Shown here one piece after another: positions 1 through 64,000 of a stretch of DNA of 64,000 nucleotides. The stretch is from an uncultured Eubacteriales bacterium (lineage in GTDB: Bacteria > Bacillota > Clostridia > Lachnospirales > Lachnospiraceae). The number at the start of each line of letters is the position of its first letter. The first letter of the stretch is position 1. Location of the stretch: positions 62,001-126,000 of the forward strand of contig CASFID010000025.1 of assembly GCA_949294665.1 (NCBI GenBank). The letters run 5' to 3'. A model generated the notes under the pieces. It was given only the letters and a program-made list of their open reading frames with translations, had not been told where the DNA came from and ran no database searches. The position numbers and the translations under genes are program-made.

Positions 1-2667
1 GTAAATACTGATATCACAGCTGCTGCGGATGAGGGGATTGTTTCCCTTACAGAGGGTACGGTTTACCTGAATGCAGACGAGTATATCGGCGTGAAGCTTG
101 ACCGCATCAAGAACGTGACGGGCATCGCGACGTCTGAGCTTCCGGCGGGTACAGTGCTTGAGACTTCAATGAACGGCATTGCCTGGAGCGAGTACGGCGG
201 CGGAAATGTGGATGCAAGATATATCCGCATCCGCAGCACAGCAGACAGTGTAGAACTTAATCTGACACAGTTTGATGTGAATTATGAGTTTATCGGTGCG
301 AAGTCCGTGGAAAGTGATTTCGCGATGGCTCAGACAACAAACGACATGCGTGTATCCGGTACAGTGGAGAACGTATTTGACGGCGACCTGAGCACGATCG
401 GCATGATCAACGGCGCACAGGAGGAAGGAAAGCACATTACATTTGACCTTGGGCAGGTGATCCATTTCTCATCCCTGCGTTACTACATTGTCGAGACGCA
501 GCTCAATTACCTGAGAAACGCTGATTTCGAGGTATCTGTTGACGGCGAAGAGTGGACGACCGTTCTTCATGTGGGACAGACGACAGAGAATGTATGGGAT
601 GATACGACTGCAAAAGATATGCAGGGCATCACTCTGACACACGATGACATGAACCCGGGCTATATGTATGCAGAAGCCACAGATCTTGACGTAGACGGAA
701 GATATATCCGCATTACACCGGTGGAGACATATTCGCACAGATGGGTCGGCATCAGTGAGCTGCAGATCAACGGCGGAGCATATATTTCCACAGAAGGAAA
801 CAGGGACATCATCTCTGAGGACGTGGAAGAGGAAGGTAAGATCCCGTCTAATATGCTGGACGGCAATTACAGTACGACTTACAAGTCGTCCGCAGCGGAC
901 AGCTCCTTTACATATCGTCTCTCTGAGCCGGAAGGCGTGGCATCCATGAGGCTGATCCAGCTCGGCGAAATATCGAATGCAGAAGTGACTGCAAAATATA
1001 TCGGTGAGGACGGACAGGAAAGCCTAGGAAGACTCAACCAGGCAATTAATGAATTTATAATTCCGGAAGGTAAGACACTGGAGAGCATCACGGTCACATG
1101 GGCAGATACGATCCCGGAGATCGCTGAGATCACAGTATCCGCAGACCGCGGCGCAGCAGTCGACAAGAGCGACCTTGGAGCAGCCCTTGAGCAGGCGGCA
1201 GAGGATGCCTGGACGACAGACAGCAAGAATGCTTATCAGGCGGCATGGGATGTGGCGAACGACGTTTACAACAATGCGAACGCGAGCCAGACGATCGTTG
1301 ATTCGGCGCTCGGCTCTCTGCAGTCGGCATACAACAATGCTGTGATGAAGGCAGCGAATGTGGACGAGCTTCAGGCTCTGGTCGACGGCAAAGTGAGCAA
1401 CGAAAATGCGATTTACACAAGTGTGACTTACACTGCTTATGAATCTGCACTGAATAAGCTGGCGGTAGCACTGGAGAATGCAGACAACCTGTCTCAGGCT
1501 GATGCAGACACTCTGAAAGCGAATGCAGAGAACGCACAGGCAGCTCTGGAATACTCTACGAGAAACCGTGAGCTGGCGGAGCTGGAAGCAGCTTCTTATG
1601 AGCTTTATAATGCAGAAGACTATACAGCTTCAAGCTATCAGGCGCTGACAGATGCGAAGAACGCGATCGACGCTCTGGTCGCTCAGGACAAAGAAGCTGA
1701 GACGGCAGGAACTGAGCGTGTGAATCCGCAGGAGTTCATTGATGCTGTATCAGCATTCAAGAATGCGGTGGCAGGCCTCGTGCCTTCAGAAAATCCGGAG
1801 CCGGATGAAGAGATATCTACGGCAGTTCTGGAATATGCGATCGAGCTTGCCGGCGGGGTAAACACAGACGGCGTTATGGATGTAGTCAGAGAGAACTTTG
1901 AGAAAGCGCTTCAGACTGCACAGGATGTTCTTGCAAGAGTACAGGCCGGCGATACCGACGTGACACAGTTCGAAGTTGACACTGCATGGCAGAACCTGAT
2001 CAAGGCGATGCAGTACATGGAGTTCAAAGAGGCAGATAAGGATGATCTCGCGGATGTGATCGCTCTGGCTGAAAAGATGAACGGTAATCTGGACAGCTAT
2101 CTGGAAGCAGGAAAAGAAGCGTTTACAACAGCACTGGCTGAGGCGAAAGACGTCTATGAAGATGCATTTGCATCACAGGAAGAGGTAAACAGTGCATGGC
2201 AGAACCTGCTGACAGCAATGGCGGATCTGAGACTGAGGCCGAGCAAGGATCTTCTGGAAGATCTGATCTCACAGGCTGAAGCACTCAACGAGGCCGACTA
2301 TCAGACAGAGAGTTTTGCGACAATGCGGGCAGCACTTGCAGCAGCCAAGGATGTATTAGAAAATGAGGAGGCAACTCAGGAAGAAGTAAATGCATCTGTG
2401 GCATCACTTAAAGCGGCTATGACACAGCTGGTATCAGCTGATGGCAGCACATCGGGAACAGGTACCGGAAATGGCAGCACAAACCAGGGACAGACAGGAA
2501 ATACGTCAGATAAGAACGGCAGTTCTTCTGCTGGAAAGACGACATCTGCACAGAATTCCAATGGAGTCAAGACTGGTGACAGTGTAAATGTAGTGCCGAT
2601 CGTGATCGTTCTGGTGATCTGTGTCGCAGCAGTAGTGGCAGTGATCGTGATCAGAAAAAAGAAATAA
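1..2667 (+). CDS. Large surface glycan-binding protein, 5' truncated (possible glycoside hydrolase C-terminus)
   Basis: The reading frame is open from base 1, so the gene starts outside the window; about 888 residues are visible. A discoidin-like (F5/8 type C, CBM32-like) region lies in roughly the first 270 residues, with a motif such as VFDGDLST and sugar-binding-type beta strands. It is followed by several FIVAR-type helical repeats of about 60-70 residues, each with a variant of AWQNLLTAM. A Ser/Gly/Thr/Asn-rich linker leads to VKTGD, one hydrophobic helix and a terminal RKKK. That tail resembles a sortase signal but is not a canonical LPXTG. CBM32 plus FIVAR tails are typical of clostridial GH84 or GH20 enzymes that attack host glycans. 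The catalytic part is not in view, so enzymatic identity is an inference. It is likely exported and wall- or membrane-anchored. Confidence 0.7.
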   Translation, partial: VNTDITAAADEGIVSLTEGTVYLNADEYIGVKLDRIKNVTGIATSELPAGTVLETSMNGIAWSEYGGGNVDARYIRIRSTADSVELNLTQFDVNYEFIGAKSVESDFAMAQTTNDMRVSGTVENVFDGDLSTIGMINGAQEEGKHITFDLGQVIHFSSLRYYIVETQLNYLRNADFEVSVDGEEWTTVLHVGQTTENVWDDTTAKDMQGITLTHDDMNPGYMYAEATDLDVDGRYIRITPVETYSHRWVGISELQINGGAYISTEGNRDIISEDVEEEGKIPSNMLDGNYSTTYKSSAADSSFTYRLSEPEGVASMRLIQLGEISNAEVTAKYIGEDGQESLGRLNQAINEFIIPEGKTLESITVTWADTIPEIAEITVSADRGAAVDKSDLGAALEQAAEDAWTTDSKNAYQAAWDVANDVYNNANASQTIVDSALGSLQSAYNNAVMKAANVDELQALVDGKVSNENAIYTSVTYTAYESALNKLAVALENADNLSQADADTLKANAENAQAALEYSTRNRELAELEAASYELYNAEDYTASSYQALTDAKNAIDALVAQDKEAETAGTERVNPQEFIDAVSAFKNAVAGLVPSENPEPDEEISTAVLEYAIELAGGVNTDGVMDVVRENFEKALQTAQDVLARVQAGDTDVTQFEVDTAWQNLIKAMQYMEFKEADKDDLADVIALAEKMNGNLDSYLEAGKEAFTTALAEAKDVYEDAFASQEEVNSAWQNLLTAMADLRLRPSKDLLEDLISQAEALNEADYQTESFATMRAALAAAKDVLENEEATQEEVNASVASLKAAMTQLVSADGSTSGTGTGNGSTNQGQTGNTSDKNGSSSAGKTTSAQNSNGVKTGDSVNVVPIVIVLVICVAAVVAVIVIRKKK

Positions 2668-2689
2668 TCTTTTAAGTATTACAAAAAAG

Positions 2690-2724
2690 GATGCAGCTCC
2701 TATATGGGGCTGCATCTTTTTTTT
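2690..2724 (+). terminator. Intrinsic terminator after the surface protein
   Basis: An 11-bp stem (2690-2700 with 2706-2716, one G-T pair) has a 5-base loop and is followed by eight T residues. It sits 23 bases after the stop codon and also ends the convergent M18 gene region. Confidence 0.85.
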
Positions 2725-2767
2725 GAGGAAATATTTTCTGCGTAACAGCGTCGTCAGTCAGGAGACA

Positions 2768-4042
2768 TCAGCAGAAGAATTCTTCTGCCGCCCGGATCAG
2801 ATATCCGGTATCTTTGACCCCGGCAGTCTCATAAGGAGAATGCATGGCGAGCTGGGGAAGACCGATGTCAACGGTGTTAAGGGCCACCTGGGTGTTGGAA
2901 ATATTTCCGAGGGTGGAACCACCGGCCATATCGGAACGGTTTACAAAAGTCTGAACAGGGACGCCGGCCCTTTGGCAGAGATCGCGGAAGATGGCGGCGG
3001 AAACCCCGTCCGTGCAGTACTTCTGGCTGGCACTGAACTTGATGACGATTCCACCATTGATGTACGGCCGGTTCGCCGGGTCAGCCTTATCGGTGTGGGC
3101 GGGATGCACTGCATGGGCGTTGTCTGCGGAGATCATGAAGCTGTCCGCAAGATGGATGAGATAATCTTCCTGTGAGAGCCCGAGAGAGGTATGGATCCTT
3201 GTCAGTGTGTCATAAAGAAAGGTGGAGGCAGCCCCCTGTTTTGTCCCGCTCCCCACTTCTTCGTTGTCGAGCACGCAGTGGACAGCAAGGTATTCCTGAC
3301 GTTTCCCGGCAAGAAAGCCTTTCAGGGAGGCAAAGGCACACTGCAGGTCGTCCAGGCGGCTGCAGGACAGGAATTCTCCGGAAGCTCCCCAGACAGTGCC
3401 TTTCTGCCGGTTGTACAGGAAAAGGTCATGCCCCAGGATTTCTTCCTCCGGGACTCCTGCCGTATCTGCGATCAGTTTCATAAAAGTACCCTTTGCCGAC
3501 AGGTCACCATAAATGGGGAGCATATCTTTCTGGATATTGTATTTGCAGCTGTCATTGATCTGACGGTCCATGTGAATCGCCAGATTCGGGATCATGACAA
3601 GGTCGCGGCCGATATCGACGAGGATGGAGCGAAAGCCCCCCTGCGCCTTATCCTTTACGATCACTCTTCCGGCGACAGAGAGCGGACGATCAAACCAGGG
3701 TGCACGGATCATGCCGCCGTAACCCTCGACGTTCAGCCGGATGTAATGTCCTTCGGATTCCAGTTCGGGATTTTCTTTGATCTTAAAGGAGGGGGAGTCG
3801 CTGTGGCTGGCGATGATATGCATACCCTTCATCTCCTGAAACGGAACGGTAAAGGCAGTGAGAGATGATCCGTTTCTCGTGACGAAGTACCTTCCGCCAT
3901 TTTCTATGTGCCATTTCTGATTTTCTTTTAACTCTGTGAATCCTTCTGCAGAGAGGATGTCCGTCATGGCCTGAACTGCGTGAAAGCAGGTCGGGCTGTT
4001 TTCGATAAATTCAAGCAGCTGCTGTGAAATATTTTTTTTCAT
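2768..4042 (-). CDS. M18 family aminopeptidase
   Basis: This 424-residue cytosolic metallopeptidase removes N-terminal, typically acidic, residues from peptides. Visible family signatures are a metal-ligand histidine in the ASHSDSPSF segment (about residue 78), the DNEEVGSGT segment with the catalytic glutamate pair in the middle, SADNAHAVHPAH, and a C-terminal HSPYETAG metal site. The length fits the bacterial M18 (DAP2/ApeB-like) family. The start codon is preceded by a good Shine-Dalgarno sequence on the minus strand (GGAGA, reading AAGGAGACC). The gene stands alone, convergent with the surface protein and divergent from the two-component operon. The large opposite-strand frames inside it are shadows. 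Confidence 0.93.
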   Translation of the reverse strand: MKKNISQQLLEFIENSPTCFHAVQAMTDILSAEGFTELKENQKWHIENGGRYFVTRNGSSLTAFTVPFQEMKGMHIIASHSDSPSFKIKENPELESEGHYIRLNVEGYGGMIRAPWFDRPLSVAGRVIVKDKAQGGFRSILVDIGRDLVMIPNLAIHMDRQINDSCKYNIQKDMLPIYGDLSAKGTFMKLIADTAGVPEEEILGHDLFLYNRQKGTVWGASGEFLSCSRLDDLQCAFASLKGFLAGKRQEYLAVHCVLDNEEVGSGTKQGAASTFLYDTLTRIHTSLGLSQEDYLIHLADSFMISADNAHAVHPAHTDKADPANRPYINGGIVIKFSASQKYCTDGVSAAIFRDLCQRAGVPVQTFVNRSDMAGGSTLGNISNTQVALNTVDIGLPQLAMHSPYETAGVKDTGYLIRAAEEFFC

Positions 4043-4129
4043 ATAGAGGTCTCCTTTCCGGTCTTATTGTTCGACATTCCCATAGTAGAACGAAATCCCG
4101 GCAGGTGTCAAGCGGCTGTTATTGGTGCC

Positions 4130-4158
4130 TTGCCAGTGCCGGCGGTGTGTTTTATACT
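4130..4158 (+). promoter_or_regulatory. Sigma-70-type promoter of the two-component operon
   Basis: TTGCCA (4130-4135) and TATACT (4153-4158) are separated by exactly 17 bases. Predicted transcription would start near 4165, just before the GAGGAG ribosome binding site of the response regulator. Confidence 0.65.
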
Positions 4159-4181
4159 AGGGTTATGAGGAGATGATCGTT

Positions 4182-4856
4182 ATGAGGATTTTGATCGCAG
4201 AAGATGAAAAAGATCTGAACAGAATACTGGTCTCCAGGCTGGAAGCGGAGCATTACAGTGTGGACGCATGTTTCAACGGACAGGAGGCGCTTGAATATCT
4301 GGAGAGTGCGGAGTATGATGCTGCGGTGCTGGATATCATGATGCCGGTCATGGACGGACTCTCGGTCCTCAGGAAGCTGCGGAGCAAAAATATCAGCACG
4401 CCGGTGCTGCTTCTGACGGCAAAGGACAGTATCGAAGACCGGGTCAGCGGACTGGATGCAGGCGCCAATGACTACCTGGTAAAGCCCTTTGCATTTGAGG
4501 AGCTTTTGGCGCGCATCAGGGTGCTTCTGAGAAAACCAATGGATACTCCGAAGACCTGCTACCGGGTCGGAGACCTGGAAGTGCACATGGATACACATCA
4601 GGTGCTCCGGGGCGGAAAGGAGATCAAGCTCTCGGGAAAAGAATTTGCGCTCCTGCGCTACATGGTCCAGAACGCGGGCACTGTACTTTCCAGAGAACGG
4701 CTGGAGCAGCATTTATGGAATTATGATTATATGGGGAGTTCAAATGTGATCGACGTGTATATCCGCTATCTGCGCAGAAAAATCGATGAGGGTCAGAAAT
4801 CCAAGCTGATCCATACTGTGAGGGGCGCCGGATATGTCTTGAAGGAGAAGGAATGA
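4182..4856 (+). CDS. OmpR/PhoB-family response regulator
   Basis: A 224-residue DNA-binding response regulator with a receiver domain (residues 1-115) and a C-terminal winged helix. The acidic pocket (E7, D8), phospho-acceptor D51 in VLDIMMP and the LVKPF lysine are all present, so it should be phosphorylatable. I start it at the ATG at 4182 rather than 4173, because GGAG at 4169-4172 is nine bases before 4182 but touches 4173. The stop overlaps the start of the downstream kinase by four bases (ATGA), so the two are translationally coupled. The likely target is the PepSY lipoprotein promoter about 1.4 kb downstream, which carries a tandem 11-bp-spaced direct repeat typical of OmpR-family binding. 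Confidence 0.93.
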   Translation: MRILIAEDEKDLNRILVSRLEAEHYSVDACFNGQEALEYLESAEYDAAVLDIMMPVMDGLSVLRKLRSKNISTPVLLLTAKDSIEDRVSGLDAGANDYLVKPFAFEELLARIRVLLRKPMDTPKTCYRVGDLEVHMDTHQVLRGGKEIKLSGKEFALLRYMVQNAGTVLSRERLEQHLWNYDYMGSSNVIDVYIRYLRRKIDEGQKSKLIHTVRGAGYVLKEKE

Positions 4857-6262
4857 ACAGACTGTCTTTAAAGATCAAGCTGACGCTTTTGTATACATTT
4901 TTTATGGTCCTTGCGACATGTGCCGTCCTTGCGATCCTGTTTTCTCTGAGCAACCGGGAGATCCTTGCCAGTGTTCAGTCCAAGCTGGAACGGCGGGTGC
5001 AGGACAGTTCGGATGATATCACTCTTCGGGACGGTGAGCTGCGGCTGGATTCTGATTTTTATTCTGTGACGCAGGATGTCTATCTGTCGCTGTATGATGA
5101 AGATATGTATTTCCTGTACGGCAGGGTGCCGTACGGTTTCGACGTTCAGCCGGAGATAGCGGACGGGAGAACGAGAAGGATTCCTGAAGGAGACACGGAC
5201 TGGTATGTATATGATATGTCCTTCCGGCTTGCGGAAGATTATACCGTCTATGTCAGAGGAATCACGTCCGTCACAGATGCGGAGGAGAGCTTTAATGTGA
5301 CAGTGCGTTTTGCGGTGATCCTGTTTCCTCTGATGGCGCTGGTGACGGCTCTGATCGGATATCGTATGACGAGAAGAACGCTCCTGCCTGTGAAGAAGAT
5401 CACGGCAACGGTGCAGAAGATCCGCGCAGATGCGGATCTGTCCCGCAGGATCGGACTGGGCGGTGAGGGAAAGAAGGACCGGGGTGGAAAGAACAGGGAT
5501 GAGATATATGGGCTCGCAGGCACGTTTGACGATATGCTGGAAGAACTGGAGACAGCGTTCAAAAGGGAAAAGCAGTTCACATCGGATGTTTCTCATGAAC
5601 TGCGGACACCGGTCAGCGTGATCCTTGCCCAGTGTTCTGAATGTCTGGAAGATGGGGAGCTGACCGGAAGACAGCGGGAACAGATCCTTCTGATCGAGAG
5701 GAAGGCCAGGGATATGGCAGGCATGATCTCCCAGCTGCTCTTTCTGTCCCGGGCGGATCAGGGCAGGCAGCCTCTGCACAGGGAGTGGGTCAATGTAAGT
5801 GAACTTACGCAGATGACAGTGGAGGAACAGCAGCTGCTGGCGGATGCCGGCGGAAACGGAGTACAGATCAGCTGCCGGGCGGGTGACGATATCATGGCCT
5901 GCGTGGATGAGACGCTTTTTATCCGTCTGCTGGACAATCTGATCTCCAATGCGGTTTCCTACGGAAGAAAGAACGGGAGAGTGGAGGTATCGCTTCTCCG
6001 CGGGCAGGGGGAGATCATCGGCACAGTGAGCGACGACGGCAGTGGGATCTCAGAGGAAGATCTTCCCCATATCTGGGAGCGTTTTTACCGGGCAGATGCA
6101 TCGAGAGCGGGAGGAAGCCATTCCGGTCTGGGGCTTTCCATGGTGAAATGGATCGCGGAGGCGCATGGCGGCTGTGTGGAAGTTCAGAGCACTCCCGGAA
6201 AGGGCAGTGTGTTTACTTTCCGCTTTCCGGCTGAGGAAAAGCAGATAAAAAATAAAAATTAG
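4853..6262 (+). CDS. Sensor histidine kinase, HAMP/HisKA/HATPase
   Basis: A 469-residue membrane sensor kinase. Transmembrane helices lie near residues 9-32 and 152-170 and flank an extracytoplasmic sensing loop of about 120 residues. A HAMP linker leads into the HisKA box with phospho-acceptor H248 in SDVSHELRTP. The ATPase domain shows the N box (NLISNAVSYG), DDGSGI and GLGLSMVKW. The start overlaps the response regulator stop. The architecture resembles sensors of envelope stress or antimicrobial peptides paired with PepSY lipoproteins; the ligand cannot be told from sequence. Confidence 0.93.
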   Translation: MNRLSLKIKLTLLYTFFMVLATCAVLAILFSLSNREILASVQSKLERRVQDSSDDITLRDGELRLDSDFYSVTQDVYLSLYDEDMYFLYGRVPYGFDVQPEIADGRTRRIPEGDTDWYVYDMSFRLAEDYTVYVRGITSVTDAEESFNVTVRFAVILFPLMALVTALIGYRMTRRTLLPVKKITATVQKIRADADLSRRIGLGGEGKKDRGGKNRDEIYGLAGTFDDMLEELETAFKREKQFTSDVSHELRTPVSVILAQCSECLEDGELTGRQREQILLIERKARDMAGMISQLLFLSRADQGRQPLHREWVNVSELTQMTVEEQQLLADAGGNGVQISCRAGDDIMACVDETLFIRLLDNLISNAVSYGRKNGRVEVSLLRGQGEIIGTVSDDGSGISEEDLPHIWERFYRADASRAGGSHSGLGLSMVKWIAEAHGGCVEVQSTPGKGSVFTFRFPAEEKQIKNKN

Positions 6263-6277
6263 AAAAAAATCTCTTCC

Positions 6278-6310
6278 TTTAATCTTGCTTTAATCTTTCC
6301 GGGGTATAGT
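6278..6310 (+). promoter_or_regulatory. Probable response-regulator operator and -10 for the PepSY gene
   Basis: TTTAATC occurs at 6278-6284 and again at 6289-6295, an 11-bp period, directly upstream of a TATAGT -10 box (6305-6310). No good -35 hexamer is present. A direct repeat at one helical turn in the -35 position is the usual layout of an OmpR/PhoB-family activator site, so control by the adjacent system is inferred. Confidence 0.6.
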
Positions 6311-6362
6311 AACATCAACAAAACAAATAGCAAACCGCAGAGAAAAGAAGGGAGAGAAAGAG

Positions 6363-7028
6363 ATGAAGAAAAAATATATCGCAGCAGCGGCAGCAGCAAT
6401 GATGGTTTTAGGAGCGCTTACGGGGTGCGGAAGCGGAAGAGACATCGGACGTGACGCAGCGCTTGAGGCGGCGCTGAATGACGCAGGGGTAAACGAGTCT
6501 GATACGACGAGGCTGAAAGTGTCTGAGGACCGGGATGACGGACGAAAAATCTACGAGATCCGTTTTGATGTCGCAGAAAAAGAGTACGATTATGAGATCC
6601 TGGCTTCTGACGGAAGTGTTATAAGCTCCGATATAGAGACAAATGAGAATTATGCAGCACCTTCTGACGGAACCGCTTCACAGAATGGAACGACGGCTCA
6701 GGATGGCGCTGCAGGGCAGAATAATACCTCTGATACGAATGCGACGCAGTCTCAGAACAGCGCGCAGGGAAACAGCGGCGCATCGTCGAATACACAGCAG
6801 AACTCCGGCGCAGGAAATGCGAACGTGGCGATCAGCATGGAAGACGCGATCGGAATCGCCCTGGCGCGAGTGGAAGGGGCGACGGAGCAGGATATCCGGA
6901 TCGAACTTGACTATGATGACGGACGTTATAAATACGAGGGAGAGATCATCCATGAGATGATAGAGTATGACTTTGAGATCGACGCAAATACAGGAACCAT
7001 TCTCGAGTGGAGCGTGGAGAGAGACTAG
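6363..7028 (+). CDS. PepSY-domain lipoprotein
   Basis: A 221-residue predicted lipoprotein. The signal peptide ends in a lipobox (LTGC, Cys at residue 21). Two PepSY-like modules lie at about residues 30-85 and 155-220, each with the DYDDGRYKYE-type strand pattern, joined by a low-complexity Ser/Asn/Gln/Ala/Gly linker. PepSY domains are known as extracytoplasmic protease inhibitors or modulators. The gene follows the two-component pair after a 100-base gap with its own promoter, so it is probably both a target and a feedback partner of the system. The function is inferred. Confidence 0.82.
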   Translation: MKKKYIAAAAAAMMVLGALTGCGSGRDIGRDAALEAALNDAGVNESDTTRLKVSEDRDDGRKIYEIRFDVAEKEYDYEILASDGSVISSDIETNENYAAPSDGTASQNGTTAQDGAAGQNNTSDTNATQSQNSAQGNSGASSNTQQNSGAGNANVAISMEDAIGIALARVEGATEQDIRIELDYDDGRYKYEGEIIHEMIEYDFEIDANTGTILEWSVERD

Positions 7029-7050
7029 GTGAATATGGGAATATACAGGA

Positions 7051-7073
7051 GAGCCGCCCGGACCGGGCGGCTC
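7051..7073. terminator. GC-rich hairpin between convergent genes
   Basis: An almost perfect 11-bp inverted repeat (7051-7061 with 7063-7073) lies between the stops of the PepSY gene and the convergent XRE gene. There is no clear T tract on either side, so it is a weak shared terminator or an RNA-end stabiliser. Confidence 0.4.
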
Positions 7074-7113
7074 TCAGTATGTCTGGAGCAGGGAACGATG
7101 TTTTGCCTATTTA

Positions 7114-8571
7114 CTAAAGATAAGCAGCAGAATAATCCTGAATGATCTTTTCCAGCCTGCTGAGCGTCTCAGCGGGTGGATAAAATAGAGATTCGTCCAT
7201 CGAATCAAAAAAGTCCAGGAAGGTCATGAGCAGTCCGGTCTCTTCGATGTTGAGATAGACAGGCGTGCTGGAACCCAGAGGGGTAAAGCGCAGATAGCCG
7301 GCAGATGATGTAATGTATATGTTGGCTCCGTTCCGGACCGGGCCTATACTCTGTCTGAGCATGCGCATACGATACGTATTGTGGCGGAGTTCTTTGGTCA
7401 GAAGCTTGATCAGAAGAATACGGTCCTCAGGAGATGGCGCTGTATAAATATAGGAAGGATATTCTTCCAGATGGCCTGTCCGCAGAAATTCCCAGATGCC
7501 TTCTTCAGAGAAAATCAGCGTATGATTCCTGCTCAGGTGGCGCTCATACGTATTGTGAATATGCTTTTCAAAGGTTTCGATGAAGGCATCCCGCGCGGGA
7601 ATCTGCCTGCTGACGTTTTTTTCAAGAAAATCATGGGTCAGAAGAGCAGTCATGCATGGGGTCATCTGAAAGCTGTACTCGACCGTAGAATCGAAGCGAA
7701 GGATTTCCTGGACGTAACGGAGCTGGTCGTAGACGTTTTCAATCTTGGTCAGCAGAGGTCTGGACTGATGTATATAATTTTCAAAAATCTGTTCGAGCAT
7801 TTCAAGGCTTTCCTTCTGACAAGTCAGAAACCCTGTGTTCAGTTTCTCTGAGAGGATGACGGCATAGTCGTCTGTCAGTATCAGATAAGGAAACAGACGG
7901 AAGGATTCGAGCTGTGAAATAATATTATCATAATAATAGTAAGGCTGATACTGATAGCTGCATGTGCACAGAGGCAGAATATTCATGAGACAGTGAAGGT
8001 TATAGTTTTTCTTTGCAGAGGTAACCTGCTCAGAATTGTTCAGACAAATGATATGACTGATCACAAGGGTGGTATCCCTGGGCTGTGAAAACGTCAGGAG
8101 CTGAGTTAAAAAGGTATAATCAGGGCGGAGTATCATCTGGATCTGACCGCTTCCGCGCTGGATCTGTTTTGTGATGATCGTGAATACCGCCTGATTCACC
8201 TCAGACTCATTTGTCAATGGAACAAGAGGCGCGGTGTAGTCCGTCATCATGGAAAATGAAGAGGAGATCGTGTTCTTGTTCGCAATATCGCGGAAATTGC
8301 TTAAAAAATCCAGCATATCCTTACGTCTGTAATAGTTGTCATACCCTACCTGGGTGATCTGATATGCTTCCATCAGGTCCTTGCACTCTCCAGGAGTAAG
8401 CTGCAGATAATTGGAAATCTTATCGATCAGTTCCAGGGAGGTCGGTGTGCGCTTCCCACGGATGATCTTGTACATCATGGAGCGGTCGATGCCGCAGTAT
8501 TCTGCAAGAGAGTACGTACGGATATTTTTCCTGTGGATATATTCGGAAAGAAGTTCGGAAAATTCTGACAT
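7114..8571 (-). CDS. XRE-type HTH regulator with long uncharacterised C-terminus
   Basis: A 485-residue protein whose first 75 residues form an XRE/Cro helix-turn-helix (segments like LAEYCGIDRSMMYKIIRGKRTP). The remaining 400 residues have no domain that I recognise; they are rich in Leu, Tyr and Arg and look mostly helical with no membrane segment. I start it at 8571 because AGGAGG lies eight bases upstream, while the longer frame to 8616 has no ribosome binding site. It is divergent from the asparagine synthetase gene, and a direct repeat in the shared region (8709-8721 and 8761-8773) is a candidate operator. Confidence 0.75.
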   Translation of the reverse strand: MSEFSELLSEYIHRKNIRTYSLAEYCGIDRSMMYKIIRGKRTPTSLELIDKISNYLQLTPGECKDLMEAYQITQVGYDNYYRRKDMLDFLSNFRDIANKNTISSSFSMMTDYTAPLVPLTNESEVNQAVFTIITKQIQRGSGQIQMILRPDYTFLTQLLTFSQPRDTTLVISHIICLNNSEQVTSAKKNYNLHCLMNILPLCTCSYQYQPYYYYDNIISQLESFRLFPYLILTDDYAVILSEKLNTGFLTCQKESLEMLEQIFENYIHQSRPLLTKIENVYDQLRYVQEILRFDSTVEYSFQMTPCMTALLTHDFLEKNVSRQIPARDAFIETFEKHIHNTYERHLSRNHTLIFSEEGIWEFLRTGHLEEYPSYIYTAPSPEDRILLIKLLTKELRHNTYRMRMLRQSIGPVRNGANIYITSSAGYLRFTPLGSSTPVYLNIEETGLLMTFLDFFDSMDESLFYPPAETLSRLEKIIQDYSAAYL

Positions 8572-8708
8572 GTTTGTATCCTCCTGAAAGTGAAATGAAT
8601 AAATTAAGTATAACATTCTGCACGAAATATTTCCATCTCTTTAGAAAAATGATCGTCCATAAGCATGTCCACAAAAAATGCGGCGGGAGGCAAAACTCAT
8701 AGACTCAG

Positions 8709-8802
8709 CCGCAGCTGCCGGAATAACGTATAAACTGCGGGATCAAAGGCTTGGAAAGAACCGCGGCTGCCGGTTGTTATCCTGGCAGCTTTCGTTTATA
8801 AT
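8709..8802 (+). promoter_or_regulatory. Asparagine synthetase promoter with upstream direct repeats
   Basis: TTGTTA (8774-8779) and TATAAT (8797-8802) are 17 bases apart. Two 13-bp direct repeats with 12 of 13 identities, at 8709-8721 and 8761-8773, lie upstream. The second touches the -35 box, and their 52-bp spacing is close to five helical turns. They may be binding sites for the divergent XRE-type regulator or another factor. Confidence 0.65.
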
Positions 8803-8856
8803 ACTGGTATATCGTTGACAGTTTTCGATAAATTTTTTTCAGGAGAGGACAAACCT

Positions 8857-10395
8857 ATGATAAAAGTTCAGGAGTACAGAGGACATATCCGTAACTGGGA
8901 GGAACTGTGCGAGCGCCTTGGCATCGATCTTTCTCTCTCAAGAGAAGAGCGTGAAAAAGAGATCCTGGTCAAAGCCTATGAGACGTGGGGCTGTGAGATG
9001 GCTGACCACATGTACGGCATGTTTGCATTTGCACTGTGGGATGACGAGGAGAAGAAGCTCTTCTGTCTGAGAGATCAGTTCGGGACAAAACCATTTTATT
9101 ATTATGAGACGGCGGACGGCAGGCTCCTCTATGGGACGATGATCCGGCAGATCATGGAGCAGCCCGGATTTGTAAAGGAACTCAATGAGGAAATGCTGCA
9201 GATTTATCTGAGCCTTACTTATGTGGCGGGAGAGAATACATTTTTCCGGGGGCTGAAGAAGCTGATGCCGGGACACTATCTGATCTGGCAGAACGGAAAG
9301 CTGAAGATCGAACGGTACTGGACACCGGAATTCCATCCGGATGAGAGCAGATCTCTGGAGGACTGGGCGGATGAGATCCACAGCACATTGAAGGAGATCA
9401 TGCCGGAGGTAAAATCGAAGGATGAGACAGCGGAATCTTTCCTGTCAGGAGGCGTGGATTCCTCTTATGTTCTGGCAATGTCAGATGCGGAGATGTCGGA
9501 TTCCTGCGGGTATGATGAGCCGCGTTTTGATGAATCCGGGCTGGCAAAGGAGACTGCAGATATCCTGGGGCGCAAAAATTCCAGATGTCTGATCACCCCG
9601 GAAGAGTATTTTGCGATCGTGCCGTATGTGATGTACAATATGGAGCAGCCGCTGGGAGACGCTTCGGCGATCGCGTTTACCATCGCGTGCAATGAGACGG
9701 CGAAGCACACGAAGCTCTGCTACTCGGGAGAAGGAGCAGACGAATTTTTCGGCGGATATAATATGTACCGGAATGCAGAGCGGTACGGTGATAATCTGAA
9801 GACATTCTATGTCGGAAATACAAATATCATGAAGGAAGATGAGAAAAAGCGGATCCTGAAGAAATATGATCCGGATGTGCTTCCGATCGAGCTGGTGCAG
9901 AATATCTATGAGGAAACGGAAGGGCTTGATCCGCTGACCAGGATGTCTGATGTAGATATTCAGATCTGGCTGGAGGGAGATATTTATCTGAATGTGGATA
10001 AGATGAGCACGGCAGCAGGTCTGGAGATCCGCATGCCTCTTACAGACCGCAGGATCTTCGACATTGCATCGAGAATGCCTGCAAGATTCAAGGTAAACGA
10101 GGAACAGAACAAAGTGGCATTCCGCACCGCGGCTGCCAAGGTTCTTCCGGATGAGATCGCATTCCGCAAAAAGCTGGGATTCATCGTGCCGATCCGTATC
10201 TGGATGGCGGACGAACGCTACAATCAGGATGTTAAAGCGAAGTTCCACAGCGAGATGGCTGAGAAGTTCTTCAATGTGGACGAGATCAACGCGATCTTTG
10301 ACGATTATGTGGGAGGAAATTCAGACAACTGGAGAAAGGTATGGACGATCTATACCTTCCTTGTGTGGTATGAAGAATATTTTGTGAAAAGATAA
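8857..10395 (+). CDS. Asparagine synthetase-like protein lacking the N-terminal glutaminase cysteine
   Basis: A 512-residue AsnB-family protein. The C-terminal synthetase domain is complete: the PP-loop SGGVDSS (about residue 203), CYSGEGADEFFGGY and EIRMPLTDRR are present, as needed for AMP activation of aspartate. The N-terminal class II amidotransferase domain is short. The first recognisable block, GHIRNWEEL, corresponds to the usual GEIYN segment roughly 70-75 residues into AsnB. The Met-Cys-Gly start with the nucleophilic Cys, and the RGPD segment, are absent. The start at 8857 is supported by AGGAGAGG eight bases upstream and by a promoter whose start site falls near 8809, leaving no room for a longer protein. 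The family synthetase can use ammonia directly, so an ammonia-dependent enzyme is inferred. Confidence 0.85.
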   Translation: MIKVQEYRGHIRNWEELCERLGIDLSLSREEREKEILVKAYETWGCEMADHMYGMFAFALWDDEEKKLFCLRDQFGTKPFYYYETADGRLLYGTMIRQIMEQPGFVKELNEEMLQIYLSLTYVAGENTFFRGLKKLMPGHYLIWQNGKLKIERYWTPEFHPDESRSLEDWADEIHSTLKEIMPEVKSKDETAESFLSGGVDSSYVLAMSDAEMSDSCGYDEPRFDESGLAKETADILGRKNSRCLITPEEYFAIVPYVMYNMEQPLGDASAIAFTIACNETAKHTKLCYSGEGADEFFGGYNMYRNAERYGDNLKTFYVGNTNIMKEDEKKRILKKYDPDVLPIELVQNIYEETEGLDPLTRMSDVDIQIWLEGDIYLNVDKMSTAAGLEIRMPLTDRRIFDIASRMPARFKVNEEQNKVAFRTAAAKVLPDEIAFRKKLGFIVPIRIWMADERYNQDVKAKFHSEMAEKFFNVDEINAIFDDYVGGNSDNWRKVWTIYTFLVWYEEYFVKR

Positions 10396-10554
10396 GAACG
10401 GGCTTTCCGGGAGAGGATCAGAAGTTCTGCAGAGAGACAAAGCGGGATACAGGGATCAGACGGAATAAGATTTTTGGAGCTGCAGCACGATGCACGACTG
10501 CCGCCGACTATAGGGCGCGGGCCTGCAGGGCAGCGCAGAGTACGGCCGCGGAGC

Positions 10555-10583
10555 TTGACATTCGCAGGTTCCTGTGCTAACCT
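10555..10583 (+). promoter_or_regulatory. Promoter of the metG leader
   Basis: TTGACA (10555-10560), a 17-base spacer and TAACCT (10578-10583). Transcription would start near 10590 and give a leader of about 480 bases before metG. Confidence 0.6.
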
Positions 10584-10589
10584 TTTTAA

Positions 10590-10918
10590 CAGACCTGAAG
10601 AATTTGAAATATCGGAAAAAGCAATGACGAAGAGAGTAATCTGTCGGAGATTCTACAGAGAAGTTCCGTAAGGACTGCAAAGCTTTTCAGAAGCGGCAGC
10701 CGGCGCTGAGAGGAACGGATGGAAGGCAGATGAAGATGGCTTCTGAGCAGCGCACCGACCTGTACATGTGTGCAGCAGGCTGCGATGGGTCCGCCCTTTA
10801 CAGCGGAGGAGTGCTGACTGGCACTCGCTGAGGTCCTTTCCGTGAGGGGAGGACGAAGAGAAGTGGTAACACGGAATGATTCCCGTCTTCTTAAAGGATA
10901 AGAAGGCGGGATTTTTTT
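10590..10918 (+). ncRNA. T-box leader, probably Met-tRNA responsive
   Basis: The 3' part shows the T-box switch. A terminator stem (10882-10892 with 10900-10910) is followed by seven T residues. An alternative antiterminator forms from GAAGAG (10854-10859) with CTTCTT and from ACGG (10871-10874) with CCGT, leaving a bulge that carries TGGT (10864-10867). TGGT would pair with a tRNA 3' end whose discriminator base is A, as expected for tRNA-Met. Upstream, GAAGAGAGTA and AGAGAAGTTCC/GGAAC resemble Stem I elements. ATG triplets at 10730-10732 and 10736-10738 are candidate specifier codons, but I cannot fix the Stem I fold by eye. The T-box sequence deviates from the usual consensus. The position upstream of metG fits. 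Confidence 0.72.
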
Positions 10919-10964
10919 CGCTGAAATTCTTGGCGGATCAAGCTTTTTCCCAATAATTGTAGTT

Positions 10965-11047
10965 CAAAAAGGGACAGGGCAAACTGCATTTAGGGACACA
11001 GTAAACTTCAATTGGGGACGTAGTGAAATTGAAGTTGACTACGTCCC
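10965..11047 (+). repeat. Dispersed 22-bp-unit/palindrome repeat, copy 1
   Basis: Units beginning GGGACA at 10971 and 10993 and GGGACG at 11015 follow a 22-bp period. The last unit runs into an inverted repeat with arms GGGACGTAGT (11015-11024) and ACTACGTCCC (11038-11047). It lies between the T-box terminator and the metG ribosome binding site, so it is transcribed as metG leader. It matches the copies at 12994 and 21437. Confidence 0.85.
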
Positions 11048-11070
11048 GGAACGAGAAAGAGGAGGTAAAT

Positions 11071-12975
11071 ATGTCAGAAAAACCGAAGTATTATATTTCA
11101 ACAGCGATCGCCTATACATCAGGCAAGCCGCATATCGGGAATACTTATGAGATTGTGCTGGCGGATGCCATCGCACGCTATAAGAGGAGCCAGGGCTATG
11201 ATGTCTATTTCCAGACGGGAACAGACGAGCATGGCCAGAAGATAGAGCTGAAAGCGGAAGAGGCGGGCGTTACGCCGAAGGAGTTTGTGGATAATGTTTC
11301 CAAGGAGATCAAAAGAATATGGGATATGATGGATACGTCTTATGACAAGTTCATCCGTACAACTGATCCGGATCATGAGAAGCAGGTTCAGAAAATTTTC
11401 AAGAAGCTCTATGAGCAGGGGGACATTTATAAAGGATATTATGAGGGAATGTACTGTACGCCTTGTGAGTCCTTCTTTACGGAGTCACAGCTTGTGGACG
11501 GCAAGTGTCCGGACTGCGGACGCGAGGTTCAGCCTGCGAGAGAAGAGGCATATTTCTTTAAAATGAGTAAATATGCGGACCGTCTGATCGAGCACATCAA
11601 TACGCATCCTGAGTTTATTCAGCCGGTTTCCCGTAAGAATGAGATGATGAACAATTTCCTCCTTCCGGGGCTTCAGGACCTGTGCGTATCCAGAACATCC
11701 TTTAAATGGGGAATTCCGGTGGACTTTGACGATAAGCATGTTGTATATGTATGGCTTGACGCACTCACCAACTACATCACCGGAATTGGCTATGACTGCG
11801 ATGGAAACAGTTCAGAGAAGTTTGAAAAATACTGGCCGGCTGATCTGCACCTGATCGGAAAGGACATTATCCGTTTCCATACGATTTACTGGCCGATCTT
11901 CCTCATGGCGCTGGGACTTCCGCTGCCGAAGCAGGTATTCGGACATCCGTGGCTGCTGCAGGGTGACGGAAAGATGAGTAAATCAAAGGGAAATGTACTC
12001 TACGCTGACGAGCTGGTCGATTTCTTCGGAGTGGATGCAGTGCGCTATTTTGTACTTCATGAGATGCCGTTTGAAAACGACGGAGTCATTTCCTGGGAAT
12101 TGATGGTAGAGAGGCTGAATTCTGATCTGGCTAATACATTGGGCAACCTTGTAAACCGTACTGTTTCCATGACAAATAAATATTTTGGAGGAACAGTTAC
12201 CGACAAAGGTGCGGCAGAAGAAGTGGATGCAGATCTGAAGGCGGTTATGGAGAATACTCCGAAAGCAGTAGATGAAAAGATGGACGGCCTGCGGGTGGCA
12301 GATGCCATTACAGAAATCTTTAATCTGTTCAAACGCTGCAATAAGTATATTGATGAGACGATGCCTTGGGCTCTGGCTAAGGTCGAGGCGAAGAAAGACC
12401 GTCTGGAGACTGTCCTCTGGAATCTGATCCAGGGAATCTCCGCCGGTGCAAGACTTCTGGAATCCTTTATGCCGTCTACGAGTAAAAAGATCCTGGATCA
12501 GCTGGGAGACGGACATGTGACAGATAAGCCGGAAATCCTGTTCCAGAGACTTGATGTGGAAGAAGTGCTGAAAAAAGTGGAAGAACTTCATCCGGCAGAA
12601 GAAGAGAAAAAAGAGGAAGAGGAAAATGTGATCGACATTGAGGCAAAACCGGAGATCACATACGATCAGTTCAGCGCGATGCAGTTCCAGGTGGGCGAGA
12701 TCATTGCCTGCGAGGAAGTGAAAAAATCGCGGAAGCTGCTCTGTTCTCAGGTGAAGATTGGCAGCCAGGTGAAGCAGATCGTATCCGGAATAAAAGCTTA
12801 CTATACACCGGAAGAGATGGTTGGCAAGAAAGTTATGGTGCTTGTAAATCTGAAGCCGGCCAAGCTTGCCGGAGTTGTATCCGAAGGTATGCTTCTCTGC
12901 GCGGAAGACGCCGATGGAAATCTCGCGCTCGTCACACCGGAGAAAGACATGCCGGCAGGAGCGGAAATCTGTTAA
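11071..12975 (+). CDS. metG: Methionine--tRNA ligase
   Basis: A 634-residue class I aminoacyl-tRNA synthetase that charges tRNA-Met. The nucleotide-binding signature appears as GKPHIGN (HIGH-like, about residue 17), and KMSKSKGNV (about residue 300) is intact. A four-cysteine zinc knuckle (CTPC and CPDC, about residues 130-150) marks the bacterial MetG1 type. An acidic Glu/Lys linker leads to a C-terminal EMAPII/Trbp111-like tRNA-binding domain of about 105 residues, as in dimeric MetG. I use the ATG at 11071, preceded by AGGAGGT, rather than an upstream in-frame start inside repeat copy 1. Expression is probably controlled by the upstream T-box. Confidence 0.96.
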   Translation: MSEKPKYYISTAIAYTSGKPHIGNTYEIVLADAIARYKRSQGYDVYFQTGTDEHGQKIELKAEEAGVTPKEFVDNVSKEIKRIWDMMDTSYDKFIRTTDPDHEKQVQKIFKKLYEQGDIYKGYYEGMYCTPCESFFTESQLVDGKCPDCGREVQPAREEAYFFKMSKYADRLIEHINTHPEFIQPVSRKNEMMNNFLLPGLQDLCVSRTSFKWGIPVDFDDKHVVYVWLDALTNYITGIGYDCDGNSSEKFEKYWPADLHLIGKDIIRFHTIYWPIFLMALGLPLPKQVFGHPWLLQGDGKMSKSKGNVLYADELVDFFGVDAVRYFVLHEMPFENDGVISWELMVERLNSDLANTLGNLVNRTVSMTNKYFGGTVTDKGAAEEVDADLKAVMENTPKAVDEKMDGLRVADAITEIFNLFKRCNKYIDETMPWALAKVEAKKDRLETVLWNLIQGISAGARLLESFMPSTSKKILDQLGDGHVTDKPEILFQRLDVEEVLKKVEELHPAEEEKKEEEENVIDIEAKPEITYDQFSAMQFQVGEIIACEEVKKSRKLLCSQVKIGSQVKQIVSGIKAYYTPEEMVGKKVMVLVNLKPAKLAGVVSEGMLLCAEDADGNLALVTPEKDMPAGAEIC

Positions 12976-12993
12976 AAACTGCGGAAAAACGCT

Positions 12994-13104
12994 CAAAAAG
13001 GGACAGGGAAAACTGCATTTTGGGACACGGTGAAACGCAATTAGGGACACAGTGAACTGCAATTGGGGACGTAGTGAAATTCAATTTCACTACGTCCCCA
13101 ATTG
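12994..13104. repeat. Dispersed 22-bp-unit/palindrome repeat, copy 2
   Basis: Three 22-bp units start at 13000, 13022 and 13044 and a fourth begins at 13066. The 3' end is a perfect palindrome: 35 bp at 13065-13099, extending to 45 bp at 13060-13104 with a single central base. The palindrome overlaps the 3' end of the glycerate kinase gene and supplies its TAG stop. It sits between two convergent genes. Confidence 0.9.
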
Positions 13105-14232
13105 ACGTCCTGCGCGCAGCATCCGGAACATTCTCCTCGCGGCATCGAGATACAGTTCTTCCGCCCGATCCATCGCTTCCTTCAGGGGCATGATCCCGTT
13201 TATCGTAGTTATAATGGAGTCGATTCCGTATTCATACAGTTGCTCTGCGCCCGGTCCCATGCTTCCGACAACCGCTGTAACAGGAATCCCGAACTTCCGA
13301 CAGTGCATCCCGACGCCCTGCATGACCTTGCCGGAGACGGACTGCCAGTCTGCCGCGCCCTCGCCTGTTACCACAAGGGAAACGCCTTCCAGTCTGCGGT
13401 CAAAATCAGAGAGTTCCAGGACAGTTTCGATTCCGGACTTAAGCTTTCCGTTTAAAAATGCCATAAGAGCAGCCCCCAGCCCTCCGGCAGCGCCGGCGCC
13501 GGGAATGGTATCCATATCGATGCCGAACTGGCGGAGCAGGACATCTCGGTAATTGCACATGCCTGCTTCCAGTTCATCCAGTATTTCAGGAGTTCCGCCT
13601 TTCTGCTTTCCGAAGGTATATGTGGCTCCGTTGGGGCCGCACAGCGGATTTGTGACATCACACATGACCGTAAAAGCACATTCTTTTAATTTCGGATCCA
13701 TGCCGGTGAGATCGATGGAACGGATCCGGATGAGATCTTTTCCGCGGCCTTCCAGTTCACTGCCGGACTCATCCAGGAAACGCACTCCCAGCGCACGCAT
13801 ACAGCCTATTCCGCCGTCGTTCGTGGCCGAGCCGCCGATTGCGATGGAAATGTCGCGGAAACCTTTTGAGACTGCGTCCGCGATCATCTCGCCGGTTCCG
13901 AGGGTTGTGGTCTCCCTTGGGTTACGTTTTCCCTCGGGAACAAGAGGCAGTCCCGATGCTGCAGCCATTTCCATGACAGCGCGTGTCTTGTACAGCTGCA
14001 CATATGAAGCAGGAATCCTTTCCATGAGCGGACCGGACACTGTCATATAGATTTTCCTTCCGTCTGTGGCAGAGAGTACCGCATCCGCAGTCCCCTCGCC
14101 TCCGTCAGCAATCTCAATGCTGTCGCATATGCATCCGGGGAAGATCTCTCCGGTAGCCTGTGTGAGCAGTTCTGCCGTACGGCGTGACGTCAGAGTACCC
14201 TTGAAGGAATCAGATGCAAATAAAAATTTCAT
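13090..14232 (-). CDS. Glycerate kinase (type II, GarK/GlxK family)
   Basis: A 380-residue kinase that phosphorylates D-glycerate, feeding it into glycolysis. Family signatures are the N-terminal FASDSFKGTL block (about residue 4), IADGGEGTADA, the GGSATNDGG glycine-rich motif (about residue 130) and GAGAAGGLGAAL. I start it at 14232 so that the product begins MKFLFASDSFKG like its relatives, with GAGGTG nine bases upstream. The last residues (about QLGT and the stop) are encoded by repeat copy 2, so the native C-terminus was probably replaced when the repeat inserted. It is a single gene, convergent with metG. Confidence 0.92.
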   Translation of the reverse strand: MKFLFASDSFKGTLTSRRTAELLTQATGEIFPGCICDSIEIADGGEGTADAVLSATDGRKIYMTVSGPLMERIPASYVQLYKTRAVMEMAAASGLPLVPEGKRNPRETTTLGTGEMIADAVSKGFRDISIAIGGSATNDGGIGCMRALGVRFLDESGSELEGRGKDLIRIRSIDLTGMDPKLKECAFTVMCDVTNPLCGPNGATYTFGKQKGGTPEILDELEAGMCNYRDVLLRQFGIDMDTIPGAGAAGGLGAALMAFLNGKLKSGIETVLELSDFDRRLEGVSLVVTGEGAADWQSVSGKVMQGVGMHCRKFGIPVTAVVGSMGPGAEQLYEYGIDSIITTINGIMPLKEAMDRAEELYLDAARRMFRMLRAGRQLGT

Positions 14233-14497
14233 ACAGCCATTCACCTCAGCAAAATAAATTTCATAACTGTCTCAATCTTATCAGTATTTCCCAGGCGGGT
14301 CAATCGCGCAGCAAAAGCGGAGAGAATTCGGTATACATATCCGACATGCAGCCTCATGGGAAAGAAAGTGTGTTATGATAAAGGCAAAGATCTAAACAGA
14401 ACTGCAGCGGACTCTCCATGGTTCTGTCTGCGAGAAAGACAAAAGTCTATGCGGGACAGAAAAATGAGTGAGCTGAAGAAAGGAAAGGAGGATCTGT

Positions 14498-15097
14498 ATG
14501 GAACTGAACAGCAGGATCGCGGAGATGGAACTGGAGAAGGCGGGCAAGACGAATCCCGGCCCATGGACAGACCACTGCCGGTATGCGGCGATGGCATGCA
14601 GAAATATTGCCGCGCACTGCGAGGGAATGTCTGCCGATGAGGCCTATATCCTCGGTCTGCTCCATGACATCGGCCGCTATGAGGGCGTCTATGCGGCAAA
14701 GCATCTGATCAAAGGATACCGCTACTGCATGGAGCGGGGATGGGAGAAGCCGGCACAGATCTGTATTACACATGAATTCATGATACAGGATATCAGAAAA
14801 GCGGGAGGACCGATGGACGTGAGCGAGGAAGACTATCGGTTCATAGAAGAGTTTCTCCAGAATGTCCGCTACGATGATTATGACCGTCTTGTGCAGCTCT
14901 GCGACGCCCTTGCGTTTCCTACCGGCTTCTGTATTCTGGAGAAACGGTTCGTGGATGTGGCACTGCGGTATGGGATTTATCCTGCTACGTTGGAACGGTG
15001 GAAAAAGGTACTGGAGATAAAAGAGATGTTTGAGAAAAAGACGGGCTGTTCCATCTATGATCTCCTCCCGGGTGTGGTGGAGAACAGTCTGCGGTGA
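14498..15097 (+). CDS. HD-domain phosphohydrolase
   Basis: A 199-residue soluble protein of the HD superfamily. The first metal ligand is the histidine in WTDHCRYAA (about residue 24), and the HD pair sits in LLHDIGRYEG (about residue 53) with a further THEF histidine near residue 90, which is enough for a divalent-metal phosphohydrolase. The substrate, probably a nucleotide or small phosphate ester, is unknown. The start has AAGGAGG upstream. The gene is monocistronic and followed by a strong hairpin. Confidence 0.8.
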   Translation: MELNSRIAEMELEKAGKTNPGPWTDHCRYAAMACRNIAAHCEGMSADEAYILGLLHDIGRYEGVYAAKHLIKGYRYCMERGWEKPAQICITHEFMIQDIRKAGGPMDVSEEDYRFIEEFLQNVRYDDYDRLVQLCDALAFPTGFCILEKRFVDVALRYGIYPATLERWKKVLEIKEMFEKKTGCSIYDLLPGVVENSLR

Positions 15098-15162
15098 AAT
15101 ATGCCGCTGAACAGAAAACTGCACAGAAAATCAGTCCACTTATCAGTCAGTTTAGCAGAAAT

Positions 15163-15205
15163 CAGACGGAGCCGTATCATTGGATGCGGCTCCGTCTGTA
15201 TTTTC
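15163..15205 (+). terminator. Hairpin after the HD-domain gene
   Basis: A perfect 12-bp stem (15163-15174 with 15187-15198) has a 12-base loop and is followed by TATTTTC. The stop codon of the convergent MATE gene lies in the loop, so the hairpin serves both genes. Confidence 0.55.
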
Positions 15206-16529
15206 GGATATAGTATACAATAAAAGCAAGCGCGCTGACGGTCCAGGTCACCGGATAGCTGTAAATGATCGCCGGGATCGTTGGTGAGACCCGCATCACT
15301 ACAGAAAGCCAGATGATGCGGAATACGCAGACACCCGTGAGCGTGATGACCATCGGTACAAGCACATCCCCGGTGCCCCGCAGCGCCCCGGCGAGCACCT
15401 CGATGATGACATAGACGATGTACCAAGGGATGATGAGGATGAGCATATTGCAGCCGATCCGGATCACATCTGGGTCTGTAGTAAACATCCGGAAAAGGAT
15501 CTCTCTTGCCGCGATCAGGAACAGAACAAGAATGCCCGATACTGCCAGGTCGATCAGGAGGCAGACCCGGGTGCTCCTGCGGACTCTGTCCATCCTGCCG
15601 GCGCCGTAATTCTGCCCCACAAATGTGGTGATGGCGATTCCGAAAGCGGTGCTGACCATCCAGAAAATGGCATCCAGTTTCCCATAGGCGGACCATGCGG
15701 CAGTGGTGTCGGTGCCGAAGGTATTGATCGCTGCCATGATCGCGATATTGGTGATGGAGAACAGGACGGATTCCAGACCGGTAGGGATCCCCATCTTCAG
15801 CTGTGTTTTCAGCACGGCTCCGTGGAAACGGATATCACGGAGGGAGAGATGAAGGAGATCCCTCGATCTCATCAGATCCCGCGTGACAAGGACCGCGCTC
15901 ACCGCCTGTGCGATAAGTGTTGCGACTGCCGCGCCCATGACTCCCATGTGGAAAACGATAACGAACAGGCAGTCAAGCACGATGTTGATGACACAGCAGA
16001 TGATCAGATAGTACAGCGGCCGTCTGGAATCGCCTGTGGCCCGCAGGATGGCAGAGCCCATATTGTAGACAAGGACGAACAGGATCCCCGCAAAATAAAT
16101 CCTCAGGTAGATGATAGAATCTGCCATGGTGTCAGCAGGCGTCCGCATGAGTGAGAGCAGGGCGGGAGTACACAGGATGCCGGCGACGGTGAGGAGGACC
16201 CCTCCTGCTGCGGCGAGTGCATATGCGTTGTGCAGACCCTGGTTTGCCGCCTTCTCATTACGCGCGCCGAAGAACTGTGCAATCGTGACTGATGCGCCGG
16301 AGGAAAGGCCGGTGAAAAACCCGACTACAAGAGCGACGATCTGCGCAGAGGAACCGCCCACGCTGGCGAGTGCTTCCTTTCCCACGAACTGCCCTACGAT
16401 CACGCTGTCTATTGTGTTGTAGAGCTGCTGGAAAAATGTGCCCAGCAGAATCGGGAAAAAGAAGAGCAGAAGCTGCTTCCAGATCGTCCCTTCGGTGATC
16501 GCATTTTTCGTCATAGCTGGTGATTTCAT
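15177..16529 (-). CDS. MATE family efflux transporter
   Basis: A 450-residue multidrug and toxin extrusion family protein with about 12 transmembrane helices in two similar halves (for example FFFPILLGTFFQQLYNTID near the start, and a repeat of that pattern after residue 240). MATE proteins export cationic drugs or metabolites using Na+ or H+ gradients; the substrate is not predictable. The start at 16529 has AAGGAAG eight bases upstream on the minus strand. Its own promoter lies at 16568-16596. The stop codon lies inside a hairpin shared with the convergent HD-domain gene. Confidence 0.93.
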   Translation of the reverse strand: MKSPAMTKNAITEGTIWKQLLLFFFPILLGTFFQQLYNTIDSVIVGQFVGKEALASVGGSSAQIVALVVGFFTGLSSGASVTIAQFFGARNEKAANQGLHNAYALAAAGGVLLTVAGILCTPALLSLMRTPADTMADSIIYLRIYFAGILFVLVYNMGSAILRATGDSRRPLYYLIICCVINIVLDCLFVIVFHMGVMGAAVATLIAQAVSAVLVTRDLMRSRDLLHLSLRDIRFHGAVLKTQLKMGIPTGLESVLFSITNIAIMAAINTFGTDTTAAWSAYGKLDAIFWMVSTAFGIAITTFVGQNYGAGRMDRVRRSTRVCLLIDLAVSGILVLFLIAAREILFRMFTTDPDVIRIGCNMLILIIPWYIVYVIIEVLAGALRGTGDVLVPMVITLTGVCVFRIIWLSVVMRVSPTIPAIIYSYPVTWTVSALAFIVYYIRKYRRSRIQ

Positions 16530-16567
16530 AAGTAAAACTTCCTTCTATCGTATATTTGCCGAATCAT

Positions 16568-16596
16568 ATTATATAGAAGCGGCGCAGGAGAAGCAA
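16568..16596 (-). promoter_or_regulatory. Promoter of the MATE gene
   Basis: On the minus strand, TTGCTT (16596-16591), a 17-base spacer and a perfect TATAAT (16573-16568). Confidence 0.65.
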
Positions 16597-16617
16597 TAGG
16601 AATACATCAGATAATAA

Positions 16618-16659
16618 ATCAGCGCGCCTTCATCTATCCAGAAATGAAAGCACGCTGAT
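16618..16659 (-). terminator. Hairpin after treC
   Basis: A 10-bp stem (16659-16650 with 16627-16618, one mismatch or wobble) follows the treC stop by about 30 bases on the minus strand. The downstream tract is TTTATTAT, so it is a modest terminator. Confidence 0.45.
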
Positions 16660-16691
16660 CTTTAAAAGAAAGGTTTCCTGACTGTCATTGA

Positions 16692-18353
16692 TTATTTATA
16701 CCATACTGCAGCTTCATAAGGCCTTAAGTTCATCACACCGTGATCCGCGCTGACAGCATCTTTGTAGTTCCCGATCACGCGGTCATATCCGGATACATCT
16801 GGCGCGCCCTTCCAGGAATAATCTCTTCCATAGAAGTTTGCCACGACGATGAGTTCGTGTCCTTCATAGGTCCTCCGGTAGGCGAAGACGCAGGGATCCT
16901 TCACTGCGAGCGGCTCGATATCGCCGTACGGGATAACGTCCAGCTCTTTTCTCATGGCGATCAGCTTCTGATAATAGTGGAAGATAGAATCCTCGTCCTT
17001 GAGCTGATCGGCAGCGTTGATCTTTGTGTGATTGCTGTTTACCGCAATCCACGGCTCAGCACTGTCCTCAGCAGAGAAACCGGCATATTTGGAATCATCC
17101 CACTGCATCGGCGTACGGCCGTTGTCGCGGGAGTGGATCTGTATGATGCGCAGTGCGTCTGAAGCGGACAGCCCTTTGTCCTGAAGAATCTGATAGTGGT
17201 TCAGGCTCTCCACATCCCTGAACTGAGAAATATCCGTAAAATCGGTGTTGGTCATGCCGATCTCTTCGCCCTGGTATACATACGGGGTGCCGCGCAGGCA
17301 GTGGATGATCGTGCCAAGCATCTTGGCTGATTCCTTCCAGTACTTTCCTTCGTCACCGAAACGGGAAACGACGCGGGGCTGGTCATGGTTGCACCAGAAC
17401 ACTGCGTTCCATGCATTGTGCTCAGCCATCTTGGTCTGCCAGTCAAAGATGATGTCCTTAAGCTTCTGGAAATCTGCCGGTACCAGGACCCATTTCTCAT
17501 TGCCCATAAAGTCTACCTTCAGGTGATGGAAGCTGAATACCATGGAGAGCTCCCCTGTATCGCGTCCTGCATATTTGAAGCAGTTTTCCATGGTGGTGCT
17601 GGACATCTCGCCCACTGTGACGATCTCCGGGTCAGTGCCGAAGGTGGCGTCATGCATTTCCTTCAGATACTGATGGATCTTGGGACCGTCAGTGTAGTAT
17701 TTACGTCCATCGCCGGTCTCATCGTCTTCGTAGCATGCCTTGCTGATCAGATTGATCACGTCGAAACGGAATCCTCTGACTCCTTTCTTCATCCAGAATT
17801 TTAAGATCTTCTGAATCTCCTTACGGACATTTTCATTTTCCCAGTTCAAGTCCGCCTGTGTCACGTCGAAGAGGTGAAGATAATACTCGTCAAATTTTTC
17901 TACATATTCCCACGCATTTCCGCCAAACTTGCTCTCCCAGTTGGTCGGCGGGACGCCGTCGCCCTTTCCTTTGCGGAAGATGAAGAAGTCTTTATAGTAG
18001 GGATCTCCCTCCATTGCTTTTCGAAACCACTCGTGGCGGGTGGACACGTGGTTGAACACCATATCAAACATGAGGCCGATACCGCGTTTTTGACCATCAG
18101 CGATGAGTTCCTCCACGTCTTCCATAGTCCCGTAGCGGGGATCGATGTTGTAGTAGTCCTCCACATCGTATCCGTTGTCGTTCTGCGGGGATACAAAGAA
18201 CGGTGTGAGCCAGATGTAATCTACACCGAGCTCTTTGATGTAATCCAATTTTTCAATAACGCCGCGGAGGTCGCCGAGTCCGTCCTTGTTGGTGTCACAG
18301 AATGACTTCGGATAAATCTGGTATACGGTGCTCTTTCTGAAATCTTTATTCAT
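16692..18353 (-). CDS. treC: Alpha,alpha-phosphotrehalase (trehalose-6-phosphate hydrolase)
   Basis: A 553-residue GH13 enzyme that splits trehalose 6-phosphate into glucose and glucose 6-phosphate in the cytosol. GH13 regions are visible: DMVFNHVS, GFRFDVINL with the nucleophile aspartate, GEMSST with the acid/base glutamate, and FWCNHDQPR with the transition-state aspartate. The start at 18353 gives the family N-terminus (MNKDFRKSTVYQIYPKSF); the longer frame has no advantage. The assignment as TreC rather than oligo-1,6-glucosidase rests on its place directly behind a trehalose PTS permease and opposite a TreR-type regulator. It is probably cotranscribed with treB. Confidence 0.88.
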   Translation of the reverse strand: MNKDFRKSTVYQIYPKSFCDTNKDGLGDLRGVIEKLDYIKELGVDYIWLTPFFVSPQNDNGYDVEDYYNIDPRYGTMEDVEELIADGQKRGIGLMFDMVFNHVSTRHEWFRKAMEGDPYYKDFFIFRKGKGDGVPPTNWESKFGGNAWEYVEKFDEYYLHLFDVTQADLNWENENVRKEIQKILKFWMKKGVRGFRFDVINLISKACYEDDETGDGRKYYTDGPKIHQYLKEMHDATFGTDPEIVTVGEMSSTTMENCFKYAGRDTGELSMVFSFHHLKVDFMGNEKWVLVPADFQKLKDIIFDWQTKMAEHNAWNAVFWCNHDQPRVVSRFGDEGKYWKESAKMLGTIIHCLRGTPYVYQGEEIGMTNTDFTDISQFRDVESLNHYQILQDKGLSASDALRIIQIHSRDNGRTPMQWDDSKYAGFSAEDSAEPWIAVNSNHTKINAADQLKDEDSIFHYYQKLIAMRKELDVIPYGDIEPLAVKDPCVFAYRRTYEGHELIVVANFYGRDYSWKGAPDVSGYDRVIGNYKDAVSADHGVMNLRPYEAAVWYK

Positions 18354-18401
18354 AATCTCAATACCTGCCCTTTCCATTGAATTTATGTGGTGATACTGCC
18401 C

Positions 18402-18446
18402 GCGCCGCACCCCGGCTGTCCGATGAAGCTGTCCGATGTGCGGCGC
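18402..18446 (-). other. GC-rich hairpin between treB and treC
   Basis: A perfect 9-bp inverted repeat (18402-18410 with 18438-18446) lies in the 128-base gap between the treB stop and the treC start. There is no T tract, so it is more likely an mRNA processing or stability element, or a partial terminator that lowers treC relative to treB. Confidence 0.4.
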
Positions 18447-18481
18447 AGTTGCTGCTGTTTATGATTCCGGGAAGAGGCTGC

Positions 18482-20449
18482 TTAGTTCCAGGAGATGACG
18501 GTCGTCTCTCCTGCCTTTGCATCAATTCCCGAGTGCATTTTGATGTTTGCTGCATTTCCCTCTGAGGTGACGATCAGCATGGTCGTGCAGGGATGCCCCG
18601 CCGCCTTGATCTTCGCCGGATCGAACTCGATCAGCGGCTGTCCTGCCTTTACATGGTCTCCTTCTTTCACAAGGAGTTTGAAGCCGTCTCCGCCCATGTC
18701 TACGGTGTCGACACCTACATGGATCAGAAGTTCTACGCCGTTTGGAAGCGACAGCCCGCATGCGTGGCCTGTGTCCGCCATCACAACGCTTACGTCACAA
18801 TCCGCCGGTGCGGTCACTACATTGTTGGAAGGCTCGATCGCAAGCCCGTCTCCCATGATCTTCTGTGAGAAGACGTCGTCCGGAGCTTCCTCGATCGGCA
18901 TTACTTTACCGTCAAGGATGGATTTCAGTTCTTTTACATCTGCCGCTGCGCTTTCGGTTTTTGTCTCAACTGAAACTGCCTCAGCTTCAGGAGCCGCAGC
19001 CGGAGCCGCTGCTTCTTTTCCGTATCTGTCTTCTCTTGAAAGCTTGATCCTTCCTACAAGAAATGTCAGTGTGAACGGGATCACAATTGCGACGGCCATA
19101 GCAAGAAGGAAGATCAGGTAGTATTCCGGCTTGATGGAAAGGATTCCCGGGAGTCCGCCGACGCCGATGCTCAGAGCTTCCACTCCGAAGCCTACGGAGA
19201 TCATTGCCGCACAGCAGGAACCGATCATGCCGCATACCAGCGGGAATACATATTTTAAGTTGACACCGAAAAGTGCCGGTTCAGTTACGCCTAAGTAACA
19301 GGAGATGCATGCCGGTACGTTGACCTGCTGTGCACGCTCGTTCTTTTTCTGAAGAACACTCATAGCAAGTACGCTGGAACCCTGCGCGATATTGGACAGG
19401 GCGATCATCGGCCACAGGATCGTGCTCTTTGACGGAGAAGCAAGAAGCTGCGAATCGATGGCGTTCGTCATGTGGTGCAGACCGGTCATAACGAGCGGTG
19501 CATATAACAGACCGAATACTGCTGCAAACAGGAACCTGAAGTCAGATGTAAGTCCTGAGTATACTACGTCTCCGATCGCGTTGCCGATCTTCCAGCCGAT
19601 CGGTCCTACGATGGTGTGCGCGATAATAACCGCCGGGACCAGGGAACAGAACGGAACTACGATCATACTGATCACTTCCGGACATATCTTCTTGAAGAAT
19701 TTTTCCAGATAAACAAGGACGAAGCCTGCCATCATCGCCGCGATAACCTGTCCCTGATAACCGATCATCTGGACTTTAAAGAATCCGAAATCCCATACCG
19801 GAATTTCTGAAACCGGTGTATCGGCTACGCTGAAGCCGTTCAGCAGCTGTGAGGATACAAGAGTCAGACCGAGGACGATACCAAGGATCTGAGTCGTTCC
19901 CATTTTCTTAGTAATTGACCATACGATACCGACCGGCAGCAAGTGGAATACCGCTTCACCGATCAGCCAGAGGAAATTGTACATTCCGGACCAGAACTGA
20001 GAAATATCTGCAAGACTCTGTGTGTTGTTGTTGAAGAAGTTGATCTCACCGATCACGTTTCTGAAGCCGAGTACAAGACCACCGCAGATCAGAGCAGGGA
20101 TCAGGGGAGCGAAGATCTCGCCCAGTGTGCCCATGATCTTCTGGAGTGGATTCTGGTTTGTCTTGGCAGCCGCTTTCACGGCGTCTTTGCTCACGCCTTC
20201 AATCCCTGCGTAAGCGGTAAATTCATTGTAGAAAACGGAGACATCATTTCCGATGATGACCTGATACTGTCCGGCCTGAGTGAATGTGCCCTTTACGCTC
20301 GGCAGTTCCTCGATCGCCTTTTCATCTGCTTTTTTCGGATCGACAAGAACAAAGCGCATTCTTGTCATACAGTGGGAAACAGCCTGGATATTCTCTTTCC
20401 CGCCGACGAGATCCAACAGACGTTTTACATCATTTTCATACTTTCCCAT
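18482..20449 (-). CDS. treB: PTS trehalose transporter, fused EIIBCA
   Basis: A 655-residue phosphotransferase permease that takes up trehalose as trehalose 6-phosphate. The order is EIIB (residues 1-85, phospho-cysteine in AVSHCMTRMRF), EIIC with about ten membrane helices (about 105-460), an Ala/Glu-rich linker, then a glucose-type EIIA domain (about 510-655) with the histidine motif in LLIHVGVDTV. Bacillus TreB lacks EIIA, so the fused EIIA makes this protein self-sufficient after HPr. It is transcribed from a strong promoter with operators at 20502-20547, divergent from treR. Confidence 0.92.
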   Translation of the reverse strand: MGKYENDVKRLLDLVGGKENIQAVSHCMTRMRFVLVDPKKADEKAIEELPSVKGTFTQAGQYQVIIGNDVSVFYNEFTAYAGIEGVSKDAVKAAAKTNQNPLQKIMGTLGEIFAPLIPALICGGLVLGFRNVIGEINFFNNNTQSLADISQFWSGMYNFLWLIGEAVFHLLPVGIVWSITKKMGTTQILGIVLGLTLVSSQLLNGFSVADTPVSEIPVWDFGFFKVQMIGYQGQVIAAMMAGFVLVYLEKFFKKICPEVISMIVVPFCSLVPAVIIAHTIVGPIGWKIGNAIGDVVYSGLTSDFRFLFAAVFGLLYAPLVMTGLHHMTNAIDSQLLASPSKSTILWPMIALSNIAQGSSVLAMSVLQKKNERAQQVNVPACISCYLGVTEPALFGVNLKYVFPLVCGMIGSCCAAMISVGFGVEALSIGVGGLPGILSIKPEYYLIFLLAMAVAIVIPFTLTFLVGRIKLSREDRYGKEAAAPAAAPEAEAVSVETKTESAAADVKELKSILDGKVMPIEEAPDDVFSQKIMGDGLAIEPSNNVVTAPADCDVSVVMADTGHACGLSLPNGVELLIHVGVDTVDMGGDGFKLLVKEGDHVKAGQPLIEFDPAKIKAAGHPCTTMLIVTSEGNAANIKMHSGIDAKAGETTVISWN

Positions 20450-20501
20450 CGTTTCTCTTCCTTTCTTTTATTCAAGATTTCAAGCCCCTGCAAGCACCGA
20501 A

Positions 20502-20547
20502 CTTGTTTGAACAACTACACTATAACACCCTTGTTTAAACATGTCAA
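20502..20547 (-). promoter_or_regulatory. treBC promoter with two TreR-type operators
   Basis: On the minus strand a perfect TTGACA (20547-20542) and TATAGT (20524-20519) are 17 bases apart. A palindromic TTGTTTAAACA site (20531-20541) fills the spacer. A second, imperfect site (TTGTTTGAACAA, 20503-20514) covers the start point. Occupancy of either would block RNA polymerase, as expected for a GntR-type repressor. Confidence 0.8.
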
Positions 20548-20647
20548 CGAGATTTTTAACCCGAAATAATTTTCGTGATATCTGTACAAAACGTCTGTCT
20601 GCATTTTGTTCAAAACTTTCAGAATAGAGCTCGAAGCAAGATTCTGC

Positions 20648-20699
20648 TTGATTTTCAGTGCTTACGTTTTTATAATAAAAATAGATGTTTAAACAAGAC
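20648..20699 (+). promoter_or_regulatory. treR promoter with operator
   Basis: TTGATT (20648-20653) and TATAAT (20671-20676) are 17 bases apart. The start point near 20683 is followed at once by TGTTTAAACAAG (20686-20697), the inverted copy of the treB spacer site, so treR is probably autoregulated. The start point also argues against translation from the ATG at 20685. Confidence 0.75.
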
Positions 20700-20711
20700 G
20701 AGGATATAGGA

Positions 20712-21446
20712 ATGCCTAAAGCGAAGTATGACCATATTTATAAGGATTTAAAAGAAAAGATTGAGACAGAATATTATGCATATCAGGAGATGCTTCCGTC
20801 CGAGAACACGCTCGTGGGGATATACAGCTGTTCCCGCAATACCGTGAGGAGAGCGCTCGCAGAACTGACTGCGGACGGATATGTGCAGCCCATGCACGGC
20901 AAAGGAGTCAGAAATATTTTCCAGCCGGTGGAACAGACTGCTTTTACGGTCGGTGGGATTGAATCGTTTAAAGAATCAGCGGCGCGGAACAGGAAGAAGC
21001 CTTTCACCAGGGTGCTTCAGTTCGCGGAGATCACGGCTGATGAAAAGATAGAGCGGCGCACAGGATTCAAGAAAGGCACGGAACTGTATTATATCCAGAG
21101 ACTCCGTTCGCTGGACGGGAAACCGCTGATTCTGGATCATAATTATTTCCTGAAAGAACTCACGAGGGGGATCACGCCGGAGATTGCGGTCAATTCGATC
21201 TATGAATATCTGGAAAATGTGCGCGGCCTTACAATCTCGACAAGTAAGAGGACACTTACTGTGGAGCGCGTCACACAGGTAGATGAAAAATATATTGATC
21301 TGAAGGACTATAACTGTATGGCGGTCATCACCAGCCAGACCTTCAACGATAATGGAATCCAGTTTGAGTATACACAGTCAAGACATCGTCCGGATTACTT
21401 CATGTTCCAGGATGTCGCGACCAGAAATCACCGTTCGGGGACGTAG
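20712..21446 (+). CDS. treR: Trehalose operon repressor, GntR/UTRA family
   Basis: A 244-residue regulator with an N-terminal winged helix (residues 1-70, with PSENTLVGIYSCSRNTVRRAL) and a C-terminal UTRA ligand domain (about 85-235, ending HRPDYFMFQD). In relatives, trehalose 6-phosphate releases the protein from DNA. I start it at 20712, because GAGG lies at a proper distance and 20685 is within two bases of the predicted start point. The last three residues and the stop come from repeat copy 3 (GGGACGTAG reads Gly-Thr-stop). It is divergent from treBC and shares operator sequences with it. Confidence 0.92.
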   Translation: MPKAKYDHIYKDLKEKIETEYYAYQEMLPSENTLVGIYSCSRNTVRRALAELTADGYVQPMHGKGVRNIFQPVEQTAFTVGGIESFKESAARNRKKPFTRVLQFAEITADEKIERRTGFKKGTELYYIQRLRSLDGKPLILDHNYFLKELTRGITPEIAVNSIYEYLENVRGLTISTSKRTLTVERVTQVDEKYIDLKDYNCMAVITSQTFNDNGIQFEYTQSRHRPDYFMFQDVATRNHRSGT

Positions 21447-21520
21447 TGAAATTCAATTTCACTACGTCCCCGATTGCGGTTTGCTATGTCCCGAAATGCA
21501 GGCAGCCCCGTCCCTTTTTG
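21437..21520. repeat. Dispersed 22-bp-unit/palindrome repeat, copy 3
   Basis: In minus orientation, 22-bp GGGAC units end in the same perfect 35-bp palindrome (21437-21471). Both flanking convergent genes read into it: treR stops at 21446 and the glycosyltransferase stops at 21462, each using the GGGACGTAG arm. The glycosyltransferase thereby gains about 17 extra C-terminal residues. Confidence 0.9.
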
Positions 21521-22466
21521 ACTTACCCGACGACTTATCAGAACTCCAGACCCCGCCTCTCTGTTTTTCAATGTAGATAGGTCTCCGCTTGCTCTCCATA
21601 TAATCTCTTGAAATATACTGTCCCAGGATGGAGAGAAACAGCATCTGCATTCCGTTCAGCAGCAGGATCAGGCAGATCAGCATCACGGTCCCCGGAAGTC
21701 CGCGGCCGGACAATGCGAATCCCAGGGCGGTCAGTACAGCGAGGGCGATCAGCAGTGCGCCGATGATTCCGGGGAGCGCTGCGGGAGCGGAAGAGAAGGA
21801 GAGAATCCCGTCCAGTGCATAGCGGAACAGAGAGCGGAAGGTCCACTTGGTCTCTCCCGCCGCCCGGGCTTCATTGTGAAATGGAATCCATTTTGTATCA
21901 AAACCGACGAAAGAGAAAATCCCTTTCATATAGCGGTTGTATTCCTTCAACTCCAGTACAGAGTCCGCCATGGCGCGGTTCATCATTCGGAAATCTCCAG
22001 CGCCGTCACCCATTTCCAGACGGCACATCCGGCCAATGATTTTATAGAATGTGCGGGACAGCAGATTACGGAGGCGCCCCTCCCCGGTGCGGTCTTCGCG
22101 CAGTCCTGCGCAGCAGTCGTATCCTTCTGTGCTGACGACGCGGTACATCTCTTTCAAGAGTGTGGGAGGGTGCTGAAGGTCCGCATCCATGAAAACGCAG
22201 TAGTCACCGGAAGCATTTTCCAGACCGGCGTACATCGCCGCCTCTTTGCCGAAATTCCTTGAGAAAGAAATATATTTGCACCGGCAGTCCGACGCCGAAA
22301 AATGTTCCAGTATTTCCCGCGTATGGTCCCGGCTCCCATCGTCCACAAAAATAAATTCGCATTCCGCACCCACGATCTCATCCGCGGCGGCAGCAGTTTC
22401 GCGGTAAAATGCAGGCAGTACGTTCTCTTCGTTATAGCACGGTACAATAATACTGATCTTATCCAT
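21462..22466 (-). CDS. GT2 family glycosyltransferase (CsbB/GtrB/DPM1-like)
   Basis: A 334-residue membrane-bound polyprenyl-phosphate sugar transferase. The N-terminal GT-A domain (residues 1-225) has IIVPCYNEEN, the VDDGSRDHT aspartates and the MDADLQHPP metal motif. Two transmembrane helices (about 225-290) follow, as in CsbB and GtrB. The start at 22466 has AGGGGG upstream and overlaps the stop of the YfhO-GtrA gene by eight bases, so the two are translationally coupled. Enzymes of this type load a sugar onto undecaprenyl phosphate. The C-terminal tail after KSSGKSK is encoded by repeat copy 3 and is unlikely to be native. Confidence 0.9.
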   Translation of the reverse strand: MDKISIIVPCYNEENVLPAFYRETAAAADEIVGAECEFIFVDDGSRDHTREILEHFSASDCRCKYISFSRNFGKEAAMYAGLENASGDYCVFMDADLQHPPTLLKEMYRVVSTEGYDCCAGLREDRTGEGRLRNLLSRTFYKIIGRMCRLEMGDGAGDFRMMNRAMADSVLELKEYNRYMKGIFSFVGFDTKWIPFHNEARAAGETKWTFRSLFRYALDGILSFSSAPAALPGIIGALLIALAVLTALGFALSGRGLPGTVMLICLILLLNGMQMLFLSILGQYISRDYMESKRRPIYIEKQRGGVWSSDKSSGKSKRDGAACISGHSKPQSGT

Positions 22467-25400
22467 GAAAGTTTTCCCCCTTTTTAAAAACACCATATTT
22501 ACACAGAACATAGTTGCCGGCGACAGTCACTGCGCTGACAAGGATCTTGGATATGAAAGCGGGTGCAAGCAGCAGGTCAATGAGGAGCCAGAGCAGCAGG
22601 CTCTCTGCCAGAAGCGTTGCGGACCGAAGTGCCGCAAAGGCAGAAAATTCGCGCAGTATCCGGCCGCGGGAGCAGAACACGAGCCTGCGGTTAAGTATAT
22701 AGGCGGTCAGCACCGCGCCCGCCCATGCTGCGCTGTTGGCCGCAGGCCAGGGAAGGCGAAAAGACAAAAGCAGTGCATACAGGCAGTAATTAACGCCTGT
22801 TGTGATCACGCCGCTGATGAGATAGGCGGCCAGTTCCTTTTTCTTTTTCATAAGCCCCCTTTTCTGCAGCCTGAGTTTGGACACCACATTGCAGATGAGA
22901 AAAATTCCGTATCCGGCGGCAGAAACAAGACTTAAAAAGCAGCCGAACGCTTTCCCGGGAGGTGAAAAACGGATGTCCACAGAATGTGTTCCCTGTGCCA
23001 GGAGAACCCCGGCAAATGCTTCATTTACAGTGATCAGCTCTGACGATTCTCCGTCCACGAGAATTTTCAGGCCATGCTGGAGAGGAATAGAAGTTGCGAG
23101 CACTCCTTCTGTCTCTGCTGTGACCGAGCCCGAAAGGATACTGTTTCTGTCCGTGGCTTTGGCGAGCTGTACCGGAGTATAGTTCTTTTCTGTAAATCGT
23201 TCTGCGCTGTAGAGAGACCATTGGATATCGCTGATCACATAATGGCCTTTGGAAAATGTGATCTCCAGACTGTCCGTGCCCGTTCCCGGCGAAGATGTAA
23301 ACTGATAGTGAAAACACTGATTCTGGTTGGGGTACGGGGCAAGACATCCAGAGAGCTTGTTGCGGATCCCGTTTATGTCGATTACGACGGCGTCTCCGGT
23401 CCTTGAAGCGACAGAAAACTGCAGGAGCAGGATACAGTCCGGAACAGGATCGGAGATAGTTACGGTCAGCCGGCATTTCCGATCTGCCGTGATCTCGAAG
23501 CCTTCCGCAGATTTGCGGATCGTAAGTCCGTCCGGGAGCGGACCGGCGGACAGGGAAGGTGAAAAAGAAGGGATCCCGTAATCACTGGCTTCTTCCGCGG
23601 TTTTAAAATGGATTCCTTTATCCGGAATGCTTTTCAGATCTGCCACAGTGCTTCTGGTAACTGCATCCAGCTTTCCGTCCGGAGAGAGCTGTTCATAATC
23701 TTCCGATGAGATCAGATCATTGGTAAAATATGCAGCTGGGAGCACAGACCTGTTTTCTGCGATCACATTCTGCCCTGCCTGGTATACCGGCGTGTATCCG
23801 ACGGGAATGCTGTCCGCCGTCGTTTCCAGATAGCGCACGCCCAGGAGGTGCAGCAGGAACGGGTTATCCGAGGTCAGCAGCGCGGTCCGGTTGTTGATCC
23901 GGATGGGAGTCCGGAGTGTATCGTAATAGAAGCCGGAGTAGGCAGGATTCGTGACGGAGGAATACATAGTGTTCCTGGTAATCCCGGCGGCGGGAAGTTC
24001 ATTGCTGTCCTCCAGGGGACGGATCAGGCTGTCAAAACGGTACAGAGGATCAAAGGAAATATTTTTGGAGGCCTCTTCCAGCTCTTCCTGGGAAAATCCC
24101 GCTGTGGTTTCAGAGCGCTTCACCCAGTTTTCTGTTCCGGCGGTCGTGAGATACATGCCGGTCGGAGCTGTAAGGAGAAGCAGGATGGCGGCAGCGCCAG
24201 CGGCAGAGCGCAGCCGGCGGCTGCGGACGGTCATTTCCGGGGCTGAAGAATGAGGCAGGGCGTGCAGCAGGTGAGCAAGCAGGCCGGAGGGAAGCAGGCC
24301 GCGTTTCTCTGCACGCATCAGACACAGGCTCCGCAGGATGAGGCGGAGCGCCAGCAGGATTCCGAGCTCTGCCAGGATCCACGGAAACTGCGGCTGGCTG
24401 AACCAGAGCAGGCTTACCGGGATCATGACTGCGAAAGGCCATGCGGGAAAGCAGTTTTCCCTTTCTGCTTCCGGAGCTGCTGAGGATCCGGTCTGCGCGG
24501 GATACAGAGCAGGTTCTGCGGAAAGAAGTGTGCTCATACGGAGAAACTCGGTCTGCAGGAAGCGGACGCAGTGCAGGATGACCAGAGGCATGAAGGGAAT
24601 CAGAATCTTCGGCCGTGCGTAAAGCATTCCGTTCAAGATCCAGGAAAAAACTCCGAACAGTCCCATCATCAGGAAGAGCTGGCTGTCCCTGCGGAAAGGT
24701 TTTCTGGAAAGTCCCGCCAGCACCGCATAAAAGCAGATCAGTGTAAGTCCCATTCCATATTCGTTAAACAGGATATTGTTGAACACCGGATTCGGTCCGA
24801 ACAGTTCCAGAAGTTTCAGCAGTCCGGTGGATGTACTGCCCCGGCCGTGCTCCAGAAGCACAAGCGCGGTGGGAAGCAGGAGCGCCGCCGCCATTGCCGC
24901 GGCGAGGACTGCCGACGGGATATAGCGTTTTACAAAGGAACCTTTCCAGAACCGCCTGCCTTTTGCCCGGTACCAGTACCATCCGACCGCAGCGAAAGCA
25001 GAGATGGAAAAGTAAAAACTGGAGAGACAGATCATCAGGAGACAGAGAGGAAGCCATCTGTACTTTTCCCTTCTGACACACAGGAAAGCTGCCAGCAGAA
25101 ACGGCAGATAATTCACGAACATGATCTGCCGGTGCATATGGAAGAGACATCCCGCAGTCAGGAAGAGGATGCTTCCCAGCCACGCTCCGGCGGGAGAGAT
25201 TTGTTCCGTCCTGAGCCAGAGAAACATGAGGAGTACAGAACCCAGATATGCAGCCAGCATGTAACCGATAATGATATTTATCATAGGTATCTGCGGCAGC
25301 AGGCATCCGATCAGGATGTCCGGCCTTAAGAAACCGTAATAGGCGAACTGATACCCATTCGAGCCGCCGCCCAGACGGATCCATGAGGGCAGCAGGGTAT

Positions 25401-25560
25401 GCTGCTCAAGGAAGGTGTCGCGTATCGTTTCCGCCAGAGTGACATGCTGGCTCAGCCAGTCAGTGTTTGAACCGTATACATATCCGTGCGGGATGACGGC
25501 AATGGTCAGTATAATAAAAAGCAGGATGAGGGAAACGGGGTAAAACCATTTCTTCATCAT
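22459..25560 (-). CDS. YfhO-family membrane protein fused to a GtrA-like flippase domain
   Basis: A 1033-residue polytopic protein. Residues 1 to about 880 match the YfhO layout: an N-terminal helix, the NTDWLSQH and RLGGGSNGYQFAYYG block near residues 32-75 as in GT-C enzymes, many membrane helices to about 490, then a large extracytoplasmic domain and a last helix near 870-890. Residues about 895-1033 form a separate GtrA/GtcA domain with four helices (AYLISGVITTGVNYCLYALL and KYGVFKK). In Bacillus, YfhO (GT-C transferase), GtcA (flippase) and CsbB (GT2) cooperate to glycosylate lipoteichoic acid. Here two of the three parts are one polypeptide and the third is the next gene. The acceptor is unknown. 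Confidence 0.85.
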   Translation of the reverse strand: MMKKWFYPVSLILLFIILTIAVIPHGYVYGSNTDWLSQHVTLAETIRDTFLEQHTLLPSWIRLGGGSNGYQFAYYGFLRPDILIGCLLPQIPMINIIIGYMLAAYLGSVLLMFLWLRTEQISPAGAWLGSILFLTAGCLFHMHRQIMFVNYLPFLLAAFLCVRREKYRWLPLCLLMICLSSFYFSISAFAAVGWYWYRAKGRRFWKGSFVKRYIPSAVLAAAMAAALLLPTALVLLEHGRGSTSTGLLKLLELFGPNPVFNNILFNEYGMGLTLICFYAVLAGLSRKPFRRDSQLFLMMGLFGVFSWILNGMLYARPKILIPFMPLVILHCVRFLQTEFLRMSTLLSAEPALYPAQTGSSAAPEAERENCFPAWPFAVMIPVSLLWFSQPQFPWILAELGILLALRLILRSLCLMRAEKRGLLPSGLLAHLLHALPHSSAPEMTVRSRRLRSAAGAAAILLLLTAPTGMYLTTAGTENWVKRSETTAGFSQEELEEASKNISFDPLYRFDSLIRPLEDSNELPAAGITRNTMYSSVTNPAYSGFYYDTLRTPIRINNRTALLTSDNPFLLHLLGVRYLETTADSIPVGYTPVYQAGQNVIAENRSVLPAAYFTNDLISSEDYEQLSPDGKLDAVTRSTVADLKSIPDKGIHFKTAEEASDYGIPSFSPSLSAGPLPDGLTIRKSAEGFEITADRKCRLTVTISDPVPDCILLLQFSVASRTGDAVVIDINGIRNKLSGCLAPYPNQNQCFHYQFTSSPGTGTDSLEITFSKGHYVISDIQWSLYSAERFTEKNYTPVQLAKATDRNSILSGSVTAETEGVLATSIPLQHGLKILVDGESSELITVNEAFAGVLLAQGTHSVDIRFSPPGKAFGCFLSLVSAAGYGIFLICNVVSKLRLQKRGLMKKKKELAAYLISGVITTGVNYCLYALLLSFRLPWPAANSAAWAGAVLTAYILNRRLVFCSRGRILREFSAFAALRSATLLAESLLLWLLIDLLLAPAFISKILVSAVTVAGNYVLCKYGVFKKGENFHG

Positions 25561-26038
25561 TTGTATTCCCCCTTTCAGTAATCTCAGATTAGTACATTTA
25601 TCTTAAAAAATGCCGAAAACGAATCTAAAGAATTCTTAAGAAACCCTTCAGAGAACATAAAATTCAAGAGAATATGCAGTAATCTTTTTTTCAATATATT
25701 AAAGTACGGGGATAAGAAAGGTCAGGTTTCTGTGGATATGCACCCGGAGCGGGGCGGGATCCGGGGCACGCTTCATAATCAGGTCAAAGAAAATACGGCG
25801 GACACGGAGAGAAATCAGATCGGACTGCGCAGTTTCAGAAAAATGGTGGAGATCCGTCGGGGAGAATTGCATACATTTGTAGATACAAATATATATACAG
25901 TATGTATTGTAATTGATATGATCGCAAAATATAGTAGTTTCGATAAAGGAAGATAAGAGTGACAAGGAATATTATCTGAAAATTCAAACAAAATAAACAA
26001 AATAATAAATTTATTTAAAATAAAATGCATAAAATGTA
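25561..26038. other. AT-rich intergenic stretch, no gene recognised
   Basis: It holds the upstream region of the YfhO-GtrA gene. A possible plus-strand promoter has TTGTAA (25917-25922) and TATAGT (25940-25945) with 17 bases between. No credible coding start follows; the frames of 75-90 codons here lack ribosome binding sites and resemble nothing known to me. Confidence 0.5.
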
Positions 26039-26067
26039 TTGACAAATAAAAACAGCGGTGGTATTAT
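26039..26067 (+). promoter_or_regulatory. Strong promoter of a decayed locus
   Basis: A perfect TTGACA (26039-26044), a 17-base spacer and TATTAT (26062-26067). Confidence 0.7.
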
Positions 26068-26184
26068 AAAACCATCCAAAAGAGATACAAGAAACCATCT
26101 CAAAAGGATATTTATCTAAGAGAACAAATGACAGATCAATTGTTCGATTAGGTTAAAAATACAAGGAAGCAGGAGGAAGGTCCC

Positions 26185-26771
26185 ATGGACAGTATAGTTT
26201 CAGTTAATAATCAATATGTCAGTGGTACGGTAAATGTTAGTTCCTGTGAAGAAAGAGGCCTTTGCCGCAGATAAAGATTAAGAATCCAGAAATAATCAGA
26301 ATGTAAAGGTACAATCGGAGTGATCGGAATCTGGATGAAAATCAACAGATTTAAGCATTTGCAGACGTATTGAATATAGTTACCACATATAGCAGGATTT
26401 CGAAAGATGTGTAAAGAAACATTGAGTAGAATATTATTTTATAGTAAAGGATCAGTAGTTATAGAAGGAATAATCAAATAGAAGGCAGGAATATTGTTTA
26501 ACAATACTGCTCCCTTTGAAAGATTATAGAAAGAATAACTTGGGAGATTCTTTAAAAATATAGAATAATACCGGAGATGAAGCGAAAGCGGAAAGCGGAT
26601 TTTGTTATGAACCTCAATTTGTTATTGAAGGAGGGTAGATTTAATAAGCTGGTCTTAGTAAATCGACCGCTGATGAGATAACAGACGGCAGAGGTCTCAC
26701 AGGAACGTGAATCAAATAAATGCCTCCGATTTAATATAAAATAAAAATAATGAAAAAATTAAATAAATCAT
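26185..26771 (+). pseudogene. Decayed coding locus of unknown function
   Basis: An AGGAGG site (26171-26176) precedes an ATG at 26185 that opens only 29 codons (26185-26274, starting MDSIVSVNNQYVSG). If one shifts frame and skips stops, protein-like segments continue: KEAFAADKD, SDRNLDENQQI, AFADVLNIVTTYSRISKDV and, further on, AGLSKSTADEITDGRGL. Such ordered, frame-hopping peptide segments between a good promoter and a good terminator indicate one or more broken genes rather than random sequence. I do not recognise the family. The alternative is that the 29-residue peptide is real and the rest is a structured RNA. Confidence 0.5.
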
Positions 26772-26810
26772 AAAATGCATCGTCAATGTCAATTGAGGAT
26801 GCATTTTTTT
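26772..26810 (+). terminator. Intrinsic terminator of the decayed locus
   Basis: A 10-bp stem (26772-26781 with 26798-26807) is followed by a T tract. The last T residues are also the first bases of the next promoter's -35 box. Confidence 0.75.
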
Positions 26811-26837
26811 GACATTATGAGTCTCATATGCTAAACT
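26809..26837 (+). promoter_or_regulatory. Promoter of the TPR/AAA gene
   Basis: TTGACA (26809-26814), 17 bases and TAAACT (26832-26837), overlapping the T tract of the preceding terminator. Confidence 0.6.
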
Positions 26838-26922
26838 ATTGAAAGAATATTGGCTTTTGCAGATGTGACATGAAAGCGATAGAATGTGGGAAAAAGATAT
26901 TATTTTCGATGAGGTGATTGCG

Positions 26923-29900
26923 GTGGATAAGTATGAATATAAGTTAAAGACACAAGAAATGCTTGAACTTATGGAAGACGGTGAATACAGCAGAGCTGCG
27001 GAGATAGCGGATATAATTGACTGGAAAAGAGTACGGAATGTTACGATGCTGATGAATGTCAGCGATATTTATGAAAAGAATGACGAGTACAAGAAAAGTT
27101 ACGATGTCCTCAGAATCGCTTATCACCGTGCAGAAGGCAGCCGTAAGGTGCTTTACCGCCTGTGTTCGCTGGCAATCAAAACAGGGAATGTTGAAGAGGC
27201 GATAGATTATTATGATGATTTTATGCAGATTGCTCCGAAAGATCCGAATCAATATATTTTAAGATATCAGATTCTCCGCGCACAGAATGCTCCGATCGAA
27301 CAGCAGATAGAAGCCCTGGAAGAATTTAAAAAGGCCGAATATATTGAAGAGTGGGCATATGAGCTGGCAAAGCTGTATCAGGAAGCGGGGATGATCATGG
27401 AGTGTCTGGAAGAATGTGATGACCTGATCCTGTGGTTCAGCGAGGGCAAATATGTGTATAAGGCGATGGAGCTTAAGATGCAGTACAAGCCTCTGACTCC
27501 TTCACAGCAGGAAAAATATGATAAAAGAAGCGGTAAGATAAGCACAGAAACAGAAGAGATCCCGGATCTGGAAACCTACGCTGCATCCCAGGAAGAAGAA
27601 GGGACTGTGTCAGAGGAAGAGAAAGACAGCGGGGCAGAAACGGAAGAGAGCGAAACTGAGCCTGCGGAAACAGAGCATCCGGGACAGGAAAAAGGACAGA
27701 AGAAGATTGGCGATACAATGCGCCTTGATGAAGCGCTCAAGCAGCTGCTTCAGCCCAAAATGGACTCTGACATTACAGAGATAACGCCGCCGGAATTGGA
27801 GGAAGATCAGAAAGAGGAGCCTGTGCTTACGGAGGAACCGGCTGAGGCTTCCGGGGAGACTGATATGGCAGATCTGGAAGACGCAATCGGTGAAATAGAG
27901 TCGGTGGTCGACCTTGAGATGGTCAATCAGATCGCAGAGGAGAAAGAACTTCAGGAGAAAGTGCCTGCAGCGTCTGGAATGACAGAACTTGTTCCGGAAG
28001 AGGCTGAAGAGATTGTGGATGTGTCTGCACAGGAGACAGTCTCAGTGGAGGAAGAAGAGAGCACGGAGGCAAGTCTTGATATAACAGAGGCGGAAGAGTT
28101 CCTTGAAGATGCGGATGAAGAACAAAATACAGAAGATGCCACGGAGACCTCAGCAGACAGCGAGCAGGTCGAAGGGCAGATGAGCTTTGCAGATATTCTT
28201 TCTGACTGGGAGCTTCAGATGGAGGATTCAGAGGATCTGACGGAAGAGGAGGAGCCGATAGAGGCTGTGGAAGCGGAAGTCGTGGAAGAAGATACGGCAT
28301 CCGGCATGGAAAACGCTGCCGCTTCTCCAGAGGATACAGAAGCACTCGAAGCAGATGACGCGGAGGCATATGAAGAGGCGGAAGAGCTTGAAGCGGACGA
28401 TTCGGAAGAATATGAGGAAGCGGAAGAGCTCGAAGCGGATGATTCGGAAGAATACGAAGAAGTGGAAGAACTTGAAGCGGACGATTCGGAAGAATATGAG
28501 GAAGCAGAAGAGCTTAAAGCAGACGAGTCAGAGGAATACGAGGAAGCGGAAGAGCTTGAAGCAGACGAGTCAGAGGAATACGAGGAAGCGGAAGAGCTTG
28601 AAGCGGATGATTCGGAAGAGTATGACGATACAGAAGAGCTTGAAGCAGATGATTACGAAGAGTTCGAAGAGGAAGCCTCTGAAGAAGAAACATGGGGAGA
28701 TACAGAAGAGTCGGAAGATGACGAAGCAGAGCCTGCAGAAGCAGAGCAGGAAGATTTGACAGAAGGGGAAACAGCAGGGGAAATCATGGAAAATAAGAAA
28801 AAGACAGAACCGATCCTTCCGCCGGATATTCAGCGCCTGATCGATGAGATCGAAGGAGTTATACCTCCGGAAGAGCCGAAACCGGTAAAGAAGGAAAAGA
28901 CAGACGACGTGCCGCACGAAAACATGGGGAAGGTTGCGGATGAGCTCAGGATCGATGATGATCTGGAACTGGATGATTCGGAAGATTACTGGGACGATGA
29001 TTATGACGAGCCGGACAGCGTTTATGAGGACGAGGAAGAGTACGGCAGAGATTATGCTGACGAGGCGGAAGAAGAGTATTATTCGGAATACGAAGACGAG
29101 GACGACATCTACGATAATGAGATGCCGGATTTTGAGGAAGAATTCCGGGTGAATCCGGAACACAGTACAGAGCCGGACGACAGAGAAGTTCCGGATGACG
29201 ATGATGAAGAAATGGACATCCTTTCAGCGACGACGCCGCTGAGCAGAAAAGAGACAGCGAAGCTGATCGCTACAGGAAAGACATCTCCGCTGCCGCTGGA
29301 TGAGATCTCAGATGCACTGTCACTGAGCGACACCGGATTTGTAGTTCACGGGCGTTACGATCTGGAAGCACAGAGCGGAATCGGAACCCGGGCGGGACTG
29401 ACGGATGAACAGAAAAAACTGTTCTCCTACTTCGTGCCTGTGCGCGGAATGAGCGAGCAGCTTGTAGATGTCCTGGAGCAGGATAAGAACTGCACGAACC
29501 GCAGAGGTACATCAAGGACCGGAAATCTTCTGATCATTGGCAATAAAGGAAACGGAAAGACCGTCCTTGCGGTGGATGTTGTGAAAGCGATCCAGAAACA
29601 GCGGAATATCCGTCAGGGCAAGGTTGCTATCGTTACAGGCGAGTCTCTGAATAAAAAGAAGATCGGAGATATCATCGATAAGCTCTATGGAGGAGCGCTG
29701 ATCATCGAGAAGGCGGGAAAGATGAACGAGAAGACCGTTGCCCGTCTGAATAAAGCAATGGAAAAGGATACAGGAGAACTCCTGATCGTTCTGGAGGAGC
29801 AGAGAAAACCGCTTGACCGTCTCCTCTCTTCCAACCGCGAGTTCAGACGCAAATTTACCTCACGTCTCGAGGTGCCGATCTTTATCAACGATGAGCTTGT

Positions 29901-30156
29901 GACATTCGGCCAGACTTATGCGCAGGAGAACGGTTACCGCATTGATGAGATGGGAATCCTTGCACTCTACAGCAGGATCGATTCTCTTCAGAGAGAGGAT
30001 CATGCCGTTACCGTGGCCGAGGTGAAAGAGATTATGGATGAGGCGATACAGCATTCGCAGAAAGCTTCTGCAAAGAAACTGGTCAGAAGAGTATTTGGAA
30101 AAAATACAGATGATTCTGACAGAATTCTGTTATCAGAAAAAGATTTTAATATTTAA
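26923..30156 (+). CDS. TPR / acidic-repeat / AAA-type ATPase protein
   Basis: A 1077-residue cytosolic protein with three parts. Residues 1 to about 210 form TPR-like helical hairpins (for example GNVEEAIDYYDDFMQIAPKDP). Residues about 210-780 are extremely acidic and disordered, including seven 14-residue tandem repeats near the middle. The C-terminal 260 residues form an ATPase domain with Walker A GNKGNGKT, a degenerate Walker B (GGALIIEKAG) and LLIVLEEQR, resembling CbbX-like AAA proteins. I favour the GTG at 26923 with GAGGTG six bases upstream over the ATG at 26884, which has no ribosome binding site. The function is unknown; similar proteins are, as far as I recall, widespread in Lachnospiraceae. 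The gene is monocistronic. Confidence 0.8.
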   Translation: MDKYEYKLKTQEMLELMEDGEYSRAAEIADIIDWKRVRNVTMLMNVSDIYEKNDEYKKSYDVLRIAYHRAEGSRKVLYRLCSLAIKTGNVEEAIDYYDDFMQIAPKDPNQYILRYQILRAQNAPIEQQIEALEEFKKAEYIEEWAYELAKLYQEAGMIMECLEECDDLILWFSEGKYVYKAMELKMQYKPLTPSQQEKYDKRSGKISTETEEIPDLETYAASQEEEGTVSEEEKDSGAETEESETEPAETEHPGQEKGQKKIGDTMRLDEALKQLLQPKMDSDITEITPPELEEDQKEEPVLTEEPAEASGETDMADLEDAIGEIESVVDLEMVNQIAEEKELQEKVPAASGMTELVPEEAEEIVDVSAQETVSVEEEESTEASLDITEAEEFLEDADEEQNTEDATETSADSEQVEGQMSFADILSDWELQMEDSEDLTEEEEPIEAVEAEVVEEDTASGMENAAASPEDTEALEADDAEAYEEAEELEADDSEEYEEAEELEADDSEEYEEVEELEADDSEEYEEAEELKADESEEYEEAEELEADESEEYEEAEELEADDSEEYDDTEELEADDYEEFEEEASEEETWGDTEESEDDEAEPAEAEQEDLTEGETAGEIMENKKKTEPILPPDIQRLIDEIEGVIPPEEPKPVKKEKTDDVPHENMGKVADELRIDDDLELDDSEDYWDDDYDEPDSVYEDEEEYGRDYADEAEEEYYSEYEDEDDIYDNEMPDFEEEFRVNPEHSTEPDDREVPDDDDEEMDILSATTPLSRKETAKLIATGKTSPLPLDEISDALSLSDTGFVVHGRYDLEAQSGIGTRAGLTDEQKKLFSYFVPVRGMSEQLVDVLEQDKNCTNRRGTSRTGNLLIIGNKGNGKTVLAVDVVKAIQKQRNIRQGKVAIVTGESLNKKKIGDIIDKLYGGALIIEKAGKMNEKTVARLNKAMEKDTGELLIVLEEQRKPLDRLLSSNREFRRKFTSRLEVPIFINDELVTFGQTYAQENGYRIDEMGILALYSRIDSLQREDHAVTVAEVKEIMDEAIQHSQKASAKKLVRRVFGKNTDDSDRILLSEKDFNI
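28348..28641 (+). repeat. Seven 42-bp coding tandem repeats
   Basis: Seven in-frame 42-bp units encode variants of EADDSEEYEEAEEL; an eighth, diverged unit follows. They lie in the acidic region of the TPR/AAA protein and are likely to vary in number between strains. Confidence 0.9.
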
Positions 30157-30171
30157 TATTGCATAATATTA

Positions 30172-30207
30172 ATAGACAGTCTTGAAAAAGGCTGTCTATT
30201 TTTTATT
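30172..30207 (+). terminator. Terminator after the TPR/AAA gene
   Basis: An 8-bp stem (30172-30179 with 30192-30199) is followed by TTTTTTATTT. Confidence 0.75.
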
Positions 30208-30297
30208 TCAGGACTGCTTTTCTCTTTTCTTTTCTGAATCTTTCCAGTATAATAGGCTTATATAAAAATGAGTAACCGTTTTTATGCGTATAGCCTG

Positions 30298-30326
30298 ACA
30301 AATCCGGCAGTTTCTGCCGGATTTGT
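30298..30326 (+). other. Strong hairpin in the glgB leader
   Basis: A perfect 12-bp stem (30298-30309 with 30315-30326) with a 5-base loop lies 30 bases before the glgB ribosome binding site. There is no T tract. It may stabilise the mRNA or bind a regulator. Confidence 0.5.
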
Positions 30327-30367
30327 ACAGAAAACGGATTTAAAATTCGAGCGGCGAGGTGGGCTTT

Positions 30368-32293
30368 ATGGTTAAGAAAAAAGGCACAGATAAAAAGGTA
30401 CAGCCTTATGAGATCGGAGAACTTGACCAGTATCTTTTTGGTCAGGGCAACCATTATGAGATTTATGAAAAAATGGGTGCACATAAGGTGACAGTGGACG
30501 GAGTCTCCGGTGTTTATTTCGCGGTGTGGGCGCCCCATGCGCGCAGAGTTGCGGTCGTAGGCGATTTTAACGGCTGGGATTTTGAGGCGAACTATATGGA
30601 GCGGCAGGAGCCGATGGGGATCTATACCTGTTTTGTACCGGGAGTAGATGTGGGGGATCTCTACAAGTTCTGTATTGAGACGCAGCAGGGAAAGCGTATT
30701 TTCAAGGCTGATCCGTATGCGAATTATGCGGAGCTCAGACCGGGAACGGCATCAAGAGTTGCGGATATCTCTCACCTGAAATGGACGGATGACGCGTGGA
30801 TGGAGAATAGAAAGACATGGGACAACAGGACGAACCCGATGTCGATCTATGAGGTCCACATGGGCTCCTGGATGAGACATCCCGGAACAGAGGACGAAGG
30901 CTTCTACACGTACCGTGAGTTCGCAGAGGCTATCACAAAGTATGTAAAGGATATGGGTTATACGCATGTTGAGCTTATGGGTATTGCAGAGCATCCGTTT
31001 GACGGATCCTGGGGATATCAGGTAACCGGCTACTATGCGCCGACTTCCAGATACGGAACACCCGAAGATTTTGCATATATGATCAATTATCTGCACCGCA
31101 ATAAGATCGGCGTTATCCTTGACTGGGTACCGGCACATTTCCCGAGAGATGCGCACGGACTGGCTGACTTTGACGGGACTCCGACTTATGAATATGCAGA
31201 TCCGAGAAAGGGAGAGCACCCGGACTGGGGTACTAAGATCTTTGATTACGGAAAACCGGAGGTAAAGAACTTCCTGATCGCCAATGCCCTGTTCTGGATC
31301 GAGAATTATCATGTGGACGGGCTCAGGGTTGACGCTGTGGCCTCCATGCTTTATCTGGACTATGGAAAGCAGGATGGGCAGTGGGTTGCGAATAAGTACG
31401 GCGGCAACGAGAACCTTGAGGCGATCGAGTTCTTCAAGCATCTGAACTCGGTAGTGCTTGGAAGGAATCACGGCGCCGTAATGATCGCCGAAGAGTCTAC
31501 GGCATGGCCGAAGGTGACCGGAGCGCCGGAAGACGGCGGACTTGGGTTCAGTCTGAAGTGGAATATGGGATGGATGCACGATTTCACAGAGTACATGAAG
31601 CTGGATCCGTATTTCAGAAAGAATGCCCACAATATGATGACGTTTGCCAGCACCTATGCATACAGTGAGAATTATATCCTCGTGCTTTCTCACGACGAGG
31701 TGGTTCACCTGAAATGCTCCATGATCAATAAGATGCCGGGACTTGGGTTTGACAAGTATGCGAACCTGAAAGCAGGTTATGCATTTATGATGGGCCATCC
31801 CGGAAAGAAACTTCTGTTTATGGGCCAGGAGTTTGCTCAGCTCCGCGAGTGGAGCGAGGAACGGGAACTTGACTGGTACCTGCTGGCCGAGCCGGAGCAT
31901 CAGGCGATCCAGAACTGGTACAGAGACCTGCTCCATCTGTATAAGAAAAATAAGGCGATGTATGAACTGGACAATGACCCTGCAGGATTTGAATGGGTGA
32001 ATGCGGATGACTGCTTCCGCAGTATTTACAGCTTCATCAGACATTCCAAGGATAATAAGAAGAACCTTTTGTTTGTTCTGAACTTTACGCCAATGGAGCG
32101 CCGCGACTACAGAGTAGGAGTTCCGAGAAGAAAGCAGTGCAGGCTGATCCTGAACAGTGATGATGTTCAGTACGGCGGCAAGGGCGAGCCGAGGCCGCTG
32201 CTCTATAAGCCGGTGAAACAGGAATGCGATGGAAAGAAGTATTCATTCGCATATCCTCTGGCGCCGTACGGCGTTGCCGTATTTGAATTCTGA
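30368..32293 (+). CDS. glgB: 1,4-alpha-glucan branching enzyme
   Basis: A 641-residue GH13/CBM48 enzyme that makes alpha-1,6 branches in glycogen. The N-terminal CBM48 (YFAVWAPHARRVAVVGDFNGWD, shortened here, about residues 50-70) is followed by the catalytic barrel with GVILDWVPAHFP, GLRVDAVASML (nucleophile aspartate), IAEEST (acid/base glutamate) and LSHDEVVH. I start it at 30368, where GAGGTG is six bases upstream. No other glycogen genes are adjacent, so it stands alone between two terminators. Confidence 0.95.
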   Translation: MVKKKGTDKKVQPYEIGELDQYLFGQGNHYEIYEKMGAHKVTVDGVSGVYFAVWAPHARRVAVVGDFNGWDFEANYMERQEPMGIYTCFVPGVDVGDLYKFCIETQQGKRIFKADPYANYAELRPGTASRVADISHLKWTDDAWMENRKTWDNRTNPMSIYEVHMGSWMRHPGTEDEGFYTYREFAEAITKYVKDMGYTHVELMGIAEHPFDGSWGYQVTGYYAPTSRYGTPEDFAYMINYLHRNKIGVILDWVPAHFPRDAHGLADFDGTPTYEYADPRKGEHPDWGTKIFDYGKPEVKNFLIANALFWIENYHVDGLRVDAVASMLYLDYGKQDGQWVANKYGGNENLEAIEFFKHLNSVVLGRNHGAVMIAEESTAWPKVTGAPEDGGLGFSLKWNMGWMHDFTEYMKLDPYFRKNAHNMMTFASTYAYSENYILVLSHDEVVHLKCSMINKMPGLGFDKYANLKAGYAFMMGHPGKKLLFMGQEFAQLREWSEERELDWYLLAEPEHQAIQNWYRDLLHLYKKNKAMYELDNDPAGFEWVNADDCFRSIYSFIRHSKDNKKNLLFVLNFTPMERRDYRVGVPRRKQCRLILNSDDVQYGGKGEPRPLLYKPVKQECDGKKYSFAYPLAPYGVAVFEF

Positions 32294-32310
32294 CAACAGG
32301 ATATTGTGAA

Positions 32311-32346
32311 AAAAGACGGACTGCCCGGACGGGCAGTCCGTCTTTT
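32311..32346 (+). terminator. Strong terminator after glgB
   Basis: A perfect 16-bp stem (32311-32326 with 32331-32346) has a GGAC loop. Its A-rich 5' and T-rich 3' ends make it bidirectional. Confidence 0.9.
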
Positions 32347-32500
32347 GGCTCAAAATTGCATAAATATACTATTAAAATTAAAAATAAATGAGAAAAATCT
32401 ACTAAAATTTTTATAAAGGTGTTATAATAATTCTCGTATTCATAAATTTTAAAGGAGTGTTCACGAGGGCACTTCGAAACAGAATGGAGGAGAGAGAAAA

Positions 32501-34600
32501 ATGGATAATGAATTGGCACTACTGACACTATGCGGCTCCATTATCGCACTCCTGTTTGTGGCGAGCAGGGCACAGAAAGTTCTCCGCTTTCCGGAAGGGA
32601 ACGACAGGATGAAGAAGATCTCGGCATCGATCCATCAAGGGGCAATGGCGTACTTAAGACGCCAGTATAAGATCCTGATCGGATTCTTTGCGATCATGTT
32701 CGTGATCCTTCTTGTGATGGCGGTCACAGGTTTCCTGACACCGTACGTTCCGTTTGCGTTTGTGACCGGTGGATTCTTCTCAGGACTTTCTGGATTTGTC
32801 GGAATGCAGATCGCAACGCGTGCGAATGCCAGAACTGCAGCTGCCTGCCAGAAGAGTCTGAACAAAGGACTGAATGTGGCATTCTCAGCCGGATCGGTCA
32901 TGGGATTTACAGTTGTCGGACTGGGACTTCTGGATATTTCAATCTGGTACCTGCTTCTGAAGCTGGTATTCAAGCTTCCGCTTGAGGATGTGACAAGTAC
33001 GATGCTCACATTCGGAATGGGCGCTTCGTCCATGGCGCTGTTTGCACGTGTGGGAGGAGGTATCTATACGAAAGCGGCGGATGTCGGCGCTGACCTTGTA
33101 GGCAAGGTCGAAGCCGGGATTCCGGAAGATGACCCGAGAAACCCGGCCGTTATCGCGGACAACGTAGGCGATAATGTGGGCGATGTTGCCGGAATGGGCG
33201 CAGACCTTTATGAATCTTATGTAGGGTCCATATTGTCAGCGTGCTCACTCGGAGTTATTGCATTTAACAAGATAGAGTCTGTTGACCGTGCAAATGCGGT
33301 CGCGATCCCGATGCTCCTTGCGGCGATCGGCGTCCTGGCATCTATTCTTGGATCTCTTCTCGTAAAGACGGGAGAGAGCACGGACCAGAGCACACTGCTG
33401 AAAGCACTCAGAAGAGGAACGAACACAAGCGCTCTCCTGATCGCAGTGATCGCATTCCCGATCGTGTGGTTTATTCTCGGAAGCGATTTTATCGGTGTTT
33501 ATTTTGCGATCCTCGCCGGACTGCTTGCAGGCGTATTGATCGGATTTTTCACCGAGTACTTTACATCAGATACATATAAACCGACCCAGAACCTTGCTGA
33601 TAAATCAGAGACCGGTTCTGCAACACTTATCATCGGCGGCCTGAGCCTGGGAATGCTTTCTACAGCAGTTCCGATCATCATCATCGCGATCTGCGTAATG
33701 GCGGCATATGCGTTCTCCGGCGGCTTCATTGAATCCACGAGAGGGCTTTACGGAATCGCCCTTGCAGCAGTGGGAATGCTCTCCACACTGGGAATCACGC
33801 TGGCGACAGACGCATACGGTCCGATCGCGGACAATGCGGGCGGTATCGCAGAGATGGCAGGCCTCGAGGAAGAAGTGAGAAGACGTACCGATGCTCTGGA
33901 TTCTCTTGGAAATACAACGGCTGCAACAGGAAAAGGATTTGCGATCGGTTCCGCGGCTCTTACGGCGCTGGCTCTTATCGCTTCCTATGTTGAGAAAGTA
34001 CAGGAAGTTGGCGGCAGCGCTGTGGAACTCGATATGAGCGTTATGAATCCGACGGTGCTTGTAGGTATCTTTATCGGAGCCTGCCTGCCGTTCGTGTTTG
34101 CGGCACTGACCATGGACTCTGTAGGCCGCGCGGCTCAGAGTATCGTGGTCGAGGTAAGACGCCAGTTCAAAGAGATCAAGGGGCTGATGCAGGGAAAAGC
34201 GGATCCGGATTATGAGAGATGCGTTGATATCTGTACAAAGGCAAGTCTCCGCGAGATGGTCCTCCCGACGCTCCTGGCGATCATCACTCCTGTGGTGACT
34301 GGACTGATCCTGGGTTATAACGGTGTGATCGGACTTCTGACCGGATCCACTGCAACCGGATTCCTGATGGCGATCTTCATGGCGAATTCAGGCGGCGCAT
34401 GGGATAATGCGAAGAAATATATTGAGGGCGGAAAACACGGCGGAAAGGGCAGTGATTGCCATAAGGCAGCCGTCGTAGGCGATACCGTGGGTGATCCGTT
34501 CAAGGATACGTCAGGACCGTCGATCAATATCCTGATCAAGCTGCTGTCCATGGTTTCCATTGTATTTGCGGCGCTGGTAGTGAACTACCATTTATTCTAA
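32501..34600 (+). CDS. hppA: Membrane-bound ion-translocating pyrophosphatase
   Basis: A 699-residue integral membrane pyrophosphatase with about 16 helices that couples PPi hydrolysis to H+ or Na+ export. The substrate-binding signature [20 protein letters not shown] and the [12 protein letters not shown] motif are present, as are the C-terminal [14 protein letters not shown] aspartates. In the [10 protein letters not shown] segment the residue that separates subfamilies is Ala rather than Lys, which indicates the K+-dependent type. Whether it pumps Na+ or H+ cannot be settled by eye. The start is preceded by GGAGGAGAG. It is a single gene between strong terminators. Confidence 0.95.
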
Positions 34601-34622
34601 AATAAGGGATTGAAGATTTTGG

Positions 34623-34662
34623 GATTCCCCTGCAGACCACATGCTGTGTCTGCAGGGGAATC
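34623..34662 (+). terminator. Terminator after hppA
   Basis: A perfect 15-bp stem (34623-34637 with 34648-34662) is followed by TGCTGTTTTT. Confidence 0.75.
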
Positions 34663-34819
34663 TGCTGTTTTTGGAGAAAAAAGATTGAAATAATGAATGA
34701 AAATTGTAAATAAAAATCTGAGGATGAACAGAAAATTATAAAAAATGGAGAAATGAAAAATGGATTTTGAGGTGATGTTGTCTGAGGTGAACAAACTTGA
34801 AAAATGTCGGAGAATCTGT

Positions 34820-34848
34820 TTGACAAAAGAAAAAAGGATTGATATACT
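34820..34848 (+). promoter_or_regulatory. Promoter of the urea operon
   Basis: A perfect TTGACA (34820-34825) and TATACT (34843-34848) are separated by 17 bases. Transcription would start near 34855. Confidence 0.75.
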
Positions 34849-34863
34849 AAGCCGCATAGACGA

Positions 34864-34911
34864 GGGAGTCAATTACGAAAGATGTTCGTAACTGGCTCCC
34901 TTTATTTTTTT
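34864..34911 (+). terminator. Leader terminator-like hairpin 1 of the urea operon
   Basis: A 16-bp stem (34864-34879 with 34885-34900; one wobble and one mismatch) is followed by TTTATTTTTTT. It lies only about ten bases after the predicted start point, so unimpeded polymerase would release a short RNA. Confidence 0.7.
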
Positions 34912-34948
34912 CATCCAAAAAGTGTACACTGGAGAAATGCAGGACAAA

Positions 34949-34997
34949 GGGGTCATCGGCAGGGAATAAATTCCCGGCGGATGGCCCCTGATTTTTT
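34949..34997 (+). terminator. Leader terminator-like hairpin 2 of the urea operon
   Basis: An outer 9-bp stem (34949-34957 with 34980-34988) and an inner GGGAA/TTCCC stem are followed by ATTTTTTA, ending 14 bases before urtA. With hairpin 1 it suggests control by antitermination or attenuation. Confidence 0.7.
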
Positions 34998-35013
34998 AGG
35001 GAGATAGGAGATT

Positions 35014-36243
35014 ATGATGAAAAAGAATAAAATTGCAGCAATACTTTTAAGTTCAGTTCTGGCCGTATCATTGGCCGGATGCGGAGGAGGATCCAAAGGA
35101 GATTCCGGAGAGGATACGGTAAAAGTCGGAATTCTCTATTCGGCAACAGGCTCTATGGCGATCAGCGAGGGAGCTGTCAAGGATGCAGAAGTGCTGGCGA
35201 TTGATGAAATTAATGAAGCCGGGGGAATCCTTGGAAAACAGATTGAATATATCGAGGAAGACGGTGCGTCGGAGCCGTCGACGTTTGCAACAAAGGCGGA
35301 AAAGCTCATCGATCAGGATAAAGTAAAGACCGTATTCGGCTGCTGGACATCAGCGTCAAGAAAAGCAGTAAAACCGGTGTTTGAGGAATACGGGAACCTG
35401 TTATGGTACCCGGTCCAGTATGAGGGAATGGAGTCATCATCCAATATTATTTACACAGGTGCGGCTCCGAATCAGCAGATTGTTCCGGCCATTGATTATC
35501 TGATAGATCAGGGATATAAAAAGTTCTTCCTTCTCGGATCTGATTATGTATTTCCGAGAACCGCAAATATGATCATTAATGCGCAGTGTAAGGCAAAGGG
35601 TGTTGAGGTAGTCGGAGAAGAGTACGCTCAGATGGATCAGACTGATTTCGGCTCCATCATTTCAAAGATCGAAGCCGCAAAACCGGACGTGATCATTAAT
35701 ACTCTGAACGGAACAGGAAATCTTTCCTTCTTTAAGCAGATGAGCGAGAAAAATTATACGGCAGATGATTATATGACGATGTCGTTCTCCATCGCAGAGG
35801 AGGAAGTCAAGACGATCGGAGCGGATATCCTTAAGGGACACATGGTTTCATGGAATTATTATATGTCTACGGATACCCCTGAAAATAAAGCTTTCGTGGA
35901 AGCTTATCAGAAAGCATATGGCAGCGACAGAGTGACATCCGATCCTGCGGAGGCGGCATACGATGCGGTATATCTGTGGAAGGCAGCTGTAGAAAAAGCG
36001 GAAAGCTTTGAACCGGAAGATGTGATCGCGGCAGTTGAAGAAGGTGGGATCACATTTGATGCCCCGGAAGGAACTGTGGAAATCGACGGTGAAAATCACC
36101 ATCTTATCAAACCTGTGCGCATCGGTGTGATCAATGCGGACGGTCAGATCGATACAGTGAAGGAAACCGAACCGGTTGTCCCGGATCCGTATCTGAAATC
36201 CTATGACTGGGCTGTAGAAGCAGATCTCCAGCCGCTGGAATAA
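35014..36243 (+). CDS. urtA: Urea ABC transporter substrate-binding lipoprotein
   Basis: A 409-residue solute-binding protein of the branched-chain amino acid/amide family (Peripla_BP_6 fold). The signal peptide ends in a lipobox (LAGC, Cys at residue 22). The mature part begins [17 protein letters not shown] and ends with [17 protein letters not shown], as in UrtA. It captures urea outside the cell and delivers it to UrtBC. It is the first gene of the urea operon, behind two leader hairpins, and is followed by an mRNA hairpin that may raise its own transcript level. The urea assignment rests on family resemblance and on the downstream urease genes. Confidence 0.93.
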
Positions 36244-36269
36244 AAATTTCAGATAAGAGGGGATTGATG

Positions 36270-36298
36270 GATAGAGCTGTTCGTGCAACAGCTCTATC
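36270..36298 (+). other. Perfect hairpin between urtA and urtB
   Basis: A 12-bp perfect stem (36270-36281 with 36287-36298) with a 5-base loop and no T tract. Such elements commonly protect the 3' end of the binding-protein message, so that it exceeds the permease genes. Confidence 0.6.
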
Positions 36299-36349
36299 TC
36301 TACATTCATCAGTGAAATTACCGTATGATAATGAAAGAGAGGTATGGGC

Positions 36350-37255
36350 ATGGCACAGTTTATAAATACGGTCTTTAACTGCGTAAGTCTTAGTTCCATT
36401 ATACTGCTGACCTCCTTGGGACTTGCAATCACATTTGGGCTTATGAAAGTTATCAACATGGCGCACGGCGAATTCCTTATGATCGGCGCATACATGACAT
36501 ATGTCGTACAGAATATTTTCGAAAAATTTTTCCCGGAGAGTATGTTCAGTCTATATTACTTCTTTGCTCTTGCTGCGGCTTTCGCAGTGACATTTCTCCT
36601 TGGCGCAGTCCTGGAGAGATTTGTTATTTCCAGACTTTACGGACGCGAGGTAGACAGTCTGCTCGCCACCTGGGGGATAAGCATTATACTCCAGCAGGCT
36701 GCCAGGAGCATCTTCGGAATGCAGGGAGTCAACGTAAAGGCGCCGTCATTCCTCAACGGCGGTATTACGATCGGGGCATGTACTTTTTCATATAACCGTA
36801 TTTTCATACTCGGCATGGTCATCCTCTGTATGATCCTTGTCTGGTATATCATGTATCGGTCGAATTTCGGAAAACAGATGCGCGCTGTCATGCAGAACAG
36901 GGCGATGGCGCAGTGTATGGGGATCAACTCCAGAAAAGTAGATATGCTTACGTTCTCTTTTGGTTCAGGTCTTGCAGGCCTTGCAGGATGTTCTGTTGCA
37001 CTGCTCGGATCGATCGATTCTACGATCGGGCAGAATTATATCGTGAACTCGTTTATCGCGGTCGTTCTCGGCGGAGTCGGAAGACTGACGGGAACAGTGC
37101 TTGGCTCGTCGGTTATCGGTTTCGCGAGTATCGGAATTGAAAATTATACGTCCGCAAGTATTGCCAAGGCGGCGGTCCTGTTTATTGTGATCGTGGTCCT
37201 GCAGTTCAGGCCGCAGGGACTGTTTGCGATAAAAAGCAGAAAGCTTGACGAGTAA
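36350..37255 (+). CDS. urtB: Urea ABC transporter permease UrtB
   Basis: A 301-residue LivH-type inner membrane permease with about eight helices. Visible family elements are GLAITFGLMKVINMAHGEFLMIGAY, shortened to its core GLMKVINMAHGE (about residue 30), and the coupling segment with AVMQNRAMAQCMGI. The start at 36350 is six bases after GAGAGG; the ATG at 36344 is too close. Together with UrtC it forms the transmembrane pore. Confidence 0.93.
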   Translation: MAQFINTVFNCVSLSSIILLTSLGLAITFGLMKVINMAHGEFLMIGAYMTYVVQNIFEKFFPESMFSLYYFFALAAAFAVTFLLGAVLERFVISRLYGREVDSLLATWGISIILQQAARSIFGMQGVNVKAPSFLNGGITIGACTFSYNRIFILGMVILCMILVWYIMYRSNFGKQMRAVMQNRAMAQCMGINSRKVDMLTFSFGSGLAGLAGCSVALLGSIDSTIGQNYIVNSFIAVVLGGVGRLTGTVLGSSVIGFASIGIENYTSASIAKAAVLFIVIVVLQFRPQGLFAIKSRKLDE

Positions 37256-37269
37256 GGAGGCAGTGTCTT

Positions 37270-38361
37270 ATGAGATTAAAAAACAAAGGCTATCATATAT
37301 GTTTTGCAGTGATCGTGGCCATACTGGCTCTCATGCCTCTCTTATTATCGGCCGGAGTGATCACAAGCAGTTCATTTGTTTTGTTCCTGGGAAAATGTAT
37401 CGCGTTTTCTATCGTGGCGATCGGGCTGGACCTGATCTGGGGATATACGGGGATCCTGTCACTGGGGCACGGCCTGTATTTCGCGCTCGGAGGTTATGCA
37501 ATGGCAATGTTCCTCAAGCTGCAGGCGACAGGCGGGAAAATCACTTCATTTATGCAGACAGGCGGAATGACCGAACTGCCGGTGATCTGGAGACCGTTTT
37601 TATATGCCCCTCTTGCAATGATCCTTGTTGTGGCAGTTCCGGGCATTCTGGCCGGAGTGATCGGATTCTTTATTTTCCGAAACAGGATCAAAGGGGTTTA
37701 TTTTTCGATCATATCTCAGGCGCTGACCTGGGCGGCATATTCTCTTTTTACCGGCCTGCAGTCGTACACCGGAGGGAATGTAGGTATCACCGAGATCACC
37801 TCACTTCTCGGCAGCATCAAGGGAGATTCTAACAGAGGAAAGATGTTTCTGCTGTTCTATATCTGTCTGGCAGTACTGGTATTGATCTACATACTGTCAG
37901 GATTCCTTACGCAGAAGAAGTTCGGAAAGCTTCTGATCGCGATAAGAGACGGAGAAAACAGGACATATTTTTCCGGCTACTGTGTGAGCCGCTATAAAAA
38001 CTTTATCTATGTTCTTTCGGCAGTGTTTGCGGGGATTGCCGGAGCTATATTTGCCAACTTCAATGGTTCTATAACACCTGCGCAGATGACAATATCCTAT
38101 TCTATCACAATGGTCATCTGGGTAGCGGTCGGAGGACGGGGAACTCTTGTGGGAGCGGTCCTGGGAGCATTCCTCATTAATATATGTGACTATAATTTTT
38201 CATCAGGGACCATGGTTGAGATCTGGCAGTATATCCTGGGGGCGATCTTTGTGCTGACGATCCTGTTCTTCAAGGGCGGCCTTGTGGGAATCGTGAGAGA
38301 TCAGCTCCCTGAATGGAAGAAAAAATTAACCCGCAGGGAGGTAGAGCAGCATGGCAAATGA
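37270..38361 (+). CDS. urtC: Urea ABC transporter permease UrtC
   Basis: A 363-residue LivM-type permease with about nine helices. Family features include GLDLIWGYTGILSLGHGLYFALGGY (core SLGHG, about residue 75) and GENRTYFSGYCVSRYKNFIY in the ATPase-coupling loop. GGAGG precedes the start, and the 3' end overlaps urtD by 11 bases. Confidence 0.93.
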   Translation: MRLKNKGYHICFAVIVAILALMPLLLSAGVITSSSFVLFLGKCIAFSIVAIGLDLIWGYTGILSLGHGLYFALGGYAMAMFLKLQATGGKITSFMQTGGMTELPVIWRPFLYAPLAMILVVAVPGILAGVIGFFIFRNRIKGVYFSIISQALTWAAYSLFTGLQSYTGGNVGITEITSLLGSIKGDSNRGKMFLLFYICLAVLVLIYILSGFLTQKKFGKLLIAIRDGENRTYFSGYCVSRYKNFIYVLSAVFAGIAGAIFANFNGSITPAQMTISYSITMVIWVAVGGRGTLVGAVLGAFLINICDYNFSSGTMVEIWQYILGAIFVLTILFFKGGLVGIVRDQLPEWKKKLTRREVEQHGK

Positions 38362-39130
38362 AAATGTCCTTGAAATAAAAAATATTACGGTTGATTTTGA
38401 TGGATTCTGCGCACTGCTGAGAGTAAATGTGAATGTGAAACGGCATACCATTCATTTCTTTATCGGACCAAACGGGGCCGGAAAGACGACCCTGCTTGAT
38501 ATTATCTGCGCAAAGACAAAACCGACAGACGGCGAGTGCATGTTTTATCCTGAGGGGCGGGCTCCCGTTAAGCTCACAGGGATGAAGGAATATAAAATAG
38601 TGGAACAGGGGATCGGAAGGAAGTTCCAGGTCCCGTCCGTTTTCGTCAATCTGACGGTCATGGAGAATATGATCCTATCCCTGAAGGGAAACAAAGGAGT
38701 GTGGCAGTCTATTTTTTATAAGCTGTCACCGGAAGAAGAAGCGTATATAAACGAGGTCCTTGAAACGATCGAGCTGCTGGATAAAAAGGATGAGAAGGCA
38801 GGGGCTCTGGCCCATGGCCAGAAGCAGTGGCTTGAGATCGGAATGCAGCTGGTCCAGAAGCCGGAGATCATCATGCTTGATGAGCCGGCGGCGGGAATGG
38901 GAAAGCCGGAAACCTTCAAGTCCGGTGAAATACTGAAAAAGATCAAGGAGACATGTACGATTATAGTTGTCGAGCATGATATGGATTTTGTAAAACAGAT
39001 TTCAGACTGTGTGACAGTGCTTCATGAAGGCAAGGTGCTCATGGAGGGAACCTGTGATGAGGTGCTCGCGGACGAGACGGTTCAGGCAGTATATCTGGGA
39101 AGAGGAGGGGAAAGAAATGCTGAAGATTAA
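38351..39130 (+). CDS. urtD: Urea ABC transporter ATPase UrtD
   Basis: A 259-residue LivG-type ATPase. Walker A GPNGAGKTT (about residue 40) and Walker B IIMLDEPAAGM are intact. The usual LSGG signature is replaced by LAHGQKQWLE, as is normal for UrtD proteins. It starts inside the end of urtC and overlaps urtE by 14 bases. Confidence 0.93.
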   Translation: MANENVLEIKNITVDFDGFCALLRVNVNVKRHTIHFFIGPNGAGKTTLLDIICAKTKPTDGECMFYPEGRAPVKLTGMKEYKIVEQGIGRKFQVPSVFVNLTVMENMILSLKGNKGVWQSIFYKLSPEEEAYINEVLETIELLDKKDEKAGALAHGQKQWLEIGMQLVQKPEIIMLDEPAAGMGKPETFKSGEILKKIKETCTIIVVEHDMDFVKQISDCVTVLHEGKVLMEGTCDEVLADETVQAVYLGRGGERNAED

Positions 39131-39809
39131 AGATATGGACGCCTGTTATGGGGAAAGTAAAATCATTCCTGCCCTGTCCCTGGATGTTGAGAAAGGCAAG
39201 ATCGTCTGTCTGATCGGGAGAAACGGTGTGGGAAAAAGCACAACGCTGAAAAGCATCATGGGACTTGTCAGGACACCGAAGGGAAGCATCCGGCTCGACG
39301 GAGAGGAAATCATAAAAATGCCTACCTACAACAGAGTGAGGAAAGGGATCGGTTATGTGCCCCAGGGACGTGACATTTTCCCGCAGATGACAGTCTATGA
39401 GAACCTTATGCTCGGACTTCAGGCGAGAGGCAGAAAAAGCGAGCTCCCGGCGTATATCTATGAACTGTTCCCGATATTGAAACGGTTTGAAAAAAGGAAA
39501 GGCGGAGACCTGTCAGGAGGCCAGCAGCAGCAGCTTGCCATTGCGAGAGCGCTGGTGACAGAGCCGAAAATCCTGATCCTGGACGAACCGACAGAAGGAA
39601 TTCAGCCGTCAGTCATCCAGGATATCGGAGAGGTGATCCGAAAGGTCAATAAAGAACTGGGACTGACAGTGCTGATCGTTGAGCAGTATCTTGATTTTGT
39701 GCTGGGGATCTCTGATTATCTATACATCATGGAAAAGGGAGAGATCATACTCAAAGGAAGTACATCTGAACTGGATGCCGCGGAAGTGCAGGAGAAGATG
39801 ACTCATTAA
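39117..39809 (+). CDS. urtE: Urea ABC transporter ATPase UrtE
   Basis: A 230-residue LivF-type ATPase with Walker [10 protein letters not shown] (about residue 34), signature [10 protein letters not shown] and Walker [14 protein letters not shown]; the GIQPS motif is typical of UrtE. I start it at 39117, where GAGGAGGGG precedes the ATG and the protein begins MLKIKDM like its relatives. The longer frame from 39024 would add an out-of-family tail. Confidence 0.93.
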
Positions 39810-39825
39810 GAAAGGAGCAGAGAGG

Positions 39826-40518
39826 ATGCATTTGACACCAAGAGAACAGGAGCGGCTGATGCTCCACTATGCCGGGGAACTTGCCGGAGCACGGAAGGAG
39901 CGGGGACTGAAATTAAATTATCCGGAAGCGGTTGCTTATATTTCTGCTCAGCTCCTTGAAAAAGCACGTGAAGGCAGGAGTGTGACAGAGTTGATGCGGC
40001 TTGGAACAAAACTGCTGACAGCGGACGAAGTCATGGACGGTGTTCCGGAAATGATCGGAGAAATCCAGGTTGAGGCCACGTTCCCTGACGGTACGAAACT
40101 GGTAACGGTCCATACGCCCATTCAGCCGAACGGGAAGGTCACGCCGGGAGAATATTTTTTTGATGATGATGAACTGCTTATCAATGAAGGAAAAGATACT
40201 GTGGAGATCAATGTTACCAATACAGCGGATCGTCCCTGCCAGGTCGGATCCCACTTTCATTTCTTTGAGGTAAATAAACAGCTCGAGTTCAACCGGCGGC
40301 TGGCATATGGGATGAGGCTGGACATCCCTTCGGGTACGGCAGTGCGTTTTGAACCGGGAGAAACAAAAAGAGTGCGCCTTGTCGAGATTGGCGGGAAAAG
40401 AAGAGGGTTCGGCCTGAACAGCCTCGTGGAAGGAAGCTTTGATGATGACGCAGTCAGAGAGGCGGCGTTCAAAAAAGCAGAAGAAAGAGGATTCAAGGGG
40501 GTGGGCGAAGATGTTTAA
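39826..40518 (+). CDS. ureAB: Urease gamma-beta fusion subunit
   Basis: A 230-residue protein with UreA (gamma) in residues 1-100 ([23 protein letters not shown]) and UreB (beta) from about 103 (PGEYFF) to the end ([23 protein letters not shown]). The same gamma-beta fusion is known from Helicobacter UreA, whereas many Firmicutes keep separate subunits. It assembles with UreC into the nickel urease. An AAGGAGC site precedes the start, and the 3' end overlaps ureC by eight bases. Confidence 0.93.
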
Positions 40519-42223
40519 GGTGACAAGAAAACAGTATGCAGAAATGTTCGGAGCTTCTGCAGGAGACAGAATACGTCTGGCTGACACCTCACTTATCATT
40601 GAAGTGGAAAAAGATCTGACAGTCAAGGGAGAAGAGGCGAAGTTCGGCGGCGGAAAATCCCTTCGCGACGGCATGGGTCAGGCGTGTAATGTCTCCGACG
40701 AAGAATGTCCTGATACTGTGATCACAAATGCGGTGATCATCGATCACACCGGGATCATAAAAGCGGATGTGGGAATCAAGGACGGCAGGATCTGCGGGAT
40801 AGGTAAGGCGGGAAATCCGGATATCATGGACGGGGTAAGCCCGGAACTGATCGTGGGAGCCGGAACGGAGATCATTGCCGGTGAAGGTCTGATCCTCACG
40901 GCAGGAGGGATTGATACGCATATTCATTTCATCAGCCCTACACAGATAGAGACGGCGCTTTATTCCGGGATCACGACCATGATCGGAGGTGGAACAGGCC
41001 CTGCCGACGGGACCAACGCTACCACTTGTACTCCCGGCCGGTTCAATATAGAGAAAATGCTTGAAGCTGCCGAAGATTACCCTGTGAACCTGGGATTTCT
41101 CGGAAAAGGAAACTGTGCGGATTATGGAGCCCTCGCTGAACAGATTGAGGCAGGCGCGTGCGGGCTCAAGATCCATGAGGACTGGGGAGCGACTCCGGCG
41201 GTCATCGACCAGGCGCTGAGAGCAGCGGATCATTACGACGTACAGGTATCGATCCATACGGATACTTTGAATGAGGCGGGATTCGTCGAGGATACCATCA
41301 ATGCGATCGGAGGACGGACGATCCATACTTATCATACAGAGGGGGCGGGCGGGGGACACGCTCCTGACATTATAAAAGCAGCCGCGTTCCCGAACATCCT
41401 GCCGTCGTCTACCAATCCGACGATGCCCTATACAGTCAATACAATAGATGAGCATCTTGATATGCTGATGGTCTGCCATCATCTCGACAGCAGAGTAAAA
41501 GAGGATGTCGCCTTCGCGGATTCACGCATCCGCCCAGAGACCATTGCGGCGGAAGACGTACTGCATGACATGGGGATCTTTTCTATGATGAGCAGCGATT
41601 CCCAGGCAATGGGACGAGTGGGAGAGGTCATTACCCGGACGTGGCAGACGGCATCTAAGATGAAAGATCAGAGAGGTCCCCTGCCTGAGGACTGCAGCAG
41701 AAATGATAATTTCAGGGTAAAAAGGTACATTTCAAAATATACGATCAATCCGGCTGTTACACACGGACTGGCAGAACAGATCGGATCAGTAGAAACCGGG
41801 AAATTCGCTGATCTTGTCTTGTGGAAACCTGCTATGTTCGGCGTGAAACCCGAGATGATCATCAAAGGCGGATTTATCACAGCATCAAAAATGGGGGATG
41901 CGAACGCATCTATCCCGACTCCGCAGCCCGTTGTCTATACGAATATGTTCGGTGCGCACGGGCTTGCCCGTAAGCGTACCTGCATTACATTTGTTTCCAG
42001 GGCCGCGGCGGAAAGCGGAATCAAGGAAAGGCTCGGGCTCTCAAGGACAGTCCTTCCGGTTGAAAACTGCAGGAACATTGCGAAAAAGGACATGAAATTT
42101 AATGACAGGACCGGAGATATCCAGGTCGATCCGGAAACATACCATGTTAAAGTTGACGGAGAAGAAATAACCTGTAAGCCGGCGCAGGAACTGCCGCTGA
42201 CACAGAGGTACTATTTGTTTTAA
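40511..42223 (+). CDS. ureC: Urease alpha (catalytic) subunit
   Basis: A 570-residue nickel metalloenzyme that hydrolyses urea to ammonia and carbamate. All active-site residues are visible: H137 and H139 (THIHF), the lysine to be carbamylated K220 and H222 (GLKIHEDWG), H249 (VSIHTD), H275 (IHTYHTEG), the flap CHHL at 322-325, and D363 (SSDSQAMGR). The start at 40511 is inside the end of ureAB and is preceded by GGGGGTG. The length matches the family. Confidence 0.97.
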
Positions 42224-42236
42224 TACAGGAAAGGAT

Positions 42237-42719
42237 ATGTGGAAAAGAATGGTCGTTGATAAAATTTTGGGAAGCCTTCATGAAACAGATAAAGAGGTTG
42301 ATACTGTTTCCATAGAATGGTTTGAACGTGATAAAAAAATCCTGAAGAAGACTTCGAAAAAAGGTGTAGAAATCGGTCTTCGGCCTGACCGGCCTCTGAA
42401 TGACGGCGATATCCTGTATGAGGATGAAAAAAGCATTATCGCAGTCGAGATAGCAGAATGTGAGCTGATAAAGATCACGGTGTCAGATATGGGAGAAATG
42501 GGGCGGCTGTGTTTTGAGATCGGGAACCGTCATATTTCTCTATCTATTAAGCCGGACTGTGTCAAGATCCCTTATGATGCTCCTACATATGAATATCTGT
42601 CAAGGATGGGATTTAAGACAGAAAAAGTAGTGGAGCGTTTCACAGATTACACGGAATGCAGAGGCCATGCACACCGGGACGGACATGGCCATACACATGA
42701 AGGGCATCATCATGGATAG
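42237..42719 (+). CDS. ureE: Urease nickel metallochaperone UreE
   Basis: A 160-residue chaperone that delivers Ni2+ to apo-urease. The N-terminal peptide-binding part and the C-terminal metal-binding domain are present, ending in a histidine-rich tail (GHAHRDGHGHTHEGHHHG) that should bind several nickel ions. The stop overlaps the ureF start by eight bases (ATGGATAG). Confidence 0.93.
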   Translation: MWKRMVVDKILGSLHETDKEVDTVSIEWFERDKKILKKTSKKGVEIGLRPDRPLNDGDILYEDEKSIIAVEIAECELIKITVSDMGEMGRLCFEIGNRHISLSIKPDCVKIPYDAPTYEYLSRMGFKTEKVVERFTDYTECRGHAHRDGHGHTHEGHHHG

Positions 42720-43377
42720 TAAGTTCATCAGGCTCGTTCAGAGCCTTGATCCGCTGTTCCCGATCGGAAGTTATACCCTGTCAAACGGGATGGAGACATA
42801 TGTACAGAAAAATGTTGTATGCAGCAGGGACCAGCTGAAAGAGCATCTGGAGTCTTATCTCTATATGCTTACGTTTAATGACCTCGCCTTTGCGGCAAAG
42901 GCATATGCAGGATGTGATGTCAGGGAGCTGGATATGATATGCAGTGCTCTGAAAGCCCCGTTTGAAATACGGAGCGGGAGTGTGAAACAGTGCATCAGGT
43001 TTCTGAAGCTGCACACAGAGCTTGACGATTACCCGGCGCTTGAGCAGTATAAGGAGCAGATCGACAGCGGAGAGTGCAGCGGGCATTACTGTATTGCAAT
43101 GGGACTGTTCATAAAAGAGACGGGAGTGGATCTGTCCGAGGCACTGGAGCTGTACTGTTACAGTATCCTGTCTTCCATGGCCAATCATGCCGTCAAACTG
43201 GTTCCGCTCAGGCAGCTGGACGGGCAGAAGGCGCTGTATGAAGTTGAAAAGAAAATCCCGGATGCGGTCAGACGGTCGATGGCGATGGAGATGGATGAGC
43301 TTGGAGCTTCCGGATGCGGGTTTGATATACGTTCCATGCAGCATGAAAACTTATTTTCAAGATTATATATTTCATAA
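42712..43377 (+). CDS. ureF: Urease accessory protein UreF
   Basis: A 221-residue all-helical accessory protein that forms the UreDFG pre-activation complex on urease. The N-terminal DPLFPIGSYTLSNGME segment (about residues 10-25) is diagnostic. I start it at 42712, overlapping the ureE stop; the upstream frame from 42667 lies inside the ureE His tail. Confidence 0.92.
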   Translation: MDSKFIRLVQSLDPLFPIGSYTLSNGMETYVQKNVVCSRDQLKEHLESYLYMLTFNDLAFAAKAYAGCDVRELDMICSALKAPFEIRSGSVKQCIRFLKLHTELDDYPALEQYKEQIDSGECSGHYCIAMGLFIKETGVDLSEALELYCYSILSSMANHAVKLVPLRQLDGQKALYEVEKKIPDAVRRSMAMEMDELGASGCGFDIRSMQHENLFSRLYIS

Positions 43378-43389
43378 GGAGAACTGAAA

Positions 43390-43998
43390 ATGTCGTATGT
43401 AAAAATCGGTGTGGGCGGTCCTGTAGGTTCGGGAAAAACTGCACTTATAGAGCGTCTTACACGAAAAATGTCAGAAAAATACAGCATCTGTGTTGTGACC
43501 AACGATATTTATACAAAGGAGGACGCTGAGTTTCTGATCAAAAATTCTGCTCTTCCCGCGGAGCGGATCATAGGAGTCGAGACAGGAGGGTGCCCTCACA
43601 CGGCGATCCGTGAAGACTGCTCCATGAATCTGGAAGCTGTGGAGGAAATGGCCAGAAAATTCCCTGATGTAGAGATCATCTTCATAGAGAGCGGCGGAGA
43701 TAATCTGAGCGCAACATTTTCCCCGGATCTTGCGGATGCGTCGATTTATGTGATCGATGTTGCGCAGGGAGAAAAAATTCCGCGGAAGGGCGGACCGGGG
43801 GTTATGAGATCGGATCTGCTGGTGATCAATAAAACGGATCTCGCGCCGATGGTGGGAGCGAGCCTGGAGGTTATGGCATCTGATTCAGAGAGGATGCGTG
43901 GGGGCCGTCCGTTTCTGTTCACAAACCTTATGAGTATGGAAGGCGTCGATGAAGTGATCGATTGGATCAGGCGGGATGTGCTCTTTGAGGGGATGTGA
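43390..43998 (+). CDS. ureG: Urease accessory GTPase UreG
   Basis: A 202-residue SIMIBI GTPase that couples GTP hydrolysis to nickel insertion. The P-loop [10 protein letters not shown] (about residue 9), the nickel-binding [10 protein letters not shown] (Cys-Pro-His) and the NKTDLAP specificity motif are intact. Its stop overlaps the start of ureD (TGATG). Confidence 0.96.
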
Positions 43999-44741
43999 TG
44001 GGCAGGCTGTATATAGAAACGGCTCAGGAAAACGGAAGGACTGTCGTGAAGGATAGTTTTTTTACATCGCCCTTTAAGATAACAAAGCCGTTTGAAAGAG
44101 GGGGCGGAGCGGAAATCATGATCATGCAGGCATCCGCAGGAATTCTCGAGGGAGACAGCCACGAAATGGAATTCAATATCCGCAGCGGAAGCAGCGTGAT
44201 CATTACCGGGCAGTCCTATACGAAGCTCTTTAGAATGGAGAAAGGGCGGGCCGAGCAGAAAGTAAAAATCAGAGTTGAAAAGGGTGCGTCTCTGTGTTAT
44301 CTGCCGTGTCCTGTAATACCGTTTGCTGATAGTGAGTTTCTTGGAAGAAATGAGATCTACCTTGAGAAAGGAGCGCGTTTTGCCATGCAGGACATACTGG
44401 CCTGCGGAAGAAAAGCCATGGGAGAGCGTTTTGATTTTCGTAAATATCATTCCAGGACAGTTATTTATGAAGATGATAAACCCGTCTTTGCGGATAACAC
44501 ACGGCTTGTACCGGAGGAATTCCGGATCAATGGTATCGGATATTTTGAGGGGTATACTCATCAGGGGATGGCATATTTTTACGGATGGAAAGAAATTTTA
44601 CTTCACGAGAGAGATACTCTGCTGTCCGCGGTCACCAGAGCGGTGGAGGGGCAGACAGTGAGGATCCTGGGAAGCAGCAGTGAAGAGATAGAGAGCTATA
44701 TCAGAGAAATGATCAGGGAGGAGTGTGTTTATGGCATATAA
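43998..44741 (+). CDS. ureD: Urease accessory protein UreD
   Basis: A 247-residue scaffold protein for urease maturation that works with UreF and UreG. Recognisable segments are GGGAEIMIMQASAGILEGD (core ASAGILEGD, about residue 45), TGQSYTKLFRM and YLPCPVIPFADSEF. I use the ATG at 43998, five bases after GAGGGG, overlapping the ureG stop. The 3' end overlaps the next gene by 11 bases. Confidence 0.93.
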   Translation: MGRLYIETAQENGRTVVKDSFFTSPFKITKPFERGGGAEIMIMQASAGILEGDSHEMEFNIRSGSSVIITGQSYTKLFRMEKGRAEQKVKIRVEKGASLCYLPCPVIPFADSEFLGRNEIYLEKGARFAMQDILACGRKAMGERFDFRKYHSRTVIYEDDKPVFADNTRLVPEEFRINGIGYFEGYTHQGMAYFYGWKEILLHERDTLLSAVTRAVEGQTVRILGSSSEEIESYIREMIREECVYGI

Positions 44742-45354
44742 TGTTATCACCGTAACAAGACAGTTCGGAAGCCTGGGACGCAAAATTGCAAGGAAGGTTG
44801 CGGATAACCTTGGGTATGAATATTATGACAGGGATATTATTGAACTCGCTGTCAAAGAAATGCGGGGAGATATTGAAAAACTGTCGGCGTTTGACGGTCA
44901 GCTGTCCTCGCCGTTTGACAAAATGATGTATCCTTTGGGAAAAGGAAATTCAAATATGAAAAGAGCTCTTTTCGAAATGGAGAAGAGCGTAATGGTCGAT
45001 CTGGCTCTATCGCGAAATTGTGTTATTGTCGGGAGATGTTCAGATTATGTCCTGCGGGAATATGGAATTTCCGATGAGAATATGCTGAACGTATTTATTT
45101 ATGCACCGATCGATAAAAGACTGCACAATTGTAAAGAAGAGCTGAACCTGGATGATCCGGGAGAAGCGTATAATTATCTGACCAGGGTGGATAAGGCGCG
45201 CGAGGATTTTTACAGGCATTATACAAAACAGAAGTTTTTCAGCAATAAATACCGGCATCTGCTGATAGACAGCTCAATGTCTGATTTTGATAAAGTGGCG
45301 GATATCATAACGGATACTGCAAAGATAAAACTGGGGATCAAACAGGCAGGATGA
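44731..45354 (+). CDS. Cytidylate kinase-like family protein
   Basis: A 207-residue P-loop kinase-like protein of the Cmk-like family (Cytidylate_kin2 type). It starts MAYNVITVTRQFGSLGRKIA; the GSLGRKIA stretch takes the place of a Walker A loop. YEYYDRDIIE and NCVIVGRCSDYVL also fit. The substrate is unknown, and it is not the housekeeping CMP kinase. It starts 11 bases inside ureD after GGGAGGAG and is followed by a terminator, so it is the last gene of the urea operon, which is unusual company for it. Confidence 0.8.
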   Translation: MAYNVITVTRQFGSLGRKIARKVADNLGYEYYDRDIIELAVKEMRGDIEKLSAFDGQLSSPFDKMMYPLGKGNSNMKRALFEMEKSVMVDLALSRNCVIVGRCSDYVLREYGISDENMLNVFIYAPIDKRLHNCKEELNLDDPGEAYNYLTRVDKAREDFYRHYTKQKFFSNKYRHLLIDSSMSDFDKVADIITDTAKIKLGIKQAG

Positions 45355-45410
45355 GCGGAGACTGACCGGACAGGAAAGAAGCTTGGACAGCGGCTATGAG
45401 CTGCCTTGAG

Positions 45411-45447
45411 GAAACGGGCGTATTGTGGTGGGCAATATGTCCGTTTC
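45411..45447 (+). terminator. Terminator of the urea operon
   Basis: An outer stem GAAACGG/CCGTTTC (45411-45417 with 45441-45447) encloses an inner TATTG/CAATA stem and is followed by TTCTATTTAT. Confidence 0.6.
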
Positions 45448-45497
45448 TTCTATTTATAAGTAAGAACCCGATCAGTCTGCAGAGAAAAAGGACAGTT

Positions 45498-45526
45498 TTG
45501 ATTTACAGGGCAGTTTATTGTATACT
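45498..45526 (+). promoter_or_regulatory. Promoter of the small membrane protein gene
   Basis: TTGATT (45498-45503), a 17-base spacer and TATACT (45521-45526). Confidence 0.65.
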
Positions 45527-45565
45527 GGTTGTATGTAAAACAAAGGATGAAAAGGGGAGTACAAA

Positions 45566-45715
45566 ATGATGAAGATAGTGCAGAAGATTGGTGTGAAGAA
45601 AATAGCGGCAGTACTTGCGATCCTGGTGCTGCTGTTTATGATCTGGTTTGTCCAGATGCTGTTCGGAATAAAGGTAAATGTATCGAAAGATATGCTTAAG
45701 AAGAATACGAAATAG
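45566..45715 (+). CDS. Small single-pass membrane protein
   Basis: A 49-residue protein (MMKIVQKIG...) with a basic N-terminus, one strongly hydrophobic helix (about residues 13-34, IAAVLAILVLLFMIWFV) and a basic tail ending KKNTK. A GGGGAG ribosome binding site precedes the ATG, and a promoter lies 40 bases upstream, so it is very likely expressed. I recognise no family. It lies directly before spoIIID, separated by a hairpin that may terminate its message. Confidence 0.7.
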   Translation: MMKIVQKIGVKKIAAVLAILVLLFMIWFVQMLFGIKVNVSKDMLKKNTK

Positions 45716-45795
45716 ATTTTTGAGACTGTGAGGAAAATAAAAATAATATGAAGCTTTAGATAGAGCGGAGAAAAGTAAACGAGCATGACTTTCCG

Positions 45796-45842
45796 TCCTC
45801 CTGCATACATTGTAAAAACGATGTTTGCAGGGGGATTTTTTT
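45796..45842 (+). terminator. Terminator-like hairpin embedding the spoIIID ribosome binding site
   Basis: A 15-bp stem with one mismatch (45796-45810 with 45821-45835) is followed by seven T residues that run into the TTG start of spoIIID (45841). The 3' arm contains the AGGGGG ribosome binding site, so folding would both terminate upstream transcription and hide the spoIIID start. Confidence 0.65.
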
Positions 45843-46095
45843 GAAAGATTATATTGAGGAGCGGGCCGTGGAGATTGCAAATTATATTATAGAAAACAGC
45901 GCGACGGTGAGGCAGACAGCGAAGCAGTTCCGGATCAGCAAGAGTACGGTACATAAGGATGTCACCGAGCGGCTCCGCCAGATCAACCCGTCCCTTGCCC
46001 GGGAAGCCCGTAAGGTGCTGGATACGAACAAGTCGGAGCGTCACATCCGGGGCGGGATGGCCACGCGAGAGAAATATCTACATCAGCATGGGTAA
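45841..46095 (+). CDS. spoIIID: Sporulation transcriptional regulator SpoIIID
   Basis: An 84-residue DNA-binding protein of the mother cell during sporulation. The helix-turn-helix (TVRQTAKQFRISKSTVHKDVTERL, core ISKSTVHKD, about residues 24-46) and the basic RHIRGGMATREKY tail (about 68-80) match the family. The start is TTG at 45841, after AGGGGG in the preceding hairpin. The last 130 bases are repeated at 47224-47352 with almost only third-position differences, which shows that the 3' end has been rebuilt by an insertion event. Confidence 0.93.
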   Translation: MKDYIEERAVEIANYIIENSATVRQTAKQFRISKSTVHKDVTERLRQINPSLAREARKVLDTNKSERHIRGGMATREKYLHQHG

Positions 46096-46106
46096 AGGGA
46101 TTTGGT

Positions 46107-46141
46107 CATCCGGTACAAAGAAATGTGCCGGGTGATTTTTT
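46107..46141 (+). terminator. Terminator after spoIIID
   Basis: An 11-bp stem with wobble pairs (46107-46117 with 46124-46134) is followed by ATTTTTTG. Confidence 0.7.
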
Positions 46142-46163
46142 GTATATTCTTGTGTTTGAACTA

Positions 46164-46276
46164 TAAATCAGATAGAATTAGCTTTAGAAAGTTGCTGCTT
46201 AGCTATAGGATTAGTCATAAAAAGTTATAGAATTAGTCATAGAAAGTCATTGTTTAGTCATAGAATTAGCTATAGC
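46164..46276. repeat. Degenerate tandem array around ATAGAATTAG
   Basis: Imperfect direct copies of ATAGAATTAG(C/T)CAT and of AGAAAGT...TTAG alternate across about 110 bases upstream of the AlbA_2-like gene. Period and spacing vary. It lies in the inserted segment and could hold protein-binding sites. Confidence 0.6.
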
Positions 46277-46324
46277 AAGAAAGTACCAAAGGAATGTGCA
46301 GATAATTGGAGAGGACAAAAGTAT

Positions 46325-47156
46325 ATGATTTATACAGATATTCAGTTGAAAGAAAAAATTATGCAAATGTTAGAGTCGTTTGAAAGTGAAGTCGTTGAAT
46401 TTAAAGAAGCGAAAACAAACTATTCATTTAATGATATTGGCAAATATTTTTCTGCGCTTAGCAATGAAGCAAATATCCGTGGCTTTCAGGAAGCGTGGCT
46501 GGTGTTCGGCATTTCTAATGACAAGAAATTTACAGGGACAGAATTCAGAAAACAAGGCGGGCTGCAGAGTCTGAAGAAGGAACTTGTGAATGGAACCAAT
46601 GAACGGTTGACATTTTTGGAAATTTATGAATTGAGTATGCATAAATGTCGGATTATAGCATTTCAGATCCCTCCGACAATCAGAGGCATTCCTACAACAT
46701 GGCAGGGCGCTGCTTATGCGAGGGAGCATGAATCATTATGTCCGCTCCCAATGAATAAAGTTGATTTGATCAGAAGTCAGATTGGAATGGATTGGTCTAA
46801 AGAGATTGTCAAAGAAGCATCAGTGGAAGACTTGGATCCGGCTGCAGTAAAAAAAGCGAGAGAGCTATTTTCAAAACGACAGAGCGATAGGGGAAAAGCT
46901 CAGGAGATTTATTCGCAATAGAGGCTTGGAGGATGACATTTGTAAGCAGTTAATTGTGAAAGCATTAGAGGCAATGGGAGAAGCAAGTAAACGGGAAATA
47001 ATGGAAGTACTGGAAAATGCATTGCCGGAGGTTTTGGATGAGGGGCAGAAGTCAAAAAAAGTATCTAATTTACTACAGGCAATGAAGAAAGAAGGATTAG
47101 TGGCTGCAGAAGGAAAAACACGGCATGCGAAATGGATCTTACAGCAGAAGGCGTGA
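46325..47156 (+). pseudogene. AlbA_2/Schlafen-type ATP-binding protein, internally deleted
   Basis: The first frame (46325-46921, 198 residues) is the N-terminal AlbA_2 domain of the COG2865-like family: VVEFKEAKTNYSFNDIGKYFSALSNEAN, shortened core EFKEAKTNY, then AWLVFGI, FQIPPTIRGIPTTWQG and DLDPAAVKKARE. Family proteins continue for about 250 more residues, but here a stop follows QEIYSQ. A second frame (46926-47156) resembles the family's C-terminal winged helix (GEASKREIMEVLENALPEVL). The middle is missing, so an internal deletion has probably inactivated it. The start at 46325 follows GGAGAGG. Such proteins often accompany mobile elements. Confidence 0.7.
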
Positions 47157-47223
47157 ATTCATTTTAAATTTTGCACATGAACAATTATATCCGAAATTTT
47201 TTATTCCTAACCTGACACCACCA

Positions 47224-47352
47224 GATGTCACCGAACGGCTCCTCCAGACCCTTGCCCGGGAAGCCCGTAAGGTGCTGGATACGAACAAGTCGGAGCGTCA
47301 TATCCGGGGCGGGATGGCTACGCGAGAGAAGTATCTTCATCAGCATGGGTAA
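47224..47352 (+). pseudogene. Duplicated 3' fragment of spoIIID
   Basis: This stretch matches 45959-46095 except for a few base changes, almost all synonymous, and a small deletion near 47240. It encodes the same C-terminal residues (LDTNKSERHIRGGMATREKYLHQHG; shared core RHIRGGMATREKY) but has no HTH and no proper start. It is followed by a good terminator, which suggests that this is the original spoIIID 3' end, displaced by the 1.1 kb insertion. Confidence 0.85.
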
Positions 47353-47365
47353 AACGGGAAAATGG

Positions 47366-47416
47366 AAAGCGGAAGCAGACTGTACAGAGGCTGTGCAGCA
47401 GCTTCCGCTTTTTTAG
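47366..47416 (+). terminator. Terminator after the spoIIID fragment
   Basis: An 11-bp stem (47366-47376 with 47401-47411) is followed by TTTTT. It is probably the ancestral spoIIID terminator. Confidence 0.75.
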
Positions 47417-47484
47417 AGGAATCTGAGACGGGCCGGCTGCTGCATTATTTGAAACGAACTGATATCATTTATATCATATTCCAG

Positions 47485-47513
47485 TTGCGCCGCCCGGACA
47501 GGAGAGCTATAAT
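47485..47513 (+). promoter_or_regulatory. Promoter of the transporter gene
   Basis: TTGCGC (47485-47490), a 17-base spacer and a perfect TATAAT (47508-47513). Confidence 0.55.
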
Positions 47514-47586
47514 AGGTCTGTTTGTTCAGCCGGAGGAATTCTGACCGGCAGGCCGCCGGAGGCGGCAGAATGGAGATTAATATAAT

Positions 47587-48720
47587 ATGAAGTTACTGAA
47601 GATGATATTTAAAAATGAAACGGTTTTCTGTATTTCGTTTCTGCTGGCTGTACTGTCTGCGTTTGCGGTGCATCCTGACCGAATGTATCTGAGTTATCCT
47701 GATTACCGGACGATCGCGCTTCTGTTCTGTCTGATGATCATTGTCGGCGGATTTCAGTCGCTGGGGATATTCAGTATGCTGGGACATTTTCTGCTGAGAG
47801 GGGCAGGGAGTATCAGAGGACTCTCGGCGATTCTGGTGATGCTCTGCTTTTTCAGCAGTATGGTGATCACGAACGATGTGGCGCTGATCACCTTTGTCCC
47901 ATTCACGCTTATCGTATTCCGCATGAGCGGAAGAGTAGAAAGTGTTCTTAAGCTGGTGGTGCTGGAGACGATAGCGGCAAACCTGGGGAGCATGGCAACA
48001 CCGATCGGGAACCCGCAGAACCTGTATTTGTATTCCATCGCGGATTTTACGGCAGGGGAATTTTTGCAGGCTGTTCTTCCCTATGCGGGACTGGCGTTTG
48101 TGATGCTTATGGCAGCAGTGCTGATTCAGAGGGACGAGCCGCTGCTGGATGTGGCAGGGGGAGAAGAAAATGAGGTTCAGAAAGGGAAGGTCTTTCGGAA
48201 GATGATCCCGTTTCTGTTCCTGCTGCTGCTGTGTCTGCTGGTGGTGTTCAGGGTCCTTCCGTACCAGCCTGTGCTGATCTGTGTGATATGCGTTGTGCTG
48301 GTGGTAAATCGGAAACTGTATCTGTCCGTAGATTATTTTCTTCTGCTGACATTTTTATGCTTCTTTATATTTATCGGTAATATGAAGCGGATCCCGGAGA
48401 TCAGCGGCTTCCTTGTCTCGGTTGTTGATGGAAAGGAACTGTTGATGGGGATACTTACAAGCCAGATCATCAGCAATGTGCCGGCTGCGATCCTGCTGTC
48501 AGGGTTCAGCAGTAATCTGTCAGCGCTCCTTACGGGAGTCAATGTGGGAGGGCTGGGGACTCTGATCGCGTCTCTGGCAAGCCTGATATCGTTTAAATTC
48601 TTTGCAAAGGAGTATCCGGATAAAAAAGGCGTATACATGGTCAGGTTTACAATATGGAACGGCATTTTCCTGGCTGTACTGATCGCGGAAGCTCTTCTGC
48701 TTGGAAATATCTCCGGGTAG
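47587..48720 (+). CDS. SLC13/ArsB-like ion transporter family permease
   Basis: A 377-residue membrane protein with about ten helices in the ion transporter (IT) superfamily. Conserved segments are ITNDVALITFVPF (about residue 95), the signature ATPIGNPQNLYLY (about 137) and the symmetric QIISNVPAAILLSGFS (about 298), the last two being the usual substrate- and Na+-binding hairpins. Relatives carry dicarboxylates, citrate, arsenite or Na+; the substrate here is not determined. The coding start has a weak ribosome binding site. Confidence 0.85.
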   Translation: MKLLKMIFKNETVFCISFLLAVLSAFAVHPDRMYLSYPDYRTIALLFCLMIIVGGFQSLGIFSMLGHFLLRGAGSIRGLSAILVMLCFFSSMVITNDVALITFVPFTLIVFRMSGRVESVLKLVVLETIAANLGSMATPIGNPQNLYLYSIADFTAGEFLQAVLPYAGLAFVMLMAAVLIQRDEPLLDVAGGEENEVQKGKVFRKMIPFLFLLLLCLLVVFRVLPYQPVLICVICVVLVVNRKLYLSVDYFLLLTFLCFFIFIGNMKRIPEISGFLVSVVDGKELLMGILTSQIISNVPAAILLSGFSSNLSALLTGVNVGGLGTLIASLASLISFKFFAKEYPDKKGVYMVRFTIWNGIFLAVLIAEALLLGNISG

Positions 48721-48875
48721 GCAGAGCTGGTAAAAGAACTTAGACAGACAGATAAAATTCAGATGTTTGAAAAGGAACAGAAGGATCTGAATATATCAGG
48801 GCATCAATTCCCCATAACCGGTCCGGATGTGCTATACTGTATGAAATTGCAGGTGATTCAGAAGGGAGACGGCGG

Positions 48876-50408
48876 ATGAGGATAGCGGCAGTTTTGAACA
48901 GCGTGCAGGACAGGGAAGAGATAAGCGGGATACTACAGAAGATAAATCCGGAATATGAGGTTGTTGGAACGGCATCTGACGGAGCAGCAGGGTATGAGAT
49001 GGTCTGCGCGGTGCATCCGGAGCTTGTCATCACAGAGGCGGAGATGGCGGGTATGGACGGATTTTCGATGCTGAGAAAACTGCGTGACCGGAAGATTGAT
49101 GTAAAAGTGATCGTCCTTGCTGAAAAAGAGGATTTTCAGCAGGCGAGACAGGCCATAGAGCTTGGGGTGGACGGATATCTTGTGAAGCCTCTCAGACAGG
49201 AAGAACTGAGAAGAACAGCGGGGCATATTGAAGAAAAGCTGCGGGAAGAGCGGACGGAGGCGTCAATCCTCAAAGCAGAAAATATTTTTATGAGCTGTAT
49301 CAATGGGCAGCTGCAGCCGGATGAAGATTTTCATGAGATGACCAGAAAGAAACTGGGATTTACGGTGAAGGATCCGGGAGCAGTGTTTGCGCTCTGGCTT
49401 GGCAGCGGATATGAGGCACAGAAAGAAAAGGCAAAAAGGATTCTGGAAGAGGCCGGATGTGCGGGGGACGGGACGGTCTCCGGCATGCTGGAGGCCGGTG
49501 CGTGGAATCTCCTGCTGGTGGTCCTCTGCCGCATGGAAGATCCGGTAATGGAGCGGGAGTATTTCCGGAAGGAGGTTGTGCCGAGACTGTGTGCTGGACT
49601 GGAAGGCGTTGCGGTATGCCTCTGGGCTGAAATGAAGCATCTTCTGGAACTGCTGGATGTGCTGAGAAAGATGCGGGAGATGCGCGACTGGAACCTGCTG
49701 TTTGACCGTGGGAATCTGATCTGCCAGGAAGAGATCCAATGCATGGAGACTATGCCGCTCAAATATCCGGCAGAGCTGGAAGGCCAGGTCCGCAGGGCAG
49801 TGACGGCAAAGCGCGGGGAGGAGATCAAGAAATGTTATTACCGGCTGTATGATCTTCTCCGCAGGAAACCATACAGACCGGCTGATATGAAGGAATGCCT
49901 GATCCGGTTCGATATGGCTGTGCTGAATACGTTTAAAATGCAGCGGGAAATCGAATCGGAGGTGGACGTGCAGCGCTGTATGCAGGAGATCGCATCCGCT
50001 ATGAGCTGGATGGAAATACGGAATGCCACGGACAGTTTTTTTCAGGTCCTGAATTTTGATGCGTTTGAGGAAAAAAGCGATGAGGGATTAAGTCCTCTTG
50101 TACGGAAAGCCGTGCAGCTGGTCAGAAAGTATTATGACCAGGGGATCACACTGGATGAGATCGCCGAGAGACTGTTTGTCTCGGAGGAATATCTGAGTAC
50201 ACAGTTTAAGAAGGAGACAGGCGCCGGATTCAAGGAGACGGTCAGAAAATACCGCATGGACCGCATCAAAGGGCTTCTTATAGGGACAAGGCTGAAGCTG
50301 AATCAGATCGCGGAACTGACCGGCTATGCGGATGCAAAATATATGAGCAGGGTCTTCAAGGAGGAGACCGGGATGCTCCCGACAGAATACCGCAAGTCAG
50401 CTCATTAA
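48876..50408 (+). CDS. AraC-type regulator with a pseudo-receiver domain
   Basis: A 510-residue YesN-like protein. The N-terminal receiver fold (residues 1-120) keeps the GMDGFSMLRKLR and GYLVKPLR patterns, but the phospho-acceptor aspartate is Glu54 (in VITEAEM) and the usual acidic pair is Asn8-Ser9, so phosphorylation is unlikely. A helical middle region leads to a C-terminal AraC double helix-turn-helix (about 410-508, ending GYADAKYMSRVFKEETGMLP). No histidine kinase is adjacent. It follows the IT-family permease and may regulate it, but that is inference. Confidence 0.85.
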   Translation: MRIAAVLNSVQDREEISGILQKINPEYEVVGTASDGAAGYEMVCAVHPELVITEAEMAGMDGFSMLRKLRDRKIDVKVIVLAEKEDFQQARQAIELGVDGYLVKPLRQEELRRTAGHIEEKLREERTEASILKAENIFMSCINGQLQPDEDFHEMTRKKLGFTVKDPGAVFALWLGSGYEAQKEKAKRILEEAGCAGDGTVSGMLEAGAWNLLLVVLCRMEDPVMEREYFRKEVVPRLCAGLEGVAVCLWAEMKHLLELLDVLRKMREMRDWNLLFDRGNLICQEEIQCMETMPLKYPAELEGQVRRAVTAKRGEEIKKCYYRLYDLLRRKPYRPADMKECLIRFDMAVLNTFKMQREIESEVDVQRCMQEIASAMSWMEIRNATDSFFQVLNFDAFEEKSDEGLSPLVRKAVQLVRKYYDQGITLDEIAERLFVSEEYLSTQFKKETGAGFKETVRKYRMDRIKGLLIGTRLKLNQIAELTGYADAKYMSRVFKEETGMLPTEYRKSAH

Positions 50409-50533
50409 AAAATTCTACCTTTTTTAGAAATTTCTCCCTTTTCATATTGGAGAATTATGGTATGCTTACGATAACCTGCAGGATGCGCAGGTCAATCTGA
50501 AACATATCTGTGTAAAGAGAGGTGAGATGAATA

Positions 50534-50761
50534 ATGAGCGAAATGAAGATCACATTTAAACATCCGGAAGAGATCCGTGATTTTGTGAACACTGTCTCCA
50601 AATATGAGTTCGATATGGATATGAGAAAAGGACGTGTTGTGGTAGATGCGAAATCTTTGCTTGGAATTATGCATCTTGGACTTAACAGTGTCATGGAACT
50701 TAAAATGTATTCGGATGACTGCGAAGAACTTCAGAAACAAATTGCAAAGTATGCTGCTTAG
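50534..50761 (+). CDS. HPr-like protein without the phospho-histidine
   Basis: A 75-residue HPr-fold protein. The second half (VVDAKSLLGIMHLGLNSVMELKMYSDD, core KSLLGIMHLGL, about residues 40-50) matches HPr around its regulatory serine. The canonical GLHARPA active site is replaced by KHPEEIRDFVN, so PTS phosphotransfer is not expected. Such degenerate HPr paralogues occur in clostridia with unknown roles. GAGGTGAG precedes the start. It is monocistronic, ended by a hairpin before guaA. Confidence 0.75.
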   Translation: MSEMKITFKHPEEIRDFVNTVSKYEFDMDMRKGRVVVDAKSLLGIMHLGLNSVMELKMYSDDCEELQKQIAKYAA

Positions 50762-50782
50762 ACAGGCAGGATGAAAATAGGA

Positions 50783-50848
50783 AAATTCCCGGCGCGCTGC
50801 GTGCCCGGGAATTTAGTTGTTGTAAAACGTGTGCGGCTCATCTATAAT
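50783..50848 (+). promoter_or_regulatory. Terminator of the HPr-like gene followed by the guaA promoter
   Basis: A 10-bp stem (50783-50792 with 50805-50814) with a short T-rich tail ends the HPr-like gene. The guaA promoter follows at once: TTGTAA (50820-50825), 17 bases and TATAAT (50843-50848). No purine riboswitch signature is visible before guaA. Confidence 0.65.
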
Positions 50849-50903
50849 AGAAGAAATATAAAAATAAGCGGTCCGCGCGGCCGTGTTTCACAGGAGGATA
50901 ACC

Positions 50904-52451
50904 TTGAAGAACGAATTAGTGATCGTCCTTGACTTCGGCGGACAGTACAATCAGCTTGTCGCAAGACGGGTCAGGGAATGTAATGTTTACTGTGAGATCT
51001 ATTCTTACAAGACGGAGATTGAGAAGATTAAGGAAATGAACCCGAAGGGAATTATCCTGACGGGCGGACCGAACAGCTGCTATCTGCCGGATTCGCCGAC
51101 TTACACGGACGAGCTGTTCAAGCTGGGAATCCCGGTGCTGGGTCTGTGCTACGGTGCACAGCTTATGATGCATGTGCTCGGCGGCGAGGTGAAAAAGGCC
51201 GACGTCAGAGAGTATGGCAAGACAGAAGTCCTGATCGATAAGACTTCATCCAAGGTATTCGAAAACGTGTCTACGCCGACGATCTGCTGGATGAGCCATT
51301 TTGACTATATCGCACAGGTGGCTCCCGGATTCGAGATCACCGCGCACACGGCAGACTGTCCGGTGGCTGCGGCGGAAAACGAGGCAGACAAGCTGTATGC
51401 GATCCAGTTCCATCCGGAGGTGCTCCATACTGCTGAAGGCACAAAGATGATCAATAATTTCGTCAAAAATGTGTGCGGATGCGCCGGCGACTGGAGAATG
51501 GATGCATTCGTGGAAAACTCGATCAAGGCAATCCGCGAGAAAGTGGGAGACGGCAAAGTGCTGCTTGCATTATCCGGCGGTGTGGATTCCTCTGTGGCAG
51601 CAGGCCTGCTTTCCAGAGCGATCGGAAACCAGCTGACCTGTGTGTTTGTCGATCATGGTCTTCTCCGTAAAGACGAGGGCGACGAGGTGGAAGCTGTCTT
51701 CGGACCAAAGGGAAATTTCGACCTGAACTTTGTCCGCGTGAACGCGCAGGAGAGATATTATAAAAAACTTGCCGGAGTGTCAGATCCGGAGACAAAACGT
51801 AAGATTATCGGCGAGGAATTCATCCGTGTGTTCGAGGAAGAGGCGAAGAAGATCGGAACCGTAGACTTCCTGGCACAGGGAACTATCTATCCGGATGTTG
51901 TAGAGAGTGGTCTGGGCGGAGAGTCCGCTGTGATCAAGTCTCACCACAATGTCGGAGGACTTCCGGAGAACGTGGATTTCAAGGATATCATCGAGCCGCT
52001 GCGTGACCTCTTCAAAGACGAGGTGCGCAAGGCCGGACTGGAGCTGGGAATCCCCAAAGAGCTGGTATTCCGTCAGCCGTTCCCGGGACCGGGACTCGGA
52101 ATCCGCATCATCGGCGAGGTGACTGCTGAGAAAGTGAAGATCGTACAGGAAGCGGACGCGATCTACCGTGAAGAGATCGCGAATGCGGGGCTGGATCAGG
52201 ATATCAACCAGTATTTCGCAGCACTGACAAATATGCGTTCCGTCGGAGTTATGGGAGATGAAAGAACTTATGACTACGCGGTAGCGCTGAGAGCCGTGAA
52301 GACGGTTGACTTCATGACAGCCGAGGCGGCGGAGATCCCGTATGAGGTGCTCAATAAGGTGATGAGCAGGATCATAAATGAAGTCCGGGGGGTTAACAGG
52401 GTATTCTATGACCTGACGAGTAAGCCGCCGGGGACGATAGAGTTCGAGTGA
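50904..52451 (+). CDS. guaA: GMP synthase (glutamine-hydrolysing)
   Basis: A 515-residue enzyme that converts XMP to GMP. The class I amidotransferase domain (residues 1-190) has the nucleophile in VLGLCYGAQ and the FHPEV histidine. The ATP pyrophosphatase domain has the [11 protein letters not shown]-loop (about residue 219), and the C-terminal dimerisation domain ends PPGTIEFE. The start is TTG at 50904, seven bases or fewer after AGGAGG. The last codons form the integration site of the mobile element that follows. Confidence 0.96.
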
Positions 52452-52529
52452 TGAAATGAGTCTGGAGAAGCCTGCATTTATGCGGGACGCAAACATATTT
52501 GTTTAGTGCCTGGCAACAAATTGGCAACA
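52440..52529. other. Left attachment site and integrase arm sites
   Basis: The GAGTTCGA core at 52440-52447 is in the last codons of guaA. Two TGGCAACA motifs follow at 52511-52518 and 52522-52529, 11 bases apart and in the same orientation. The same spaced pair occurs near the right end. Confidence 0.65.
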
Positions 52530-52572
52530 TTTCAAGTATCACTCACTGAGTAAAAGAATACTTCAATAACAT

Positions 52573-52626
52573 AAAACCTTACTGATTTTCAGAAATGAAG
52601 CTGAAAGTCGGTAAGGTTTTTTTCGT
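52573..52626. terminator. Bidirectional terminator inside the left end of the element
   Basis: A long stem (52573-52592 with 52601-52620, a few mismatches) is flanked by A and T tracts. It would stop guaA transcription from the left and the XRE repressor gene from the right. Confidence 0.75.
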
Positions 52627-52647
52627 CTATAAAGAGCCGTATAGATC

Positions 52648-53175
52648 TTATTCGGATTCTTCTTTTAGAGAGGCTGTGATCAGATCGCTCAGTTCCTGCG
52701 AGGGGGTAACCTTCTTCTGTGGTCCGGAAGTATCCAGTTCCGGGTATTTGTACCGCCACTGATCGTATTCTTCCTTGGTTATCTCTCCGCTCTCTAATCT
52801 GGCAGCATGCTCCTGCCATGCGTGGAACATATCAAACATGGAAGAATAGGTTGTTCCGGCAGACTTGTCCAGACGCAGGCAGAGTTCTCCATCAATCTCT
52901 CCGATTTTCAACCCGTACATATCCTCCAGTGCAAAGAGGGTATGCATCAGTCCGATGTAGCTGTCGATATTCGGCACGTTGATCGCGCGGGGGCTGACAT
53001 CAAAGATCTGAGCCATTTCTTTTACAAGGTCGCTTTTTGGTGTTCTGGATTCAGATTCATACTGCGCTATACGGACGTCGGAAGTTCTTCCGAGAAAGCC
53101 GAGCATTTCACCGAGCTGTTTCTGTGTCATGCCTTTTCGATTGCGGAAAAAGCGGATGCGTTTGCCGATTGCCAT
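52648..53175 (-). CDS. XRE family repressor of the element
   Basis: A 175-residue regulator with an N-terminal Cro/CI-type helix-turn-helix (residues 1-65: RKGMTQKQLGEMLGF and ARTP-like ESESRTPKSD). A uncharacterised C-terminal domain follows that includes GEITKEEYDQWRYKYPELD. I start it at 53175 with GGAGG eight bases upstream. It is divergent from the excisionase and integrase genes. Its own promoter and the divergent one both carry copies of a palindromic site, so it is probably the repressor that keeps the element quiescent. Confidence 0.85.
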   Translation of the reverse strand: MAIGKRIRFFRNRKGMTQKQLGEMLGFLGRTSDVRIAQYESESRTPKSDLVKEMAQIFDVSPRAINVPNIDSYIGLMHTLFALEDMYGLKIGEIDGELCLRLDKSAGTTYSSMFDMFHAWQEHAARLESGEITKEEYDQWRYKYPELDTSGPQKKVTPSQELSDLITASLKEESE

Positions 53176-53258
53176 AATAAAACCTCCGTTGTAGTCATTC
53201 TCAGTACAAGCCATATCTGTTTGACTCCGCTGCACTGCGTTTCATCAGTTATATATGG

Positions 53259-53414
53259 CTTGACTTAAACAATTTTGTTGAGTCAAGTATAGCATGGAGC
53301 AATAGGAATAGCAAGAAAAACTTAAATAAAAAAAGTTAAGATTTTTGCGTAAGCCACTTGACTTAACGGAATTTGTTTGCTATATTATAATTAACTTAAA
53401 CAAATAGAGTTAAG
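53259..53414. promoter_or_regulatory. Divergent control region with two promoters and three operators
   Basis: The minus-strand promoter for the XRE gene has TTGCTA (53314-53309) and TATACT (53291-53286); the plus-strand promoter has TTGACT (53358-53363) and TATATT (53381-53386). Both spacers are 17 bases. A 29-bp palindrome, CTTGACT...AGTCAAG (53259-53287), covers the minus start point. A related sequence overlaps the plus -35, and TTAACTTAAACAAATAGAG plus TTAAG (53391-53414) covers the plus start point. This is the layout of a lysogeny-type switch. Confidence 0.75.
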
Positions 53415-53621
53415 AAAATTGAATGACCGTCCAAACTGAACAAACCGCGAAGACCTCGTCGAAAGAAAGTGAGTTTTTCAAGAAGTTTTTAGCTTTTCGA
53501 TGAATTAGACGAGAGAGCGCCTCCCATGAGGGAGGATGGCACAGCGCCGCAAAGGGTTGCCTGCCAGAACAGGGAGGATAGAACGGCAAAGAGAGTATAG
53601 CAGGAAAGGGGCGATAGTTGA
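53415..53621 (+). other. Untranslated leader before the excisionase gene
   Basis: No coding start is evident. A short stem CCTCCC/GGGAGG (53520-53525 with 53530-53535) is the only clear local structure. The stretch would be the 5' leader of the excisionase-integrase message. Confidence 0.45.
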
Positions 53622-53801
53622 GTGACAGAGAAATCATTTATGACTGTGGAGGAAGTAGCGGAAGAACTTCGGGTTTCAAAATCGAAAGCCTATGAGATTG
53701 TGCGTCAGTTGAATGCGGAATTGAAGCAGAAAGGATATCTTACCGTAGCGGGTAGGGTGAACACCCGGTTTTTCCAGAAAAAGACTTGTTACAGTGAATA
53801 A
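53622..53801 (+). CDS. Excisionase-like small HTH protein
   Basis: A 59-residue protein read from GTG at 53622, with AGGAAAGGGG ten bases upstream. It begins TEKSFMTVEEVAEELRVSKS, trimmed here to its core MTVEEVAEELRVSKS, followed by AYEIVRQLN. That is the helix-turn-helix pattern of AlpA/Xis-type proteins, which bend DNA for excision or activate integrase. It lies 11 bases before the integrase gene. It could also start at the ATG at 53640. Confidence 0.8.
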   Translation: MTEKSFMTVEEVAEELRVSKSKAYEIVRQLNAELKQKGYLTVAGRVNTRFFQKKTCYSE

Positions 53802-53812
53802 GAAAGGAGTCG

Positions 53813-54919
53813 ATGCAGTTGGCAGTTTATAAAGACAATACCACCGGAACATGGCGCGTGATCTATCGTTTTACGAATTGGAAAGGGGAACGGAAGCAGA
53901 CGCAGAAGCGCGGGTTTGCCACAAAGCGGGAAGCGTTGGCATGGGAGCATGAAATCATGCTGAAACAGGGAGCAAAACTCGATATGACTTTTGCCAGTTT
54001 CTTTGAAATCTACGAGGCGGATAAGAAGCAGCGGGTTAAGGAAAGCACATGGGAGTCAAAAAGCCATGTGATCCGGACGAAGATTCTGCCGTATTTCGGC
54101 AACAGGAAGATTTCAGAGATCGAAGCGAAGGATGTGATCGCGTGGCAGAATGAACTGATGGCGTATCGTGATGAACGAGGAAAGCCATATTCGGCAGATT
54201 ATCTGAAAACCATACACGCGCAGCTTACGGCGATATTCAATCATGCCGTGAACTTTTACAATCTGCCATACAATCCGGCGAGACGGGCGGGAACAATGGG
54301 AAATGAGATCCCGAAAGAAATGGACTTCTGGACAAAAGAAGAATATCTGAAATTTTCAGAAGCCATGATGGATAAGCCACGTTCCTACTATGCATTTGAA
54401 ATTCTTTACTGGTGCGGTATCCGTTCCGGCGAATTACTGGCGCTCACTCCTTCCGACTTTGATTTTGAGAATCAGACGGTCACGATCAGTAAGACTTATC
54501 ACCGCTCAAAAGGGCGGGATATTATCACAAGCCCTAAGACTGCAAAGAGTAACCGGGTTATAAAGATGCCGAAATTTCTCTGTGAAGAAATGCAGGAGTA
54601 TATTCATATGTTCTATGACATTAAATCGGATGAACGGTTGTTTACAGTCACAAAATCCTATCTCAATCATGAGATGGAGAGGGGAGCAAAACAGGCAGGA
54701 GTAAAGAAAATCCGAGTTCATGATATCCGTCACAGCCATGTTTCGCTCTTGATTAATATGGGATTTTCAGTATTGGCAATCGGACAGCGGGTAGGTCATG
54801 AGGCAGAGAAAATCACTTACCGCTATGCGCATCTGTTTCCGACGGTGCAGACGGAGATGGCGGAGAAGTTAGAAATGGAACGAATGGGAAAGGAGGACGC
54901 AGATGGAAAAGAAGCTTGA
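53813..54919 (+). CDS. int: Tyrosine-type site-specific integrase
   Basis: A 368-residue phage-type recombinase. It has an N-terminal arm-binding region (residues 1-60), a SAM-like core-binding domain (about 60-165) and a catalytic domain with all residues visible: Arg in GIRSGELLAL, HDIRHSH (His and Arg), and VGHEAEKITYRYAH with the nucleophilic Tyr. AAGGAG precedes the start. It would integrate the element at the guaA 3' end, with the paired TTGGCAACA motifs as arm sites. It overlaps the next gene by 17 bases. Confidence 0.95.
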   Translation: MQLAVYKDNTTGTWRVIYRFTNWKGERKQTQKRGFATKREALAWEHEIMLKQGAKLDMTFASFFEIYEADKKQRVKESTWESKSHVIRTKILPYFGNRKISEIEAKDVIAWQNELMAYRDERGKPYSADYLKTIHAQLTAIFNHAVNFYNLPYNPARRAGTMGNEIPKEMDFWTKEEYLKFSEAMMDKPRSYYAFEILYWCGIRSGELLALTPSDFDFENQTVTISKTYHRSKGRDIITSPKTAKSNRVIKMPKFLCEEMQEYIHMFYDIKSDERLFTVTKSYLNHEMERGAKQAGVKKIRVHDIRHSHVSLLINMGFSVLAIGQRVGHEAEKITYRYAHLFPTVQTEMAEKLEMERMGKEDADGKEA

Positions 54920-55226
54920 TCACAATGGAAGATGGCGCAATCGAATTGTAGCCTTTCGTGTATCCGATGAAGAGGCAAAGCTGCTCAATGATCTGGTGGC
55001 ATTATCCGGACTGACGAAACAGGATTATATTATGAGACGGCTTTTGTGCCGGGATGTTATAGTTCAGGGAAATCCGAGAGTGTATAAGGCGCTGAAAAAT
55101 CAGATGGCAGCGATTTATGAAGAACTGAAACGACTGGAGAGTATAGATTCCGACAATGATGAACTGCTTTACACTCTGCAGGTTATCGCAATCACATTAG
55201 ACGGTCTGAAAGGAGAAGATGAATGA
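54903..55226 (+). CDS. MobC-like mobilization accessory protein
   Basis: A 107-residue basic protein with a ribbon-helix-helix-like start (VAFRVSDEEAKLLNDLVALSGL, core FRVSDEEAKLL) and KQDYIMRRLL, typical of MobC-type relaxosome proteins and of proteins of that size in clostridial mobilizable elements. AGGAGG precedes the ATG. Its stop overlaps the ATPase gene by four bases. Confidence 0.75.
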   Translation: MEKKLDHNGRWRNRIVAFRVSDEEAKLLNDLVALSGLTKQDYIMRRLLCRDVIVQGNPRVYKALKNQMAAIYEELKRLESIDSDNDELLYTLQVIAITLDGLKGEDE

Positions 55227-56404
55227 CAGAGACAATAAAAACGACTGCTCCCGTATCATCTGTTGGCGCAGATGGGGCGCAGCCGTATGTAAAAAAATCC
55301 AATGAAATTATAGCAAATCCGCAAAGACAAATCAATCTGCAAGCCGCTGAAAAATCCACTGCCGGACATTCCTCCGGCTGTGCGGCAGCGCAAAGCCCGG
55401 GGGAATCCGGGCGGAGCGGCAGCCTTCATATAGTGTCCATGACAGAGCTGTATGACACGGTTTATCCGCCGAGAGAGCCTGTGGTGGATGGCTTTCTGTA
55501 CAATGGCATTTACCTCTTTGTAGGTGCTCCGAAGGTAGGAAAATCATTCTTCATGGCGCAGCTTGCCTATCATGTGGCAATGGGGATCCCTCTGTGGGAG
55601 TATCCGGTACACAGGGGAACAGTCCTGTATCTGGCACTGGAAGATGATTATGCGAGGCTGCAGCGGAGACTGTCTGTTATGTTCGGCGTAGAGAGCGCGG
55701 ACAATCTGTTTTTTGCAACACAGGCAAAGACATTGAATGAGGGCCTGGATCAGCAGTTAGAAGAATTTCTGAAGGCACACACGGATGCAAGGCTGATTAT
55801 TATTGATACGCTTCAGAAAGTGAGAGAGGTCGGCGGAGACAGGTACAGCTATGCCAGTGACTATGAGATTGTGACAAGGTTAAAAGCGTTCAGCGATAAA
55901 TACGGCATCTGCCTTTTGGTAGTCCATCACACACGAAAATTAGAATCAGACGACAGCTTTGATATGATTTCGGGAACAAATGGTCTGCTCGGTGCGGCTG
56001 ACGGAGCGTTTATCATGCAGAAGAAGAAACGTACGGATAATACAGCGGTTATGGATATTGTGGGGCGTGATCAGCCAGATCAGGAGCTGACGATAGAGTT
56101 TGACCGGGAACATTGTGTGTGGAAATTTCAGAAAGCAGAGACAGAACTGTGGAAAGCGCCGTCAGATCCGGCACTGGAAGCGGTTGCAGGTCTGCTTTCG
56201 CCGGAAATACCGGAGTGGAGCGGCACTTCCTCTGAACTGCTTGAAAGACTTCCAGAGTTAGGGCTACGTCCGAATACCTTATCAAGAAAACTGAATTTCA
56301 GTAAAGAGCGTCTGAGGAATGAATACGGTATTGAATATGAGCCACAGCCGCGAACCAGTGATAAGAGAGTACTTGTGCTAAAGCTGATTCGGGAGAGTGA
56401 GTGA
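55223..56404 (+). CDS. RepA-like AAA ATPase
   Basis: A 393-residue RecA/DnaB-like ATPase of the plasmid RepA type. A polar N-terminal 70 residues is followed by Walker A GAPKVGKS (about residue 105), LYLALEDD, Walker B RLIIIDTLQ and LLVVHHTRK. The C-terminal part has a winged-helix look (LRPNTLSRKLNFSKERL). Such proteins act as replicative helicases of mobile elements that replicate after excision. An iteron-like inverted repeat begins at its stop codon. Confidence 0.85.
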   Translation: MTETIKTTAPVSSVGADGAQPYVKKSNEIIANPQRQINLQAAEKSTAGHSSGCAAAQSPGESGRSGSLHIVSMTELYDTVYPPREPVVDGFLYNGIYLFVGAPKVGKSFFMAQLAYHVAMGIPLWEYPVHRGTVLYLALEDDYARLQRRLSVMFGVESADNLFFATQAKTLNEGLDQQLEEFLKAHTDARLIIIDTLQKVREVGGDRYSYASDYEIVTRLKAFSDKYGICLLVVHHTRKLESDDSFDMISGTNGLLGAADGAFIMQKKKRTDNTAVMDIVGRDQPDQELTIEFDREHCVWKFQKAETELWKAPSDPALEAVAGLLSPEIPEWSGTSSELLERLPELGLRPNTLSRKLNFSKERLRNEYGIEYEPQPRTSDKRVLVLKLIRESE

Positions 56405-56486
56405 CGATTATGACGGTAATGACGATAAATTTGCGTGCAGTACAGTATAAAAAATATCGTCATAATCGTCATTACCGTCATTTTGA
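56401..56486. repeat. Iteron-like inverted repeat, candidate replication origin
   Basis: Three 9-bp units (ACGATTATG, ACGGTAATG, ACGATAAAT) start at 56404. About 18 bases after they end, the same kinds of units appear in inverted orientation (about 56450-56485). Their position right behind the RepA-like gene suggests an origin or a binding array for that ATPase, or for another element protein. Confidence 0.6.
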
Positions 56487-56530
56487 ATACAGCACAGCGG
56501 ATTTTGCGTATCCGTTTTACAGGAGGTATT

Positions 56531-56764
56531 ATGGGGAATATTATGATTCCGCAGGAGTTGTTTCAACAGTTGATCAGGTATCATCTGTTGGAAGATAATA
56601 GCTGCATGGAAGAAATACAGCGGGGATTAGAACGTAAATTAGATTCTTTGGTGCTTCGTGAATTATATGGGAAATACAAGACGGCGCCTACTCAGGAAGA
56701 ACGTGAAAAAGCCAGACAGGACTATTTGGACAGGAAAGGTGTGCCGGATGGATTCCGATGGTAA
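56531..56764 (+). CDS. Small hypothetical protein of the element
   Basis: A 77-residue protein (MGNIMIPQELFQQ...) that is helical and charged and ends in VPDGFRW. AGGAGG lies four bases before the ATG at 56531. I recognise no domain. Small proteins with this tail are found between repA and mob genes in related elements, so a role in mobilization or replication is possible but unproven. Confidence 0.65.
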   Translation: MGNIMIPQELFQQLIRYHLLEDNSCMEEIQRGLERKLDSLVLRELYGKYKTAPTQEEREKARQDYLDRKGVPDGFRW

Positions 56765-56787
56765 TTCTTCGTTGACAGATATAGACG

Positions 56788-56908
56788 GGAGCGTGACACG
56801 CTCCTGTAGAGAAGCAGACAAGGAAAGCCCTCGGCAGGGCGCAAAGGCACTTTTGATGGACGAAATCGGCTGTCAAAAGTGCTTTTGCGTTACTTTCGGG
56901 AAAGTAAC
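56788..56908. other. Candidate origin of transfer (oriT)
   Basis: Inverted repeats lie just upstream of the relaxase gene: GGAGCG/CGCTCC (56788-56793 with 56799-56804), a 16-bp pair with one mismatch and a 16-base loop (56841-56856 with 56873-56888), and GTTACTTTC/GAAAGTAAC (56889-56897 with 56900-56908). This arrangement is typical of oriT regions of MobV relaxases. The nick site cannot be assigned. Confidence 0.6.
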
Positions 56909-56967
56909 AAAGCTTATGCGCCGTATCCGGCGCTGATTATCCAAAAACAGGGAGAAAGGACAGCTTA

Positions 56968-58278
56968 TTGAAGAGAACGATCAGTGTTATGGTAGGAAAA
57001 GGTTCTGTAAATCACAACAGCAGAAAATTTCATGCAAAGAATACAGATCCGGAGCGCAGTCATTTGAACGTGGAATACTGCAATGAGGATATTAGAGACG
57101 TGTATCATGAACTGTTTGAAGAAGCGCGTATCCGTTATAACGCAAAACAAAGAAAAGACCGGCAGGTAAAAGATTATTATGAAAAGATTGCATCCGGCAA
57201 ACAGGAAAAGCCATTTCACGAAATCATTTTACAGATCGGAAATAAAGATGATATGGGAGCAAAGACAGAGGATGGACAGCTTGCGGCGAAGGTACTGGAT
57301 GATTATATGAAAGATTTTCAGCAGAGAAACCCGACACTCCGGGTGTTCTCGGCTCATCTTCATATGGACGAAGCAACGCCGCATCTTCATATTGATTTTA
57401 TTCCGTTTATAACAGAAAGTAAAAGAGCAATGGATACAAGAGTATCTCTGAAGCAGGCGTTAGCGAGGCTGGGTTTTAAAGGCGGAACGAGATCAAAAAC
57501 AGAATGGAATCAGTGGGTTGCCTCTGAGAAAGAGCATCTTGCGGCGGTGATGGAACGGTATGGAATCGAGTGGGAACAGAAAGGCACTCATGAGAAACAT
57601 CTGTCTGTTTTGGACTTTCAGAAACAGGAACGGGCAAAAGAAGTAGCGGATCTGGAAGAGAGAAAGGCAGAATTGTTGGAAGAAAATAGTGCTTTTGAGG
57701 CGATTAACGGAGCACTTTGTAATCAGTTGGCTCAGGTCAATGAAGAATTGGATTCGTCAGAGGAAGAGCTGTCACAGTCCCGGCAGGAAGCGGATAAAGC
57801 GAAAAAACAGGCAGACAAGTACCAGAAGCGAATCGATGAACTTGCTCCTAAGGTAAAGAATATGGAACGTCTGGCAGCGGAATTTTCTGCTAATCCGGAA
57901 GAGCTTCTTCCTGAGGCTGTAATCGTGGAGACGGGAAAAGCATATCGGGAGAAAAAGGCGAAGCCGCTTGTGGAAAAGATTGTAAAAGTACTGCGCTCTG
58001 TATACTCAGCATTTCTCGATCTTTCCAATCGTTTTGAGCGACTGCAGGAATCATACAGCCGGGAACGCAGCAGAAATGAGCATCTAAAGGGCAGACTGCA
58101 GGAAATGATAGACGAAAATCGGGAACTGCGTGAAACGGAAGAAGATATGGAGTGTGTTAAAGCGGTATTCGGCTTACAGAAAGTAGATGAAGCAATCAGT
58201 CAAGCGAAGCGGAAGGAAAAAATAGAAAGAGAGCGGAAACAGACAATGAAGAAAAAGCATGACCGTGAAGCGATTTAG
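56968..58278 (+). CDS. mobV: MobV-type relaxase (Pre/Mob family)
   Basis: A 436-residue DNA relaxase that nicks oriT and pilots the strand during mobilization. The histidine metal motif HLHMDEATPHLHIDF (about residues 129-143) is diagnostic, and the N-terminus (KRTISVMVGKGSVNHNSRKF, core GSVNHNSR) fits. A coiled-coil region rich in Glu, Lys and Arg extends from about residue 215 to 330 and again to the end. The start is TTG at 56968 with GGAGAAAGGA upstream. Confidence 0.88.
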   Translation: MKRTISVMVGKGSVNHNSRKFHAKNTDPERSHLNVEYCNEDIRDVYHELFEEARIRYNAKQRKDRQVKDYYEKIASGKQEKPFHEIILQIGNKDDMGAKTEDGQLAAKVLDDYMKDFQQRNPTLRVFSAHLHMDEATPHLHIDFIPFITESKRAMDTRVSLKQALARLGFKGGTRSKTEWNQWVASEKEHLAAVMERYGIEWEQKGTHEKHLSVLDFQKQERAKEVADLEERKAELLEENSAFEAINGALCNQLAQVNEELDSSEEELSQSRQEADKAKKQADKYQKRIDELAPKVKNMERLAAEFSANPEELLPEAVIVETGKAYREKKAKPLVEKIVKVLRSVYSAFLDLSNRFERLQESYSRERSRNEHLKGRLQEMIDENRELRETEEDMECVKAVFGLQKVDEAISQAKRKEKIERERKQTMKKKHDREAI

Positions 58279-58335
58279 CAGGAAGTGGACTGTGTTTACA
58301 GCTCTTGTGCATTTACAGTAATACGGTAGAGAAAA

Positions 58336-58400
58336 GCTCCATCATTCAGTTAGAGAGACAGTTTTTAGTGGTATCTCTAATTGACTGATGGAGCGATTTT
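58336..58400 (+). terminator. Terminator after the relaxase
   Basis: GCTCCATCA (58336-58344) pairs with TGATGGAGC (58386-58394), with further pairing of TTAGAGA and TCTCTAA inside, followed by GATTTT. Confidence 0.6.
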
Positions 58401-58470
58401 AGTTAAATACATTGCTGTTTAGTGTTTTCAGCAGTTGTTCTGATCTGTCGGGGAAAATCGACTGAACAGA

Positions 58471-58713
58471 TTACAACAGTCCGTCAAAGAACTCAGATAT
58501 ATTGGCATTGAAGATTTTACTAAGTGCTACGAGTTCGCTGACTTTGATATTCATTCTGTTTGTTTCAAGTTTTGCATAGGTGCTTTTGGAAATCTCAATT
58601 CCCATAAGCTGTAAATGAGCAACAACCTGATCTTGTGTCATATTCGCATTGCGTCTTAGACGTTGGATATTATGACCGATATCCATGTCTGGTCTGATTT
58701 TCTGCATATTCAT
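58471..58713 (-). CDS. Small XRE-type HTH regulator
   Basis: An 80-residue single-domain helix-turn-helix protein (NIQRLRRNANMTQDQVVAHLQ, core MTQDQVVAHL; KSTYAKLETNRMNIKVSELVAL). It is divergent from the cargo gene at 58821 and is probably its local regulator or part of an antitoxin-like pair; no toxin is evident next to it. Confidence 0.8.
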   Translation of the reverse strand: MNMQKIRPDMDIGHNIQRLRRNANMTQDQVVAHLQLMGIEISKSTYAKLETNRMNIKVSELVALSKIFNANISEFFDGLL

Positions 58714-58748
58714 ACTACTCCCGATAATTCGTAATAAAGAAATATATC

Positions 58749-58777
58749 TTGATTGTATGTAGTATCCAGATTATAAT
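58749..58777 (+). promoter_or_regulatory. Promoter of the cargo genes
   Basis: TTGATT (58749-58754), a 17-base spacer and TATAAT (58772-58777). TCGTAATA occurs on both sides (58728 and 58782), which is a possible site for the divergent XRE protein. Confidence 0.65.
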
Positions 58778-58820
58778 GTTTCGTAATAGCGACATGTTTC
58801 GCGATAAGGAAAGGATGGGC

Positions 58821-59150
58821 ATGAAGATGTACATTGATAAGATATTTGAAAGAGCTACGATAAAAGGGATTGCAGATTATTTGTTGTTTGGAATTGGACC
58901 GGATGAAGATAATCGGAGCTATGAGGAAAGACTGGAAGAGCCGTTCAGGAGATTTGAAAAGGCGGTTGCAAAATATGATAAGAGTCCGACATCGGAGTTG
59001 CTCGATCTGTCAAATGAAGTTACAAGCGAAGTGGCGAGTGTGTATATGGAGATCGGGATGCAGGTGGGGGTGAAGTTGATGATGGAAATGATGGGGAATA
59101 TGGAGAAGAAAGTGGAAGTAATAGAGAAAAGTGAAGATGCTATGCTGTAG
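58821..59150 (+). CDS. Hypothetical protein, cargo (DUF6809-like?)
   Basis: A 109-residue soluble protein starting MKMYIDKIFERA, with AAGG six bases upstream. Longer frames would begin inside the promoter. The composition is helical, with GIADYLLFGIGPDEDNRSYEERLEEP near residue 20 (core GIGPDEDNRSYEERL). I have seen this motif in small proteins of clostridial mobile elements, but it has no known function. Its expression is probably controlled by the divergent small XRE protein. Confidence 0.6.
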   Translation: MKMYIDKIFERATIKGIADYLLFGIGPDEDNRSYEERLEEPFRRFEKAVAKYDKSPTSELLDLSNEVTSEVASVYMEIGMQVGVKLMMEMMGNMEKKVEVIEKSEDAML

Positions 59151-59234
59151 ATGCTGAAGGAATTAAGTGACTTTATAAAAGTAGGGTGATACAATAGAAT
59201 AAAAGTTACGTAGATAGGGATTGAGGTGGTAAGT

Positions 59235-59432
59235 GTGAAACATTATAAGATAATATCTAGGATTATGTTGTTAATCTGTTTATGTGGAATGATAGCAGCA
59301 ATTGTAAATGCCTTTACGGGTGTTATTAACTCAAACATTTCAATTTTGGGTACTGTAGTATGCATTGTGGGATTTAGTATTGCAATAATTGCGATTGTAA
59401 TGTTAGAGAAACAAAGAATGGAAAAAGAGTAG
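59235..59432 (+). CDS. Small two-helix membrane protein
   Basis: A 65-residue protein read from GTG at 59235 after GAGGTG. Hydrophobic helices lie at about residues 5-25 and 33-54, followed by a charged tail (LEKQRMEKE). No family is recognised. The base composition is AT-rich, like the following genes. Confidence 0.6.
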   Translation: MKHYKIISRIMLLICLCGMIAAIVNAFTGVINSNISILGTVVCIVGFSIAIIAIVMLEKQRMEKE

Positions 59433-59452
59433 AGAGGGGAAAGTGCAACAAA

Positions 59453-60328
59453 ATGAAAAGAAAATTTATAGCACTTATAGTCTTTATGGCGGGGATAGGC
59501 TTAACAGCTTGTCAAAGTGAACAAAGTGAGACAGAGCAAGTGGCGGAACCGGAAGTTGAGAAGTATACTGTACAAGTTGAAATAGAGTGTGAAGAAAATA
59601 TATTGTTTAGTCGATATGATGTAAAGATATTGATAGATGATGAAGAACTTGGTACTCTTGAGCATGGCGCTACAGATACGTATACTGCGGAATTAGTTGA
59701 GGGAGAACATACTCTAAAGGCAGAAAAAGAAGATGAGAGCGATGTAGATGGGACGGTAAAGTTTACTGTCTCGGAAAATACTAACCTTGATTATAAGATC
59801 TCTTTATCAAGTGATCAAATTGAAATAGAGGAAATAGAACTAGAGCAAGACACAACACAAAATGAAGATAAAGTGGATGAGGAAACAGATGTTTCGGAAG
59901 ATGTAGAAGAAGTAGAGGAAAACCCAGAAGAACCTGAGGAAGAATTATTAAGTGTAAATAATTGTGAGGAACTTGCAACATTGCTTGGTTTAAAAGATGA
60001 ATTTGATCCCAGTATAGCGGAATTTGCTTCAAAATATCAAGGTAGAACTATAGAATTTGATGGAAATGTTGCTTATGTAAGCCCTCACGAAGGATATAGT
60101 ACTCGTTTTGACTATTTAATTTATGCCGGAGATTATAGTGAAACAACTGTTTTAGGTCCAAGTTTTCAGTTTGAGGACGTTAATTATTATGATTTACATC
60201 TGGAAGGAGATAATGTCCCTGACACATTTGGAGTAGGGTTAAATATTCATGTTATTGCTGAAATCGAAGAATATGATTCGGTATCCGGACTTTTTAAATT
60301 AATTCCAGTTGCAATTACAATGAGGTAA
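59453..60328 (+). CDS. Lipoprotein with C-terminal DUF4839-like domain
   Basis: A 291-residue exported lipoprotein with the lipobox LTAC at Cys20. Residues 35-125 form a beta-rich PEGA-like module (LGTLEHGATDTYTAELVEGEHTL, core LVEGEHTLKAE). A very acidic linker follows (about 125-165). The C-terminal 125 residues resemble DUF4839, with YQGRTIEFDGNVAYV, TRFDYLIYAGDY and LGPSFQFEDVN. The function of DUF4839 is unknown. It lies 20 bases after the small membrane protein, in the AT-rich cargo. Confidence 0.7.
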   Translation: MKRKFIALIVFMAGIGLTACQSEQSETEQVAEPEVEKYTVQVEIECEENILFSRYDVKILIDDEELGTLEHGATDTYTAELVEGEHTLKAEKEDESDVDGTVKFTVSENTNLDYKISLSSDQIEIEEIELEQDTTQNEDKVDEETDVSEDVEEVEENPEEPEEELLSVNNCEELATLLGLKDEFDPSIAEFASKYQGRTIEFDGNVAYVSPHEGYSTRFDYLIYAGDYSETTVLGPSFQFEDVNYYDLHLEGDNVPDTFGVGLNIHVIAEIEEYDSVSGLFKLIPVAITMR

Positions 60329-60404
60329 TAAGTTTAAACAATGAATGTAACAACAAAAATTCTGAAAGAAAAGAGTGCAATTATATTTTGAACGAGGAGA
60401 AAAA

Positions 60405-61109
60405 ATGTTTATATTAAAAAAGAATGCAGAAAAATATGTTTATACAAATTTAAAAACAATAGCATCGATAGAAGAACAGAGAATAGATTTGAAAATAAAA
60501 ATACCAAGAGAAACAATAAAGATTTGTGTTATCGATGATGAAGGCTTTGATATTAATATGCTGTATGATCTGGGGTATAAAAATATTCGGAAAAAAATAC
60601 AATTTGAAAGTATGGATGAATACCAAGATTATGATATAATATTATGTGATGTAGAAGGAATTGGTATTAATGTAGATAAAGAAAAGCAAGGTTTGGCAGT
60701 GGCAGAACAGATAAAAAATGTCTATCCAGAAAAAATTGTCTTGCTGTATTCGGGGAAAAATATTGAAAGTTTTGGGGAAATGCCCAAGATTATAGACGGA
60801 TATTTAAGAAAACAAGCTTCAATGAGCGATTTGGCTAAAAGTTTAGATGAATATTATAAAAAATCAATTAATCCAATTAATGTTTGGAAAAAAACTAGAG
60901 ATGAGATGTTAAATAATAATATCTCCACAAAAACAATTGCATTTCTTGAAGATAGATATTGCAGATCGCTGCTTGAAAGGAAAGAGTATTTATACAATAA
61001 TGAAGATTTAAATGATACTGATATATTTTCAACAGAGAATATTTGTAAGTATATTGAAATCTTAGCAAAAGTAGTAGAAGTTGTGGGGAGATTATCTTCA
61101 GATGTTTAA
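60405..61109 (+). CDS. Receiver-domain protein without output domain
   Basis: A 234-residue cytosolic protein. After a 37-residue N-terminal extension comes a receiver fold with every catalytic residue visible: D44 and D45 (VIDDEG), phospho-acceptor D82 (LCDVEG), S116 (LLYSGK) and K136 (YLRKQAS). The C-terminal 95 residues are helical and hold no DNA-binding or enzymatic domain that I recognise. GAGGAG precedes the ATG at 60405. The last eight bases overlap the kinase start, so the two are partners. It may act by binding another protein. Confidence 0.78.
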   Translation: MFILKKNAEKYVYTNLKTIASIEEQRIDLKIKIPRETIKICVIDDEGFDINMLYDLGYKNIRKKIQFESMDEYQDYDIILCDVEGIGINVDKEKQGLAVAEQIKNVYPEKIVLLYSGKNIESFGEMPKIIDGYLRKQASMSDLAKSLDEYYKKSINPINVWKKTRDEMLNNNISTKTIAFLEDRYCRSLLERKEYLYNNEDLNDTDIFSTENICKYIEILAKVVEVVGRLSSDV

Positions 61110-62139
61110 TCAATATTCAATAGAAAAAAAAGAGCTGATAGTATCAACGGAAATACCATATTTTTGTGAAAAATACTATTACGATAATAATAAAAAATGT
61201 AGAAAATACTATGAGGAACTTAGTAAAGAGGAGCATTCAGATGGTCTATATCAATGTCCATATGGATTCAGTTGTTATAAGTGTAATGGGAAAATATATA
61301 GTTGTTTAATTGTACTAGGACATTCTGATTTTTCAAAAGTAAATATACATTTGAAAACTTATAAACAAACTTTAAAAGATTTTACAAATTATACGATAAG
61401 TCAATTGCGGACAATAATAGGACATACTGAAGTATTAGAACATAAACAAAAAATATTACGTTTAACAATACATGATTTGAAAAATGCTACAAAACATTTT
61501 ATGGATTTGGCGGAAAATGTAAAAGAGAATGCGGATTTGGCAAAAAAGCTTGAAGAAGATGATGAATTGTTTTCTGCAATTGAAGGATACAGTTTAATAC
61601 AATATCGGTTGGAGTATCATGACCAATTGTTAAATAATAACGCTGTTTATGGAAATGAAAAACGACATATAAATTTTCATAAAATGATAATGAAATTATC
61701 AAAATTATTGCAATATAGAGGGATGAAGAAGGACGTTTCTATTGAATTTCATGGATATACTAATAATTATTTTTGGTGTAGTCGTGATATGTATTTAGCT
61801 AGTTTTATTTTTATTGAGAATGCAATAAAGTATGCAGAACAATTTACAAAAATTGATATTTTTTTTGATGATAAGGATCGCAATACAACAGAAGTTAGAA
61901 TAGCAAATATTTGTAAAAATATTTCAGAAGATGAAATGAAAAAAATATATAAGGACGGTTTTCGCGGAGAACAAGCTCAGACTACTTCAAAGGGGAGCGG
62001 ACTAGGTCTTGGATTGGCAAAAAAAATATGTGATAGATCGGGGGTGCAACTGACAACAACATTTCAAGAAAAAGATTTTAAAGTGGGAGAATTTGTTGTA
62101 GAGTTGAAGATTCAGAGAGATATAGTTGAAAAAATATAG
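61102..62139 (+). CDS. Soluble cysteine-rich histidine kinase
   Basis: A 345-residue kinase-like protein without membrane helices. The N-terminal 75 residues hold six cysteines (22, 33, 52, 58, 61, 68), including CPYGFSCYKC, suggestive of a metal, Fe-S or redox sensor. H124 in IHDLKNATKHF is the candidate phospho-acceptor. The HATPase domain shows FIENAIKYAEQ (N box) and GSGLGLGLAKKI (G2 box), while the G1 box is degenerate (VRIANICKNI). The start at 61102 overlaps the receiver gene stop (ATGTTTAA). Its strongly AT-rich composition marks it as foreign to this chromosome. Confidence 0.78.
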   Translation: MFNQYSIEKKELIVSTEIPYFCEKYYYDNNKKCRKYYEELSKEEHSDGLYQCPYGFSCYKCNGKIYSCLIVLGHSDFSKVNIHLKTYKQTLKDFTNYTISQLRTIIGHTEVLEHKQKILRLTIHDLKNATKHFMDLAENVKENADLAKKLEEDDELFSAIEGYSLIQYRLEYHDQLLNNNAVYGNEKRHINFHKMIMKLSKLLQYRGMKKDVSIEFHGYTNNYFWCSRDMYLASFIFIENAIKYAEQFTKIDIFFDDKDRNTTEVRIANICKNISEDEMKKIYKDGFRGEQAQTTSKGSGLGLGLAKKICDRSGVQLTTTFQEKDFKVGEFVVELKIQRDIVEKI

Positions 62140-62165
62140 TTGTGTATTTTGTAATAAGAAGTTCA

Positions 62166-62295
62166 TTGGCAACATTTTGGCAACAGAAAATCAGTAAAGC
62201 AAAATAACTGATGTAATTGAAGCAAATACCGGCATGAATTCGCACAAAACTTAAACAAATATAGTTAATAACATCAAAGGACACGCCGAGTTCGA
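62166..62295. other. Right end of the element: arm sites, operator copy and attachment site
   Basis: TTGGCAACA occurs at 62166-62174 and 62177-62185, spaced 11 bases as at the left end. ACTTAAACAAATATAGTTAA (62249-62268) closely matches the repressor operator at 53391-53414. GAGTTCGA at 62288-62295 repeats the guaA core, in a frame that again reads Glu-Phe-Glu-stop. Confidence 0.65.
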
Positions 62296-62370
62296 ATAGT
62301 GCCCGCTACTTCACGCAAATACTGACCATTCTCCAAGATAAAATGGGCATTTCAAATATAATTTATATGG

Positions 62371-62413
62371 GTCTTAGAATTTTGGCAATACGCCTGAATT
62401 CTAAGACTTTTTT
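62371..62413 (+). terminator. Terminator displaced from guaA by the element
   Basis: A perfect 11-bp stem (62371-62381 with 62397-62407) is followed by TTTTTT. It lies about 75 bases beyond the right attachment site with no gene before it, so it is probably the original guaA terminator. Confidence 0.75.
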
Positions 62414-62539
62414 CTTTCCTCAAACCATACTCTTATTCTCCTATTTACTATCTTAATAAGTTTTATTATGATGAGTATAGCAGGAGGGGGAAGCAGCAGG
62501 GCAGTTAATACGGAAATTCATCTCAGGGAGGATAAGTGC

Positions 62540-63010
62540 ATGAAGTTATTATTCAAACAAAGATTTTTTTCATGGCTGGACAGCTATGATATTTATGACG
62601 AATATGAAAATACGGTTTATGAGGTAAAAGGTCAGCTGGCATGGGGACATTGCCTCAAGATATTCGATTCCCTTGGACGTGAACTGGGAATGGTGAAGGA
62701 ATGTGTGCTTACATTTCTTCCGAAGTTTGAGGTGTATGAAGGCAGTCAGATGATCGGATCTATCAGCAAGGAGCTTACTTTTCTGAAGCCACGTTATAAT
62801 ATCGATTTTAACGGATGGCATATCGAAGGGGATTGGACAGAGTGGAATTATTCTATTATGGATGGCGCAGGGAGAACCGTTGCAGTCGTATCGAAAGAGC
62901 TATTCCATATGACAGATACTTATGTTTTGAATATTGCGAATCCGAAAGACGCGCTGCATGTGTTGATGTTTACGCTGGCGGTCGACGCGGAAAAATGCTC
63001 CAGGCAGTAA
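62540..63010 (+). CDS. LURP-one-related family protein
   Basis: A 156-residue protein of the LURP-one/Tubby-like fold: MKLLFKQRFFSWLDSYDIYDE, trimmed core FFSWLDSYDIYDE, then GQLAWGHCLKIFDSLGRELG and a repeating strand pattern to the end. Bacterial members are often called YxjI-like; the function is not established, and phospholipid binding is suggested by the fold. I start it at 62540 after GGGAGGAT. Confidence 0.8.
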   Translation: MKLLFKQRFFSWLDSYDIYDEYENTVYEVKGQLAWGHCLKIFDSLGRELGMVKECVLTFLPKFEVYEGSQMIGSISKELTFLKPRYNIDFNGWHIEGDWTEWNYSIMDGAGRTVAVVSKELFHMTDTYVLNIANPKDALHVLMFTLAVDAEKCSRQ

Positions 63011-63057
63011 GAAAGAAGAGAATATGACTGCCGGATCTGGCGAAAAGGAGAATTGGA

Positions 63058-63612
63058 ATGATCGAAGTAGAAGTAAAGCTGCCGGTTGCAGATCTTAATT
63101 TAATCAAGGGAAAGCTTCTGCAGGCAGGATTTAAAGAAACTTCATTTATTGAAGAACGCGATACATATTTTGACAATCAGCGGGGAGATATAAGAGCGAA
63201 TGGCGAGGCCCTGCGGGTGCGTGAAACAAAAGATCATCTGACGGGAAAGAGCTGGGCGCAGATTAATTTCAAAGGGAAGAAGCTGGATGCCCGGACGATG
63301 ACCCGGGAGGAACTGGAAACCGGTGTGGAGAACGGGGCGGTCTGCAGAAAGATTCTGCAGGCGATCGGGTATATGCCGGCAGAACCAGAAGTGATCAAGG
63401 ACAGGACGATGCTTCAGAAAGAGTCCGTAACCGCCTGTCTGGACAAGGTACACGGCCTGGGAGGATTTCTGGAACTGGAGATCCTGGCTGACAGCGAAGA
63501 AAAGAAAGATGCCGCGCTTGGAAAGATAGAAGACATTCTGAACAGTCTCGGATATCAGATTTCAAATACTGTGAGAATGTCTTATCTGTCCATGCTGCAA
63601 GACAGAAAATAG
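63058..63612 (+). CDS. CYTH-domain protein (class IV adenylate cyclase-like)
   Basis: A 184-residue beta-barrel enzyme with the N-terminal EVEVK signature (residues 3-7). Internal charged strands are RVRETKD, QINFKGKK and FLELEILAD, as in CyaB and triphosphate tunnel enzymes. It may make cAMP or hydrolyse tripolyphosphate or thiamine triphosphate; sequence alone does not decide. A GGAG site lies just upstream, and the gene starts 47 bases after the LURP-one gene. Confidence 0.85.
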   Translation: MIEVEVKLPVADLNLIKGKLLQAGFKETSFIEERDTYFDNQRGDIRANGEALRVRETKDHLTGKSWAQINFKGKKLDARTMTREELETGVENGAVCRKILQAIGYMPAEPEVIKDRTMLQKESVTACLDKVHGLGGFLELEILADSEEKKDAALGKIEDILNSLGYQISNTVRMSYLSMLQDRK

Positions 63613-63671
63613 GCGAGGCTTACGATCATTAAGATTGATAAACTAAAAGAAAGACAGGAGGAAAATATAAA

Positions 63672-64000
63672 ATGCAGGAAATGATGAAAGAGAAGGAAGA
63701 GAGACATAAGATGAAAGTATACGGATCTAAGATTTGTGTGGACTGCAGAAATTATCTGGCGATCCAGAAGGCGAGGGGATTTGACTGTGATTTCATCGAG
63801 ATCACAGAGGACACCGGCAAACTCAAGGAATTTCTGCGTTTAAGAGATACAGATCCTGTTTTTGATCCGGTAAAAGAGCATAGCGGGATTGGAATCCCTT
63901 GTTTTGTAAATGAAGATGGGCGCAGGACGTTTGATATCAATGAGGCATTATCCTGGATCGGACAGGAGCCGGTGAAGGACAGCGAAATGAAACTGCTGGA
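63672..64000 (+). CDS. Glutaredoxin-related protein, 3' truncated by the window
   Basis: At least 109 residues are visible and the frame is open to the window end. After an N-terminal charged stretch, MKVYGSKICVDCRNYL (about residue 14) shows a thioredoxin-fold start with a CVDC redox pair. GIGIPCFVNEDG carries the cis-proline region. GGAGGAAAA precedes the ATG at 63672; the ATG at 63711 is an alternative start. It is likely a thiol-disulfide oxidoreductase of unknown partner. Confidence 0.7.
   Translation, partial: MQEMMKEKEERHKMKVYGSKICVDCRNYLAIQKARGFDCDFIEITEDTGKLKEFLRLRDTDPVFDPVKEHSGIGIPCFVNEDGRRTFDINEALSWIGQEPVKDSEMKLL

What the first reader, a model, noticed from the sequence alone, without database searches (positions are those of the whole stretch)
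10965..21520. Dispersed repeat of 22-bp GGGAC units ending in a 35-bp perfect palindrome
Three copies (10965-11047, 12994-13104, 21437-21520) share units that begin GGGAC at a strict 22-bp period, two or three per copy, ending in a palindrome built on GGGGACGTAG. Two copies have the perfect 35-bp palindrome; copy 2 extends to 45 bp. Such elements recall REP/RAYT-type non-autonomous repeats, but the unit-plus-palindrome structure is not one I can name. Two copies sit between convergent genes and one in a leader.
Basis: partly seen in the sequence, partly recalled or inferred. Interest (0 to 1): 0.75.

Follow-up and report, generated by a model that had tools for sequence, protein, structure and literature searches.

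The report
RAYT-linked repeats with 22-bp phased arrays
Gut bacteria related to Mediterraneibacter carry scattered copies of a small repeat, a ruler-like array of 22-base units ending in a palindrome, and the same array brackets a transposase-like gene that probably spread the repeats; the array layout is unusual for this kind of system.

Summary
In detail: three window copies, each 22-bp GGGAC units ending in a 33-bp palindrome. A Y1/HUH transposase (RAYT) between glyS and an M18 aminopeptidase gene has a palindrome on both sides in 49 of 50 locus records (some genomes counted twice). In 58 genomes of the genus, all 32 with this RAYT carry at least 5 exact palindromes (median 16.5); of 26 without, 21 carry 0-3 and 5 carry 11-27. 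In 299 family genomes, one per genus, three others have unit-plus-palindrome, and all three encode a 40-49% identical RAYT; the remaining genera were not tested for RAYT. Spacing is very strict: 232 of 241 GGGAC/GTCCC words lie at multiples of 22. It is not a canonical REP (GTAG lies in the stem); it best fits the little-studied TIRtron/TIRYT kind, with a new phased-array architecture. Recent transposition is not shown: most copies are diverged and several are orthologous between species. The window's contig appears misbinned.

The parts
10971..10992 (+). copy 1, distal unit (GGGACAGGG type)
10993..11014 (+). copy 1, unit next to the palindrome (GGGACACAG type)
11015..11047 (+). copy 1, 33-bp palindrome, imperfect; folded as single-stranded DNA its right arm pairs with the neighbouring unit instead
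10615..10893 (+). context: T-box-like leader upstream of copy 1 (72.4 bits, E 9.4e-16, below the Rfam gathering score of 93)
   Evidence: no match at gathering threshold
11071..12975 (+). context: methionyl-tRNA synthetase gene; ATG begins 24 bases after the last base of the palindrome
13000..13065 (+). copy 2, three 22-bp units
13066..13098 (+). copy 2, palindrome core; perfect palindrome extends over 13060-13104 (45 bp)
13090..14244 (-). context: glycerate kinase gene whose last codons and stop (Q-L-G-T-stop) lie in the palindrome
20685..21446 (+). context: GntR/UTRA regulator gene; its stop codon TAG is part of the GTAG of copy 3
21438..21470 (-). copy 3, palindrome core; perfect palindrome 21435-21473 (39 bp)
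21471..21514 (-). copy 3, two 22-bp units (reverse orientation)
21462..22511 (-). context: glycosyltransferase family 2 gene, whose end (Q-S-G-T-stop) also lies in copy 3

Best explanation
The three copies are members of a dispersed, non-coding repeat family made of the end sequence of a RAYT element (REPtron/TIRtron kind). The autonomous form is [palindrome][inverted units]-RAYT-[units][palindrome], one gene with inverted ends. Dispersed copies are single ends ([units][palindrome]), close inverted end pairs of REPIN/MITE type (four seen, three of exactly 227 bp), and lone palindromes. Shown: the architecture, the strict 22-bp phasing, the association with this RAYT type and not with a second type, and presence/absence among species. 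Inferred: the HUH/Y1 RAYT cleaves the palindrome as a single-stranded hairpin and, mostly long ago, copied it to new intergenic sites, while the in-phase GGGAC units are extra protein-binding sites (22 bp is about two helical turns, iteron-like) that load or orient the RAYT on its ends. Lone palindromes at the glyS/M18 locus are most simply scars left when the sequence between two palindromes was lost.
For: One Y1_Tnp match in G000 bracketed by two inverted copies. 49 of 50 RAYT locus records have a palindrome on both sides (up to 5 substitutions allowed; the 50th is cut by a contig end); palindrome-to-gene distance rises with left unit number: 98-105 with 2, 120-125 with 3, 144 with 4. HUH (H60, H62) and Y119 are invariant in 20 of 20 homologs; the model's best PDB match is RAYT 4ER8, E=1.2e-5. 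32 of 32 RAYT genomes have at least 5 exact palindromes against 5 of 26 without. Six genomes with only the second RAYT type (34-38% identical) have 0-2 palindromes. Three of three other genera with unit-plus-palindrome have the RAYT. 232 of 241 GGGAC/GTCCC words lie at multiples of 22; 123 of 126 palindromes are 33 bp. 227-bp inverted pairs at two different loci of G016. Lone palindromes stand in place of the RAYT in G035 and G078. By eye, the element upstream of metG is present in 17 of 29 readable loci, absent in 11, doubtful in 1. Two genes that end in the element end otherwise in relatives.
Against: No recent insertion was caught: copies within one genome are mostly diverged (median identity G016 82%, G000 without C25 76%, G024 80%, G006 89%; pairs at 95% or more: 2 of 136, 0 of 28, 0 of 21, 1 of 15), several sit at orthologous positions, and no target site or duplication could be defined. 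Pairing inside the palindrome is not clearly maintained: of the variable pairs only the innermost exceeds all shuffles, so a hairpin substrate is not proven. Five genomes carry 11-27 palindromes without a detected RAYT, two of them 98-100% complete. The protein part that would read the units is unidentified: the C-terminal domain has no significant PDB or Pfam match. The sequence search of the PDB found no RAYT, and NCBIfam's RAYT model is below its cut-off for the three proteins tried. L049 has one unit but a distance of 106, against the distance rule. Genomes in the association test are related, so its Fisher value (2e-11) is not a true probability; and the other genera of the family were not searched for the RAYT.
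Confidence: 0.78

Rival explanations
1. The arrays are host operators: a chromosomal DNA-binding protein (the RAYT itself, domesticated, or another factor) reads the phased units and palindrome to control neighbouring genes such as metG, and they are kept for that reason rather than spread as mobile DNA.
For: 22-bp phasing and conserved half-sites with little arm covariation look like protein sites; copy 1 lies between a T-box-like leader and the metG start, and an element is found there in 17 of 29 readable loci.
Against: Each of 35 classifiable copies lies downstream of at least one gene (14 between genes on the + strand, 8 on the - strand, 13 convergent, 0 divergent; 11 of 46 not classifiable by a crude ORF caller); elements bracket the RAYT gene; presence at metG is patchy.
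Confidence: 0.1
2. The elements work mainly as RNA: transcribed hairpins that end or protect mRNAs.
For: Strong folding of all three copies as single-stranded DNA (z -4.2 to -5.7); location close to gene ends.
Against: No T-run follows the palindromes in the window; variable arm positions hardly covary; the units of copy 2 add no folding (z 0.06); no Rfam match at gathering threshold in window 10000-22000.
Confidence: 0.05
3. Ends of a DDE transposon (classical MITE) that happen to lie next to a RAYT.
For: Inverted pairs of fixed length resemble MITEs.
Against: Association with one RAYT type and not another; the RAYT carries the ends in every record that could be read on both sides. No DDE transposase was searched for.
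Confidence: 0.03

Closest known systems
TIRtron / TIRYT (Di Nocera 2013, PMC3733652; probably RAYT subclass 2.1 of Quentin 2018, PMC6006769)
   Same: Y1/HUH gene flanked by long inverted repeats; the repeats also occur as single or paired copies elsewhere; GGG..A[CG] core; protein longer than most RAYTs, with a C-terminal extension; FQ and YIH[LM]NP motifs
   Different: Ends are ordered, strictly 22-bp phased direct units plus a 33-bp palindrome; strict GGGGWSAS fits only 19 of 230 units; T instead of N before the HUH motif in 19 of 20; no HTH profile matched; Di Nocera's main text does not contain the word Firmicutes; Quentin found no REP-like sequences for subclass 2.1
REPtron with REPs/REPINs (E. 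coli, Pseudomonas, Stenotrophomonas)
   Same: RAYT, palindromic repeats flanking it and dispersed in intergenic DNA, inverted pairs
   Different: No unpaired GTAG foot (GTAG is inside the stem); 22-bp units beside the palindrome, for which I know no counterpart (recalled); 5-27 exact palindromes per RAYT genome rather than the hundreds known in some REP-rich species (recalled)
Plasmid replication iterons with an inverted-repeat operator (recalled, no call)
   Same: About 22-bp direct repeats in helical phase plus an inverted copy of the unit
   Different: No replicon or replication initiator was seen; a likeness of layout only

Membership tests
REP / REPtron | Cognate RAYT gene flanked by the repeats | tested here: met
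   49 of 50 locus records, some genomes twice
REP / REPtron | Unpaired GT[AG]G at the foot of the hairpin | tested here: not met
   GTAG is part of the stem: GGGACGTAG in 116 of 120 left arms, CTACGTCCC in 117 of 120 right arms (elements were selected for likeness to these words, up to 3 mismatches)
REP / REPtron | Multicopy, extragenic | tested here: met
   5-27 exact palindromes in each of 32 RAYT genomes (G000's 15 include the contig C25); 36 of 46 examined copies outside ORFs by a crude caller, 10 called inside
TIRtron / TIRYT (subclass 2.1) | HUH and Y motifs, FQ, Y[IV]HLNP-like, long protein | tested here: met
   HFH (HVH in one), FQ, YIH[ML]NP in 20 of 20, 253-255 aa; but T, not N, before the HUH motif in 19 of 20. 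Pfam Y1_Tnp above cut-off in 3 of 3 tried; NCBIfam REP_Tyr_transpos below its cut-off of 80 bits in 3 of 3, 65.6-73.5
TIRtron / TIRYT (subclass 2.1) | Flanking long inverted repeats that recur elsewhere as single or paired copies | tested here: met
TIRtron / TIRYT (subclass 2.1) | GGGGWSAS motif in the TIR | tested here: not met
   19 of 230 units fit strictly; 195 of 230 fit GGGACA[CG]. In the papers the motif holds for part of the TIRs, not all
TIRtron / TIRYT (subclass 2.1) | C-terminal helix-turn-helix (Bac_DnaA_C, HTH_23, HTH_28) | tested here: inconclusive
   All-helical model of the last 75 residues (pLDDT 89.7), but no PDB match better than E=3 and no HTH family in Pfam for 15 of 15 members
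REPIN | Two ends in inverted orientation moving as one unit | tested here: inconclusive
   Four close inverted pairs, three of exactly 227 bp, but most copies are single and movement as a unit was not seen
IS200/IS605 insertion sequence | Several near-identical copies of the transposase gene | tested here: not met
   one Y1_Tnp match in G000; 30 of 32 genomes have a single match of this RAYT type, G014 and G076 two
MITE of a DDE transposon | Target-site duplication | not testable with these tools
   no close enough empty-site pair was found

The most novel reading that the evidence does not exclude
A RAYT with two-part DNA recognition: its HUH core handles the palindrome as a hairpin while its uncharacterised C-terminal helical domain reads an ordered, helically phased array of 22-bp double-stranded sites, as an iteron-binding replication protein does. 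Single arrays left at gene ends and before metG would then be docking sites of a domesticated RAYT.
Probability: 0.3. Interest if true: 0.75.

Novelty: new variant of a known kind. Interest (0 to 1): 0.52.

Why it matters
Quentin 2018 (sections read) found no REP-like sequences beside the long-tailed RAYTs of subclass 2.1 and left it undecided whether their C-terminal domains read the flanking repeats. Here is a compact, genus-wide system with one RAYT type, one repeat family, natural variation in unit number, genomes without the RAYT, and a second RAYT type as specificity control. That makes the recognition question directly testable. It also adds a RAYT-linked repeat family in Lachnospiraceae gut bacteria. 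My paper searches listed nothing that, by title and start of abstract, describes it; one search listed only 10 of 138 papers, and subscription journals are mostly not held.

Tried and rejected
Canonical REP: rejected, GTAG is inside the stem. RNA structure: of the variable palindrome pairs only the innermost exceeds all 500 shuffles. Pairing of units with arms: alternative hairpin suggested by copy 1 is not general; unit next to the palindrome against right arm 7.24 of 13 matches, shuffled mean 7.12, maximum 7.37; the other four comparisons also stay within the maxima, though mostly 1-2.5 sd above the mean, and one of six sub-blocks (unit against left arm, positions 17-22) just exceeds its 500 shuffles, 3.17 against 3.16. 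Terminator: no T-run after the window palindromes. Clean empty site: the extra G006 copy (L141:8071) lies outside the part that aligns with the window; metG and glyS/M18 comparisons show presence/absence, but flanks are too diverged to define a target. C-terminal HTH: not confirmed. Concerted evolution: central palindrome letters differ by 3.10 of 15 within genomes, 3.73 between genomes at the same locus and 4.03 at different loci, a weak trend. Viral contigs: 0 exact matches. Dropped rows: 2 spurious hits (window 3879, L141:12509); loci with fewer than 110 bases before or 60 after the palindrome were skipped. The 126 and 120 element sets come from loci fetched around matches and include orthologs. 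The 50 RAYT records are 20 (L050, cut, left out) plus 30. Searches scored only some candidates per genome and their listings were cut, so absence there proves nothing by itself.
Full report
Observation. The three copies exist as described. Each is a series of 22-bp units beginning GGGAC, ending in a palindrome whose halves read as overlapping inverted units. The two-unit pattern occurs 5 times in the window and 0 times in 100 shuffles. Copies 2 and 3 are perfect palindromes of 45 and 39 bp; copy 1 is imperfect.

Genome-wide. The half-palindrome with up to 2 mismatches has 20 matches in the window's genome G000, often two per palindrome; the backward control pattern has none. Stretches around them show single ends, inverted pairs and lone palindromes. 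In all loci held at that point, 126 elements with distinct flanks: 123 palindromes are 33 bp long and 232 of 241 GGGAC/GTCCC words within 110 bp lie at exactly 22, 44, 66 or 88 bp, 9 elsewhere; random placement would give 4 of 105 offsets. 11 of the 126 have no unit and 6 have units on both sides. The set contains orthologs and is not independent. Units are ordered: the second unit from the palindrome reads GGGACAGGG in 65 of 92, the one next to the palindrome is more varied (29 of 120 GGGACAGGG, 26 GGGACACAG, 15 GGGACATAG).

The transposase. G000 has one Y1_Tnp match, a 255-aa protein between glyS and an M18 aminopeptidase gene, with one element on each side, palindromes outward and units inward. 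The search for related loci gave 21 relatives: 19 titled Mediterraneibacter or Lachnoclostridium, one Lachnospiraceae bacterium, one Faecalimonas. 20 of the 21 show palindromes on both sides and the 21st (L050) is cut on one side. Of 50 RAYT records, 49 have palindromes on both sides. Unit counts left/right are 2/2 in 28, 4/2 in 8, 3/2 in 5, 2/1 in 4, 0/0 in 2, and 1/1, 2/0 and 2/cut in one each; in L037, one of the 0/0 records, the unit words have mutated at the same places. HUH and tyrosine residues are invariant in 20 of 20. The AlphaFold model (pLDDT 77) best matches E. coli RAYT 4ER8 (E 1.2e-5), while a sequence search of the PDB finds no RAYT. The C-terminal 75 residues fold alone as helices (pLDDT 89.7) but match nothing significant.

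Association. In 58 genomes of the genus, 32 have this RAYT type (60% identity or more; G024's is a partial gene) and all 32 have at least 5 exact palindromes (median 16.5, range 5-27). The other 26 have 0-3 in 21 cases and 11-27 in five: G080, G019, G074, G005, G021. G019 and G005 are 85% and 75% complete; G021, G074 and G080 are 100%, 98% and 91% complete and stand as exceptions, which would fit repeats outliving their RAYT. G007, G063, G069, G071, G077 and G079 have only a second RAYT type (34-38%) and 0-2 palindromes; the flanks of that gene read in G007 lack GGGAC words within 250 bp. In 299 family genomes, one per genus, four carry an exact unit-plus-palindrome start: G000 and three others; all three others encode a RAYT of 40-49% identity, and the sequence printed beside it in two of them shows a GGGAC palindrome with a unit 22 bp on. 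The other 295 genera were not searched for the RAYT. Relatedness inflates the Fisher value.

Gain and loss. Of 18 glyS/M18 intervals fetched from genomes without this RAYT type, G035 and G078 have one palindrome and no RAYT, G077 a decayed one, and 15 show neither in the up to 330 bases printed (L214, L218, L219 and L221 may not reach the M18 start). A lone palindrome is what remains if the sequence between two palindromes is lost, since inverted palindromes are also direct repeats. Upstream of metG, within 330 bases and by eye, the element is present in 17 of 29 readable loci (of 30 fetched; the window's own included), absent in 11 and doubtful in 1 (L098). There, G066 and G004 lack the distal unit of G002, a difference of 21 bases. 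The window's GntR, glycerate kinase and glycosyltransferase genes end in ...GT-stop read from the element's GGGGACGTAG. Of 14 GntR homologs read, four (window, G016 and G006 among them: L111, L112, L115) or rather these three end so; L113 and L114 stop before their element, and nine others end otherwise with no element within 40 bases; for glycerate kinase one relative without the element (L085) ends otherwise. Four close inverted pairs were seen: three of exactly 227 bp (two at different loci of G016; one in G000 whose flank matches that of one of these by eye) and one of 196 bp (L023); the 73-bp spacers are at most weakly alike (37 of 73). One search's listing shows the same 194-bp palindrome distance in G061 and G062.

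Age. Copies within G016 have median identity 82%, 2 of 136 pairs reach 95%; in G006 1 of 15 (median 89%), in G000 without C25 0 of 28, in G024 0 of 21. The window copies and their G006 orthologs are 89, 89 and 93% identical over 55 bp, against about 86% for the surrounding DNA. Spread was therefore mostly old, and mobility today is unproven.

Mechanism. Outer palindrome positions are nearly invariant; among variable pairs only the innermost exceeds all shuffles, and unit-arm likeness is at most marginal. This favours sequence-specific protein recognition over pure hairpin selection, without excluding a hairpin: copies 2 and 3 fold into it strongly as single-stranded DNA, copy 1 prefers another pairing. 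Two helical turns per unit suggests side-by-side binding on double-stranded DNA; this is inference. That the RAYT cleaves and copies the ends is inference from IS200/IS605 and E. coli RAYT biochemistry (abstract, outline and section 29 of PMC8266576 seen; otherwise recalled).

Known kinds. Di Nocera 2013 (PMC3733652; part 1 of 8 of the text, section 16 and passages seen) described RAYTs flanked by long TIRs, some sharing GGGGWSAS, and named them TIRtrons; the words Firmicutes, Clostridium, Ruminococcus, Eubacterium and Lachnospiraceae have no occurrence in its main text (figures not held). Quentin 2018 (PMC6006769; outline, sections 10, 11, 12 and part 1 of 15 seen) puts 20 of 26 TIRYTs in subclass 2.1, reports no REP-like sequences there, and leaves open whether their C-terminal domains read the repeats. 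The present family fits that kind with a distinct end architecture. Bertels 2017 was not found under the DOI I recalled and was not seen.

Binning. The window's contig C25 is 99-100% identical to G016 over the stretches compared (in one search only 3448 of 6001 bases, where the G016 contig ends), while G000 also holds a second metG (81%, C44) and second copies of other window genes (72-81%, C73). C25 is thus most likely a contaminant from a G016-like organism, and the RAYT that belongs with the window copies is probably G016's (L143; its contig has the length of CAJFQZ010000040.1), not the 67% identical one on G000:C48.

Noticed in passing
window 1-64000 (G000:C25): The contig appears misbinned: 99-100% identical to genome G016 where compared, while G000 carries a second metG (C44, 81%) and second copies of other genes (C73).
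   Followed up: partly
window 13090, 21446, 21462: The palindrome's GGGGACGTAG supplies the C-terminal codons and TAG stop of three genes (glycerate kinase, GntR, glycosyltransferase); for the first two, relatives end differently.
   Followed up: partly
L144, L152, L153: A second RAYT type (34-41% identical) occurs in several genomes of the genus; no 22-bp arrays within 250 bp in these three, though L152 and L153 have a single GTCCC/GGGAC word.
   Followed up: partly
L092 and L097, downstream of metG: A related but different palindrome (GGGGAC[GC]AAGCAAGA...) in G071 and G079, which have only the second RAYT type.
   Followed up: no
L208-L211, downstream of glyS: Conserved GGGGGAATATTTCC...ATTCCCC-type hairpin where no RAYT is present.
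   Followed up: no
L029 4681-6635, L164 1247-3270, L167 1442-3356: Two elements with units facing each other across about 1.9 kb in G000, G016 and G024, possibly one orthologous arrangement around a gene.
   Followed up: no
G048 (L145, L146): A genome of the same order with 8 RAYT-like matches; two of the three read are flanked by GGGGACGGTTC...-type inverted repeats without 22-bp units.
   Followed up: no
L044 / G076: A 99% identical G016-type RAYT lies in bins that also hold another RAYT, so G016-like contamination may affect several bins.
   Followed up: no
window 21525: The long alignment with G006 ends at copy 3, so the repeat lies at a synteny breakpoint.
   Followed up: partly
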